From the NCBI GenBank assembly GCA_903845055.1, contig CAIMWF010000025.1, positions 1-44,554 on the forward strand: a stretch of DNA of 44,554 bases, read 5' to 3'. A model generated the notes under the pieces. That model had not been told where the DNA came from and searched no databases. It saw only the letters and a list, made by a program, of their open reading frames with translations. The translations under genes and the position numbers were made by a program. Below are positions 1 through 44,554 of this stretch, one piece after another. This DNA comes from an uncultured Bacteroidales bacterium (GTDB lineage: Bacteria; Bacteroidota; Bacteroidia; Bacteroidales; FEN-979). The first letter of the stretch is position 1; the number at the start of each line of letters is the position of its first letter.

Positions 1-236
1 AAACACTGGGTGTACTGCGGCAATCCCTGGCTCCGGTTGATCCACGTTGCGCCATGATCCGCAGTGAACAGCAATCCATGCCCCGTGCCTGTCCAGAGGT
101 TGTCAGCATCCGGACAAATACAGGTCACACTCCCGCCACAGGGCCCCCTGGTTTGCTCCCACTGGGAAAATCCGTCATACGGACGAAGGCAAAAAACCAG
201 CCAGACGAACAGTAAACGCAGCATCTTTTTATTCAT
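1..236 (-). CDS. Secreted beta-propeller-like protein, N-terminal fragment (cut by window edge)
   Basis: The minus-strand reading frame starts with ATG at 236 and stays open to the left edge, so only about 78 residues are seen. It begins with a short basic and hydrophobic signal peptide (MNKKMLRLLFVWLVFC) and then reads QWEQTRGPCGGSVTCI, followed by a segment with NLWTGTGHGLLFTADHGATW. The pattern of a glycine/threonine strand followed by 'S/T-x-D-x-G-x-T-W' is that of BNR/Asp-box or YCF48-like propeller repeats found in secreted Bacteroidota proteins. The start lies 13 bases after the stop of the upstream TIG/Kelch lipoprotein gene, so the two are probably co-transcribed. The function is unknown. 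A C-terminal sorting domain would be expected but lies outside the window. Confidence 0.6.
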   Translation of the reverse strand, partial: MNKKMLRLLFVWLVFCLRPYDGFSQWEQTRGPCGGSVTCICPDADNLWTGTGHGLLFTADHGATWINRSQGLPQYTQC

Positions 237-249
237 CAGTCAGGGGGAG

Positions 250-1752
250 TTATCGCGGGTAAAACTGGTACATGTCCGTATTTTCCGATTTTCCCAGGAA
301 AGCCCTGTTTTGATTCACGAACACGGCATTGAAATCATAGGTGTCAACCGGCGAATTATGCGTGAAACCGAACTTCGTATTCAGGTCATATTCCATCAGT
401 TTATACCCCATCAATGGAATGTAAAACCTGTCGCCGATGATGAATGAACCCTGGCTCTTCGCGGCATTGACAGTAATTGCAGAGTCAAACATCATTACCT
501 GGTTGGTCGAAGGAAGGTATTCCCACAGTTTAAAACTGCTTTTATAGCTCACATCATCCGTCTCAATGAAAAATCCCCTGTTGTTCCAGTTCAGGCCTTC
601 CTCCACCCATTTCCCCTTCAGGGTGTTGTTGAAGGGCATGGCCGTCCATTGATCCGTGGAGGGATCATATTGCCAGAATGACTGGGCGCTCGGCAGGTAC
701 ATGTACATCTTATTGTCGATGACAACGCAGGAAGGAGGGTTGGCATAGTCCTTCAAAACACCCGGAAAGTTGCTTTTCTGCTGCCAGGTATCCATCACAG
801 GATCATATTGCCACAAGTCGGTAAACCGGTAATAGGTCATATTTTCGCCAAGTCCGACATAACCCTTGCCAAGGATTGAAAAACCAATGGCCTGCGACCG
901 CTGTTCAACCGGGAAAGGATATTTTTGCTGCCATGAGTCCGCATGCATGTCATATTCCCATAATTGGGTGGATGCAAGGCTGTTCATGCCGGTATAACCA
1001 AGGCACACATATCCTTTTGAACCGACGGTAAAAGTTGTGTTCATAAACCTTGCCTCTCCCGGGAAAGCGGGAAGGTCGCTCCACGGACAGATGTGCCTGA
1101 ACAGGTCGTTGCTGACGGCTGACTGTTTGGCAACCTCTACGGTGATGTTCACATCCCGGGTGAGCGTGGTGTTGGGCGTCATCACCCGGATTGTGTCGGC
1201 TGACGCCCGGACCACGATACCCGGAACTGTTCCAAACAGCACGTTGTCATGATTCCTTTTTACACTGAAATTCTTCCCGACGATGGTGATGAACCGCCCT
1301 CCGCAGGCCGAGTCGGGATAAAAGCCGGTGATGACGGCAGGTTTGCAGCCGAGGCTTTTAAATGATTTCATTTGGCTGTATATCAGGGAATCGCCGGTCT
1401 TCAGGTAGGCTCTTGCGTAAAAAGTTTTCCCGGCTTCGAGGTCATTGTCCACCCTGAAACTGAATGTGGAAACAGGGGATCCGGGGAACGACCGGATGAA
1501 GTCTTTCGCTGATGGCAATTGCGTGCTGTCGCTCCACACAAATCCGTATTCATTTATCGTCAGCGGGGATGAACCAAATTTCTGCGCGAAAAAAGTAGCG
1601 CCGTCGGTTGAAATATCCCCGATACTGGTCATGGTAACATATAGCGTGTCAGCGGGAGGTTTTACGGGCTGTTTGTCTTCGCTTTTTTTCTTGCACGAAA
1701 TGGTGGCGATGGCCAGTACAAAAAGAATGAAAATCAAATTTTTACATGCCAT
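250..1752 (-). CDS. Lipoprotein with IPT/TIG domain and Kelch-type propeller
   Basis: This 500-aa protein starts with a lipoprotein signal: a hydrophobic stretch followed by the lipobox-like IATISCKKK, so Cys at about residue 20 would be lipidated. Residues about 35-130 resemble an Ig-like region. Residues about 138-218 form an IPT/TIG domain (TGFYPDSACGGRFITIVGKN motif). The rest is a Kelch/galactose-oxidase-like propeller with repeated 'LWEYD/LWQYDP...W.....FP' blades, for example WQYDPVMDTWQQKSNFPG and WQYDPSTDQWTAMPF. Such proteins sit on the cell surface of Bacteroidota, often as binding or structural proteins. No catalytic residues could be assigned. The gene has its own likely promoter (1805-1835) and is followed closely by the propeller-like gene at the left edge. 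Confidence 0.75.
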   Translation of the reverse strand: MACKNLIFILFVLAIATISCKKKSEDKQPVKPPADTLYVTMTSIGDISTDGATFFAQKFGSSPLTINEYGFVWSDSTQLPSAKDFIRSFPGSPVSTFSFRVDNDLEAGKTFYARAYLKTGDSLIYSQMKSFKSLGCKPAVITGFYPDSACGGRFITIVGKNFSVKRNHDNVLFGTVPGIVVRASADTIRVMTPNTTLTRDVNITVEVAKQSAVSNDLFRHICPWSDLPAFPGEARFMNTTFTVGSKGYVCLGYTGMNSLASTQLWEYDMHADSWQQKYPFPVEQRSQAIGFSILGKGYVGLGENMTYYRFTDLWQYDPVMDTWQQKSNFPGVLKDYANPPSCVVIDNKMYMYLPSAQSFWQYDPSTDQWTAMPFNNTLKGKWVEEGLNWNNRGFFIETDDVSYKSSFKLWEYLPSTNQVMMFDSAITVNAAKSQGSFIIGDRFYIPLMGYKLMEYDLNTKFGFTHNSPVDTYDFNAVFVNQNRAFLGKSENTDMYQFYPR

Positions 1753-1804
1753 GATCCGCTTTTTTTCGGGTTAGAATGGAATCGCAATTCCCGGGAATAT
1801 TGCC

Positions 1805-1835
1805 CGAATTTAGATACAATTTCCGATATTCCCAA
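1805..1835 (-). promoter_or_regulatory. Bacteroidota-type housekeeping promoter for the TIG/Kelch lipoprotein gene
   Basis: Read on the minus strand, TTG (1835-1833) is followed after exactly 20 bases by TAAATTCG (1812-1805), seven of eight matches to the Bacteroidota -7 box TAnnTTTG. The site lies about 50 bases upstream of the ATG at 1752. This is a sequence match only. Confidence 0.4.
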
Positions 1836-2255
1836 AAAAAAATACCGGCTCCAGTGCCGTTGTGAAATATCACTTTTAAAACCGATCGCATCACCCGCCT
1901 TCGTCAGCGTAATAATGGAGGAAATGACATGTGACGCTGTTTTTCCATGTTATTTCCCCATTACGTACATTGATCTGTTCCCTTTTCCTGATCCATTTTT
2001 CAATTCCGCCAGCGGGGGCGCAAAAATCATTTTCAGTTGGCAGGCATAGCCAGGCATATAACCCATTGACTCGCTCTCCCCGTCTGCTCAACTACCGCAA
2101 GTGTTTATCCCCGCACCAGCCATAACGGGGATCCAACTCACAGGTGGTGGCTGTTCAGCTATAATACTGGGCGAAGCTATTGATACAGGCTTTGCCCTCC
2201 CGATCAGCCTGAAGACCTGTGGTTCGTTTTTTGCTTCATCAGCATGATCCTTCTT
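1836..2255. other. Intergenic stretch without a recognised gene
   Basis: About 420 bases between the promoter of the TIG/Kelch gene and the end of the upstream 135-aa gene. The short open frames here (at most 66 codons) show no family resemblance and no signal peptide. I see no strong terminator hairpin, RNA gene or repeat. Confidence 0.5.
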
Positions 2256-2663
2256 CTACTTCGCTCTCATTTTATTGCCCTTGGGTTCGTGGGTGAGTTC
2301 CGCCAGCCCCAGCGCCTCCATCAAAGGGGGAACATACATGCCGAACCTGCCGCGCAAACCTTTCTTAAGTCCGTACCAGCCGCCAGCCGGGTTGTTTTCC
2401 GATCGCCCCCAGGCTTCCACCGTGCCCTCTTTTGCCGGCTTTTGCTCATCGGCACTTCCCAGTTCCATCCAGCCGCCATGTTTTTGCAGCATCGCGTGCA
2501 GGTCGGCCAGGCAGCGGTAATCATAATGTAAAACGGTTTTCCCGACGGTGCAAACCAATATTTCCCTGCCTTCCCTGACCTCCTTGTGCATCGTGAAGTC
2601 GGATGACTGGGGTGGCGTTTTGAGCAACCACGGATTTTCTTTTATTCCCTGTTCTGTTGTCAT
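2256..2663 (-). CDS. Conserved-looking hypothetical protein, 135 aa
   Basis: I do not recognise this family with certainty. The protein is small, soluble and charged, has no signal peptide or membrane segment, and contains a Trp/Gly-rich centre (GGWYGLKKGLRGRFG) followed by a helix-like tail (VPPLMEALGLAEL). The composition and the ordered mix of hydrophobic and charged residues look like a real folded protein rather than a chance frame, and the frame is the longest in its stretch. It has no close partner: the nearest gene upstream is 500 bases away and the next gene downstream has its own promoter-like site. An ATG start at 2663 is the first in the frame. Confidence 0.6.
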   Translation of the reverse strand: MTTEQGIKENPWLLKTPPQSSDFTMHKEVREGREILVCTVGKTVLHYDYRCLADLHAMLQKHGGWMELGSADEQKPAKEGTVEAWGRSENNPAGGWYGLKKGLRGRFGMYVPPLMEALGLAELTHEPKGNKMRAK

Positions 2664-3167
2664 GGATATATCTTTTTTTTCGTTTAAATACTATGTTTAG
2701 GGGTCCCAAAATCGTACCGTTCAGTTAAAAACCTGTACGATTGTGCTTCTGATTCCTGCTATAAAGTTACAGGTTCCTGCCATCACTCCTTCGTTTTTTT
2801 TCTTTGAACCGGCTGAAACTTGTTTTTTGCTCACGATGAAAAAACAGGATTACACGACCCCTGTTTGCCGCTCAGGATTGTATACCATCCGAACCCGGAG
2901 AATTTACAGCTTCAGCCTGAATGTTAAAATGAATCGTAATTATTTGTTATACTGTCTGATGACAACGGATTGCACGTGACCGGATGCAGAACCTTGCTGA
3001 ATACATGTTAAAACATGTTGATTCCTGCTGCTTTTATCTGGTTTGTTGGTACTTTGGTAGTGCTTTGGTTGTGGCCTGGTAGTACGTTTATGCCGGCACA
3101 ACGGTTAAGGTCCTGTCAACGGACAGTCCTGCCTCCTGCGAGATGAACAGTAAAAAATGGGAATCAA
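2664..3167. other. Intergenic stretch with an 11-base degenerate tandem repeat
   Basis: About 500 bases with no convincing gene: the one longer frame (2743-2979, plus) is low-complexity and lacks a family match. The recognisable structures are four degenerate 11-base units at 3042-3085 and a repeated ACATGTT at about 3003-3019, the two copies separated by AAA. Confidence 0.5.
3042..3085 (+). repeat. Four degenerate 11-base tandem units
   Basis: Consecutive units TTTGTTGGTAC, TTTGGTAGTGC, TTTGGTTGTGG and CCTGGTAGTAC share the core TTTGGTnGTnC. The 11-base period is close to one helical turn, so it could present sites on one DNA face. It could equally be a decayed slippage repeat. Nothing nearby decides between these. 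Confidence 0.4.
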
Positions 3168-3704
3168 TTATTCGCCTACAGCAAAGCGGCGTTCCATGCC
3201 CCCCGGATGAAACACCTGCAGGGTCCTCACAGGGATCATCTCCTTCAGGTGCCTGAACATGGTGGATCCGGAATAAGCGGCTGCGCTCTTCTTCACGGTG
3301 ATGACCGGGTTGATCAGTGCGGTGCGCCCGTTGGAGATAATGGTGGTTTTATCGAAGAGAAAGGGGTCGGGCAGGGGGGCATTGGCGACAGGGTGGTGTG
3401 AAACAATATATGCTGACCTTACCCGTTCACGGTATATGCGGTCGCACCCGGCAGTGGCGTAACATAACTCGTTGCCCGGGGCCAGCAGATCTATCCATGA
3501 GGCATATTCCGGGTGTTCCCGGATGCCCTCCCGGATGTTGTCGGATGAACCTATGTAAAGCAACTTCATCAGGTCGACCGTCTGATCCCCTTTGTTGAAA
3601 CGGGACTCATACACAAAGTAGATACCTGCCGATTGCGTAAGATCAGTTTTGCTCTGATCGCGCCAGTACCCGTTTATGTGAATGATGATCGTTTGATCTG
3701 CCAT
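3168..3704 (-). CDS. Stand-alone GIY-YIG domain protein
   Basis: This 178-aa protein carries the hallmarks of a GIY-YIG nuclease fold: GIY at residues 27-29, YIG at 50-52 (LLYIGSSDNIREG), an Arg just after (R58 or R62), Glu at about 93 in RIYRERVRSAYI, and Asn at 108 in HHPVANAP. In this superfamily the two Tyr, the Arg, the metal-binding Glu and the Asn form the active site, so the catalytic set looks complete. The C-terminal 60 residues match no domain I know. No signal peptide is present, so it is presumably cytoplasmic. It is divergent from the response regulator gene at 3881 and shares a 176-base AT-rich promoter region with it. Its role could be DNA cleavage in repair or element defence; the biological substrate is unknown. 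Confidence 0.7.
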   Translation of the reverse strand: MADQTIIIHINGYWRDQSKTDLTQSAGIYFVYESRFNKGDQTVDLMKLLYIGSSDNIREGIREHPEYASWIDLLAPGNELCYATAGCDRIYRERVRSAYIVSHHPVANAPLPDPFLFDKTTIISNGRTALINPVITVKKSAAAYSGSTMFRHLKEMIPVRTLQVFHPGGMERRFAVGE

Positions 3705-3788
3705 AACATGAAATGTGGAATATTATAGTATCAATTGTTATGCCATAAAATTAAATATCACAAAGTCAAGTTATTAACAATTTATCGG

Positions 3789-3858
3789 TGTAAAACTATA
3801 TGTAAACATTCAGAATTAAATTTACATAATATGTAAAATAGGTTTATTTTTGTTTACA
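3789..3858. promoter_or_regulatory. Cluster of TGTAAA/TTTACA sites and -7 box ahead of the response regulator gene
   Basis: Five copies of TGTAAA or its complement lie at 3789, 3801, 3821, 3832 and 3853. Two of them form the perfect inverted repeat TTTACAT-AAT-ATGTAAA at 3821-3837. Overlapping this is TATTTTTG at 3845-3852, a perfect match to the Bacteroidota -7 box TAnnTTTG, though no TTG is found at the -33 distance. The same hexamer is clustered upstream of the sigma-54 promoter of the peptide operon, suggesting one regulator binds both. Confidence 0.4.
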
Positions 3859-3880
3859 GTATCAATACACTTTCTCCAAC

Positions 3881-5254
3881 ATGGATAAAACAGGAAATTT
3901 GCTCATTGTCGAGGACAATACCGAGATCCTGCAGGCACTGCAGTTTTTTTTGGAAAACGAATTCAATCTGATCACCTCCATCACCAACTCGAACCTAATT
4001 CCTTCAACCCTGCGGATGGGGGAATATGATCTTGTGCTGCTTGACATGAACTTTACCGCCGGGATCAACACCGGCAATGAGGGGCTCTTCTGGCTTGCCG
4101 AGATCAGGAAACAGGATCCGACCATCTGCGTCATCATGATGACAGCCTATGGTGACATTGACCTGGCGGTGAAATCCATCAAGATCGGGGCAACCGATTT
4201 CGTTCTGAAGCCATGGGATAATGATAAACTGCTCGATACGCTGAAAACAGGGTTGAAACTCCGCCGGTCGCGATCGGAACTGAACAGGGGGGTGGAAAGG
4301 ATCGAATACAATACGTCTGAAACCGAACCGAATTTCCCGGAGTTCATTGGTGAATGTCCCGAAATCTGCAAAGTGATGGAGATTGTTGAAAAGGTTTCCC
4401 AGACCGATGCAAACATCCTGGTAACCGGTGAGAATGGTACCGGAAAAGGGCTGATTGCAAAAGAGATCCACCGGAGAAGCGAAAGGGGCAAAAAAGCGAT
4501 GGTTACGGTTGATATGTCCTCTATCCCTACCTCCCTGTTCGAGAGCGAACTTTTCGGACATAAAAAAGGCGCCTTTACCGATGCAAAGGTTGACCGGATC
4601 GGCAGGTTTGAAAGCGCAAACCAAAGCACCCTGTTCCTTGATGAGATAGGCAACCTTTCGCTGAACATGCAGACGAAGATCCTGAATGTGCTCCAGGAAC
4701 GCCAAATCATCCCCATCGGTTCGAACAAAGTGGTGCCCATCGACATCCGGCTGATCTGCGCAACGAATAAAAACCTCGATAAACTGGTGGCAGAAGGGGT
4801 TTTCAGACAGGATTTGCTGTTCCGCATCAATACGATCCAGATTGACCTGCCGCCGTTGCGCGAGCGCGGTGCCGATATTGAACTGATGTCGTTTTCCTTC
4901 CTCGAAAAATTTGCCCGTAAATATGGAAAGGGGAAGATGAGTTTCGACCTGGATGCCCTCCAGGCACTTAAAACCTATCCCTGGCCTGGAAATATCCGAG
5001 AACTGGAACATTCGATCGAAAAAGCGGTTATCCTGGCTGATTCCAGCATTGTTCAATCTGACGACCTTTTCCTGAAAAAGGTGCACATGCAGGGTGGTGC
5101 TTCGGCCAACATCCCGGCATCCTTCGATGATTACGAGAAGACGATCATCAGGAAGACCCTGCTTCGCAACATGGGGAACCTCTCGAATGCCGCCAGGGAA
5201 CTTGGTATTTCACGGCCAACCCTTTATAAAAAGATCAAGCAGTATGGCTTGTAG
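3881..5254 (+). CDS. NtrC-family sigma-54-dependent response regulator
   Basis: This 457-aa protein has the full three-domain plan. The receiver domain (about 5-125) has phosphoacceptor D55 in LLDMNF, plus T88 and K110. The AAA+ sigma-54 interaction domain (about 155-390) has Walker A GENGTGKG at 183-190. The C-terminal Fis-type helix-turn-helix (about 415-457) contains NLSNAARELGISRPTLYKKI. The sigma-54 contact loop reads GAFTDA (230-235) instead of the usual GAFTGA. The protein would be phosphorylated by the kinase encoded next (overlapping by 11 bases), bind an upstream enhancer and open promoters held by RpoN. The best target in view is the sigma-54 promoter of the adjacent peptide operon (14928-14943). 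Such regulators are common next to peptide-export loci of Bacteroidota. Confidence 0.92.
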   Translation: MDKTGNLLIVEDNTEILQALQFFLENEFNLITSITNSNLIPSTLRMGEYDLVLLDMNFTAGINTGNEGLFWLAEIRKQDPTICVIMMTAYGDIDLAVKSIKIGATDFVLKPWDNDKLLDTLKTGLKLRRSRSELNRGVERIEYNTSETEPNFPEFIGECPEICKVMEIVEKVSQTDANILVTGENGTGKGLIAKEIHRRSERGKKAMVTVDMSSIPTSLFESELFGHKKGAFTDAKVDRIGRFESANQSTLFLDEIGNLSLNMQTKILNVLQERQIIPIGSNKVVPIDIRLICATNKNLDKLVAEGVFRQDLLFRINTIQIDLPPLRERGADIELMSFSFLEKFARKYGKGKMSFDLDALQALKTYPWPGNIRELEHSIEKAVILADSSIVQSDDLFLKKVHMQGGASANIPASFDDYEKTIIRKTLLRNMGNLSNAARELGISRPTLYKKIKQYGL

Positions 5255-6596
5255 AAAGTTCTACTTCCACATCGTTTTCCGGGTTATTATCATACTCCTG
5301 AATTGCCTGCTCCTGTGCTGGTTTATTTTTCAGCTGCCCAATGTTTCGCTTATCATCCTTGCGGCAGCGGGGATCGCCTACCAGGTAATCGCCCTGATCG
5401 GTTACCTGAACAGGGTCAATACAAAAATTGAAAATACGTTCCTTGCACTGCTGAGCGGGGAGGTCACCAGCGTATCTTCAAACCCGGGAAGAAAGGAGGA
5501 GTTTTACAAAATTTCTGATTATTTCAACAGGCTCAACCAGAAACTCGAGGGGGTAAAACTGGAACATGAGATCCGCAACAACTATTTTAAAACCATTGTC
5601 GACCAGACCTCGGTGGGACTCATTTCGTTTGAGGATGACGGTCATGTCGAGTTTGTCAACGAAGCCACCCGCAGGATTTTTAAAATATTCGTGTTGAAGA
5701 ACCTTACCCGGCTCGATACTTACAAGGAGGGCCTCAGCACCTTCCTGCTCGGTCTTGAACCTGAAAAAACCGAACTGGTTACCGTGGTCATCAATGGCGT
5801 TCTGACCCAGCTTTCGGTTAAAAAGATCAATTTCAAGGCGGGAACGAAAAGCCTTCACCTGGTTACCCTGCAGGACATCAGGGAGGAACTCGACCAGAAG
5901 GAGATCGAATCGTGGCAGAAACTGATCAGGGTGCTCACGCATGAAATCATGAATTCCATCACACCGATCACCTCTGTGGTCAATACGCTCGGACGAATGT
6001 TCAAAAGCCGCGAATCGGGCAAGATCGTAGGACCGGAAGATATAACGGTTCAGTCGATCGAACGCACGGTGATGGGACTCGACATCGTGGAACAACGCGG
6101 TGCAGGACTGATCCAGTTTGTAAACAATTACCGACAACTTACCAAACTGCCGATCCCTGAATTCCAGGTGGCAATGGTGAAGCCCATCCTGCAGCATGTC
6201 CAGATGTTTTACCAGGCGCTTGCTGAACAAAAACAGGTAAGCCTCGAAATCGAATGCCATCCCTCCCTCGAGATCAGGATTGACAGCGCCTTGTTTGAAC
6301 AGGTGCTGATGAACCTTGTAAAGAATGCCATTGAGGCCTGCGAAGGAAAAACCGGGGGTCATGTTAAACTCGTGGCAGGCAGTACGAGCGATTTCATCCT
6401 GATTGAGGTGGAGGATAACGGGAAGGGAATTGTACCGGAGGTTGCCGAAAACATGTTCGTTCCCTTTTTTACAACAAAGGAGAAGGGGTCGGGAATCGGC
6501 CTGAACCTTTCAAGGCAGATCATCCGCCTGATGGGAGGTAATCTTGATTTTACCTCCATCCCCGGCGAAAAAACCGTCTTTACCATTAAAATCTGA
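5244..6596 (+). CDS. Membrane sensor histidine kinase (NtrB/AtoS-like)
   Basis: A 450-aa kinase. I chose ATG 5244 (MACRKFYFH), inside the end of the response regulator gene with an 11-base overlap, because a longer upstream frame only shadows that gene. Two membrane segments lie at about residues 9-32 and 34-54 with almost no periplasmic loop. They are followed by a HAMP-like linker, a PAS-like domain (about 113-215; IVDQTSVGLISFEDDGHVEF), the HisKA box with H233 (RVLTHEIMNSITPI), and the HATPase_c domain with N box (NLVKNAIEAC), G1 box (VEDNGKGI) and G2 box (GSGIGLNLS). It is the obvious partner of the preceding NtrC-type regulator. The small loop suggests it senses a membrane or cytoplasmic cue, perhaps the peptide or envelope stress. 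It ends 3 bases from the convergent end of the ABC operon. Confidence 0.9.
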   Translation: MACRKFYFHIVFRVIIILLNCLLLCWFIFQLPNVSLIILAAAGIAYQVIALIGYLNRVNTKIENTFLALLSGEVTSVSSNPGRKEEFYKISDYFNRLNQKLEGVKLEHEIRNNYFKTIVDQTSVGLISFEDDGHVEFVNEATRRIFKIFVLKNLTRLDTYKEGLSTFLLGLEPEKTELVTVVINGVLTQLSVKKINFKAGTKSLHLVTLQDIREELDQKEIESWQKLIRVLTHEIMNSITPITSVVNTLGRMFKSRESGKIVGPEDITVQSIERTVMGLDIVEQRGAGLIQFVNNYRQLTKLPIPEFQVAMVKPILQHVQMFYQALAEQKQVSLEIECHPSLEIRIDSALFEQVLMNLVKNAIEACEGKTGGHVKLVAGSTSDFILIEVEDNGKGIVPEVAENMFVPFFTTKEKGSGIGLNLSRQIIRLMGGNLDFTSIPGEKTVFTIKI

Positions 6597-6599
6597 GAT

Positions 6600-7271
6600 C
6601 TAAAACCTTTCGTTGACCACCCGGCCGTCGAAAAGGTGCACGATGCGGCTGCTGTATTCGGCGTCGCGCTGAGAGTGTGTCACCATGACGATGGTTGTGC
6701 CCCCTTCGTTAAGCAGGGTGAGGGCATCCATGATCTCCTCGCCCCTGGCCGAATCGAGATTGCCGGTCGGCTCATCGGCCAGGATCAGCGCCGGGTTTGT
6801 GATCAGTGCCCGGGCTACGGCAACCTGTTGCTGCTGTCCCCCCGAAAGCTGCACCGGGAAATGGTTCCTGCGGTATGCCAGTCCCATCTTTTCGAGCATC
6901 TCTTCCACCCGTGTTCTGCGTATGGAACTCCCGATGCCGAGATAATACAGCGGCAATTCTACATTTTCAAAAACGCTGAGTTCATCAATGAGGTTGAAAT
7001 TCTGGAAAATGAAACCGATGTTGGATTTTCGTATCTGGGCGCGCCTCTTTTCCGAATACCTGGCCACGTTTTCATCCATGAAATAATAATTTCCGGAGGT
7101 GGGGGAGTCCAGGAGCCCCATGATGTTCAGAAGGGTCGACTTACCACATCCGGATGGGCCCATGATGGCGATGAACTCTCCCGGCTTTACCCTGAAATCG
7201 ATGTTGTTCAATGCCCTGGTTTCCACCTCATCGGCCTGAAATACCCTCGCCAGTGATTCTGTTCTAAGCAT
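6600..7271 (-). CDS. ABC transporter ATP-binding protein, MacB/LolD type
   Basis: This 223-aa nucleotide-binding protein has Walker A GPSGCGKS (38-45), Q-loop in [17 protein letters not shown] (about 88-105), signature LSGGQ (142-146) expanded to [15 protein letters not shown], Walker [13 protein letters not shown] (D166, E167) and H-loop [15 protein letters not shown]. This layout, including the extended '[15 protein letters not shown]' region, is typical of the MacB/LolD/FtsE branch that works with FtsX-type permeases. The natural partner is the permease at 9481-11871 in the same operon, with the C39 exporter gene lying between them. It is the last gene of the peptide operon, 11 bases after the C39 gene. 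It would power export or extrusion of the mature peptide, or self-protection. Confidence 0.9.
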
Positions 7272-7282
7272 AGCTGGATGAT

Positions 7283-9484
7283 TTAGTTTTTAACCAGTTC
7301 GAGCTGGTTCCTGATGAGTTTATAATAAAATCCCTGTTTCTGCAGCAACTGCTCATGGTTGCCCGATTCGACCACTTCGCCCTTTTCAAGAACGACGATC
7401 TGGTCGGCATTCCTGATGGTGCTTAACCGGTGAGCGACGATGACGACCGTTTTACCTTTAAAGAATGCCGACAGGTTTTCAACAATCTTGCGTTCGTTAA
7501 CGGCATCAAGCGAATTGGTCGCCTCGTCGAAAAAGAGGTATTCCGGGTTGCGGTAAATTGCCCGGGCAATCAGGATACGTTGCTTCTGTCCCTCGCTGAT
7601 ACCGGTGCCATCCTGCCCGATCCGCGTGGCGGTGCCAAGGGGCAACTGGTCGATGAAGTCATAGAGGATTGCGTCGTTGATGGCACGGGCCAGTTTTTTG
7701 TCATCGATGATTTTGTCGCTCAGGGCGATGTTGTTGGCAATGGTGTCTGAAAAAATGTACCCGTCCTGCATCACCGAACCGCAACAGCTGCGCCAGAAAC
7801 TGCTGGAGAAGTCTTCGAGCGGCGTTTTGCCGACAACGATCTGTCCCGCCCCGGGCTTGTAAAATCCCAGCAGTAACTTGATAAGGGTTGTTTTTCCGCT
7901 ACCGCTCGATCCTACGATGGCCGTGATTTTTTGTGCCGGGATGTGCAGGTTCATCTTGTGAAGTACGTAAGGCGAATGGGGCCCTTCGCGCTGGAACGAA
8001 ACATCCCGGATCGAAATCCCCAGGTTTGCGGGAAGATGGCGCAGTCCGGGCGCCACCGGGTCCTCTTCGTCCTTCTGGCTGTTTACCTCGTCGAGGCGTT
8101 CCATGCTGATGCTTGCATCCTGCGCCTCCCTTATGAAATTGACCATCTGTTCCACGGGGTTGTTCAACTGCCCAAGGATGTACTGGATGGCAAGCATGGT
8201 GCCCAGGGTTAATGTTCCCTTGATGACCAGGCTGGCCGCCAGGAAGGTGATGATAATATCCTTGGTACGTACGAAAAAGAGTGCGCCGGCGCTCTGGTAC
8301 TGGTTCAGGCTTAGGCTCCTGATGCTGAGTTTGTACAGGTTGCCCTGGATCTCCTCCCATTCCTCGCGCTTCTGGTCTTCACAGTTTTGCAGCTTGATCT
8401 CCTGCATGCCGGTGATCATCTGGATCAGGGTGTTCTGGTTTTCCGATAACCTTGAAAACCGCAGGTAATCAAGTTCCCGGCGTTTTTTCATAAACAGGTA
8501 TACCCAGACTGCATACAGGGTGCTCCCAAGCAGGAAAACGAGGAAGATGGTCAGATTGTAATAGAGAAGCACGGCACCGAAGATGACAAATGTGATGGTG
8601 GAGAAAAGCACGTTCAGGGAACTCACGGTCAGGAACGACTGGATGCGCTGGTGATCCTGGATACGCTGCATAAGGTCGCCGATCATCTTGGAGTCGAAGA
8701 AGCCGATGGGAAGCTTCATGATCTTGCTGAGAAAATCGGAGATCAGTGAAATGTTGATCCTGATGCTCAGGTGCAGCAACACCCACCCTCGGACATACTC
8801 GATGACGGTGAGGCCGAGGAAGAGTGCCAGTTGCCCGAGCAGCACCAGTGTGATGAATCCCAGGTCGTGGTTCCTGATCCCCTTGTCGACGATGTACTGT
8901 GCAAGGAAAGGGAAGGCCAGCTGAATGACACTTCCCAGGATCATCCCCAGGAAAAGGCGAAAGATTGCCCGCTGCCTCGGTTTGATATAGGGAACAAGGA
9001 ATTTTATTTTCGAGGTCCGGGGTGTCTCATCAGGCTGCTGTTCGAAATTTTCACCCGGCTCCATGGCAAGGCAGATGCCCGTTCCCTCTTCTTCGCTTCC
9101 CGACAGCCATCCTTCGAGGAACTGCTGTTTCGAAAGCACCAGTTTGCCGTGTGCAGGGTCGGCAACATAAACCTTCTGGCTCCCCCGTTTCTCGGCAATA
9201 TCATATACAACCACGAAGTGCCGCTGTTTCCAGTGTACGATGCAGGGGAGCGGCGCCTCTTCAGCCATCTGTTTAAAGGAAATCTGGACCCCGGCCGTGT
9301 CAAAGCCGATGGCTTCGGCGGCATCACTGATCCCGAGGAGCGAAACCCCGTCGCGGGTGATGTAGCATTTTTCACGCAGCGTGGCGATACGGTATTTCTT
9401 GCCGTAATGCCGGGCAACCATCTGAAGGCAGGCGGGCCCGCAATCCATGGCATCGTGCTGGTGAAAAAAGACAAACTTCATCAT
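7283..9484 (-). CDS. Peptidase-containing ABC exporter (C39 peptidase, GG-leader processing)
   Basis: A 733-aa fused transporter. The N-terminal C39 peptidase (about 1-130) has catalytic Cys15 in DAMDCGPACLQM, His89 in HWKQRHFVVVYD and Asp109 in VADPAHGK. About six membrane segments (about 165-440) follow, then a nucleotide-binding domain with Walker A GSSGSGKTTL, signature variant ISEGQKQR and Walker B YLFFDEATNSLD. This family cuts leaders after a double glycine and exports the released peptide, so the substrate should be the GG-leader precursor at 14665-14877. The start overlaps the permease stop in an ATGA. The usual accompanying HlyD-type periplasmic adaptor is not seen in the operon, so either it is encoded elsewhere or export stops at the periplasm. 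Confidence 0.93.
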   Translation of the reverse strand: MMKFVFFHQHDAMDCGPACLQMVARHYGKKYRIATLREKCYITRDGVSLLGISDAAEAIGFDTAGVQISFKQMAEEAPLPCIVHWKQRHFVVVYDIAEKRGSQKVYVADPAHGKLVLSKQQFLEGWLSGSEEEGTGICLAMEPGENFEQQPDETPRTSKIKFLVPYIKPRQRAIFRLFLGMILGSVIQLAFPFLAQYIVDKGIRNHDLGFITLVLLGQLALFLGLTVIEYVRGWVLLHLSIRINISLISDFLSKIMKLPIGFFDSKMIGDLMQRIQDHQRIQSFLTVSSLNVLFSTITFVIFGAVLLYYNLTIFLVFLLGSTLYAVWVYLFMKKRRELDYLRFSRLSENQNTLIQMITGMQEIKLQNCEDQKREEWEEIQGNLYKLSIRSLSLNQYQSAGALFFVRTKDIIITFLAASLVIKGTLTLGTMLAIQYILGQLNNPVEQMVNFIREAQDASISMERLDEVNSQKDEEDPVAPGLRHLPANLGISIRDVSFQREGPHSPYVLHKMNLHIPAQKITAIVGSSGSGKTTLIKLLLGFYKPGAGQIVVGKTPLEDFSSSFWRSCCGSVMQDGYIFSDTIANNIALSDKIIDDKKLARAINDAILYDFIDQLPLGTATRIGQDGTGISEGQKQRILIARAIYRNPEYLFFDEATNSLDAVNERKIVENLSAFFKGKTVVIVAHRLSTIRNADQIVVLEKGEVVESGNHEQLLQKQGFYYKLIRNQLELVKN

Positions 9485-11871
9485 TCGTATTTTAACGCAT
9501 TCGCAGGATTTTCACGTAAAACCCGGAGTGTTTTGAGAAACAGGATCAAAGAAACAAAAATTCCTACAAATATGACCGATAACAGGAAAATGTACCAGTG
9601 GATGTCGATGTGGTAGTAAAACCGGTCGAGCCAGAAAGGCAGCAGGTACCATGCCAGTGGTATGGCAAAAACGGCAGCAATCAGGATATAGAGGATGAAT
9701 TCTTTCTGGATGAGGTAGATGATGCTGAAGGATGAGGCGCCAAAGACCTTCCTGACCGACATTTCTTTCAGTCTCCGTTCAACGATCAGCATGGCCAGGC
9801 CAAACAATCCCATCCCGGTAATGATGAATGCCAGCAGGGAAAAGGAGGCCACAATCCTCGCAAAATTCTCTTCACCGACATACATTGCTTTCAACTCGCT
9901 GTCGAAAAAGTTGTAAGCGATGGGCGCCTCCGGCGAGCCGCTTTTCATCTTACGGCTGATCAACGCCTGAAGCTGATGCTCGTTTCCGGCTTTGTACCGG
10001 ATGATCATGGTATTGCATTCCGATGGCCGGAGGGCGTACAGAGTGGGACCTATCTTTTTGTGCAGGGTATGGATGTTAAAATTGCCTGCAACTCCGACAG
10101 TGGTAAGGGTGTATATTATATTGTGTGAAGCGCCGTTGTAATTTATCACACGGGCAGCCTCCTCGTTGATGATCACCGGGTTGTCTTTGAGAGAATCCTG
10201 GTGGCCGAAATCATGACCTGAAACCATGCGCGCCCCAAGGGTGGTAAAAAAGTTATAATCGACGGAAATGCTCTCGAATTTGATTTTTTTATTGTTCAGG
10301 GACGGAACCCCGATGTTTACCGTTTTTGCGCTGGCGGTGGGAATCTGTATTGAAGATCCTGTACAGGAGCTTACATAGTCAAGTTTTTCAATATCATTTT
10401 TGAACATGCGGTAACTCCTGTTGTCGTCCTGGTTAAAGCTGACCACAAGGAGATGCTGCCGTTCGATGCCCTGGTCCCGGGTCAGGCAAAACCGGATCTG
10501 AAGATATACATTGATCAGCCCGATGAAAAGGACAAGCGTGATGAATATCTGGGTTACGATGAAGATCTTGCTCAGGCTCACCTTTTTATAAATGATGAAG
10601 TTGGATCTGAGCGCAGTTACCGGGTTGAGGGCTGAAAGATACAGCGCGACATATACGCCCGACAACAGCCCGATGACGACCGAAACGGCCGAAGAGACAG
10701 AAAGGTAAAGCAGGAGGTTGCCTGCATTGAGGTGCAGCTGGTAACCGTAATACTCTTCCAAAACCGGGTCGATCAACCCGATGAGAAGGTACGACAGCGG
10801 AAAGGCGAAGAGGGTGAGCAGTACCGACTCCGACAGGATCTGGCCAATGAGGTTGCCCCTGGAGGCTCCCAGCACCTTGCGCACGCCGATCTCCTTGAAC
10901 CTCAGTGCCGCCCGGGCCGTGCTCAGCATCGAATAGTTGATCGAAGCCAGGAGGAGGATAAAAAAGGAGAGCGACAGGTAAATATAAAGGTTGCGGCTGC
11001 TTCCCCTGGCAATGAAATCATTCTGTATGTTCTCCGAATGAAGGTATATATCCCTCATATTCTGAAAACTGACACTCCCGGGGTCGAGGTTGGTCCTTGA
11101 CAGGAAAGCAGGGATCCGGGCTTTGATCCTGTCGATCCGGGCCTCCTTTTTCAGCATGATAAAGGTCTGGGCGGTATAATCACCAGGTTTGTTCAGTTCT
11201 TCTTCAGGGTCAGGGTACACCTGGCGGAGCACCTCCTTGTAAAACCCGATCCCGGTAATAAAGTCGGCCTGGATCGTTGAATTCCAAGGCAGCCCGGCAT
11301 ATACTGCCGAAACAACCAGGGGATAAACAACCCCGTTTATGGAGACATGCAGAGTTTTGCCGATCGGGTTCCCGAAGCGGAACATTTTCCGGGCGGCACG
11401 GTCCGAGAGAATGACCTGGCCGGGGTCTTCCAGGAGATGCTTTGTTGAACCCCGGTAAAAATTCATCCCGAGCATTCCGGTAAGTTCAGGATCGGCACAC
11501 AAAAAATCAGGGACCTCCTGGCTGACATCCCCGCTTTTTACCGAAACAGTTCCCATCATAAAATTCAGGTGAATGATCCTCGCAGAAGTTTCAATTTCGC
11601 TGAAACTTCCCGACAGGCTCGGCTTAAGGATAAAGGGACCGAAGCCACCCTTTTCACCGCTTTTATAGGTGTTGATGACCCGGTAAATGCGGCCGCTGTT
11701 TTTGAAGCACCTGTTGTAGCTGAGTTCATTGACGGCAAAGATGAGGAGGATAAACGACACGGTCAGGCCCAGGACAAGCCCCGCAAGATTGATGGAGGTG
11801 TAACCCTTTGTCCGGGAAAGGATGCGCAGCGAAATCTTAAGATTATGTGCAAGCTTTGGGAACCACCTCAT
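9481..11871 (-). CDS. FtsX/MacB-type ABC permease, duplicated form
   Basis: A 796-aa permease of the large Bacteroidota type: two copies of MacB_PCD plus FtsX. The first membrane segment (INLAGLVLGLTVSFILL) is followed by a periplasmic domain. Then come FtsX helices with the conserved coupling sequence FKEIGVRKVLGASRG, a second half starting near residue 445, and a closing repeat of the coupling motif MSVRKVFGASSFS before the last two helices. I chose the ATG at 11871 (MRWFPKLAHNLKI) rather than 11886 because it forms an ATGA overlap with the pseudo-radical-SAM stop. The partner ATPase is probably at 6600-7271. In peptide loci these pairs act as extruders or immunity transporters; that role is inferred here. 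Confidence 0.87.
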   Translation of the reverse strand: MRWFPKLAHNLKISLRILSRTKGYTSINLAGLVLGLTVSFILLIFAVNELSYNRCFKNSGRIYRVINTYKSGEKGGFGPFILKPSLSGSFSEIETSARIIHLNFMMGTVSVKSGDVSQEVPDFLCADPELTGMLGMNFYRGSTKHLLEDPGQVILSDRAARKMFRFGNPIGKTLHVSINGVVYPLVVSAVYAGLPWNSTIQADFITGIGFYKEVLRQVYPDPEEELNKPGDYTAQTFIMLKKEARIDRIKARIPAFLSRTNLDPGSVSFQNMRDIYLHSENIQNDFIARGSSRNLYIYLSLSFFILLLASINYSMLSTARAALRFKEIGVRKVLGASRGNLIGQILSESVLLTLFAFPLSYLLIGLIDPVLEEYYGYQLHLNAGNLLLYLSVSSAVSVVIGLLSGVYVALYLSALNPVTALRSNFIIYKKVSLSKIFIVTQIFITLVLFIGLINVYLQIRFCLTRDQGIERQHLLVVSFNQDDNRSYRMFKNDIEKLDYVSSCTGSSIQIPTASAKTVNIGVPSLNNKKIKFESISVDYNFFTTLGARMVSGHDFGHQDSLKDNPVIINEEAARVINYNGASHNIIYTLTTVGVAGNFNIHTLHKKIGPTLYALRPSECNTMIIRYKAGNEHQLQALISRKMKSGSPEAPIAYNFFDSELKAMYVGEENFARIVASFSLLAFIITGMGLFGLAMLIVERRLKEMSVRKVFGASSFSIIYLIQKEFILYILIAAVFAIPLAWYLLPFWLDRFYYHIDIHWYIFLLSVIFVGIFVSLILFLKTLRVLRENPANALKYE

Positions 11872-13091
11872 GGGCAAACATGGCAAAAATTAAATTTCTT
11901 CGAACTGATTTCGTAATTGCTGATCGGGGGGCAAAGAAATTGGTAGAGGCAATTCTTACAGGGTTCAACCCCAAGGCGCCTTCTTTTCCAGCTGGTTCCC
12001 CCTTCAACCTCCTTGGCGACCAGTTCAGCGACCGACTCGCGGTGAATATTCCCCAGCGGGGCGTCGTTTACATTCGCAAAAACGGCACCGTCGGGAAATA
12101 TTGTCAGCTTCCCGTAATCGTTCTCGTTCATCGTCATACGCGAAAACACCTGGTTCCGGGTAGGCCGTGATGCTTTGATATCGGCTTCTCCGATAAAGAC
12201 CTGTTCCCTGAAAAAACCGGTGTTGTGCCCGTCCAGGTGAGGTTTGAAGTAGACATGTTTCGTGTTAAGCCCGGAAATCATCCCGATGCTTTCTTCAACT
12301 TCCGCGTTCGACCTGACCACGAAATTAAACTCCAACCCCTTTTGCTTCCCGTATTTTTTAACAAGTGCAGTCATCTGGTCCATTTCCTGCTGGCCGGCAG
12401 GAAAGGTCACATAGATGCAAAGCGATTCGTTTCTTTTCAGTTTTCCCGGAAGGGCAGGGGGCAGCAGGCTGAGCGGCATGTGGAACTTTCGGCGGAAAGG
12501 GGTATCAGCCATCATTTTACCGATTGAATCATACCACGGTGAGTCAAGGATGCCCGGCCCGGTAAAGTTGAAGGTGGCAAAAGGCAGGGTTGTCGTCTGG
12601 CGGATCACCGACATGATGGTTTCCAAGGAGAATTCTTCCCCCGGCCCGGCTGAATAAAGCGGGAAGGGGAACTGGGTGTATGCCCGGTCAAATGCAGCCA
12701 TCCCGGGCCAATTGGTGGCGCTTACATGGAACGTTATTTCACGCAGGTGGTTTTCCAGTGCGAATTTGTCCTGTTTGACGATGGGCTGGGGCACGATGTT
12801 GAATGGTTTCGTCAATGACAATCCAGGGCTTTGTATACCTGCCATGAAATCATTCTGGAGTCCGGCAATGAACTCTTCCACGCCATTTTTCTTCAACTCC
12901 TCCCAGCCGATCTTCGTTACATAACCATTTGCAGGGTCGATCAACTGCCTGGTAATCTCCGCAATCCGGAAATTTCCATGACAGGCAATGTATTTCCTAT
13001 TTACGGTGTTGTAATACAACACGTCATTATTCACGCATGCCACCTGCACATACGGCTCAAGGATGATCCACTGGAAATTATCAGTTTGCAT
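11868..13091 (-). CDS. Pseudo-radical-SAM partner protein, GG-Bacteroidales system (TIGR04150-like)
   Basis: A 407-aa protein between the maturase and the permease, with overlaps at both ends (11 bases and ATGA). It resembles the radical-SAM/SPASM peptide enzymes in overall layout, including a C-terminal region starting LTIFPDGAVFANVNDAPLGNI, which mirrors the 'lt.dG.v.pC....lGNi' region of SPASM proteins. There is no CxxxCxxC motif anywhere, so it cannot bind the SAM-activating cluster in the usual way. It does keep a terminal cysteine set, C378, C381, C387, C403 and C406, which could bind an auxiliary cluster. The family is known only as a companion of the GG-Bacteroidales maturase. A role in recognising the precursor or forming a heterodimer with the active enzyme is inference. 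Confidence 0.82.
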   Translation of the reverse strand: MQTDNFQWIILEPYVQVACVNNDVLYYNTVNRKYIACHGNFRIAEITRQLIDPANGYVTKIGWEELKKNGVEEFIAGLQNDFMAGIQSPGLSLTKPFNIVPQPIVKQDKFALENHLREITFHVSATNWPGMAAFDRAYTQFPFPLYSAGPGEEFSLETIMSVIRQTTTLPFATFNFTGPGILDSPWYDSIGKMMADTPFRRKFHMPLSLLPPALPGKLKRNESLCIYVTFPAGQQEMDQMTALVKKYGKQKGLEFNFVVRSNAEVEESIGMISGLNTKHVYFKPHLDGHNTGFFREQVFIGEADIKASRPTRNQVFSRMTMNENDYGKLTIFPDGAVFANVNDAPLGNIHRESVAELVAKEVEGGTSWKRRRLGVEPCKNCLYQFLCPPISNYEISSKKFNFCHVCP

Positions 13092-14592
13092 GAAAGGCTT
13101 CCTTTAGTAATTTACTGTATAACGTGTAATCATTTTCGACCAGGTTGAACATCTTCTCCAGGAGTTCCCTGAAATGCTGTTCGTCCATGAAAAAATCGCA
13201 TACGGGGTTTTCCAGGTCTGTCCTGGTGTTGAAGACACACTCCTTACAGTTGTCGGCAAGATAACACCGTTCGCAGAGTGACCTGATCTTGTCGAAATTC
13301 CGGTTGAACAGGTCGGCAATCGACCGGGAGTCAAGATGTACCTCCCGGTTGTGAAGATTTCCCAGTTTAAAGTCCCTGCTGATATGCTCACAAGGTAAAA
13401 CAGATCCGTCTGCCGTGAGGTAAACCCGCAGGGAGAAAGGCAGGCAGGTAGCGGTTGGGACAAATGCCCTTGACACCTCATTGCCATTGATGCGGCTCAT
13501 GATCTGGAAATGGTTCTTGAAGATGATGCCTGTGTACTTTTCGAGGGTGTTTGCGAGCTCCTTCACGGTGGGGTGTTCCATGAAAAGCCCGAGCATGTCC
13601 TTTTTATGATGGAATGTATTGCGCATCCCCGACAGGAAGGTCGTGGAAAATTCCTTTTTGTGCACCTCGTTGATGTTCGTCGTACTGATCATCGAGGTGA
13701 GCGGGGTTTTCCCGAACCTTTTTTTGAAATAATCCACCACCTCCTGGTAACTGTTCCTGTTATGCAGGACCGCGAGGAAGGAGATGTTGCGTTCAAAATA
13801 ATCGGGGTAGCGCTCCCGTAGCAGGTCCAGGTGCCTGAGGACGATTGCATGGGTGGGCAATTCCCCCTTGAGAATCCTGAAGGAGTTGCCTGTTTCGTCC
13901 CCGTCGAGACTGACCGAAACGTCAAAATCGTTGGCAACGAGGTAATCCGTATGTTTTGACAGCAGTAACCCGTTGGTCGTCAGGTTGAATTTAAAGGTCT
14001 GCCGGTCACCATAAGATTCTTTCAGGTAGGCGACAACATCCCTGATAAAGGCAAAGTTCCGGAAGGGTTCGCCGCCATAAAAACTGACGATCAGGTGGGT
14101 TGAAGCCTTGTCCCGCACGCTCATCAGGTGATCGAGGGCGCGCTTTGCGGCAGCAATGCTGAACTTTTTCTTTCCCCGCTCCTGGTTGATGTAAAATTTG
14201 CTGTAGGTGCAATAGGTGCATGAAAGATTGCACTCCTCGGTTGTTTCAAATATTACCTGCTGAACCCTGGTCAGGTCGGTTTCCACGCGCGAGGGTTGAA
14301 GCCTGCCATTCAGGTTGACCTGCCGGGGTACTTTGAAAAAATCATGTTGCTTGAGAAAGCGGTATTTTTTCCAGTGCACCACCAGTTCAGCATGGCTTAC
14401 CTGGAAATTTTCAAAAATGACGGGGTTGCCGTCATTTTTTGAAGTTTGTATAAATTCAGAAAGGTTTATTCCGGATACTTCCAGGTCATGCAGGCGGGAA
14501 ATCACCGGGTGACATAACAGAACCTGGTTGCGAAAGGGACTGTAAAGAAAGGAATGACCGTTTAACGTGTTGAAAAAAACTGCTTGTTTCAT
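13081..14592 (-). CDS. Radical-SAM/SPASM peptide maturase, GG-Bacteroidales family
   Basis: A 503-aa enzyme. The N-terminal part (about 1-105) resembles a precursor-recognition region. The radical-SAM core starts at about residue 112 with ETTEECNLSCTYC, giving the cluster ligands C121, C125 and C128. Next come YGGEPF (the GGE motif) and LTTNGLLL, and then a SPASM-type C-terminus with many Cys (VLPCEHI...LGNLHNRE...LCERCYLADNCKECVF...NPVCDFF). Enzymes of this type use S-adenosylmethionine to modify a ribosomal peptide, often making thioether or other crosslinks. The substrate should be the precursor encoded 72 bases upstream. The gene overlaps the pseudo-radical-SAM gene by 11 bases. A stable hairpin ends 3 bases before its ATG and may throttle its translation. 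Confidence 0.92.
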   Translation of the reverse strand: MKQAVFFNTLNGHSFLYSPFRNQVLLCHPVISRLHDLEVSGINLSEFIQTSKNDGNPVIFENFQVSHAELVVHWKKYRFLKQHDFFKVPRQVNLNGRLQPSRVETDLTRVQQVIFETTEECNLSCTYCTYSKFYINQERGKKKFSIAAAKRALDHLMSVRDKASTHLIVSFYGGEPFRNFAFIRDVVAYLKESYGDRQTFKFNLTTNGLLLSKHTDYLVANDFDVSVSLDGDETGNSFRILKGELPTHAIVLRHLDLLRERYPDYFERNISFLAVLHNRNSYQEVVDYFKKRFGKTPLTSMISTTNINEVHKKEFSTTFLSGMRNTFHHKKDMLGLFMEHPTVKELANTLEKYTGIIFKNHFQIMSRINGNEVSRAFVPTATCLPFSLRVYLTADGSVLPCEHISRDFKLGNLHNREVHLDSRSIADLFNRNFDKIRSLCERCYLADNCKECVFNTRTDLENPVCDFFMDEQHFRELLEKMFNLVENDYTLYSKLLKEAFHAN

Positions 14593-14595
14593 GGT

Positions 14596-14634
14596 TTGTC
14601 ATTACCATGGGAATGACCATGGAGTGGATGACAA
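14596..14634 (-). promoter_or_regulatory. Stem-loop between precursor and maturase genes
   Basis: On the minus strand TTGTCAT (14634-14628) pairs with ATGACAA (14602-14596), and inside it CCATGG (14622-14617) pairs with CCATGG (14610-14605) around a six-base loop. The hairpin ends three bases before the maturase ATG and is not followed by a T run. It looks more like a translation-limiting or processing structure than a terminator, which would favour precursor over enzyme. Confidence 0.55.
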
Positions 14635-14664
14635 AAATAGTGATTTTAAGCAGCAAATCAATGC

Positions 14665-14877
14665 TTAAAGCGATGTCTTCGTCTGTCCGGCTGCACTGGC
14701 TGCGGCGGTATTGTCGCACACGCACATGTCGCCGATCGAACCGCCTGATTGTTTGGTGGATATCATCGGGTTGTTCATGGAGCAGTAACATTTCACATCA
14801 ACACCTCCCTTGATCTGGGCTAACTTGTTCTTTTCAAGTTCGACTTTGTGAAGGTTGATCAGGCTTAATTTTTTCAT
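14665..14877 (-). CDS. RiPP precursor peptide with GG leader, GG-Bacteroidales family (TIGR04149-like)
   Basis: A 70-aa peptide. The leader starts MKKLSLINLHKVEL and ends LAQIKGG, so C39 cleavage would follow residue 25. The predicted 45-residue core begins VDVKCYCSMNNP and contains two CxC pairs (core positions 5 and 7, 27 and 29: CYC and CVC), an internal SGGS and an Ala/Thr/Ser-rich tail. Leader start and GG end match the natural-product precursor family that accompanies the maturase and pseudo-radical-SAM proteins encoded next. The peptide would be modified in the cytoplasm, cut and exported by the C39 transporter. Its activity is unknown: bacteriocin, signal and metal binder are all possible. 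It is the first gene after a sigma-54 promoter. The core has no relative I can name. Confidence 0.9.
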   Translation of the reverse strand: MKKLSLINLHKVELEKNKLAQIKGGVDVKCYCSMNNPMISTKQSGGSIGDMCVCDNTAAASAAGQTKTSL

Positions 14878-14927
14878 GGCTTCAGAATTAGAATTTTCAA
14901 GTGTTTTTAAACTGGCACACTTTAATA

Positions 14928-14943
14928 TGCAAAAAATGTGCCA
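14928..14943 (-). promoter_or_regulatory. Sigma-54 (-24/-12) promoter of the peptide operon
   Basis: The minus strand reads TGGCACATTTTTTGCA. This is TGGCAC, five bases, then TTGCA, with exactly ten bases between the invariant GG and GC, a full match to the RpoN consensus. The -12 end lies 51 bases before the precursor ATG, leaving a leader of roughly 40 bases. A GGCACA/TGTGCC inverted repeat (14913-14918 with 14937-14942) overlaps it. Control by the NtrC-type regulator at 3881 is inferred. Confidence 0.82.
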
Positions 14944-14996
14944 TCATATTAAGTACTTTGAAACTAAGATATTAAAACCATTGAAATAGGTGTGAT

Positions 14997-15031
14997 GTGT
15001 AAAAATGTGTCAACAATGTAAAGGGTGTAAA
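14997..15031. promoter_or_regulatory. Phased TGTAAA repeats, probable enhancer of the sigma-54 promoter
   Basis: TGTAAA occurs at 14998, 15017 and 15026, with the variant TGTCAA at 15008, giving a spacing of 10, 9 and 9 bases. They lie about 55-88 bases upstream of the -24 element, where activators of the NtrC type usually bind. The same hexamer is clustered ahead of the response regulator gene. No footprint exists; this is pattern evidence. Confidence 0.45.
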
Positions 15032-15043
15032 AATTTTACTGCC

Positions 15044-15085
15044 TTGCCCCTTAAAAGGCAAAACCCCGGAACTTACGCCCCGGGG
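15044..15085 (-). terminator. Probable terminator downstream of the eCIS operon
   Basis: On the minus strand CCCCGG (15085-15080 side) pairs with CCGGGG (15069-15064) around about ten bases and is followed by TTTTGCCTTTT. A second, weaker GCC/GGC-based hairpin (TTGCC/GGCAA) follows at once. It lies about 200 bases past the last eCIS stop (15287) and shields the peptide promoter region from read-through. A further perfect stem, ATCATC-GTTG-GATGAT at 15088-15103, sits just ahead of it. Confidence 0.5.
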
Positions 15086-15286
15086 GAATCATCGTTGGAT
15101 GATCATACCTTTACCTTGCGGTAAATTGTAATTCGGATTGCTCCTGGTACATTTTGACTTTGCTTCGTACCTGCCTGTAATCAAGTTGCTGCAACCTTCC
15201 GGTTATCGCTTCGCCTCAATAAAAAAAACATTACGATACATTGTCGATGTAAAGATAGTGAATTCCTTTTCAAAATGTCAAGCCAT

Positions 15287-17362
15287 TTACAATTTTTCTA
15301 CGTAAAAAGGCAGTGAAAAATCACCGATAACAAGGGTGCCGTCCGATACCAGGACGATGGTGCCCCCTTTATAAGCGCCGCCCAGGTATTCAAGTCCCCT
15401 GAGCTCCCGCATGGAATAGCCCGGGTCGGTGGTCACTACCGGGAGCAATTTAAGCAGGTCGTCACGGAGTGAGAAGATATTGTTGCTTGCAAGCGATGTT
15501 TTTATTTTAGCCGCAGCCGCACCGGTATATTCAACTTTGGAAAGGGCTGCCGCTGGTGACGTTGAATTTGGCGCAGTATCGGACTTCTTCTTTGCGGTGC
15601 GGAGTTTAGCAGCATCAGCGAACATGCGTCCATAGGCATTGATGTCGTTCATGATGCTTTTCAGGGAACCAATGTCACGGTAAGAGGTTTCATTGATGGT
15701 TGTGCGCATATCCTTGAATTTTCTCATGAAACCCTCAAGCTGGGTTTGCTGCGCCTGGTCTTCGGGAAACCTTGTGGCGATGAGGTCCTTGTAAAAGGCT
15801 TCATATTTCCCGATAAATTCAAAATACTTATCCCGGAAACCCGACCATTGCTGGTTTTCAACCTCCACCAGGATGGCCTGCAATGGGATGTCAAGATTTG
15901 CGATCATCGACTTCAATGCCTGCAGCGCTTCGGCTGGTTTGAGACCGATATGCCCTTCAACCCTGTAAAATGGATATTCCGTCAGGTTGAATCTGAAGGG
16001 ATTGGAAAACCGTTCGCGGCTTGCCTGGTGGCTGTCAAAGTAGTTGAAGGCCTGGTCGGCAAGGGTGTCGAGATCCTGCACCCTCCAGTATGAGTTGAAT
16101 ATTTCACTGCCGCCGTTCAACACTTCATAATAACATGGAACCGACCGGTCACCCAGCCTGAAGGCGTATCCTTTGTCGGGTATTAATTTCAGCCTTGCCG
16201 CTGCCGAGGTGCCGTTCTGCTTCACAAAAACATCCACTAGTTTTGCAGTTTCCGTAAAATGATTAACCAGCACGCTGATTCGCCGGCACAGGTTTGCCAT
16301 GATGAGGAAGCCCGCCCTCCGGTCACGCGAACTCAGCGGAGATGTCCAGAGATAGCGGAATGCATCTGTTGGTGTTTCCGGGAATTGTCCCAGGACCAGC
16401 ATGCGGTTGAACCGTGGGCCCCCTTCGGTGTTATAGTATTTATAGATAAAGTTGTTGTACTGTGTGATGAATTCGTTCATGGACAGCTGAAGGTCGTTCG
16501 CGAAAAGCAGGTAGTGCTCCCGGTATACCGGCTGTGCATCAAGATTGCTGATGATGACTTTTAACCTGGCAATCCCCTTTTTCAGCACGGTCACTTCGTC
16601 GGGAAGCAAGGTGGCTGCGGTAACGGTAATTTCGGTCATCTTTTCAGCCGCCTGCGCCAGGTTGTTTTTTGCAAGCGTAGTCACCCGGGTCACAAATTCC
16701 GCCTTGCCGGAAAGCTGGGATATGCCGCTGAGCCCGCCGAGCATCATTGACCCGATGTTATTGTAATATTGGTTGATGCGTGCAAACTGCGGACTATTGG
16801 CCAGGACGGCGATGGTATTGATACAATCTTCCTCCCCCCGGGTATTGCAAGTCCCCGGTGAACAATTTCCGAGTCTTGTCACTTTAATGTCGGCAAACAG
16901 AAGGAGTTTGTATTTTGACAGGAGGTCCTGTTCGGTAATGTCGATCAGGCGGGAAGCATCCTTAATTTCTGCTGTTTTCAGGTCGGCATCGGAGAGCAGG
17001 CGCAGGCAGGCAATGGTTTTATCTTCGGTAGCCTGCGGATCCAAAACCTTTGCAGGCATAGCCCAGTTCATGATGTACCTGAAATTCACAGTCTTGTCGG
17101 CTGGTAACGCTCCGGGCAGGCAGATGAAATAGCCATCCTTTGATGACCCGTACCCTGGTTTGATATCAACCGTTTTAATTTTGCCTCCTGCCGCAGTATA
17201 GCTGTAATCCAAGCCATCAATGATTCCCTGTCCGATAATCATACTACGGGTGACACGTTCGTGACATTCGAGAAAACTGAATGATTCATTGAGGTTATCG
17301 CTTGTGAGGAACTGGTCGGGAAGATATACCGGGTACTGGTTTTTAATATCTTTCATTTCCAT
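15287..17362 (-). CDS. eCIS-associated large protein of unknown role
   Basis: A 691-aa protein, last in the eCIS operon. I chose ATG 17362 (MEMKDIKNQYPVYL), 22 bases after the previous stop, because a longer frame from 17422 would overlap the Lys-rich end of the upstream gene by 38 bases. The first 60 residues carry a 'PDQfLTSDnLNe.f.fle...R.TR..i.G.GIidGL' pattern that I associate with large proteins near Bacteroidota eCIS baseplates. The middle is helical, with several coiled-coil-like stretches, and the end is short and beta-rich (GGTIVLVSDGTLVIGDFSLPF). No signal peptide and no enzymatic motif are seen. It may be a baseplate-attached or fibre-like component. A role as cargo cannot be excluded. 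Confidence 0.75.
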   Translation of the reverse strand: MEMKDIKNQYPVYLPDQFLTSDNLNESFSFLECHERVTRSMIIGQGIIDGLDYSYTAAGGKIKTVDIKPGYGSSKDGYFICLPGALPADKTVNFRYIMNWAMPAKVLDPQATEDKTIACLRLLSDADLKTAEIKDASRLIDITEQDLLSKYKLLLFADIKVTRLGNCSPGTCNTRGEEDCINTIAVLANSPQFARINQYYNNIGSMMLGGLSGISQLSGKAEFVTRVTTLAKNNLAQAAEKMTEITVTAATLLPDEVTVLKKGIARLKVIISNLDAQPVYREHYLLFANDLQLSMNEFITQYNNFIYKYYNTEGGPRFNRMLVLGQFPETPTDAFRYLWTSPLSSRDRRAGFLIMANLCRRISVLVNHFTETAKLVDVFVKQNGTSAAARLKLIPDKGYAFRLGDRSVPCYYEVLNGGSEIFNSYWRVQDLDTLADQAFNYFDSHQASRERFSNPFRFNLTEYPFYRVEGHIGLKPAEALQALKSMIANLDIPLQAILVEVENQQWSGFRDKYFEFIGKYEAFYKDLIATRFPEDQAQQTQLEGFMRKFKDMRTTINETSYRDIGSLKSIMNDINAYGRMFADAAKLRTAKKKSDTAPNSTSPAAALSKVEYTGAAAAKIKTSLASNNIFSLRDDLLKLLPVVTTDPGYSMRELRGLEYLGGAYKGGTIVLVSDGTLVIGDFSLPFYVEKL

Positions 17363-17384
17363 ATTGACATGGTTTAAGCGGTTT

Positions 17385-20027
17385 TTACTTTTTATTTCCC
17401 TTCTTGTTTGTTTTCCTGACATTTATTTTTACGGCCGGTAAGGCATTTGCAGCGGTTTCCCGAACCGGAACATTTTTACCCTCAGTGCATGGCTGGAATA
17501 TAAAATCTTCACTACCTGCCAGCGTACTGTTATCCAGGATCACCGGGCTCCCTTTCAGGTTTCCTGAAGCGTCAAATTCCATCGAGTCGCACGAATCGAG
17601 TTGTGAAGGAGGATAAATGTTTTTTAATACGGAGAGTATGCCGATGAGGTCGCCCAGGGTTTTGATGTATTTGTCTTTGAACGGCTTTGCAGGTTTTACT
17701 GCCAGTTTATAGGCGCGCAGTGCCGACAAGTAGGCGCTGTAGGCCTGTTCAAAAAGGTACATTTGCTTTGGCCCGACCCAGCAGATTTTGACCCCGGCAT
17801 GAGCGGGTGCCTCCATCCTGAATTGTTGCTCGATATATTTTCTGAAGTCCATCCGGCCGCTGATACCGAGCCATCCGGGCACCAGGACGGTGAGCCGCAT
17901 GGAATAGGTATCGTAAAAGATACAGTCGTTCAACGGGTCGGGCAGGATTCCGTTGCTGCACATCTGCAGCAATGATTGTTTTGGATCGGTTTCGAGGGGG
18001 CGCAGCAGGATATGCTCCACGATGTGGAAGCCGAAGGTTTTTTCAAACGGTTCAAGACGGTTATCGCAAAAGTTGTATATATCTTGACCCGTAATGACAA
18101 TATTCCCCTGGCTGTCGGTAACAGGGATGGCAAGTTGTTTTTGAGGGTTCTCAATTCCCAGGATCCTGGAGATGCGTTTCTCAATGACGGCGGTATTATC
18201 CGGCGACGGTGGTTCCAGGTAATTGACAGCATGGGAACGGTCGGAGCTGAGTTGCGGGTAGTCTTTCAGGAATGCAATTTTCCCGTTGATCTTTTCCTCG
18301 TCCGATAAAATGTCGTATGAAATCCCGCTGCCGGCCTGGGAAAACTTAAAAATGCTGAAGTCGGCGAACCGTTCGCTGAAACGGCCCAGGAGATGATCAA
18401 GGAAACGGTTTCGGCGGTCCGACCGGGTTTCGGCAGTTTCCACGATATCCTGGTATGGGTCGTAAGAACCGAATATTTTTTGAAAATCGTTTATTTCACG
18501 GTCCGACAATGCTTTATAAACATAAGTCGGGGCAGAACTGCTGTCTCTCCATGAAAGCAGGTCTTTGACCGAATTCAACTGGGCCAGGTAGTCGGCCAGC
18601 AACTGGTCGAAAAAGAGCAGGAAGCCCTTTAACTGAAGCCTCTGCGCCTTCCTGCGGGGGGTGGCGCTGTCGGGAACACCCTCCCTGCCTGTCATGTATG
18701 CCTTTGGAAAATCATCCTGAACGGAGTAATAGTCAGAAACCGACCTGTTGGTGCCATCAGGATAGGGAAGATCGTCGGTAAAACCAGTTATTTTTCCCGG
18801 GATGGGAACCAGGGAAGACAAGGGTGGCGGGGTCACAAAATGGGCCGGGAAATAGATAGCCCCCTTGTGAAATGTGATTTTGTTCAGTTTCTTTTTGGGA
18901 ACCAGATTATAGTCGAGCATGAACCGGAAACTGGCATTCGCCGGGTCGGTAAGTTTAAGACTGTATTTCTCTCCGACTTTCAGCAGTGTGTAATCGCCGG
19001 TTTTGGCATCAAGCCGGTAACTGTCGAAATGGATCTCCCTGATGGCCCTCACCCCGTCAATATCCATCAGCAGGTTGATGACATCCGAGACGTAGATCAC
19101 CTCGCGGTGGTTGTACTGTGCCAGTTCATCCAGGTCAATGAAACCCCGTATGGCGGCGGGCCCCTCGAACACCTGATCGGCAGTTTTACCCTTTTCCAGC
19201 AGTTCTTCAATGGTGTAATCCGGAACAGGTGGACTTATATAATGGTACACCGCCCTGATAACGGAGGCGTAAACTTCTTCGGGTCTGGCCTGCGGCGTGA
19301 GTTCGATATCGGCGCATAATGCCACGGTTTCCCCGGCAACCACAACCACATCATGAAAATCTTCGCACAGGTTCCGCTTCTCAAGTAGTTTTTTCCTGAC
19401 ATGCATCCTGTAGGCATCGTTGATCTGGGTCACGGAGTAATTGCCATTGGCCCCGTTGGGAAGCCCTTTGACAATGGAAGCAAGGAATGGTTTGAAATTC
19501 CTGGTATTCAGCAGTTCGGTCTCTTCCAGTTCGATCCTCGCGTTGTAGAGGCCCCTTAGCCTGAGTTTCGCCGCACCGAAATAGGGTGACTTGAATGAAA
19601 GCTGGCTCTTTTTTTCATCAATGTACACGGCGGGACTGTAATCCTGGTCGTCAAGGAGGTCAAACCAGATATTCCTGACGCCGGGCACAGCATCGATGAT
19701 GTATTTCCTGTAATCTTCCACTGTCACCGGGTGCGAGGTAAGGATCTCCTTCGCGGTATAAAAGGCCGAATCTTTTGCAGGAGCCCCGTCTCCGTCCCGT
19801 GTGAGCAGGTCGGCGACCGGGAAGGAGGTCCGGTAGCCAAGGTCGGTCAGCGCATAGCATAGCAATTCGAGGATGGTGATCCCGGGGTCGTGGATGTTGT
19901 AGTCGGTCCACAGGTTGCTGCCCAGTTGTGTGATCTGGTCAATAGCCGCAGCACGCAGGAACAGGTAATCTTCGGCATTTGGCCTTTGGGGCGATGTATC
20001 GATCAGGTATTTATCTTCGGATGACAT
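17385..20027 (-). CDS. eCIS baseplate protein, Pvc12/gp7-like
   Basis: An 880-aa protein starting one base after the baseplate J stop. Its N-terminus contains the characteristic LWTDYNIHDPGITILELLCYALTDLGYR region (about residues 38-65; only part of it is quoted in motif form in the family), shared by baseplate proteins of Bacteroidota contractile systems. The rest is a long mixed alpha/beta protein ending in a Lys-rich tail (KINVRKTNKKGNKK). In PVC and Afp systems Pvc11 and Pvc12 form the baseplate wedges around the spike, so this one and its upstream neighbour should be the wedge pair. Placement after gp25 and J, and tight coupling, support this. The fine function is inferred from family and position. 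Confidence 0.8.
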   Translation of the reverse strand: MSSEDKYLIDTSPQRPNAEDYLFLRAAAIDQITQLGSNLWTDYNIHDPGITILELLCYALTDLGYRTSFPVADLLTRDGDGAPAKDSAFYTAKEILTSHPVTVEDYRKYIIDAVPGVRNIWFDLLDDQDYSPAVYIDEKKSQLSFKSPYFGAAKLRLRGLYNARIELEETELLNTRNFKPFLASIVKGLPNGANGNYSVTQINDAYRMHVRKKLLEKRNLCEDFHDVVVVAGETVALCADIELTPQARPEEVYASVIRAVYHYISPPVPDYTIEELLEKGKTADQVFEGPAAIRGFIDLDELAQYNHREVIYVSDVINLLMDIDGVRAIREIHFDSYRLDAKTGDYTLLKVGEKYSLKLTDPANASFRFMLDYNLVPKKKLNKITFHKGAIYFPAHFVTPPPLSSLVPIPGKITGFTDDLPYPDGTNRSVSDYYSVQDDFPKAYMTGREGVPDSATPRRKAQRLQLKGFLLFFDQLLADYLAQLNSVKDLLSWRDSSSAPTYVYKALSDREINDFQKIFGSYDPYQDIVETAETRSDRRNRFLDHLLGRFSERFADFSIFKFSQAGSGISYDILSDEEKINGKIAFLKDYPQLSSDRSHAVNYLEPPSPDNTAVIEKRISRILGIENPQKQLAIPVTDSQGNIVITGQDIYNFCDNRLEPFEKTFGFHIVEHILLRPLETDPKQSLLQMCSNGILPDPLNDCIFYDTYSMRLTVLVPGWLGISGRMDFRKYIEQQFRMEAPAHAGVKICWVGPKQMYLFEQAYSAYLSALRAYKLAVKPAKPFKDKYIKTLGDLIGILSVLKNIYPPSQLDSCDSMEFDASGNLKGSPVILDNSTLAGSEDFIFQPCTEGKNVPVRETAANALPAVKINVRKTNKKGNKK

Positions 20028-20028
20028 G

Positions 20029-23000
20029 TCAGATTGCAGTTATGGAATGTGAGGAAAAAGAGGTCAGGATCACATGTTCATTACTGCCGGCGATTTCTTC
20101 ATCACACTTGAAAATGGTGCCGTCGGTCAGGTGCTTGTAAACATCAAAGGCAGTAATGTAATCGGTGTAATCTCTCTCCTCGATGAAATCGATGATCTGT
20201 GATTTGTAAATTTTTCCCCCGAAGGTCGGTGCGGTACTGGCATCGATGCTCCATGGAGCAAGATATCCCTTCAGATCGGTAACGAGCTGGTTGCTGTAGA
20301 AAGTGATGTCACCGTATGCTTTCTTCAGCGTAACCTGGCATCGGACCTCCAGGCACTCGTAAACCGGGTTTGCCACCTGAAGTTTTACAAAAGGGGAGGT
20401 GCCCGTTTTTACGAACCCGGCCACCTCCTGTAAAAGGCTGAGGCTGACCCTGGGTTGCAGCAGGTTCGTAAATGCGACATTGGAGATATACGGCAATACG
20501 ACCACCAGTACTTCACCGGGGGCATATTCGAAACCGGGATTTGAATGAGAAATGCACTTTGCCTTGAGTATCGACGGGAAGTTCTGCAATACGATCCGTT
20601 CATAATCCCAGATGCACCAACTCCTGTTTTTATGCCGCAACCGTTCACTCACGCGGGTGCAGAACTCCCGGCTGTCTTCGGCAAGGCGGCCGCCATAGGA
20701 ATCATAGGGCTGCGTGACCTTTTTAATACCGGTGATGCGCTCTTTCAGTTTCGTGATCGTCCCGGCAGGAAGGGCTTTTCCCAGGAAGGAGAGGTCATTC
20801 CCCTGATCGGTGAAAACGGCTTCAATAGCCTGGGTGTGAATCCCGACCAGGTTCGGGTATACGTCGCTGCCGGCAGCCACCGCGCCTTTGATCCAGACAA
20901 GTCCATCGGTGAGAATGGTATGTGCGGAAACAGCAGCGGCAGGAATGTTGAATTTGATATACCCGCTCCTGGTGAAGCGGTTGGTGGTGTTTTCAACGAT
21001 CTCACTGTCGGTGAACCTGGTCCATTGGTTCCCGGCCAGGTAATACCAGTTGAGCCGGTTCGAATCATCAGGGCTTTTATCGACATTACCGGTATTTTCT
21101 TCCAGTTTGAAGTAAACGCTTACCACCTCGGGTTGGTTGACCTGGCTCAGACCGGCAAGCCACTGGCCTTCATCTTCGAACCCGGGGATCATCGGCTGGC
21201 GGGGGTCGCTAATCTCATGGCAGCCGAATGGCAGGAGATGAAAAAACCGGCTCTCATCCTCAGCGGACATGCCAAGTGTGGTTGTTGCGGTGTAATCAAT
21301 CGAAAGGCTTTCAAATTCAGGGGTGTAGGGGAACCCAGGCAATCTCAGCCCCGATTTGTTTGTCGCATTCTCGGTGGCAACCAGGGTAAAAAGGGCAGGA
21401 AAGGCCCTATGCCCGAAATCGTATTGAAGTTCGATCCTGGCAAAGCCCTGTCGTGCCGATGCGGTGTAACCTTTCACCGGTTCATAGGAATATTCAGACA
21501 CCAGGTTGCCCCCCGGCAATCCCTTCGGACTGAAAACATTTTGCCAGAAATCGTGTGTTTTGCTGATGCCCTGTTTGCCGTCCAGGATCCTGTACGGGTC
21601 GGTGTACAGGGTCGAAGCATACCCGGCCGGAGTGTTCAGGCTGAGCTCTTTCCATTGACCGTTATCCAGTACCGAGAGTTTCCCCGGAGGATGCCCTGGC
21701 TCGAACGTTTCAAACTGGGCGGTGTCAAAATATTTTTTTTGTGAAACGGGGTCGCCGGGAAATAGCTTGTTCAGACCATCTTCCCAGGTTGCATAATATT
21801 TCCTTATATTTCCGGGTAATCCCTTCCAGTTGATCCCCAGGTTGAAGGACTGCAGGTAACGGTTGAAAATGTCGGGACTACCGATGTAAAAAGTCGATTT
21901 GCTTTTAGCCGGGATTGCACCGAAGGGATGAAAGGGCTTGGTGGTGTCAACCGGCCCCGAATCGCCCTGGAGGACGATGTTTTTCACGCCGCTTACCTGC
22001 ACGATGACCCGGATGCCGGAGGCGGTGATGCCATTTAAAGCCTTGCAGGTATTGTTGAAAAGCGGGCCGGAAGTCCCGGTGTTTTTGATCGTGAAACGCA
22101 GGACCGGGTGACGTGTGCTGAAGTTCCCGCCATGTACCGCTGATTTGTATGGTGTGAAGGCAGGCTGGCCGGGGTTGACCCTGATGACCAGGTAATCGTT
22201 CTTCACATCGCTCCCTGCTGATGGAACCTGCCCCGCCAGGGCTGTTTCAGTCCATCCCATCTCGCTCGTATACTCGGCGATGAGCCCGGCACGATCGATG
22301 GCCGAAGCACCGGTTATTTGCAGGGTGATCCTTCGTTTTCCCTCTTTCAGGTTCAGGATGGGGGAGGCAACGGCAAAGCCAAGGGAAGCGTATGGGTTGA
22401 CGGGGTTTCCAAAGGTGTACATGCTCCCGGTTCCGGCCGGGTTGTCCCTGATGATGTTGTCGGTAAATGCGTTGGGCGAAGCATGGAGGCTGATCATGGA
22501 ACCGTCATTTTTCCGGTTCAGGAAAATTGTCTTCATTTCGGCAGGCCTGGCCTGGTTAACGATGAGTTCGGAGACGGTTTCATAGTGCAGGTCCTTTCCC
22601 GACGGGTCTTTCCCGCCCAGGAGCACCCTTCCCTTTTCAACTTTGACTTGTTTTGCCGGTTTTTCCGGTTCGAAAAGAACAGCAACCTTATCGGGTATGG
22701 CTGGTTGTTGCGACAGTTGAAGGATGACCTTGTAATAATAATCGAGGTGACGTTTTGTAACCTGGTTGAGGTTTTCCTGTGCGATGCCGAAGATTTTCAG
22801 GAAGGCGAGGAGCAGGGCGAGGTGGGGTGAAACATTCTGGTCGGGGCCCCGGCTGGCCATCTTTGAAAGTTTCTCTTCCGTCAGTTCGTCAAAAAAGGCA
22901 GTCCAGGAACTTTCTTCAATATTGAGTTCGTTGTAATATCTTACCAGCCCTGCATAACCTTTTGTCTGCCTCACCAGGTCAAGGATGGTGCGCTCATCAA

Positions 23001-23097
23001 TTTTAACATAGGCATCCTCCAGTTCCACCGGGAACCTTTCAAATCTGAAGGTCCCTTCGCGTTTCAGGGGGTGCGGGATCTTACAACCATTTGCCAT
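20029..23097 (-). CDS. eCIS baseplate J-like protein, Pvc11/gp6-like
   Basis: A 1022-aa protein located 31 bases after gp25. The N-terminus is helical (LAFLKIFGIAQENLNQVTKRHLDYYY), a pattern seen in this large Bacteroidota form, and the centre is beta-rich. The C-terminal 250 residues resemble the baseplate J/gp6 core: RNRSWCIWDYERIVLQNFP, then VLVVVLPYISN, VKLQVANPVYECLEVRCQV and a closing region ending in IIDFIEERDYTDYI. Baseplate J proteins form the inner wedge ring that couples spike release to sheath contraction. The length is well above phage gp6 or Pvc11, because of the added N-terminal and central regions. Start ATG 23097 is the first in frame. Confidence 0.85.
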   Translation of the reverse strand: MANGCKIPHPLKREGTFRFERFPVELEDAYVKIDERTILDLVRQTKGYAGLVRYYNELNIEESSWTAFFDELTEEKLSKMASRGPDQNVSPHLALLLAFLKIFGIAQENLNQVTKRHLDYYYKVILQLSQQPAIPDKVAVLFEPEKPAKQVKVEKGRVLLGGKDPSGKDLHYETVSELIVNQARPAEMKTIFLNRKNDGSMISLHASPNAFTDNIIRDNPAGTGSMYTFGNPVNPYASLGFAVASPILNLKEGKRRITLQITGASAIDRAGLIAEYTSEMGWTETALAGQVPSAGSDVKNDYLVIRVNPGQPAFTPYKSAVHGGNFSTRHPVLRFTIKNTGTSGPLFNNTCKALNGITASGIRVIVQVSGVKNIVLQGDSGPVDTTKPFHPFGAIPAKSKSTFYIGSPDIFNRYLQSFNLGINWKGLPGNIRKYYATWEDGLNKLFPGDPVSQKKYFDTAQFETFEPGHPPGKLSVLDNGQWKELSLNTPAGYASTLYTDPYRILDGKQGISKTHDFWQNVFSPKGLPGGNLVSEYSYEPVKGYTASARQGFARIELQYDFGHRAFPALFTLVATENATNKSGLRLPGFPYTPEFESLSIDYTATTTLGMSAEDESRFFHLLPFGCHEISDPRQPMIPGFEDEGQWLAGLSQVNQPEVVSVYFKLEENTGNVDKSPDDSNRLNWYYLAGNQWTRFTDSEIVENTTNRFTRSGYIKFNIPAAAVSAHTILTDGLVWIKGAVAAGSDVYPNLVGIHTQAIEAVFTDQGNDLSFLGKALPAGTITKLKERITGIKKVTQPYDSYGGRLAEDSREFCTRVSERLRHKNRSWCIWDYERIVLQNFPSILKAKCISHSNPGFEYAPGEVLVVVLPYISNVAFTNLLQPRVSLSLLQEVAGFVKTGTSPFVKLQVANPVYECLEVRCQVTLKKAYGDITFYSNQLVTDLKGYLAPWSIDASTAPTFGGKIYKSQIIDFIEERDYTDYITAFDVYKHLTDGTIFKCDEEIAGSNEHVILTSFSSHSITAI

Positions 23098-23128
23098 TTT
23101 TACGCTGGGTTAGGAGGTTTATGGGCGA

Positions 23129-23560
23129 TCATGAATTAACATTATGCTGGGGTAAAGTCATCGTTCCCTCCTGGAGAAAGAACGGGTAGACCATGTTGTG
23201 CCTTGAGTTTGTCGCCCTTATGCGGTAGGTGACGCCAATCATGATCAGGCCCTCCTGGTCTGTGGTGCTTAATGTCACATCTTCGGGGTTTACACGGGGC
23301 TCATAATAATATATCGCCGTGAAAACGAGGTCCCTGATATAGGTCTGCAATGAGATCGTCAGGGGCTCGAACAACATTTCGCTGAGGTTGCATCCGTAGC
23401 CGGGTTGCATCAGGCGCTCGCCGATGCGGGTCGCCAGCAGCACCTGGAGACTGTTCTGAATGTCCTCCTCATCGGAAATCATCCTGGCACCCCCGGCGGC
23501 TTTTGAAAATTCCGGCGGAAAACTCCAGCCGGTTCCCAGAAACGATTCAAAATTATCCAT
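23129..23560 (-). CDS. eCIS baseplate protein gp25 (GPW/gp25 family)
   Basis: A 143-aa protein with the gp25/lysozyme-like wedge fold signature: GTGWSFPPEF at the N-terminus, the acidic helix DEEDIQNSLQVLLATRIGERLM, then PGYGCNLSEMLFEPL and YYEPRVNPEDVTL. The EPR motif is the conserved core of the family (Pvc9, TssE, T4 gp25) and helps start sheath polymerisation on the baseplate. This is one of the few genes here with a clear Shine-Dalgarno, GGAGGA seven bases before the ATG. That sequence is itself the last two codons of the decayed PAAR gene upstream. Confidence 0.92.
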   Translation of the reverse strand: MDNFESFLGTGWSFPPEFSKAAGGARMISDEEDIQNSLQVLLATRIGERLMQPGYGCNLSEMLFEPLTISLQTYIRDLVFTAIYYYEPRVNPEDVTLSTTDQEGLIMIGVTYRIRATNSRHNMVYPFFLQEGTMTLPQHNVNS

Positions 23561-23564
23561 GTTA

Positions 23565-23627
23565 TTATCCTCCGATCATTACTGTTGGGCAACCCGCTGC
23601 GATTCATACCCTTGCTGCTGGTGGCAA
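23565..23627 (-). pseudogene. Remnant of a PAAR spike-tip gene, internally deleted
   Basis: In the 77-base gap between VgrG and gp25 one minus-strand frame reads LPPAARV, stop (TGA at 23606-23604), IAAGCPTVMIGG, stop (23567-23565). PPAARV is the usual N-terminus of short PAAR proteins, and 'I-A-AGCPTVxIGG-stop' is their usual C-terminus, so about 80 or more central codons appear to be lost while both ends stay in one frame. The expected ATG is replaced by TTG. VgrG-PAAR-gp25 is the normal order in such loci, so position agrees. PAAR proteins cap the VgrG needle and can anchor toxins. An assembly artefact is possible and should be excluded. Confidence 0.72.
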
Positions 23628-23637
23628 AGCCTGTTTG

Positions 23638-25392
23638 TTAATTGATCATTACCATGCTTCCTTTTACGGTTGTTGTTCCCGAAGCCGATATCTCGGCCGA
23701 AGCCGAACCCTCCGCTTTCATTGCCGCGTTAGCCTTCAGTGAAATATTCACACCTTCAATACTGACGTCCCCGCTGGCTTTGATCGTGATGTCCTGTGCG
23801 CTCTCCATGCTGATCCCGGTTCCCGACATCACCACCTGGTTTGAATTTTGGTCAGTGAGCGTGATCTGTTTATCCTGTTCGCTGAAAACCATTTTATTTC
23901 CGGCCGGTGTTTCAATGGCAATGATTTTGTTTTCGTCGTCAAACTCCAGTTTCATATGCGAGCGGGTGTAAAAACCCTTGATGTTGTTTGTGTCGGCAGC
24001 CGTTACCGGCGCAGGCAGGCTGCTGCTGTTGAGCATCCCGAGCACGATGGCTTTCCTGGGATCATCATCCAGGAACCCTACGATCACTTCATCGTTGATT
24101 TCAGGACGGAAAAAACTGCCCCTCTGGTTCCCGGCATCAAGGGTTGCCACCCGGGCCCAGCATGTATTCTCTCCATCGGCTATTTGAGGCAGTTTTATTG
24201 AAATCCGGTCGTCACCCACGGGATCATTTTCCAGTGCGACCACAATGGCAACCTGGAGCCCGTGAACCGGTGGCAGCGCCCCTGAAGCGGCCCTCGCCCC
24301 GACATCATCAAACTGGTTTGCAAAGGCGACGGGCGACAGACCGAATTGCAGATCGGTTTCCCAGGTGCCTCCCGCGATTGACTGGCTCACGCCGCTTACG
24401 AATGCCTGGCCGTTAAACCGGTTACCAACGCCGTACAGGGTGATCAGGTCACCAGGATTAACGGCTGCAGTGCCGGTACATTTTACTCTTCCCCTGATCT
24501 TCGCGAGGTTGTTTCTCAATATCAGTGCTTTGGTGAACTCATCCGCCTCCTGTTCCGGTACCGGTGCATTGATGAAGAGGTGGAAAGTTCCTGTCCCGAG
24601 GGCCGTTGCAAGATCGGAAACGGAAAGATTCCCTTCAGCGGAAGCGACAGAAGATCCGGGTTCATCTGAGACAGTAATTTCCTGGTTGGCCTCATTCCAG
24701 GTCGTGGCGGAATAATTGTTGAAAGAATTCCTGGCATCGATCTCTCCTTCGAATTCAAGGATGGATGAACCGTAATAAAGCGAAAGTACACTCCCCGCAT
24801 TGAGCGAAGGAGCTTTGACCGTGATTGTGTCGTAACCGGGAATGACGGTCTTGCCATTTGACTCGGCCCGCATGTTGATAAAATCCCAGTCGGTTGCATT
24901 GTACTGGACCAGGCTCTCCTGCTGAACATTCGTCGCCTCCACATCCGAAGTGATGTTCCCGCTGTTCAGGATCTCCTCAATGGCTTCAGAGTCCTTCATG
25001 TTGCTGAACACCTTGTTTTTGTGGGTCAGGGTAAGGATAAAGGCCGCATGCTTGGCCACAATATTCAGCGTTGATGCCTGTTCCTGCAGGATTTTTATGG
25101 CATGTTTCACGATAATCCCCTTAAAAATCGTCTCATTGATCCCGTGGTAACCGGCCCTGATCTCGATTGCTTTACCGGGGATGAGAACATCCGCGTTGCT
25201 GACCTCGAAATCCTCGGTAGCTACATCGCCGTCAAGCAGCGTAATCTCGGCCTGGGGAATCCTCGACAATTCCCGGGTAATGAGAACGGAAAGCAGGCGG
25301 TATGCAGGGTTAAGTTCCACTCCTTCTACAAGGATGGTGTAGGAGGGGAGATCACTCGGGGCGGAAGTTGGCACCAGCCGGCTGTCGGGCAT
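23638..25392 (-). CDS. eCIS spike protein, VgrG/Pvc8-like
   Basis: A 584-aa protein with the typical gp27-gp5 fusion layout. Residues about 1-350 form the hub (YTILVEGVELNPAYRLLSVLITRELSRIPQ region and PLYYG-like GSVLSLYYGSSILEFEGEI). Residues about 375-460 form the gp5 OB-fold (VAIVVALENDPVGDDRISIKLP, then CWARVATLDAGNQRGSFFRPEINDEVIVGFLDDDPRKAIVLGML). The C-terminus is a beta-helix of alternating short strands (ITLTDQNSNQVVMSGTGI, DITIKASGDVSIEGVNISLKA) ending MVMIN. A trimer would form the needle that punctures the target membrane. Length is that of eCIS VgrG proteins. No C-terminal effector is attached. The following PAAR gene is a remnant. Confidence 0.95.
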   Translation of the reverse strand: MPDSRLVPTSAPSDLPSYTILVEGVELNPAYRLLSVLITRELSRIPQAEITLLDGDVATEDFEVSNADVLIPGKAIEIRAGYHGINETIFKGIIVKHAIKILQEQASTLNIVAKHAAFILTLTHKNKVFSNMKDSEAIEEILNSGNITSDVEATNVQQESLVQYNATDWDFINMRAESNGKTVIPGYDTITVKAPSLNAGSVLSLYYGSSILEFEGEIDARNSFNNYSATTWNEANQEITVSDEPGSSVASAEGNLSVSDLATALGTGTFHLFINAPVPEQEADEFTKALILRNNLAKIRGRVKCTGTAAVNPGDLITLYGVGNRFNGQAFVSGVSQSIAGGTWETDLQFGLSPVAFANQFDDVGARAASGALPPVHGLQVAIVVALENDPVGDDRISIKLPQIADGENTCWARVATLDAGNQRGSFFRPEINDEVIVGFLDDDPRKAIVLGMLNSSSLPAPVTAADTNNIKGFYTRSHMKLEFDDENKIIAIETPAGNKMVFSEQDKQITLTDQNSNQVVMSGTGISMESAQDITIKASGDVSIEGVNISLKANAAMKAEGSASAEISASGTTTVKGSMVMIN

Positions 25393-25395
25393 CGT

Positions 25396-26094
25396 CTAGG
25401 AATTTAATTTTTTTAACGGAGGGAAAAAGACCACGGTTCCGGCTTTCACCTCCCTGAAATTGTTCATCCCGTTCTTCCGGGCAACATCCAGGTAGTAATC
25501 ATTGCTGCGGTAAATTCCGAAAGCCATTGAAACGAGCCGGTCGCCGTCTTTGGCAACCCTCTTATGCGTAAGGTCGGGAGAATTCTTGTTGTTGATCAGT
25601 TCGCTGAGCTCCTGGTCGATGCAACTGGTGAAGACGCAATTTACCTTTGCACGCAGGGGATTCCCGTTGGGAGTGAACAGGTTGTAGGTGATGTCGATGG
25701 TTTTCAGCACACACTTGAGCAGCACCGAGCCGAACCTGATCATGACATAATTGGGCTTGTGTTCGTCCGACTTATAGGTGTATACTACATTGAGCAGTTG
25801 CTGTACCTCGTCGGGAACCACCTTTTTCACGCCGTTTACAGGTTTCACGCCATCTATGACAAACTCAAACACATAATCCTGCGGCTTGATCATCTTAAAC
25901 CGCATTTCACTGGAGGTGGAACCGGGGGGCTGACTCTCCTCCCGGTCGACCCGGAGCTTGACTGCGAGCGAGGCGGGGTTGAACATGGTCTCATACACAC
26001 CGGCATCGGGGTCCTTCTCCGTGAAATTATTGTTCCTGTACGCAGTGAGGGTCATCTTGGTCAGGTGGCCCGTTTCAGAGGTTGTACCAGGCAT
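25396..26094 (-). CDS. eCIS tube-associated protein with LysM-like C-terminus (Pvc7-like)
   Basis: A 232-aa protein. The first 180 residues match the contractile-injection-system tube-protein N-terminal family: the FTEKDPDAGVYETMFNPASL start, then SSEMRFKMIKPQDYVFEFVIDG and PNYVMIRFGSVLLKCVLKTIDITYNLFTPNGNPLRAKV. The end (RVAKDGDRLVSMAFGIYRSNDYYLDVARKNGMNNFREVKAGTVVFFPP) resembles the LysM-like fold of gp53/Pvc7-type hub or wedge proteins. It should link spike and inner tube. Its ATG overlaps the stop of the 51-aa gene by one base, and it stops 3 bases before VgrG, showing tight coupling. Confidence 0.88.
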   Translation of the reverse strand: MPGTTSETGHLTKMTLTAYRNNNFTEKDPDAGVYETMFNPASLAVKLRVDREESQPPGSTSSEMRFKMIKPQDYVFEFVIDGVKPVNGVKKVVPDEVQQLLNVVYTYKSDEHKPNYVMIRFGSVLLKCVLKTIDITYNLFTPNGNPLRAKVNCVFTSCIDQELSELINNKNSPDLTHKRVAKDGDRLVSMAFGIYRSNDYYLDVARKNGMNNFREVKAGTVVFFPPLKKLNS

Positions 26095-26249
26095 CAGCGT
26101 TCGTTTTTGGTTTTACACTTTTTCAATACCTCGTCGAGGATCTTCTGCAAACGCTTTGCATCATCTTCGGGGGGGACCTTGACGGGATGGTCTGCGGGAT
26201 TATCGCTGATCGTAGCGCGAATCACCAGTTCGTTAATTTCAACAGGCAT
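26094..26249 (-). CDS. Small eCIS protein, DUF5908-like, 51 aa
   Basis: A short gene starting at ATG 26249, four bases after the second tube gene, with TGA overlapping the next ATG by one base. The protein reads MPVEINELVIRATISDN, then a Pro-rich middle (HPVKVPPEDD) and a charged helix (KRLQKILDEVLKKCKTK). The 'MPvEI.ELvIra.v' start is the hallmark of the small DUF5908 proteins found at this place in Bacteroidota eCIS operons, between tube and LysM-like genes. The C-terminal helix could dimerise. Its function is unknown; position suggests a chaperone or a small baseplate part. Confidence 0.85.
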   Translation of the reverse strand: MPVEINELVIRATISDNPADHPVKVPPEDDAKRLQKILDEVLKKCKTKNER

Positions 26250-26253
26250 GGTT

Positions 26254-26715
26254 TCAAATTGTCAGTTCACGAAAATGGTCATAGGCCAGCTCCATGGTTT
26301 CAATAACCAGGGAGTTGTTATTTGCGTTAAATTCAGACACCAGGAGTTTTACCGGGTAGACATTGCTGAAATTCCAGCTTTTAACCGGCGTATGGAGTTC
26401 ATTGAGCAGGGTGACAAGCACGTTGCATGGCTGGATGTCCAGGTTGTTGATGGCTCGCCAGGCCCAGTCGGAGAGGGTCGAAGCGATCGGGAATAGTCCC
26501 CGTTTCAGGACAAGGTTTGGATGCCTTGCCCTGCCCGGGAGCTTGTGAACAAACCGGTTTTCACCTCCCTCCTCCAGTTCTTCGACGGCAAGCTCGGCCG
26601 ATAGCCCTGATACCTCGGCAAACTGTGAGTCAATGGCCGGCAACATACCCGGCAAACCACTGAAGGTCACGGAAAAATGAAATGCGGGCAGGGGATATTG
26701 TATCGTCTCTGTCAT
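26254..26715 (-). CDS. eCIS inner tube protein, second copy (Pvc5-like)
   Basis: A 153-aa gp19-family tube protein: YPLPAFHFSVTFSG, then AEVSGLSAELAVEELEEGG, LPGRARHPNLVLKRGLFP and LLNELHTPVKSWNFSNVYPVKL. The pattern of 'F.v...g....fsEVsGL' and 'PnltLkRG' is diagnostic of Hcp-like CIS tube subunits. It is more divergent than the first copy and lies closer to the hub genes, so it probably forms the tube-initiator ring on the spike, as Pvc5/Afp5 do. It is located 30 bases after the first tube gene. Confidence 0.9.
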   Translation of the reverse strand: MTETIQYPLPAFHFSVTFSGLPGMLPAIDSQFAEVSGLSAELAVEELEEGGENRFVHKLPGRARHPNLVLKRGLFPIASTLSDWAWRAINNLDIQPCNVLVTLLNELHTPVKSWNFSNVYPVKLLVSEFNANNNSLVIETMELAYDHFRELTI

Positions 26716-26745
26716 TTGTTCGTCCAGGCCGGTCCGTTGTTTGCG

Positions 26746-27180
26746 CTACTGGTTTTCAACCGAAAGGCCCTCATGTGCGATCTCCATCAGCTCAATGGCG
26801 ACCTCGTTCCCGGAAGCCCTGAGGGTACTTCCCTCAATCTTCACGGGAAAGGCATTCCTTATTTTCCACACCATGACGGGTTCATGGTTCTCGTTGAGGA
26901 GGCTGATGGTGATGTCGCGGCGTTCGATCTTGTTCAGCTGGTGCGTGTTCCACCAGTTGTAGAATTCATTGTCGGAGGCTGTAACGCCTCGCTTCAGCGT
27001 AATGTTCGGATACTTCTGCATCCCGGGCATTTTGATGACCGAATAGTCGGGACTGGAGCCGTCGCGGTATTCAATGACCTGGGTTTCCATGTTTAACCCC
27101 GACACCTCCGAAAATCCGAAGCTGGAACCACCCCAGTCAACCCTGAAGTGAAATACCGGTAAAGGATATTTTGTTGCCAT
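26746..27180 (-). CDS. eCIS inner tube protein, main copy (Pvc1-like)
   Basis: A 144-aa gp19/Hcp-like tube subunit: MATKYPLPVFHFRVDWGG, FGFSEVSGLNMETQVIEYRDG, MPGMQKYPNITLKRG, DNEFYNWWNTHQLNKIERRDITISLLNE and VWKIRNAFPVKIEGSTL. Hexamers stack to form the inner tube that is driven out on firing. Length is exactly that of the family. It sits 34 bases after the sheath gene, and its more conserved sequence suggests it is the bulk tube protein. Confidence 0.93.
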   Translation of the reverse strand: MATKYPLPVFHFRVDWGGSSFGFSEVSGLNMETQVIEYRDGSSPDYSVIKMPGMQKYPNITLKRGVTASDNEFYNWWNTHQLNKIERRDITISLLNENHEPVMVWKIRNAFPVKIEGSTLRASGNEVAIELMEIAHEGLSVENQ

Positions 27181-27214
27181 ATCTTATAAAGTTGAATTCG
27201 TTAAAGATTGTTTT

Positions 27215-29236
27215 TTAGGATTGCTGCAGTTTGTGAGAGAATCTCAGGATGATGAATTCGGCAGGGCGCACGGCTGCTAGGCCGATCTCGATGATGAGTT
27301 TGCCTTCCAGGATATCCTGTGCCGTCATGGTGTAGCCCAGGCCCACATTGATATAGTAGGCCTGTTCAGGTTTTGCGCCGGCCAGGGCGCCTCTTCTCCA
27401 CAGGTTGTTCAGGAAGTTGTCGATCTGCCCGCGGACCTTCGCCCAAAGGTTGGCATCATTCGGCTCAAACACCGCCCATGAGGTTGATTTTTTGCAGCTC
27501 TCTTCCACGAAGCTGAAGAACCTGCGCACGGGAACGTATCTCCATTCGTTGTCGTTCCCGGCCAGGGTCCGGGAACCCCAGACGATGATTCCTTTTCCTG
27601 AGAAGGCCCGGATGGCGTTAACCGATTTCCCGGCATTCGGATCGACATTCAGCGATTCCTGGATGGAATCGTCGATGAATTCTGATACACTGTTCACCGA
27701 ATTGATGCTTATGTTGGCGGGTGCCTTCCAGACACCGCGGGTTGCATCAACCGCTGAAATAATCCCCGCGATGGCCCCCGAAGGCGGAATTGTGGTGGAT
27801 TTGGAGTTCAGGGAATTGAGAATCCCCTGGTAGAACGGAAGGTATTTCACGACGCTGTCGGCCTGGGTCGATTCGTATGCGAGACCCATTTCGGTCAGGG
27901 AGAGGAGGGCGTTGGCAGCAACGGTAAAAACCTCCCTGAGTTTACTTGCACATTGTGATATCTTATCGGTAGCCGCCGGACCGGAAATGAAATTCGGGTC
28001 GGCCGCGCTAATCACCATGGCCTTCAGCTCGTCGGAAAGGAATTTCGCCGAAAACCCGGTGTAGGTGTTCGGGTTGTTGAACAGGATCTTCGTCGCCAGG
28101 AACGCCTCATTGTCAAGGTCGATCAAATCCTGCATGCTCCCCTTTACATTGTTTTTGACAAACGATTTTGCCGAGGCCAGGAAATCGGGGTTTGTGATGA
28201 CCCTGGTGAGTGCGTTGACCGGATTGTCGGTGACCAGCCCGTCAATGTTCAGGAGAAGATTCCAGGTGAAGTTGAAAACGGATTGCAGGTTCCCGAGCGT
28301 ACCGGGAGTGTTGATATAGGCATTGAACTTTGTGTTGAATATTTCGCTGATGGTATCCCCCCCGCCCTGGGCGGCGATGAAGGCAGCGATGCCGGTGCTG
28401 ATGGCATCGTTGTCGGCAACCAGGTTTTCGACACCGGCAAGACGGTCTTTTATCTTTTTCCCGTTTTCATCCACATCGGTGTCTTTAACGAGGGCCTTCA
28501 GGGTTGTGGTGACCCCCGATTTTTTCAGGTTGGCGTTGATGGCCCTGAAAGAAAATGTTTTGTCATAACCGGTCCTGACCCACGGGTGGTAAGCGGCGCC
28601 ATATTTCAGGTTATTCATTCCAACATTGTTCCTGAATGACTCGACATCCGCGCCAAGGGTATTCCCTGTGGCTGAGTCCTTTACGTCGAGAATCGCGAAC
28701 CTGTCGCCAAGGGTTGCACATTGCAGGAGAGCGGCTTGCTGAAGGGCCCCCAGTTTATCTGCGGAAAGGGAAACCGCGTCGGGGAAAAGGATCAGTGTTG
28801 GCTCATCATATTTTTTCAGCTGTTCCAACCCGCCGCGCAGCCCCTTCGTGACATCCCCGAGGTCGATGGCATTGCTGTAGTTCCCGACGGAGACAATGTA
28901 GCAGGCCCCGCCGCCGTTGTCGTAAAACAGACGGATGCTGTCGTACAGGATGTATTTGCTGCTGTTCACCACGGTGGTGGCCGCATCGGGTACGTTGTAG
29001 ATATCGAGGTTTACGGAGATATCGGCGTAGGAGGGTCCGGCCCCGAAGAATTGCTCATATTCAAGCATGCTGGTGACACGGGTTGGAACATTCAACAGGT
29101 CGTTGGCAGTCAGATTCATGGCCTGGAAGGTGTAACCAATGAAAGCCGGAATGGCAGTCTCCACTTCGGCGACGGAAGGTGGGAATTTAGAGATCTCTTC
29201 TACGTAAACTCCCGGGGTTTTGTAAGATGTTGCCAT
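27215..29236 (-). CDS. eCIS contractile sheath protein
   Basis: A 673-aa phage_sheath-family protein. The N-terminus MATSYKTPGVYVEEI followed by VETAIPAFIGYT is the standard sheath N-arm, and the C-terminus has the conserved handshake region ending AAVRPAEFIILRFSH. Blocks such as PTLILFPDAVSL and the FRAINANLKKSG region belong to the surface domain. The middle (about residues 215-470) is a large mainly helical insertion that makes it much longer than Pvc2-type sheaths (about 350-450 aa). It is the only sheath gene in the window, whereas PVC-type systems carry three. It lies 27 bases after the 248-aa unknown gene. Confidence 0.95.
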   Translation of the reverse strand: MATSYKTPGVYVEEISKFPPSVAEVETAIPAFIGYTFQAMNLTANDLLNVPTRVTSMLEYEQFFGAGPSYADISVNLDIYNVPDAATTVVNSSKYILYDSIRLFYDNGGGACYIVSVGNYSNAIDLGDVTKGLRGGLEQLKKYDEPTLILFPDAVSLSADKLGALQQAALLQCATLGDRFAILDVKDSATGNTLGADVESFRNNVGMNNLKYGAAYHPWVRTGYDKTFSFRAINANLKKSGVTTTLKALVKDTDVDENGKKIKDRLAGVENLVADNDAISTGIAAFIAAQGGGDTISEIFNTKFNAYINTPGTLGNLQSVFNFTWNLLLNIDGLVTDNPVNALTRVITNPDFLASAKSFVKNNVKGSMQDLIDLDNEAFLATKILFNNPNTYTGFSAKFLSDELKAMVISAADPNFISGPAATDKISQCASKLREVFTVAANALLSLTEMGLAYESTQADSVVKYLPFYQGILNSLNSKSTTIPPSGAIAGIISAVDATRGVWKAPANISINSVNSVSEFIDDSIQESLNVDPNAGKSVNAIRAFSGKGIIVWGSRTLAGNDNEWRYVPVRRFFSFVEESCKKSTSWAVFEPNDANLWAKVRGQIDNFLNNLWRRGALAGAKPEQAYYINVGLGYTMTAQDILEGKLIIEIGLAAVRPAEFIILRFSHKLQQS

Positions 29237-29263
29237 AATTGTCGGTTTAATAAAATATTTGCG

Positions 29264-30010
29264 TTAAAGTTTCTGGATCGTATGGGTGAAATTCACAAAG
29301 TTTGTGTCGGATAAATCGGTCGGGTAGGTTAAAAAGCCTGTCCGTGTAATCTGGATCAAAATGATGGTAGCTGTAAATTCACTGCGGGTATCCAGGAATA
29401 TCTGGTCCGATTTTGACCCGATCTCCAGGATGAAAAACCCGGGAGCATATAAGTGCATGTCCCATGAACATGTAAAAAAACCATCGGATTGCATGGCATT
29501 TCCACCGGCAACTGTTTGTCCCGAAATATTTTTAATGAAGTAAGGCGCATAGGTTATCGCGTCCAGCCCTGCATCGGAGGCGTTTACTGTGCATGACCCG
29601 GCACCGGGCAATACTTTTGTCTTTTCATATTTCAAAGCGACCGGACCGGGTAGGGCAGTCTCCTTATTCCCGGTGAACAACGTCGGAAAACCCAGCAACT
29701 GGCTCGCCGGGTCGGGAAACATGATTAATTTTCCGGGAAGTCCTGCATCGTTAAAACTCAGGGTGAAAAACATCAGTTCATTGATTTCCATCGGGTAGAG
29801 GGGATCGATTCCGGTTAAACTGCCGTTCTGCATCCCGGGAACAAATACCTCAATCTGGCCGGGGTTTACGCGGTACCTTATTTTTTGAAGGTCGAACAAC
29901 ACAAGCGTGGAGGGGGAGGGTTCAAGCCGGAGACCCGTCGCCGAAGGCAAACCTGCGGTTTCGTACTGTATATTGACGCAGAATAGTTTCCTGTACCAAG
30001 TTATAACCAT
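29264..30010 (-). CDS. Unknown protein in eCIS operon, 248 aa
   Basis: I do not recognise this family. The protein has no signal peptide or membrane helix and is beta-rich, with regularly spaced strands such as LRLEPSPSTLVLFDLQKI, IEVFVPGMQNGSL, ELMFFTLSFND and SEFTATIILIQITRTGFL. It lies two bases after the DUF4255 gene and 27 bases before the sheath, so it is expressed with the structural genes. Placement between the terminator protein and the sheath suggests a cap adaptor or decoration protein. This is inference from position only. Confidence 0.7.
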   Translation of the reverse strand: MVITWYRKLFCVNIQYETAGLPSATGLRLEPSPSTLVLFDLQKIRYRVNPGQIEVFVPGMQNGSLTGIDPLYPMEINELMFFTLSFNDAGLPGKLIMFPDPASQLLGFPTLFTGNKETALPGPVALKYEKTKVLPGAGSCTVNASDAGLDAITYAPYFIKNISGQTVAGGNAMQSDGFFTCSWDMHLYAPGFFILEIGSKSDQIFLDTRSEFTATIILIQITRTGFLTYPTDLSDTNFVNFTHTIQKL

Positions 30011-30012
30011 GG

Positions 30013-30591
30013 CTACATTTTGTTAATCAGATCAATGCCGATCCCGGTCACCTCCCGCACCTGGTCAAGCATCCTGTCATCCTGGATGAGCAGCAGCCGA
30101 ACCTTGTACATGACCGAGGGGACCGGACTGTGTCCTGCCGATATCCAAAAAAGATTTTCCTGTTCAATAGTCTGGGTGTGAAGTTCAACCATCAGCGATT
30201 CCAGGACCGAGGCCTCTCCCGTGAGATCAGCCTGGCCGAATGTATTTTTCCCCTGGAGGATCGACATGATAAAGGAGACCTGCCTGAGGGCTTCCGTGTA
30301 TGCAGCGGCGTCGAACAGCGCCGAAAACAGGATGTAAAGGTTGATCTTGATCTCTGGATTGATGACGGTATAAAAATCGCTGGCGGGGTCGGCCTTCCGG
30401 TAATAATTCTGGTTCTTAAGGATGTTTTCCTCTTCGATGTGAATCAGGGTCAGGTGGATCTTGTTGTCAGCGGTGGTCTCTTTTCCAAGCGGCCCGGTTT
30501 TTACACTTTCGGTGGCCGGTGACAGTCCAAGTTTTTGGTTGAGTTCATTGTTAAGGAACTGACACAGGAAACCTAATGCAAGATGGATCAT
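30013..30591 (-). CDS. eCIS DUF4255 protein, sheath/tube terminator (Pvc16-like)
   Basis: A 192-aa protein with the DUF4255 pattern: FLCQFLNNELNQ at the start, IHLTLIHIEEENILKN, the core NLYILFSALFDAAAYTEALRQVSFIMSILQGKN, the LMVELHTQTIEQENLFWISAG region and PSVMYKVRLLLI near the end. In PVC and Afp this protein caps the distal end of sheath and tube. It is the first gene of the minus-strand operon, starting 86 bases from the divergent tape-measure gene. It has the usual length. Confidence 0.92.
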   Translation of the reverse strand: MIHLALGFLCQFLNNELNQKLGLSPATESVKTGPLGKETTADNKIHLTLIHIEEENILKNQNYYRKADPASDFYTVINPEIKINLYILFSALFDAAAYTEALRQVSFIMSILQGKNTFGQADLTGEASVLESLMVELHTQTIEQENLFWISAGHSPVPSVMYKVRLLLIQDDRMLDQVREVTGIGIDLINKM

Positions 30592-30676
30592 TTAATACCT
30601 TATTACAACCAAACAAATGTAAATACTTTTTTATTTAAAAAAATAGTATCAGCTTTGTTTTTTAAAAAATAATGCA
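30592..30676. promoter_or_regulatory. Divergent eCIS promoter region with an AT-rich palindrome
   Basis: Only 85 bases separate the two eCIS transcripts. On the minus strand TACATTTG matches the Bacteroidota -7 box, though no TTG sits at the right distance. ATACT (30623-30627) and AGTAT (30645-30649) flank an A/T tract as an imperfect palindrome centred between the two starts, a plausible shared operator. No sigma-54 pattern is present. Confidence 0.4.
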
Positions 30677-32131
30677 ATGAACCGCAAGGTACATATCAAC
30701 AAACTTATCCTGGATATAAGGTATCCATTGGTTTCCGATGGTCAAGAAGCCCTTGCAATGGCGCGTAAAGGGTTTGAAAATTTGATTTTGCCTGAGCTTG
30801 ATAAAATTACAGATCATTTACCTGACCGCGATATCAGGATCGGTCAGATAAATCTCGACCTTGGGGTGATCCGTGAGACAGAACTGGCCGAAAAACTGGC
30901 ATTGAAGATGGATGATGCATTCAAAAGTGCTGCAAATTCAGAGATGACAAACGGTCAGGATTATCTTTCCGGTGAAAAAAGGGCGATTGGTGACCGGGAG
31001 GAGGTGGGAATGCTTATTTCATACCTGGTCCTGGGTTATTACAGCATGCCGTTCGGGAAAGCAGGGGAATCCCTGCCTGAAGAATGGCTGAGCCGGGTCC
31101 TTTGGGGAGATGACCAGGAACTCATCAGGTTGATTTATGAACTGCTGGGGGGTACCCAGCTTTCGTTATGGAACCGCGAACAGGCACTTTCAAGATTGCT
31201 GCAGCTGGTCGCTCCGGGAGACAGGTTGAAATTCCTCGAAAGATTCAGCGACCTGTTGTCCGGCCCTTTGCAAGAAAAGACACGCAAGATCGTCCGGCAG
31301 CTGGAAGCGCTGAACCCCGGGCATTTTCTGCTGGTGGAAATAACCGATACCTTAAGTCACCTGGTCCTTCTGCATCGTAGCGGCGACGATACGGCTGAAG
31401 TCAACAATGCAGTCGACCGTTTCTGGGACCTGGCAAGATACAACGATACCCAAAAGGAACAGGTTCGCCGGGAAGGGGAGGGTGATCCCGGTCGCGCAGC
31501 GCCGGCGAATGGGATGCTGCCTGGTTTTTACGGGGAAAGACTGGTGCCCCTGTTCCCGGAAAGGCCGGGGGGCGTTCATGATGAACATAAGGAGGAACCT
31601 GCCCCTGATATTTTTGACATTCAGGAGCGGACCTTCATCATGAATACCGGGCTCGTTCTTCTTGTACCGTTTTTGCACCGTTTTTTTGAAAATGCCGGTC
31701 TCACGCACGAGGATGAATTTGTTTCCGGCCGCCACAGGATGCGGGCGGCATTCCTGCTGCACCGCATCGCGGAGCCTTCAGGGGCGTTTCATGAAGATGT
31801 CCTGCTGTTGAATAAACTGTTATGCGGCATCCCGGCGTCTGCAAGCGTCGACATTCACCAGAAACTGCTGCACCGCGAACGCCAGGAAATTGCCGATCTG
31901 CTCGGATCGGTCATTGCACATTGGAAAGCGCTTAAGAATACGACCAGCGCGGGTTTCCGCGACGCCTTTCTCCGGCGGAAGGGAACAATCGAAAAAAGTG
32001 GTGCCGATTACCTGGTAAGGGTTGAAACCCTGCCGCACGACATCCTGATGTCGTCCCTCCCATGGAGCATCGGCATGACCAGGTTCCCGTGGAACGATTA
32101 CACGGTCCATGCCGAATGGAATCTGCCATGA
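30677..32131 (+). CDS. eCIS tape-measure protein (CIS_TMP family)
   Basis: A 484-aa protein divergent from the main operon. The N-terminus shows the family start (HINKLILDIRYP, then FENLILPELDKI and IRIGQINLDLGVI). The C-terminal half holds the diagnostic region from about residue 322: MNTGLVLLVPFLHRFFENAG, then RMRAAFLLHRIAEPSGAFHEDVLLLNKLLCGIP, ending with WSIGMTRFPWNDYTVHAEW. In eCIS this family sets the length of the tube (Pvc14 role). At 484 residues it is at the short end, which would fit a short particle. The linker at about 270-315 is Gly/Pro/Glu-rich and probably disordered. Confidence 0.88.
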   Translation: MNRKVHINKLILDIRYPLVSDGQEALAMARKGFENLILPELDKITDHLPDRDIRIGQINLDLGVIRETELAEKLALKMDDAFKSAANSEMTNGQDYLSGEKRAIGDREEVGMLISYLVLGYYSMPFGKAGESLPEEWLSRVLWGDDQELIRLIYELLGGTQLSLWNREQALSRLLQLVAPGDRLKFLERFSDLLSGPLQEKTRKIVRQLEALNPGHFLLVEITDTLSHLVLLHRSGDDTAEVNNAVDRFWDLARYNDTQKEQVRREGEGDPGRAAPANGMLPGFYGERLVPLFPERPGGVHDEHKEEPAPDIFDIQERTFIMNTGLVLLVPFLHRFFENAGLTHEDEFVSGRHRMRAAFLLHRIAEPSGAFHEDVLLLNKLLCGIPASASVDIHQKLLHRERQEIADLLGSVIAHWKALKNTTSAGFRDAFLRRKGTIEKSGADYLVRVETLPHDILMSSLPWSIGMTRFPWNDYTVHAEWNLP

Positions 32132-32264
32132 AAATAAATTATCCTGAAGAGGCTCCTTTCATCCTTTGATTTTTCCTTTATCTTTACCATACGGTTCACT
32201 GCTGTTTTCAGTCCATGTAACTGGTGATCCGCGGGAATTCCATATCTGAAATCAAATCCGAATC

Positions 32265-33827
32265 ATGAACCAGCTGCCTAATTTGCTCATCGTCGACGAC
32301 TCTGAAAAGAACCTGGTCCTGCTTGAATTCATCATCAGGAAAATCAATGTCAACCTGATCCAGGCACTGTCGGGTGTTGAAGCCCTGGAAAAGGTGGAGG
32401 GGATGGAGCTTGCCCTGGCCATCATCGACGTCCAGATGCCCGACATGAACGGTTACGAACTTGCCCTGAACCTGAATGCAAGGAGGTCGGGCGACAAGGT
32501 TCCCGTCATCTTTCTCACAGCCAATTATATCGATAACATCGAAGTATTCAAGGGATATAACTGCGGAGCCGTTGATTACATCTTTAAACCGATCGACAAT
32601 TATATCCTGCAATGTAAAATAGGAGTGTTCCTCGACCTGTTCAACCAGAAACAGACGATCTTCAAGGATGCGGCGCTGCTGAAGCAATCGGCGGTTGAAT
32701 CAGCCCGGGTCAACGAAGCATTGAAAAAAAGCGAGGAAAGGTATCACACCATGATCAAGGCTTCCCCCGACGGCATCTTCGTTACCGACCTGCAGGGGGT
32801 CATCACAGAAGTCTCGGAGGTTGCCATGGTTCTTTACGGAACCGCAAATCCTGCCGACCTGATCGGGAAACATTTTTCTGCCCTTATCTCTGCCGATGCC
32901 CGGAACAAGGTTGAGGACATCTTCGAAAGATCCCTGTCGGGAGGGATGGCGCAAAACCTGGAAACAGGCTTCCGGAAAAAGGATAAATCGCTTTTCATCA
33001 CCGAAGCCAGTTCCGCATTGTTGCACGACCCGGGAGGGAACCCGATCTCCTTCATGATCATCATCCGCGACATTTCCATGCGCAAAAAGCTCGAAATGCA
33101 GCTGATCCATTCGGAGCGGATGGCCGGGCTGGGGGAGATGGCATCGGGAATCGCGCACGAAATCAACCAGCCGCTCAATACCATCTCCATGTCACTCGAC
33201 AACATCCTGCACGAACTCTCTTCGGATGAAAAAATAGAGAAGAGTTACCTGCACAAGAAAACTGAAAAGGTCTTCGATAACATCACCCGTATCCGGAACA
33301 TCATTGACCATATCAGGGTCTTCTCCAGGAGTCACGACGATTACATCCTGACCGATTTCAGCATCAATTCGAGCATCCTGAACGCGGTTTCGATGATATC
33401 CGAACAGTTCAAGCATCACGGCATCACACTCGATCTTGCCCTTGACGACCACCTTGCCCAACTGACCGGGAACACCTATAAATTTGAACAGGTCATCCTG
33501 AACCTGCTTTCGAATGCAAAAGACGCCCTGATGGAAAAGGAGGCGAGGCTGGGTTTTCCATTCGAAAAAAAAATCAGGATCAGGACCTTTACTGAGAACC
33601 AGGAAATCATTGCAGAAGTTGAGGATAACGGGATTGGAATTGCCGAAGAGGAACTCAAACAGGTCATGCTCCCTTTTTACACGACCAAGGATGCGGGGAA
33701 AGGCACCGGTCTGGGTTTGTCGGTATCATACCAGATCGTGCAGGAGTTGAACGGTGACATCGAATTTTCAAGTAAACCGCCCGAAGGCACGGTTGCTAAA
33801 ATTGTTTTACAGAAGAAACCTAACTAA
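32265..33827 (+). CDS. Soluble hybrid sensor kinase: REC-PAS-HisKA-HATPase
   Basis: A 520-aa kinase without membrane segments. The receiver domain comes first (about 5-125; D55 in AIIDVQMPDMNGYELAL, then FLTAN and IFKPID). A short coiled coil leads to a PAS domain (about 158-275; MIKASPDGIFVTDLQGVI). Next come HisKA with H298 (EMASGIAHEINQPLNTISMSLDNIL) and HATPase_c (NLLSNAKDALM, VEDNGIGIAEEEL, GKGTGLGLSVSYQIV). The N-terminal receiver implies input from another kinase or phosphotransfer, and the protein is presumably cytoplasmic. It is six bases ahead of an NtrC-type regulator, its likely partner. The pair lies between the eCIS tape-measure gene and the PorP/SprF-family gene. Confidence 0.92.
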   Translation: MNQLPNLLIVDDSEKNLVLLEFIIRKINVNLIQALSGVEALEKVEGMELALAIIDVQMPDMNGYELALNLNARRSGDKVPVIFLTANYIDNIEVFKGYNCGAVDYIFKPIDNYILQCKIGVFLDLFNQKQTIFKDAALLKQSAVESARVNEALKKSEERYHTMIKASPDGIFVTDLQGVITEVSEVAMVLYGTANPADLIGKHFSALISADARNKVEDIFERSLSGGMAQNLETGFRKKDKSLFITEASSALLHDPGGNPISFMIIIRDISMRKKLEMQLIHSERMAGLGEMASGIAHEINQPLNTISMSLDNILHELSSDEKIEKSYLHKKTEKVFDNITRIRNIIDHIRVFSRSHDDYILTDFSINSSILNAVSMISEQFKHHGITLDLALDDHLAQLTGNTYKFEQVILNLLSNAKDALMEKEARLGFPFEKKIRIRTFTENQEIIAEVEDNGIGIAEEELKQVMLPFYTTKDAGKGTGLGLSVSYQIVQELNGDIEFSSKPPEGTVAKIVLQKKPN

Positions 33828-33833
33828 GAAAGA

Positions 33834-35225
33834 ATGGCGCTGCAAGAAAAAATAAGGATTCTCATCCTGGACGACGAAAAACAGTTTACCGAGGAGTTGT
33901 TTGAATTCCTGCAGAAGTCGGGGTTTGAGTCTTTTGAAACCAATACGCATGCCGATGCGGTAAATGTTTTGAACAAGCAGGAGATTGACCTTTTCATCCT
34001 TGATGTCCGGTTACCGGGCGTTAACGGGCTTGATATTTTAAAAGATGTCAAAGTCGAGTATCCCGGTGTTGAGGTCATTGTAATTTCGGCGCACGGCGAC
34101 ATGGATACCGTTATCAAGGCCATGCGGCTGGGTGCGTTCGATTACCTGCGCAAGCCATTCCGGCACATCGATATACAGATTGCGATCGAGCGGACGACCA
34201 AGTACCTGCAGCTTCAGCGCAAACTGAAACTGATTGAGGAGCGCAATTCCCTGATCTCCAAAACACTCGAAGAGAGGATCGACCGCCAGTTTATCGGTGT
34301 CAGCCCGATGATCCGCGACATCATCGAAGCGGCCGACAGGGCTTCCAAGTACCCTGACACCAACGTGCTGATCACCGGGGAGAGCGGCACGGGCAAGGAA
34401 AATATTGCCAGGATCATTCATTATTCCAGCATCCGTAAGGACCATTTTTTCTGCCCGGTAAACAGCAGCGCCATCACCGATTCCCTGCTTGAAAGCGAAT
34501 TTTTCGGTCACAAGAAGGGGTCGTTTACCGGTGCGATTGCCGACAAAATGGGCTTCTTCGAAGTGTGCAACCATGGAACCCTCTTCCTCGACGAAATTGC
34601 CGACATGCCTTTAAACCTCCAGGCAAAGATTCTGCGTGCAACCGAGGAAAAGATGATCACCCGGGTCGGCGACACCAACCCGGTTCGCACCGATTTCCGG
34701 GTCATTTCATCGACCAACCATGATATCGTAAGGCGTGTATCGGAGAATAAATTCCGGCTTGACCTGCTTCACCGGCTCAATACGCTTCATATCCACATTC
34801 CTCCCCTCCGGGAGCGGCCCGAAGACATCAGGCCGCTGCTCGGCTATTTCACGGATACCTTTGCCCAGAAATTCAACAGGCCGGGGCTGGCGATTCACAA
34901 GGATGTGTTCAGGGCACTTGAAAAATATTCATTCCCGGGGAATGTAAGGGAGCTGAAAAACATGGCCGAACGTGCCATCATCCTATGTAAAAATAATATA
35001 CTCAATGCCAGCGATTTTCCGCTGACAACCTCTCCCGATGCCTCCCCGATCGCGGGAATACCTGTTGCAAACCTGAAAAGCAACGAGGTTGACCTTGTGC
35101 GGAAAGCCCTCGTTTCCAGCAACTATAATCAGAAGCAGGCAGCAGATATACTAGGGATTACGCGTGATGCACTCATCCGGAAAATGAAGAAGTACAACAT
35201 CACCATCGGCAAAGCTGAAAATTGA
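33834..35225 (+). CDS. NtrC-family sigma-54-dependent response regulator (second)
   Basis: A 463-aa protein. The receiver domain has D57 (LFILDVRLPGVNGLDIL), S/T switch in VISAHGD and K in YLRKPF. The AAA+ domain has Walker A GESGTGKE (182-189), the sigma-54 contact loop GSFTGA (229-234), Walker B TLFLDEIADMPL and an R-finger region. The Fis-type HTH closes the protein (NQKQAADILGITRDALIRKM). Its kinase is encoded six bases upstream. The nearest sigma-54-like site is 175 bases downstream of its stop, ahead of the PorP/SprF-family gene (35401-35416), a reasonable target. It differs from the first regulator in the window in both contact loop and DNA-reading helix, so the two should control different genes. 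Confidence 0.93.
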   Translation: MALQEKIRILILDDEKQFTEELFEFLQKSGFESFETNTHADAVNVLNKQEIDLFILDVRLPGVNGLDILKDVKVEYPGVEVIVISAHGDMDTVIKAMRLGAFDYLRKPFRHIDIQIAIERTTKYLQLQRKLKLIEERNSLISKTLEERIDRQFIGVSPMIRDIIEAADRASKYPDTNVLITGESGTGKENIARIIHYSSIRKDHFFCPVNSSAITDSLLESEFFGHKKGSFTGAIADKMGFFEVCNHGTLFLDEIADMPLNLQAKILRATEEKMITRVGDTNPVRTDFRVISSTNHDIVRRVSENKFRLDLLHRLNTLHIHIPPLRERPEDIRPLLGYFTDTFAQKFNRPGLAIHKDVFRALEKYSFPGNVRELKNMAERAIILCKNNILNASDFPLTTSPDASPIAGIPVANLKSNEVDLVRKALVSSNYNQKQAADILGITRDALIRKMKKYNITIGKAEN

Positions 35226-35320
35226 AAAATGACTCTGTCTTGAAATCGCACACATGTGCGAATAATTTACAGTAATAAAAATTGTTTATCATAATAAAAG
35301 TATAAAATATATTTACATCT

Positions 35321-35338
35321 AAAATATTTGTATATTTT
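35321..35338. promoter_or_regulatory. Perfect AT-rich inverted repeat upstream of the sigma-54-like site
   Basis: AAAATAT-TTGT-ATATTTT lies about 65-80 bases upstream of the sigma-54-like element at 35401, where an NtrC-type activator would bind. The whole stretch is very AT-rich, so chance palindromes are likely. Confidence 0.25.
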
Positions 35339-35400
35339 AAATATCTTAATATCAATACTATAAAAAAATAAATATGTAAATATATTATATAGTCTGATTT

Positions 35401-35416
35401 TGGACCAATATTTGCC
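35401..35416 (+). promoter_or_regulatory. Sigma-54-like promoter ahead of the PorP/SprF-family gene
   Basis: TGGACCAATATTTGCC has the invariant GG and GC with exactly ten bases between them and a TTGC -12 box; the -24 box departs from TGGCAC at two positions. It lies 48 bases before ATG 35464 and just downstream of an NtrC-type regulator gene. The match is good but not full. Confidence 0.5.
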
Positions 35417-35463
35417 TTGTTCACAGTTACTGATGGCTATTCATCACGAAATTGTGAAAGTTG

Positions 35464-36549
35464 ATGGCAAAAATTTACAAAATATTTTTATCTGTTGCCC
35501 TCCTCCTGGTTGTTATAATTCCCGGCGTTTTCGGCCAGGACATGCACTTCACACAATTTTCAAATGTCCCGTTATATTACAATCCAGCCTTTACAGGAAT
35601 TTATACAGGGGCACGGGTAAGGCTGACCTCCCTGGTCCAGGGGCCGACACCGGCTACCGGGTTTAATGCATACCATGTTTCGGCCGATGTAGGTGACAGG
35701 AATCTTCCCGGCAGCGGTGGGTTTGGGGTGATGCTCAACACCGACAACGAAGGACTGAGTTTCATTAAAAATTTCAACCTTGGCGTCTCTTTTGCCGCGA
35801 GGGTGCCTTTCAACCGCAACATGATCGGGCAGGTTGGGATCAGGGCATCGTGGATTCAGAAGAGCATCTCGTGGGACAAGTTCAACTCTTCCGACCGGTT
35901 GTCGGAGAAATATGGTCATGTTTATGATTCCGGTTTTATTCGTTCGGGCCGCAATGTTTTAAATATCCCCGATGTCGGAATCGGCGGCGTGGTTCAGTTC
36001 GTCAACAACAAGGGATGCCTTTCAGGTACCGTTGGTGTTGCGATTGACCATCTTTTTGAACCGGATGAATCCTTTGCGGAAACGGCAAAGTCGCCCATCG
36101 CTCGCAAATATACGGGGCACGCCGATCTTGTTTTTTCCGTCAGGTGCGCTTCGGGATTCAATGCCCGCGAAGATGACCCGCTGAAGGTGAACCCGGGGAT
36201 CATGGTACAGCACCAGGGGAATGTAAACGAGTTCCAGGCCGGCTTGAACCTGACCAACTACGGTATTTATTTCGGTGCGTGGTATCATGGCGTCTACGGG
36301 CCTGTCAACAGCAATTCCGCGGCCCTGTCGGGAGGCTACCGTTACGTGATGTCGGGCAGCACCAGCATCAAGTTAACCTACACCTACGACATGCAGATAG
36401 CCGGGACCCACAAATGCGGCGGCACCCATGAGATCAGTTTCGTTCTCGAATTCGTCAATCTTCATATTTTCAGGGGGAGCGGTGATTCCTACAGAGGTTT
36501 GTCGCAGGCCAAACAGGCTGCATCCCAGCTGGCCTATGCCGGGTTCTGA
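35464..36549 (+). CDS. PorP/SprF-family outer membrane protein
   Basis: A 361-aa protein. The frame is open from a TTG at 35461, but ATG 35464 (MAKIYKIFLSVALLLVV) gives a normal signal peptide cut near VFGQD. The mature start QDMHFTQFSNVPLYYNPAFTG is the signature of the PorP/SprF family, followed by a beta-barrel with regular strands (VLNTDN-type GFGVMLNTDNEGLSF, VSFAARVPFNRN). Members accompany the type IX secretion system, and many paralogues hold large T9SS-secreted proteins at the surface. No PorE/large partner gene follows here. The gene probably depends on the sigma-54-like site at 35401 and the adjacent regulator. It converges on the usher gene with a 59-base gap. Confidence 0.92.
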   Translation: MAKIYKIFLSVALLLVVIIPGVFGQDMHFTQFSNVPLYYNPAFTGIYTGARVRLTSLVQGPTPATGFNAYHVSADVGDRNLPGSGGFGVMLNTDNEGLSFIKNFNLGVSFAARVPFNRNMIGQVGIRASWIQKSISWDKFNSSDRLSEKYGHVYDSGFIRSGRNVLNIPDVGIGGVVQFVNNKGCLSGTVGVAIDHLFEPDESFAETAKSPIARKYTGHADLVFSVRCASGFNAREDDPLKVNPGIMVQHQGNVNEFQAGLNLTNYGIYFGAWYHGVYGPVNSNSAALSGGYRYVMSGSTSIKLTYTYDMQIAGTHKCGGTHEISFVLEFVNLHIFRGSGDSYRGLSQAKQAASQLAYAGF

Positions 36550-36608
36550 AAGGGAGGTTCCCGGTCTTTATCCCAATTCCCGTTCCATCAATCCATTATT
36601 CTTCCCGT

Positions 36609-39242
36609 TTACTTTCCATCAGGTTTCTCAGGATCGGGTGTTGGCTCCAGGATGATCTTCTGACCTTCGACATAATCGCCCTGCGAGAGTGCCTGGATCT
36701 CGAATTTCAGGGCGCCCTGCGGGCAGGTGACCCCGAGGAATCCAAGCTGTGCAGGGTCGACCTCGAGGGTGTATTTGCCGGGAGGGATGTCCATGGCGTA
36801 GAACCCCCCGTCGGAGAAGCTGTGGACGGTTAATTCGAACTTGCTGGAAACGCCCTTGATGAGCAGCCGCAACCCGCCCTGGCCTTCCATCCCGGCCGGA
36901 CGGTCGATGAGCACCTTCCCGTCGATGATCCCGCCGCGGTAGAAGGCGATCTCGATCCTTTTATACTGGTTTGGGTCGGTCACGAAGGAGAACTCGCCGT
37001 TGAGCGGCACCAGCGTCGGGTCGGCAATGGCATTGCGGTTTACCTTGAGGTTGTACCGGTAATAACTCTGCAACTGGCTCAGACGCAGCACCCCGTCCCT
37101 GCCCACCCCGCTGGTGACCGGGTTGTCGAGGGTGACCGAATTGTAGGGGAGAATTTCATCCCCCTTGTCATAGGTGCCCGAGTTGTTGTTGTCCACGTAG
37201 GACACCACCGACACCGCCGACCGCCCCACCTGTTCGCGGTTCGAGGGTTCCAATTTGCCGTTGCGGGCATCCACGCCGATGGAGCCGTTCAGACTCTGTC
37301 GGATTGCAGCAAGACTACCCAGGGAATTAAAAGTCGTAGTTGAGCGGACACTTTTCAAGTCAAGTGTGAAACCCACCTCGGTCGAAAAATATTTTTGCTG
37401 ATAGTTATAACCAATGCTCGCATTTAGCCTGGCATTTCTGAACAATGTTCTTGACAATTGTAAGTCAGTTTGCACTATTTTATCTATTCTGAAATCATAA
37501 AATGCCTGGGCTCTAATAAAGGTACCTCTAACAAATATGGGAATACCAGGGACACGTGCAATCGTGTAGGTAAGGGATGTCGTGAGAGAATTTTCATTAA
37601 AAAAAACAGCATTGTGGAAATGGCTGAAGGCATCTCTGTAATTGAGTCTAAGGTTGAACTGCCGGATTCTAGAACTTAAATCAATATTTATTTTAGTCGT
37701 TGTACTTCCTAAAAGTTCAGTTTGCTGACCTCCCAATCGCAACCCGGCACTCAATCCTAAAATGTTGATTGGGATATAAATACTTCCAACAATATCATCG
37801 ATGGCCCCAAGTGGATTATATATGTCTTTATGCAAAAAGTGGGAATAAATTATATTTATGCTTAGGTCCGAGGGATACATGACACTTCCAGAAGCCCGAT
37901 AATAACTTACGGGAGCTATGTCAGCAGTGATAAGATATTGCTTGGCGATGCGTGAAGAAATACTTCCATACATGAAAGGAGTAGATTTCCAGAGTCTTGA
38001 AGTAGAGTAGTCCGCCCCTATTAATGCAGTTAACCATTTTGTGATTCCCATCGCCAAATCTCCATGACCGACGTATTTGTCAGAGGTGATCTGGCTAACC
38101 GAATTGTCAATTGTCCCCCCCTGCAAATTATAGGAGACAACGCCCTTTGGCAAAAAGGTGAACGGAACCTGTAATTCCCGATCGGTAAGTTTTACTTCGC
38201 CTGATGGGGTATATACACGGGTACTCAAGCGTGAAGTGCCATAAGAAACCGGAACATTAAATCTGTAATATCCTAATTCATCAGCGCGCATATAACTGAT
38301 CAAACGATCGTTCAAATACAACTCAACTTCTGATTCAGGCTCGGTATGCCCGTCAATTACATAGGCATCAAAGTTCTTTCTTGGTTCAACAGGATCGTTG
38401 GTTATTGCAATACCCCTAATCTGCTGGCGCATCAATCCTGTTGTTGATAACTGCCCTAATGTAAATGTTGAAAAGAATGGATTGTCACGAACTGCGAATC
38501 TCCAGCGAAGATTGCTCGTCTGCAAATAATTCGGCATGTTGTTTGTCTTGGATCCAACCACAGTTCCCTGTATATCGCCTCCAAATACTTCCATCCCTCC
38601 AGTAAAAGTATATCCAAAACTCTGAGAAGTACTAGAAGCAAGCCCATTTAGTGCATAATCAACCATTGCTCCACCCACAATTTTTCGAGCCCTTTTATAT
38701 GCAAGCGGAAAGTCCTCTTTGTTGGGCTGATCGGATGATATTTTATTCCTCTTTTCTTCCCGCTCATTTTTCTCCTGGATAGGCATTTTTTTATCTGTAA
38801 CAAGGGTCATAGTAAGGTAATCAACGTTTAACGTGAATATTAAACCAAAAACCTTTTCATAGATGGCAGGACTTAAATAAAAGTCCACATTGCCAATGCG
38901 AAAATCATCAGGAGTTATGGAGTATACCTGTTTCCCCAATTTAATTTGCATTTTTGAGAGATTAATCTCAAACGGATTATCTGCCTTCAAGTAAGTCCCT
39001 CGAACCGTGAAATTTTTAATATCCGGTTCATAGTTAATTTGAAACAGATTGAACAATTCAGTGATTGGCAGATAGCTTTGCTTTGCTTGGTCATTAAGTA
39101 TACTGCTAACGTATACACTGCCAATTGCGGGGAATCTAAACGCAAGCATCACTTCCTCATCCTTGGAAGCTTGAGAGAAAACAAGAGTGACCGGAAGAGT
39201 AATTAAACAAATAAGGAGGAAGGAAATGAGTTTTTTTTTCAT
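36609..39242 (-). CDS. Fimbrial usher-like outer membrane protein with Ig-like C-terminal domain
   Basis: An 877-aa protein with a signal peptide (LLICLITLPVTLVFSQ). The N-terminal 180 residues resemble an usher N-domain region. Next come the first barrel strands and a plug-like middle domain (DAYVIDGHTEPESEVELYLNDR, YRFNVPVSYGTSRLSTRVYTPSGEV, then VPFTFLPKGVVSYNLQGG), typical of FimD/PapC ushers. Further barrel strands run to about residue 640. The C-terminus has a conserved 'SVVSYVDNNNSGTYDKGDEILP' region and a CNA_B-like Ig domain (GKYTLEVDPAQLGF). The start lies 18 bases after the chaperone stop. Codon use and G+C change sharply near 37.35 kb (residue about 630-640): the 5' part is AT-rich, the 3' part G+C-rich, as in a recombinant gene. 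Confidence 0.82.
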   Translation of the reverse strand: MKKKLISFLLICLITLPVTLVFSQASKDEEVMLAFRFPAIGSVYVSSILNDQAKQSYLPITELFNLFQINYEPDIKNFTVRGTYLKADNPFEINLSKMQIKLGKQVYSITPDDFRIGNVDFYLSPAIYEKVFGLIFTLNVDYLTMTLVTDKKMPIQEKNEREEKRNKISSDQPNKEDFPLAYKRARKIVGGAMVDYALNGLASSTSQSFGYTFTGGMEVFGGDIQGTVVGSKTNNMPNYLQTSNLRWRFAVRDNPFFSTFTLGQLSTTGLMRQQIRGIAITNDPVEPRKNFDAYVIDGHTEPESEVELYLNDRLISYMRADELGYYRFNVPVSYGTSRLSTRVYTPSGEVKLTDRELQVPFTFLPKGVVSYNLQGGTIDNSVSQITSDKYVGHGDLAMGITKWLTALIGADYSTSRLWKSTPFMYGSISSRIAKQYLITADIAPVSYYRASGSVMYPSDLSINIIYSHFLHKDIYNPLGAIDDIVGSIYIPINILGLSAGLRLGGQQTELLGSTTTKINIDLSSRIRQFNLRLNYRDAFSHFHNAVFFNENSLTTSLTYTIARVPGIPIFVRGTFIRAQAFYDFRIDKIVQTDLQLSRTLFRNARLNASIGYNYQQKYFSTEVGFTLDLKSVRSTTTFNSLGSLAAIRQSLNGSIGVDARNGKLEPSNREQVGRSAVSVVSYVDNNNSGTYDKGDEILPYNSVTLDNPVTSGVGRDGVLRLSQLQSYYRYNLKVNRNAIADPTLVPLNGEFSFVTDPNQYKRIEIAFYRGGIIDGKVLIDRPAGMEGQGGLRLLIKGVSSKFELTVHSFSDGGFYAMDIPPGKYTLEVDPAQLGFLGVTCPQGALKFEIQALSQGDYVEGQKIILEPTPDPEKPDGK

Positions 39243-39260
39243 TTTCCTCTATTCCCAAAA

Positions 39261-40091
39261 CTATTTGATCGATATGTCGATAGCCTCTTTGACTGGTTGG
39301 GACTGCACCAAGTCAGTTGCTGCCATATCATTGCGTTTGGTTTCAAAGGAAAGTTCAAGCTTGTATGCTCCTGATTTCACTTTACCAATTCCAAGTTCGT
39401 AACGTCTCAGAACCTTAAAATATGCAGTTGTTGAGGATGTACTAGTAGCAACAATTTTCCCTTTTGAGTCAATAAGTTTTGCAATCATACTGCCAATAAA
39501 TGGAGCTTCCCCAAGGCGTTCAAGCGAAGTTTTAATCAAGAGAAGGGTATCCTTTTGGATTGCATCGATCTTATCAATTTTGATACCAGTTGTAACCTTC
39601 CCTCGTTTATAAAAAGCTGGGATTACCTGCTCGAAATTGTAAGTTATTTTTGTACTGATACCGTCAGCAACTGGTTTTGCAACTTCTGCCGTTTGTGGCT
39701 TCCCTAATATTTTTGCTCTGGTAAAATAAAACCCATCAGTCATTCCAGGCGAAGGTTTTACTTGAACCCTAACGGTACGCTGTTGTTTGGCCTGTAAAAT
39801 AAACGTGCGAGGGAAAGCGCGAACCAGTGGGTCCAGGGCAAATTGTTTATAAGCAACACTATCGTTATAATTCATTTCTAAGTTTCCATCAGCATCTGAG
39901 GATGGATAACCAAAAGTAAATGATATCTCAACTTCCTGGGATTGGGTTGAATTGTTGGTGATATAAATGTTCCCAACTCCACTCTTACCGTCAATATAAA
40001 CATAAGGCGGCGAAATTGCTATTTGCGCTTGCAGCAAAGTATAGCTTAAGGTAAGAAATAAAATTACGACCGCAGTTTTAATGTTTTTCAT
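39261..40091 (-). CDS. PapD-like periplasmic fimbrial chaperone
   Basis: A 276-aa protein with signal peptide (VVILFLTLSYTLLQAQ). The mature part begins IAISPPYVYIDGKSGVGNIYITNNS and contains RAFPRTFILQAKQQRTVRVQV, the 'P..f.l.p.q.qtvRv' segment of the first PapD Ig domain, then QVIPAFYKRGKV, a region like the 'iPvfyr' strand at the domain junction. The second domain ends YKLELSFETKR. In the classical family an Arg in the first strand (TRVIY) and a Lys hold the subunit C-terminus. Here the first-strand Arg is missing (SPPYVY), so it is a divergent form. It is encoded directly ahead of the usher and in the low-G+C cassette. It should fold and deliver the DUF4402-like subunits. Confidence 0.82.
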   Translation of the reverse strand: MKNIKTAVVILFLTLSYTLLQAQIAISPPYVYIDGKSGVGNIYITNNSTQSQEVEISFTFGYPSSDADGNLEMNYNDSVAYKQFALDPLVRAFPRTFILQAKQQRTVRVQVKPSPGMTDGFYFTRAKILGKPQTAEVAKPVADGISTKITYNFEQVIPAFYKRGKVTTGIKIDKIDAIQKDTLLLIKTSLERLGEAPFIGSMIAKLIDSKGKIVATSTSSTTAYFKVLRRYELGIGKVKSGAYKLELSFETKRNDMAATDLVQSQPVKEAIDISIK

Positions 40092-40394
40092 GTTTGCAGA
40101 GTTAAATAAATGTAACAGGTATGAGTTAGTCAGAATAGCATTTATAAGTTATTAGTTGATACGAAAATAGGAGTATAAGGTTACGCAATTTTTCTGTGAA
40201 ATTACAAAAACTTTCATTTGCCCCTTTGATAGAATGGAAAAAAATGTCCCAATTTATTGTTATTTCAAAAAAATGATTAAAAGGGTAGATTCTAATAAAT
40301 ATTTTATTAACAGACCCAAATGAAAAAACCTGACAGATCATTATGTCTGTCAGGTTTTGAAAATATGATTTTGATTCTTAAATAAAGGCAAAGA
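40092..40394. other. Spacer between pilin gene and chaperone gene
   Basis: Very AT-rich, no gene. It holds the terminator of the pilin gene (40323-40360) and, on the minus strand about 65 bases before the chaperone ATG, a weak -7-like TATTTTCG with TTG 16 bases upstream (spacing short). The chaperone-usher pair therefore may have its own weak promoter. Confidence 0.4.
40323..40360 (-). terminator. Strong intrinsic terminator after the DUF4402 pilin gene
   Basis: A perfect nine-base stem, CCTGACAGA (40329-40337) with TCTGTCAGG (40346-40354), around an eight-base loop, flanked by A and T runs on both sides. On the minus strand it is followed by TTTTTT, 40 bases past the pilin stop. It can work in both directions. 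It should make the pilin transcript mostly monocistronic and keep chaperone-usher levels low. Confidence 0.8.
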
Positions 40395-40943
40395 TTAATT
40401 ATAGGTGGCTGTAAGAGTTATTGTGCTTGCATATGCACCTGGGGCCTGTGAAGGATCAGGATGAACAGTTCCTCCGATAAAAACATAGATTAAATTTTGT
40501 GAATTGATAACATTCGTCGGGAAAGTTGAAATATTCACACCAGTTCCAGGAATAAATGTTGTCCCTGCGAAAGGAGTTGCGACTCCGTAACCTGCTGTAT
40601 AAGTGTCAATAGGCATGTGATCAGTAGATTTGTCCAATTGGGTAGGTAGAGTAGTAAATTTAAGATTAACATTGGAAGATGCAGCAGCTGAAACTGTAAA
40701 TTCACCAGTTGATTCTGTTCCATAACCTGCCTGGCCGCCAGTAGCATGATTAACAAGGTCAATTGTCTTTAATAAGCCTGGAGATACAGTACCAAAATTA
40801 AGATCAATTAAACCAGTAACAGTAATTGCTTGTAACACGGTTGCCTTGGCCGGGGTAGTACCTGTACCTGATTGAGCATTAGCTCCAATTGCAAATCCTA
40901 ACATAATGGCGATCAATGCAAAAAATTTCATAGTTGTTTTCAT
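40395..40943 (-). CDS. DUF4402 fimbrial subunit (probable main pilin)
   Basis: A 182-aa protein with signal peptide cut after IGANAQ. The mature N-terminus SGTGTTPAKATVLQAITVTG could serve as a donor strand, followed by the DUF4402 core (LNFGTVSPG, then TGEFTVSAAASSNVNLKFT). The C-terminus GAYASTITLTATYN has Gly exactly 14 residues from the end and Tyr in the penultimate place, with alternating hydrophobic residues. This is the beta-zipper by which chaperones recognise pilins. It has its own terminator and an A-rich leader, both fitting high expression. It is the only subunit inside the low-G+C cassette with the chaperone. Confidence 0.85.
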   Translation of the reverse strand: MKTTMKFFALIAIMLGFAIGANAQSGTGTTPAKATVLQAITVTGLIDLNFGTVSPGLLKTIDLVNHATGGQAGYGTESTGEFTVSAAASSNVNLKFTTLPTQLDKSTDHMPIDTYTAGYGVATPFAGTTFIPGTGVNISTFPTNVINSQNLIYVFIGGTVHPDPSQAPGAYASTITLTATYN

Positions 40944-41126
40944 GGTGTTTGTTTTTTTGTGTTTGTTTGTTTGTTTGTGTTTATTTGTCTTTGTTGTTAT
41001 TTCTTGTTATGAGTATTTATACTGAGGGTAGTTATACTTTATTTTGTTAAAAAGGTTCGCTATTTTTTTGTTTTTTTGGTCAATGGTTTTGTTACCAGTT
41101 CTTTATATTGCTTTTTGTTGCCTGTT
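40944..41126. promoter_or_regulatory. Pilin leader and upstream region, GTTT repeat and palindrome
   Basis: AT-rich, no gene. The 40 bases before the pilin ATG are a GTTT-type microsatellite on the plus strand (about 40955-40980), that is an A/C-only unstructured leader in the mRNA. AGTAT-TT-ATACT at 41012-41023 is a perfect 12-base palindrome with a further ATACT close by. No TAnnTTTG box stands out. Confidence 0.4.
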
Positions 41127-41678
41127 CTAATATTCGATTGTTAGGTTTACGTTGCCTTCGAAGGGGCTGGCGGCGTGTACCGGCACCTCGGCGGTGCTTT
41201 TGAGGTAGAGGTATGCCTGCTGGTTGTTATCCTTTACATTTTTTCCGTTTGCAACTTCAGCACTTTTCATAAGGTTGAACACGTTGCTTTTGTCATTGGA
41301 CCACTTCAGGTTGTTAAGGTCGCCGGCGGGGGTGTTGTGCCAGGCCAGTTTCATGTTGAAGGGCATGGTCTGGTTTTCCTTGTTGGTCAGCACTTCCGGT
41401 GCGTCAAGCTTTACGAGGATGTCCTGGTTTTCCTTGCCCCTGATTGTAAAGGTACCCACGGTATTGACGGAGTGGGTGCGTCCAGAGAAACCTTTGCCTG
41501 TTGCAATCGCCCAGTTTTCGGGAACAACTTCAAACGGGGTGACCTGCATCATTTCAACCGTCGCATTGACTTTGAGATCAACCTTCACCGTCTGCCCGGC
41601 CACATTCGCTGTGAGCGAAAAATACCCTAACACGAGGATCAGGGCGGCGGTCAGTTTGTGTTGGTTCATCGTTTTCAT
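41127..41678 (-). CDS. DUF4402-like secreted subunit
   Basis: A 183-aa protein with signal peptide (ALILVLGYFSLTANVAGQ). The mature start TVKVDLKVNATVEMMQVTPFEV and the block HSVNTVGTFTIRGKENQDILVKLDAP match the DUF4402 layout. The C-terminus SPFEGNVNLTIEY is a single alternating strand ending in Tyr, without the extra last residue seen in the other subunits. It has its own good promoter (41717-41746) and G+C-rich codons, unlike the pilin gene next to it. It probably is a minor or alternative subunit of the fibre. Confidence 0.75.
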   Translation of the reverse strand: MKTMNQHKLTAALILVLGYFSLTANVAGQTVKVDLKVNATVEMMQVTPFEVVPENWAIATGKGFSGRTHSVNTVGTFTIRGKENQDILVKLDAPEVLTNKENQTMPFNMKLAWHNTPAGDLNNLKWSNDKSNVFNLMKSAEVANGKNVKDNNQQAYLYLKSTAEVPVHAASPFEGNVNLTIEY

Positions 41679-41710
41679 CTTTAATTGTTTGCAGTTGGTT
41701 TTTTTTTATT

Positions 41711-41746
41711 CCGGTACAAATGTAAAATTATTTACCGGATTTTCAA
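41711..41746 (-). promoter_or_regulatory. Bacteroidota promoter with flanking inverted repeat
   Basis: On the minus strand TTG (41746-41744), 19 bases, then TACATTTG (41724-41717), a perfect match to the Bacteroidota TTG/TAnnTTTG promoter. CCGGTA (41711-41716) and TACCGG (41733-41738) form an inverted repeat around the -7 box, a likely repressor site. The promoter is about 40 bases before the ATG at 41678. Confidence 0.65.
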
Positions 41747-41888
41747 ACTCTTTTTTCAATCACTACCTGATTTTGTTAGGTTGGTAGTTGTGCGATGATA
41801 AAGAGGTTACCAATACCGTACCAAAGGAAATGAATTCTGTAAACAATTGATAATCAATATAAATATATTTGGCACACGGACTGAATTA

Positions 41889-41919
41889 TCTCAAAATGGC
41901 AAAATATTTCTCAAAATGG
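41889..41919. repeat. Two TCTCAAAATGG direct repeats, 20-base period
   Basis: TCTCAAAATGG occurs at 41889-41899 and again at 41909-41919 in the spacer between the subunit operon and the promoter of the 183-aa subunit gene. The two-turn spacing could mark a binding site; no known motif is matched. Confidence 0.35.
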
Positions 41920-41965
41920 GAAAATGTGGGGTTGGATGGAGGGAGAAACCGGCGAAAATTCATGA

Positions 41966-42577
41966 TCAATTGTATTTACTGTATTCAACGGTCACATTGA
42001 CAGTGCCTTCGTATGCCCCGGCATCAACGTTGCCAACCGGCCCAAGTGTCCCGTAAATAAATAGGTATGCTGTTTTCCTGGGCGGGGTGTACCCGGCCGA
42101 GGGCGGCGTAGGTGGCGGGCCCGGGGGGCCGTTGGTGCGCCTGAGAATGGGAAAGGTGGCCGAATTGAACCCGACCGGGACTTCGATGGCCTGGGTTTTG
42201 GCCACCGTCACATTCGCAGGGTTGAGATTCGAGTATGCGAAATGAATTTTAACGGGAATCTTGTTGGAAGCATCCAGGTCGAGGGTGGGGGGAGCGTCAA
42301 TGGTAACGGTTACATCATAATATTCCGTTCCCTCAATTGCCAGGACTGCCGCCTCCGCGTCATGAAGGCTGATGGTGACCGACTGGTTCCACCCGGGGGT
42401 GATGACCTGGGTTTTGTTGTTGAAATTGAGATCGCCCGGGATACCAGGTGTGATCACGATGTCGCCGCCGGCCCAGGTCCCGAAACTGATGTGCTGGGCT
42501 TGAGCGCCACCGCAGGTAAATAATATGAAAAGGAGGATCGCTACTGCAGAAAAATGGTTCTTGAATTTGAAATGCAT
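41966..42577 (-). CDS. DUF4402-like secreted subunit with Pro-rich insertion
   Basis: A 203-aa protein with signal peptide cut near GGAQAQ. The mature part has alternating strands (YYDVTVTIDAPPTLDLD, KIPVKIHFAYSN) and a Pro/Gly insertion (RRTNGPPGPPPTPPSAGYTP) before the last strands. The end GAYEGTVNVTVEYSKYN carries the same G-x-Y-x-G-alternating-Y strand as the other subunits but with four extra residues. It lies one base after the stop of the next upstream subunit gene, so it is in the same operon. It is the last gene of that operon. Confidence 0.7.
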   Translation of the reverse strand: MHFKFKNHFSAVAILLFILFTCGGAQAQHISFGTWAGGDIVITPGIPGDLNFNNKTQVITPGWNQSVTISLHDAEAAVLAIEGTEYYDVTVTIDAPPTLDLDASNKIPVKIHFAYSNLNPANVTVAKTQAIEVPVGFNSATFPILRRTNGPPGPPPTPPSAGYTPPRKTAYLFIYGTLGPVGNVDAGAYEGTVNVTVEYSKYN

Positions 42578-42578
42578 G

Positions 42579-43097
42579 TCAGATATATTCGATTTGGATG
42601 GTGAATTCCCCGTTATAACTTCCCGGCTTTGCCCTGGTCAGGTCGACCTGCCCTCCCAGCCACAGATAATACTGTCCCTTGTCGTTGAACTGCACGATCC
42701 GTTCAACCTGGTCGAGCAGCTGAGAGGCACGCTGGTTGTCGGTAGCGTTACCGCTCACGATGTATTTGAAGAGCAATGTTCCTTCTCCGGAGGTGTTGAC
42801 AAGCGAAAGCTGGTTGAGATAGGACAACCTGACGGTTGAATTGATCTTGCCTTTTACGAGCATCTTGCCGGCCGTTTCGTCGGTAACCGGGGAGATGTTC
42901 AGGATGCCGTTGGCGGCGGAAGCTTCGTCGATGCTGATGTCCTTCAGTGTGATCAGCTCGATGCCCGTTGCTTCAACAACGGTGGCGGAGGCCTTGATGC
43001 TGATGGTATTTTGTCCCTGGATCCCCGGGAAGAAGAACATGCAAAACAGGATTGCCGCCAGGCGATACCACGGAACTATTTTCTTAAGATATATCAT
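42579..43097 (-). CDS. DUF4402-like secreted subunit with classical C-terminal beta-zipper
   Basis: A 172-aa protein. A TTG at 43100 extends the frame by one codon, but ATG 43097 (MIYLKKIVPWYRL) is preferred. The signal peptide ends near FFPGIQGQ. The mature part, NTISIKASATVVEATGIELITLKDI, then LLFKYIVSGNATDN and YYLWLGGQVDL, follows the DUF4402 pattern. The last 14 residues, GSYNGEFTIQIEYI, have Gly at -14 and penultimate Tyr, exactly the pilin beta-zipper. It lies 13 bases after the T9SS-sorted protein gene and one base before the next subunit gene. Confidence 0.75.
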   Translation of the reverse strand: MIYLKKIVPWYRLAAILFCMFFFPGIQGQNTISIKASATVVEATGIELITLKDISIDEASAANGILNISPVTDETAGKMLVKGKINSTVRLSYLNQLSLVNTSGEGTLLFKYIVSGNATDNQRASQLLDQVERIVQFNDKGQYYLWLGGQVDLTRAKPGSYNGEFTIQIEYI

Positions 43098-43110
43098 CAA
43101 GTGACTTCTT

Positions 43111-44554
43111 TTAATGAATTATTTTAACCAGTTTGACCACATCGGTGGTTGCATCAGTTTTCATGCGCAGCATGTACATGCCCGGCTTGATATTTTGTCC
43201 CGACCAGGTAACCGTGTAAATGCCCGCATTGAAATAGCGGTCGGCAACGACATCCATCTCCTTGCCGTAAATATCGTAAATTTTCAGTGAAACCCAGGTT
43301 GCAACCGGCAGGCTGAACCTGAAACTTGTGGCTGAGGTGAAGGGGTTCGGATAATTCTGGAGCAATTTGGCGGTCGGGGGATAATACACCGGGTCGTCGT
43401 TGATAACTCCCTTTTGAATAACGATGGAAAATGGCGGCAGTTGTGTCGAACTCTTCAGCAGGCTGTTATGCGACACCGGGTTCATGATCCTGCCGGGTAG
43501 CACGGGTACTCCCAGTGCAGTATCCGGACCGGAGGAAATGCTTTTTGTTCCTGAGAGTTCGAAGGTATGGCTTTGATGGTTGCGCATGGAGATCGCTGTT
43601 TTGTTCAGGTGATCATCCAGCGTGATGGCCCAGTCGGATGGCCAGTCGGACGGAAGTTCCCAGTTCAGGGTATAGGTTCCGTTCAGGCTTTGCCCATGTT
43701 TCTGTCCACCGGTAAACAAGGGCAGGTTGATGTAGTCCCCGCCGTTGGCCGGAAGGTTGTTGATCACGAGCGGCATGGTATGGGCGGGAGAGGAGAGGGA
43801 GAAGAGTTCCATCCATGAATCGGTGAGGGGTTCCAGCCGGTAGGCATCCCATTCATCCGGACCCACCTTGCCGTCATCCATGAAGGTGATCATGGCGCTG
43901 CCCTGCAGCCCCGCCGAGTTGAGACTCAGGTTGATGGCCGAAGGGCCGGCATTGGCCTGCTGTGATTTGACAGCGGAGCCCCCGTAGAAGAACCCGCCCG
44001 TGGTCAGGGCCGAATTCGTGAAACTCATGGTTGGGTTTGTACCATTGGCCTTGACCCAGAATGCCTGGTAAGGGCTTATCAGTCCGTTCCCCAGGCTCCC
44101 GTTCACCCCATTCCACACCCTGAATTCGTTAAAGGCAGGATCCCATATATATATGGTGTTATCAACATTCGACCTGGTCCATCCGCCACTGGCATCCCAG
44201 TTGAGGGTCTGGAGGGTGGGATTCCCGAGTAGGTTCCATCCCTGGTCATCGATGTTCGTATCGTAGAAGATGGTATCGGTGGGCGACTGGCTGATCTGGC
44301 CGCCAACCCTCCGGGTGTAGGTGAGATGCTGGTTGCTGCCGGAATAGCTGAAGGTGCCCGGGAAATACCCGTTCCCGGAAGCGGTCATCTGGCGTGGCAG
44401 GGTGTCGCTATATGATCCTGACACGGAATCGAATACATAAAAATAATAACCGCGGCCTTTCACCAGGTTATTGGTAAATACGCTTGTACGCCAGCTCATG
44501 TTGGTTGTGAGGGTGTCGGTCTCGTCGAACCAGAGGAAATTCGGCTGTTTCGCC
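43111..44554 (-). CDS. Surface protein with T9SS type A sorting domain (5' end beyond the window)
   Basis: At least 481 codons are open to the right edge, so the start is outside; an internal ATG at 44499 is not the true start. The visible part contains 'GWNLLGNPTLQTLNWDASGGW' and 'YQAFWVKANG' regions common in large secreted Bacteroidota proteins. It ends with the sorting domain LLQNYPNPFTSATSFRFSLP, VSLKIYDIYGKEM, AGIYTVTW and GMYMLRMKTD, closing VVKLVKIIH. The type IX system would export it and attach it to the surface. It is first in view of an operon with two DUF4402-like subunits, so it may be an adhesin linked to the fibre. That link is inference from position. Confidence 0.88.
   Translation of the reverse strand, partial: AKQPNFLWFDETDTLTTNMSWRTSVFTNNLVKGRGYYFYVFDSVSGSYSDTLPRQMTASGNGYFPGTFSYSGSNQHLTYTRRVGGQISQSPTDTIFYDTNIDDQGWNLLGNPTLQTLNWDASGGWTRSNVDNTIYIWDPAFNEFRVWNGVNGSLGNGLISPYQAFWVKANGTNPTMSFTNSALTTGGFFYGGSAVKSQQANAGPSAINLSLNSAGLQGSAMITFMDDGKVGPDEWDAYRLEPLTDSWMELFSLSSPAHTMPLVINNLPANGGDYINLPLFTGGQKHGQSLNGTYTLNWELPSDWPSDWAITLDDHLNKTAISMRNHQSHTFELSGTKSISSGPDTALGVPVLPGRIMNPVSHNSLLKSSTQLPPFSIVIQKGVINDDPVYYPPTAKLLQNYPNPFTSATSFRFSLPVATWVSLKIYDIYGKEMDVVADRYFNAGIYTVTWSGQNIKPGMYMLRMKTDATTDVVKLVKIIH

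What the first reader, a model, noticed from the sequence alone, without database searches (positions are those of the whole stretch)
23560..23640. PAAR tip gene reduced to its two ends between VgrG and gp25
The gap encodes, in one frame, LPPAARV, a TGA stop, and IAAGCPTVMIGG with a stop. These are the typical first and last residues of short PAAR proteins, and the place is where a PAAR gene normally stands in such operons. The middle seems deleted, the start is TTG, and the last codons GGA GGA now serve as ribosome binding site for gp25. The eCIS particle would then lack its own spike tip, or borrow one encoded elsewhere. Alternatively an assembly error removed the middle.
Basis: partly seen in the sequence, partly recalled or inferred. 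Interest (0 to 1): 0.8.

Follow-up and report, generated by a model that had tools for sequence, protein, structure and literature searches.

The report
eCIS spike-tip gene reduced to relic
In a draft genome related to Bacteroidales, the gene for the sharp tip of a phage-tail-like injection particle has been cut down to its two ends, while the genes that build the particle are still open and a second injection machine in the same genome keeps a whole tip gene.

Summary
On the minus strand between vgrG and gp25, one frame reads LPPAARV-stop-IAAGCPTVMIGG-stop: the start and end of a short PAAR gene with the middle gone. PAAR stood here ancestrally: it lies beside vgrG in 78 of 79 evaluable named loci and 87 of 96 whole genomes with this VgrG. 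The closest relative, G014 (VgrG 71% identical), lacks the gene; G019, of the same family, lost it separately. The particle-building genes examined are open. By analogy with PVC mutants the particle would be tipless and unloaded. The VgrG tail that docks a tip is unchanged, and G000, G014 and G019 each hold one intact PAAR, on a contig with a T6SS TssC, 80-84% identical to its best eCIS match. I favour recent disarming (0.6); a tip borrowed from the T6SS is the bold alternative (0.25). Assembly error cannot be excluded without reads.

The parts
23607..23627 (-). 5' remnant of PAAR gene (LPPAARV, TTG start)
23604..23606 (-). TGA at the deletion junction
23565..23603 (-). 3' remnant of PAAR gene (IAAGCPTVMIGG, TAA); GGAGGA just upstream of gp25
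23638..25392 (-). VgrG-like spike (Afp8/Pvc8 type); tail VKGSMVMIN as in PAAR-bearing relatives
23129..23560 (-). gp25 baseplate wedge
   Evidence: Pfam PF04965
20029..23097 (-). Baseplate J-like (Afp11 type)
   Evidence: Pfam PF04865
17385..20027 (-). putative baseplate protein; only a weak TIGR02243 match, far under its cut-off
   Evidence: 66% identical in G014
15287..17422 (-). last open gene of the operon, unknown, kept in G014 (61%) and G286 (31%)
25396..26094 (-). CIS_tube / LysM-type tube initiator (Afp7 type)
   Evidence: Pfam PF19266
26094..26249 (-). small ORF MPVEINELVI..., in the place of the DUF5908 (plug-like) genes of relatives
   Evidence: relatives L021 and L022 hit PF19265; the window ORF itself was not scanned
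26254..26715 (-). tube protein gp19
   Evidence: Pfam PF06841
26746..27180 (-). tube protein gp19
   Evidence: Pfam PF06841
27215..29236 (-). sheath
   Evidence: Pfam PF17482
29264..30010 (-). unknown operon gene kept in G014 (57%)
30013..30591 (-). Pvc16 / tail terminator
   Evidence: Pfam PF14065
30677..32131 (+). tape measure protein
   Evidence: Pfam PF19268
32116..32169 (+). 5' stub of the eCIS AAA ATPase gene (MESAMKINYPEEAPFIL-stop), overlapping the tape-measure stop as in G014

Best explanation
A real, recent deletion removed the middle (some 230 bases) of the PAAR spike-tip gene of this eCIS operon, leaving its first 7 and last 12 codons in one frame around a stop. A second deletion cut the AAA ATPase gene at the other end of the cluster after about 15 codons. 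What is left is the set of genes that builds the particle: sheath, tubes, tube initiator, spike, wedge, baseplate J, terminator, tape measure. By analogy with PVC, where particles without Pvc10 assemble but are inactive and Pvc15 is needed to load payload, the particle should have no tip of its own and no payload loader. The locus is thus disarmed, either on its way to loss or kept for a use that needs no injection. Shown: both lesions, the ancestral PAAR, openness of the other genes. Inferred: recency, particle assembly, loss of delivery.
For: Remnant anatomy. PAAR beside vgrG in 78 of 79 evaluable named loci and 87 of 96 whole genomes. VgrG tree: window and G014 sisters (SH-aLRT 99), joined by G286 (94) and then PAAR-bearing L028 (99). 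The G014 ATPase has one match in G000, 29% identical over its residues 241-442 in a 675-aa frame, E 9.7e-14, whereas G014, G019 and G286 give matches of E 1e-105 or better; stub after the tape measure. The other operon ORFs are open; against G014 dN is 0.08-0.33 over 11 genes, with dS 1.68 and 1.73 for the two tube genes and not computable (returned -1, taken as saturated) for nine. The 18 remnant codons still read as PAAR although synonymous sites are near saturation between window and G014, so the loss should postdate that split (inference). One relative-rate test shows an excess of changes in the window lineage (269:210, p 0.008, outgroup G286, 8 genes). Published: PVCs without Pvc10 form intact, loaded but inactive particles, and pvc15 is needed for payload loading (PMC10097599, passages; PMC13368577, passages).
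Against: The excess of window-lineage changes vanishes with outgroup G019 (231:237, p 0.82, 10 genes), and T6SS genes taken as control are more lopsided (313:190, 8 genes, of which a poorly conserved VgrG gives 139:66); so relaxed constraint is not shown. In an E. coli T6SS the PAAR protein is needed for baseplate and sheath assembly (PMC10715212, abstract), unlike Pvc10, so assembly without a tip is not certain. I saw no passage on whether PVCs assemble without Pvc15. The genome is a 95% complete draft of 175 contigs, so an ATPase could sit in missing sequence. No reads were available. Disarming does not explain why G014 and, separately, G019 lost the tip while keeping the ATPase.
Confidence: 0.6

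Rival explanations
1. The particle still injects: the spike is tipped in trans by the PAAR protein encoded in the T6SS locus of the same genome (C116). Own-tip loss is tolerated because one tip serves two machines.
For: G000, G014 and G019 each have one PF05488 gene over cut-off, in another locus. That of G000 lies with TssC, two TssD, TssB, TssG and ClpV-like genes; in G014 and G019 a PF17541 TssC lies on the same contig a few kilobases away. These PAARs are 83% (G000), 84% (G014) and 80% (G019) identical to their best eCIS match. The VgrG tails of the three eCISs keep the motif G..[VI].[IL]N, found in 130 of 132 VgrGs scored as PAAR-bearing. Among 96 genomes a PAAR lies elsewhere in 5 of 9 PAAR-less and 3 of 87 PAAR-bearing ones (Fisher p 1e-4, not corrected for kinship); in 5 of 6 with the tail kept and 0 of 3 with it changed (p 0.048). 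Purified Pvc10 loads onto tipless PVCs and restores activity (PMC13368577, passages); T6SS and eCIS PAARs intermix in phylogeny (PMC8651086, passages).
Against: Correlation only, with few independent events (G000/G014 are sisters, G494/G588 one genus), and the tail classes were set after seeing the tails. G494 and G588 have no TssC, so their PAARs are not T6SS ones. G518 keeps the tail but has no PF05488 match at E 1e-5. G019's own T6SS VgrG is one of the two exceptions to the tail motif. The missing ATPase in G000 would still bar payload loading of the PVC kind. The T6SS VgrG of G000 is only 35% identical to the eCIS VgrG, over its C-terminal part. No binding data.
Confidence: 0.25
2. Assembly or binning error removed some 230 bases here (and the ATPase), and the real genome has both genes.
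For: Draft assembly of 175 contigs; no reads to check.
Against: No second copy of the region in the assembly, no repeated 15-mer of 23500-23700 in the window; two separate lesions would be needed; PAAR is also absent at this place in the separate assemblies of G014 and G019.
Confidence: 0.08
3. A tipless contractile particle with a non-injecting, perhaps intracellular, role, as proposed for Streptomyces SLPs that lack a PAAR gene; loss of tip and loader is adaptive.
For: Both lost genes serve delivery in PVC; the particle genes stay open. Precedent: PMC10286715 (passages).
Against: SLPs also lack the tape measure, which is present here; the VgrG docking tail is unchanged; no positive evidence of another role.
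Confidence: 0.07

Closest known systems
Photorhabdus virulence cassette without Pvc10 (engineered deletion; PMC10097599, PMC13368577, passages)
   Same: Contractile particle genes with the PAAR-type tip gene removed and the spike protein kept.
   Different: Here the deletion is natural and the ATPase is also lost; function unknown.
Streptomyces lividans SLP cluster lacking PAAR (PMC10286715, passages)
   Same: No PAAR gene in the cluster and no C-terminal extension of the VgrG-like protein.
   Different: SLP lacks a tape measure; here there are a relic, a tape measure, and a T6SS PAAR in the same genome.
AlgoCIS of Algoriphagus machipongonensis (PMC8894135, passages)
   Same: eCIS with the same kinds of parts: tube initiators with a LysM-type one, plug, VgrG-type spike, J-type baseplate.
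   Different: AlgoCIS has its PAAR-like Alg10.
eCIS of uncultured Bacteroidales bacterium Kiruna2_bin-1621 (G014, L027)
   Same: Sister cluster, no PAAR between vgrG and gp25, T6SS-linked PAAR elsewhere.
   Different: No clear relic left; ATPase intact.

Membership tests
eCIS (extracellular contractile injection system) | Tube, sheath, spike, wedge, baseplate J and Pvc16-type genes clustered | tested here: met
eCIS (extracellular contractile injection system) | PAAR_motif gene (core domain in PMC8213781, passages) | tested here: not met
   only a relic in the cluster:
eCIS (extracellular contractile injection system) | AAA ATPase (core domain in PMC8213781, passages) | tested here: not met
   stub only; no orthologue found in the 95% complete genome:
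PAAR protein (PF05488) | Intact domain (Pfam model 70 positions) | tested here: not met
   19 codons around a stop; the PF05488 search of the genome does not hit the site:
PAAR gene relic | Both gene ends in one frame at the place where relatives hold PAAR | tested here: met
Tipless SLP-type cytoplasmic CIS | No PAAR and no tape measure in the cluster | tested here: not met
   tape measure present
Tipless SLP-type cytoplasmic CIS | Particles found inside the cell | not testable with these tools
   none
Spike without PAAR docking end (as in G286) | Altered VgrG tail in place of the docking end | tested here: not met
   window tail VKGSMVMIN matches PAAR-bearing relatives

The most novel reading that the evidence does not exclude
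Two different injection machines share one tip: in this family of Bacteroidales, eCIS clusters have repeatedly shed their own PAAR gene because the PAAR protein of a co-resident T6SS docks on the eCIS spike.
Probability: 0.25. Interest if true: 0.75.

Novelty: new variant of a known kind. Interest (0 to 1): 0.5.

Why it matters
PAAR is listed as a core eCIS domain. Here it is caught soon after loss, in a host family where two eCIS lineages lost it and where a T6SS-linked locus carries a very similar tip. That makes a concrete test possible of whether contractile machines exchange tips in nature, and hints at which parts of an eCIS go first when delivery is given up.

Tried and rejected
Chance peptide: rejected. 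A gap that never held PAAR: rejected. Intact copy of this PAAR elsewhere in the assembly: only the T6SS-linked one; the weak C23 match (E 0.97) does not read as a PAAR. Read-through of the stop: pointless, since some 75 codons are missing. Relaxed selection in the window lineage: mixed result, not shown. Close relatives in viral contigs: none among 4 pattern matches. Literature: six searches (4, 6, 0, 0, 7 and 22 papers, of the last 12 listed). Ten papers were opened: nine by passages, PMC10715212 by abstract and outline; the rest were seen as listings. None of what I saw reports an eCIS tipped by a T6SS PAAR; the library holds open-licence papers only.

Rows dropped or weak: L038 (contig ends inside vgrG) and G077/L129 (VgrG 32%, no gp25 or PAAR found in the flank, not followed up) were left out of counts. 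L027 and G014 are the same record and appear in both the 79 and the 96. G215 was counted as PAAR-bearing although its PAAR lies 1.4 kb away behind an inserted ORF. Adjacency was read from coordinates by eye, and the counts for the Fisher tests were typed by hand. PF05488 thresholds differ (E 1e-6, 1e-5). Second PF05488 rows of G639 and G784 lie at the same place in a frame with stops and were not counted; G604, G717, G633 and G682 have two PAARs, each beside one of two vgrGs. One search tested 80 of the 96 genomes (16 of one family left out by the handle limit). The 132 reference VgrGs include T6SS and other loci. The per-position residue counts are poorly anchored and not used. The dS of nine genes could not be computed.

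Full report
Observation. The gap between vgrG (ORF end 23638) and gp25 (ATG 23560), minus strand, reads in one frame LPPAARV, TGA, IAAGCPTVMIGG, TAA. These are the two ends of a short PAAR protein. In 20,000 single-base shuffles of the 77-base gap neither motif appeared.

Setting. The window is contig C25 of a 3.95 Mb draft genome, G000, 95% complete. The operon from 30591 down to 15287 holds Pvc16, an unknown gene, sheath, two tube proteins, a small plug-like ORF, the LysM-type tube initiator, VgrG, the relic, gp25, baseplate J and two further large genes; the tape measure lies on the other strand. The nearest relative, G014, is in the same genus and appears to be the same record as L027, uncultured Bacteroidales bacterium Kiruna2_bin-1621 (same contig number and length).

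Ancestry. A scan of named genomes gave 80 loci; a PAAR ORF sits next to vgrG in 78 of the 79 evaluable ones, the exception being L027. Searches over relatives, order and phylum gave 96 genomes with this VgrG that were tested with PF05488 (one more, G077, was dropped): 87 have PAAR beside vgrG (one of them 1.4 kb away behind an insert), 9 do not: G000, G014, G019, G286, G494, G518, G552, G588, G789. In the VgrG tree window and G014 are sisters (SH-aLRT 99), then G286 (94), then PAAR-bearing L028 (99); G019 falls in a group of ten (100) whose nine other members, mostly Mucilaginibacter, have PAAR. So the gene was lost at least twice in this host family, and more often if the readable relic dates the window's loss after its split from G014, as I infer. 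In G019 the gap begins ATGCC and ends GGAGG before gp25, like the two ends of PAAR genes in its Mucilaginibacter relatives, so it too may be a minimal relic; this is short and only suggestive.

Second lesion. In G014 the tape-measure stop overlaps the start of an AAA ATPase gene (PF00004). The window keeps this start (32116-32169, MESAMKINYPEEAPFIL-stop) and then diverges. No orthologue was found in G000; its one match is a 29% AAA-domain match in a 675-aa frame. G014, G019 and G286 have one.

What the rest shows. The other operon genes are open. Against G014 dN is 0.08-0.33 in 11 genes; dS is 1.68 and 1.73 in the two tube genes and not computable in nine, taken as saturated. Relative-rate tests are mixed: window-unique to G014-unique residues 269:210 (p 0.008) with outgroup G286, 231:237 (p 0.82) with outgroup G019, and 313:190 for T6SS genes as control. 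Relaxed constraint is therefore not shown.

A tip elsewhere. The only PF05488 gene over cut-off in G000 is at C116:33501-33791, beside a VgrG in a locus with TssC, two TssD, TssB, TssG, gp25 and a ClpV-like ATPase (TssF matches only under its cut-off): a Bacteroidota-type T6SS (the subtype name T6SS-iii is recalled). G014 and G019 likewise have one PAAR each, with a TssC on the same contig. In the family, 7 of 43 genomes have a PAAR: these three, G013 (in its eCIS), and G002, G022, G027, which have no eCIS of this kind at E 1e-30 and whose neighbours look T6SS-like on reading only. TssC occurs in 4 of 9 PAAR-less and 8 of 71 PAAR-bearing eCIS genomes tested (p 0.025). A PAAR lies elsewhere in 5 of 9 against 3 of 87 (p 1e-4). 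None of these tests is corrected for kinship. In G494 and G588 the other PAAR is about 23 and 46 kb away on the same contig, and these genomes have no TssC.

The docking end. PAAR-less genomes fall in two sets: six keep the VgrG tail of PAAR-bearing relatives, three have another ending (G286 ...TYTPGAGNVW, G552, G789). A PAAR elsewhere goes with the kept tail in 5 of 6 (G518 is the exception) and with the changed tail in 0 of 3 (p 0.048). The sets were defined after seeing the tails.

Mechanism. Published PVC work (passages) says that particles without Pvc10 assemble, load payload and are inactive, that added Pvc10 restores them, and that Pvc15 is needed to load payload. Against the analogy, a T6SS needs its PAAR to assemble (PMC10715212, abstract). 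On the PVC analogy the window's particle should assemble but be tipless and unloaded unless helped. I put most weight on disarming in progress; the shared-tip reading is open for G000 and more attractive for G014 and G019, which keep the ATPase. PMC8651086 (passages) already argued from phylogeny that some PAAR subtypes can serve both machines; I found no report of a natural cluster that may depend on this (searches).

Verdict. New variant of a known kind.

Noticed in passing
window 14665-14877 (-), 13081-14592 (-), 11868-13091 (-), 7283-9484 (-): A RiPP-like cluster beside the eCIS: small GG-motif peptide MKKLSLINLHKVELEKNKLAQIKGG..., radical SAM maturase TIGR04148 and pseudo-rSAM TIGR04150 (both over cut-off), and an ABC transporter that resembles peptide exporters but matches those models under their cut-offs.
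   Followed up: partly
window 36609-43100 (-): A run of genes that reads like a chaperone-usher pilus set (877-aa usher-like, 276-aa chaperone-like, several small secreted proteins; recalled resemblance); no NCBIfam match for the first two.
   Followed up: no
L107/L179 (G286), vgrG to gp25: PAAR-less eCIS whose VgrG ends ...SVIGATYTPGAGNVW instead of the usual docking tail, with no PF05488 match at E 1e-6 in the genome: possibly a self-tipped spike.
   Followed up: partly
L184 7179-7724 and L185 7053-7619 (G494, G588): In two genomes of one genus the only PAAR (182-189-aa frame, with a C-terminal extension) stands about 23 and 46 kb from a PAAR-less eCIS, beside genes that read like a ThiF-type enzyme and a small ubiquitin-like protein (reading only).
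   Followed up: partly
G442, G455, G673, G717, G736, G744, G789: Genomes with a TssC but no PF05488 match at E 1e-5 other than those beside eCIS vgrG (none at all in G789): either another tip family or tip sharing in the reverse direction.
   Followed up: no
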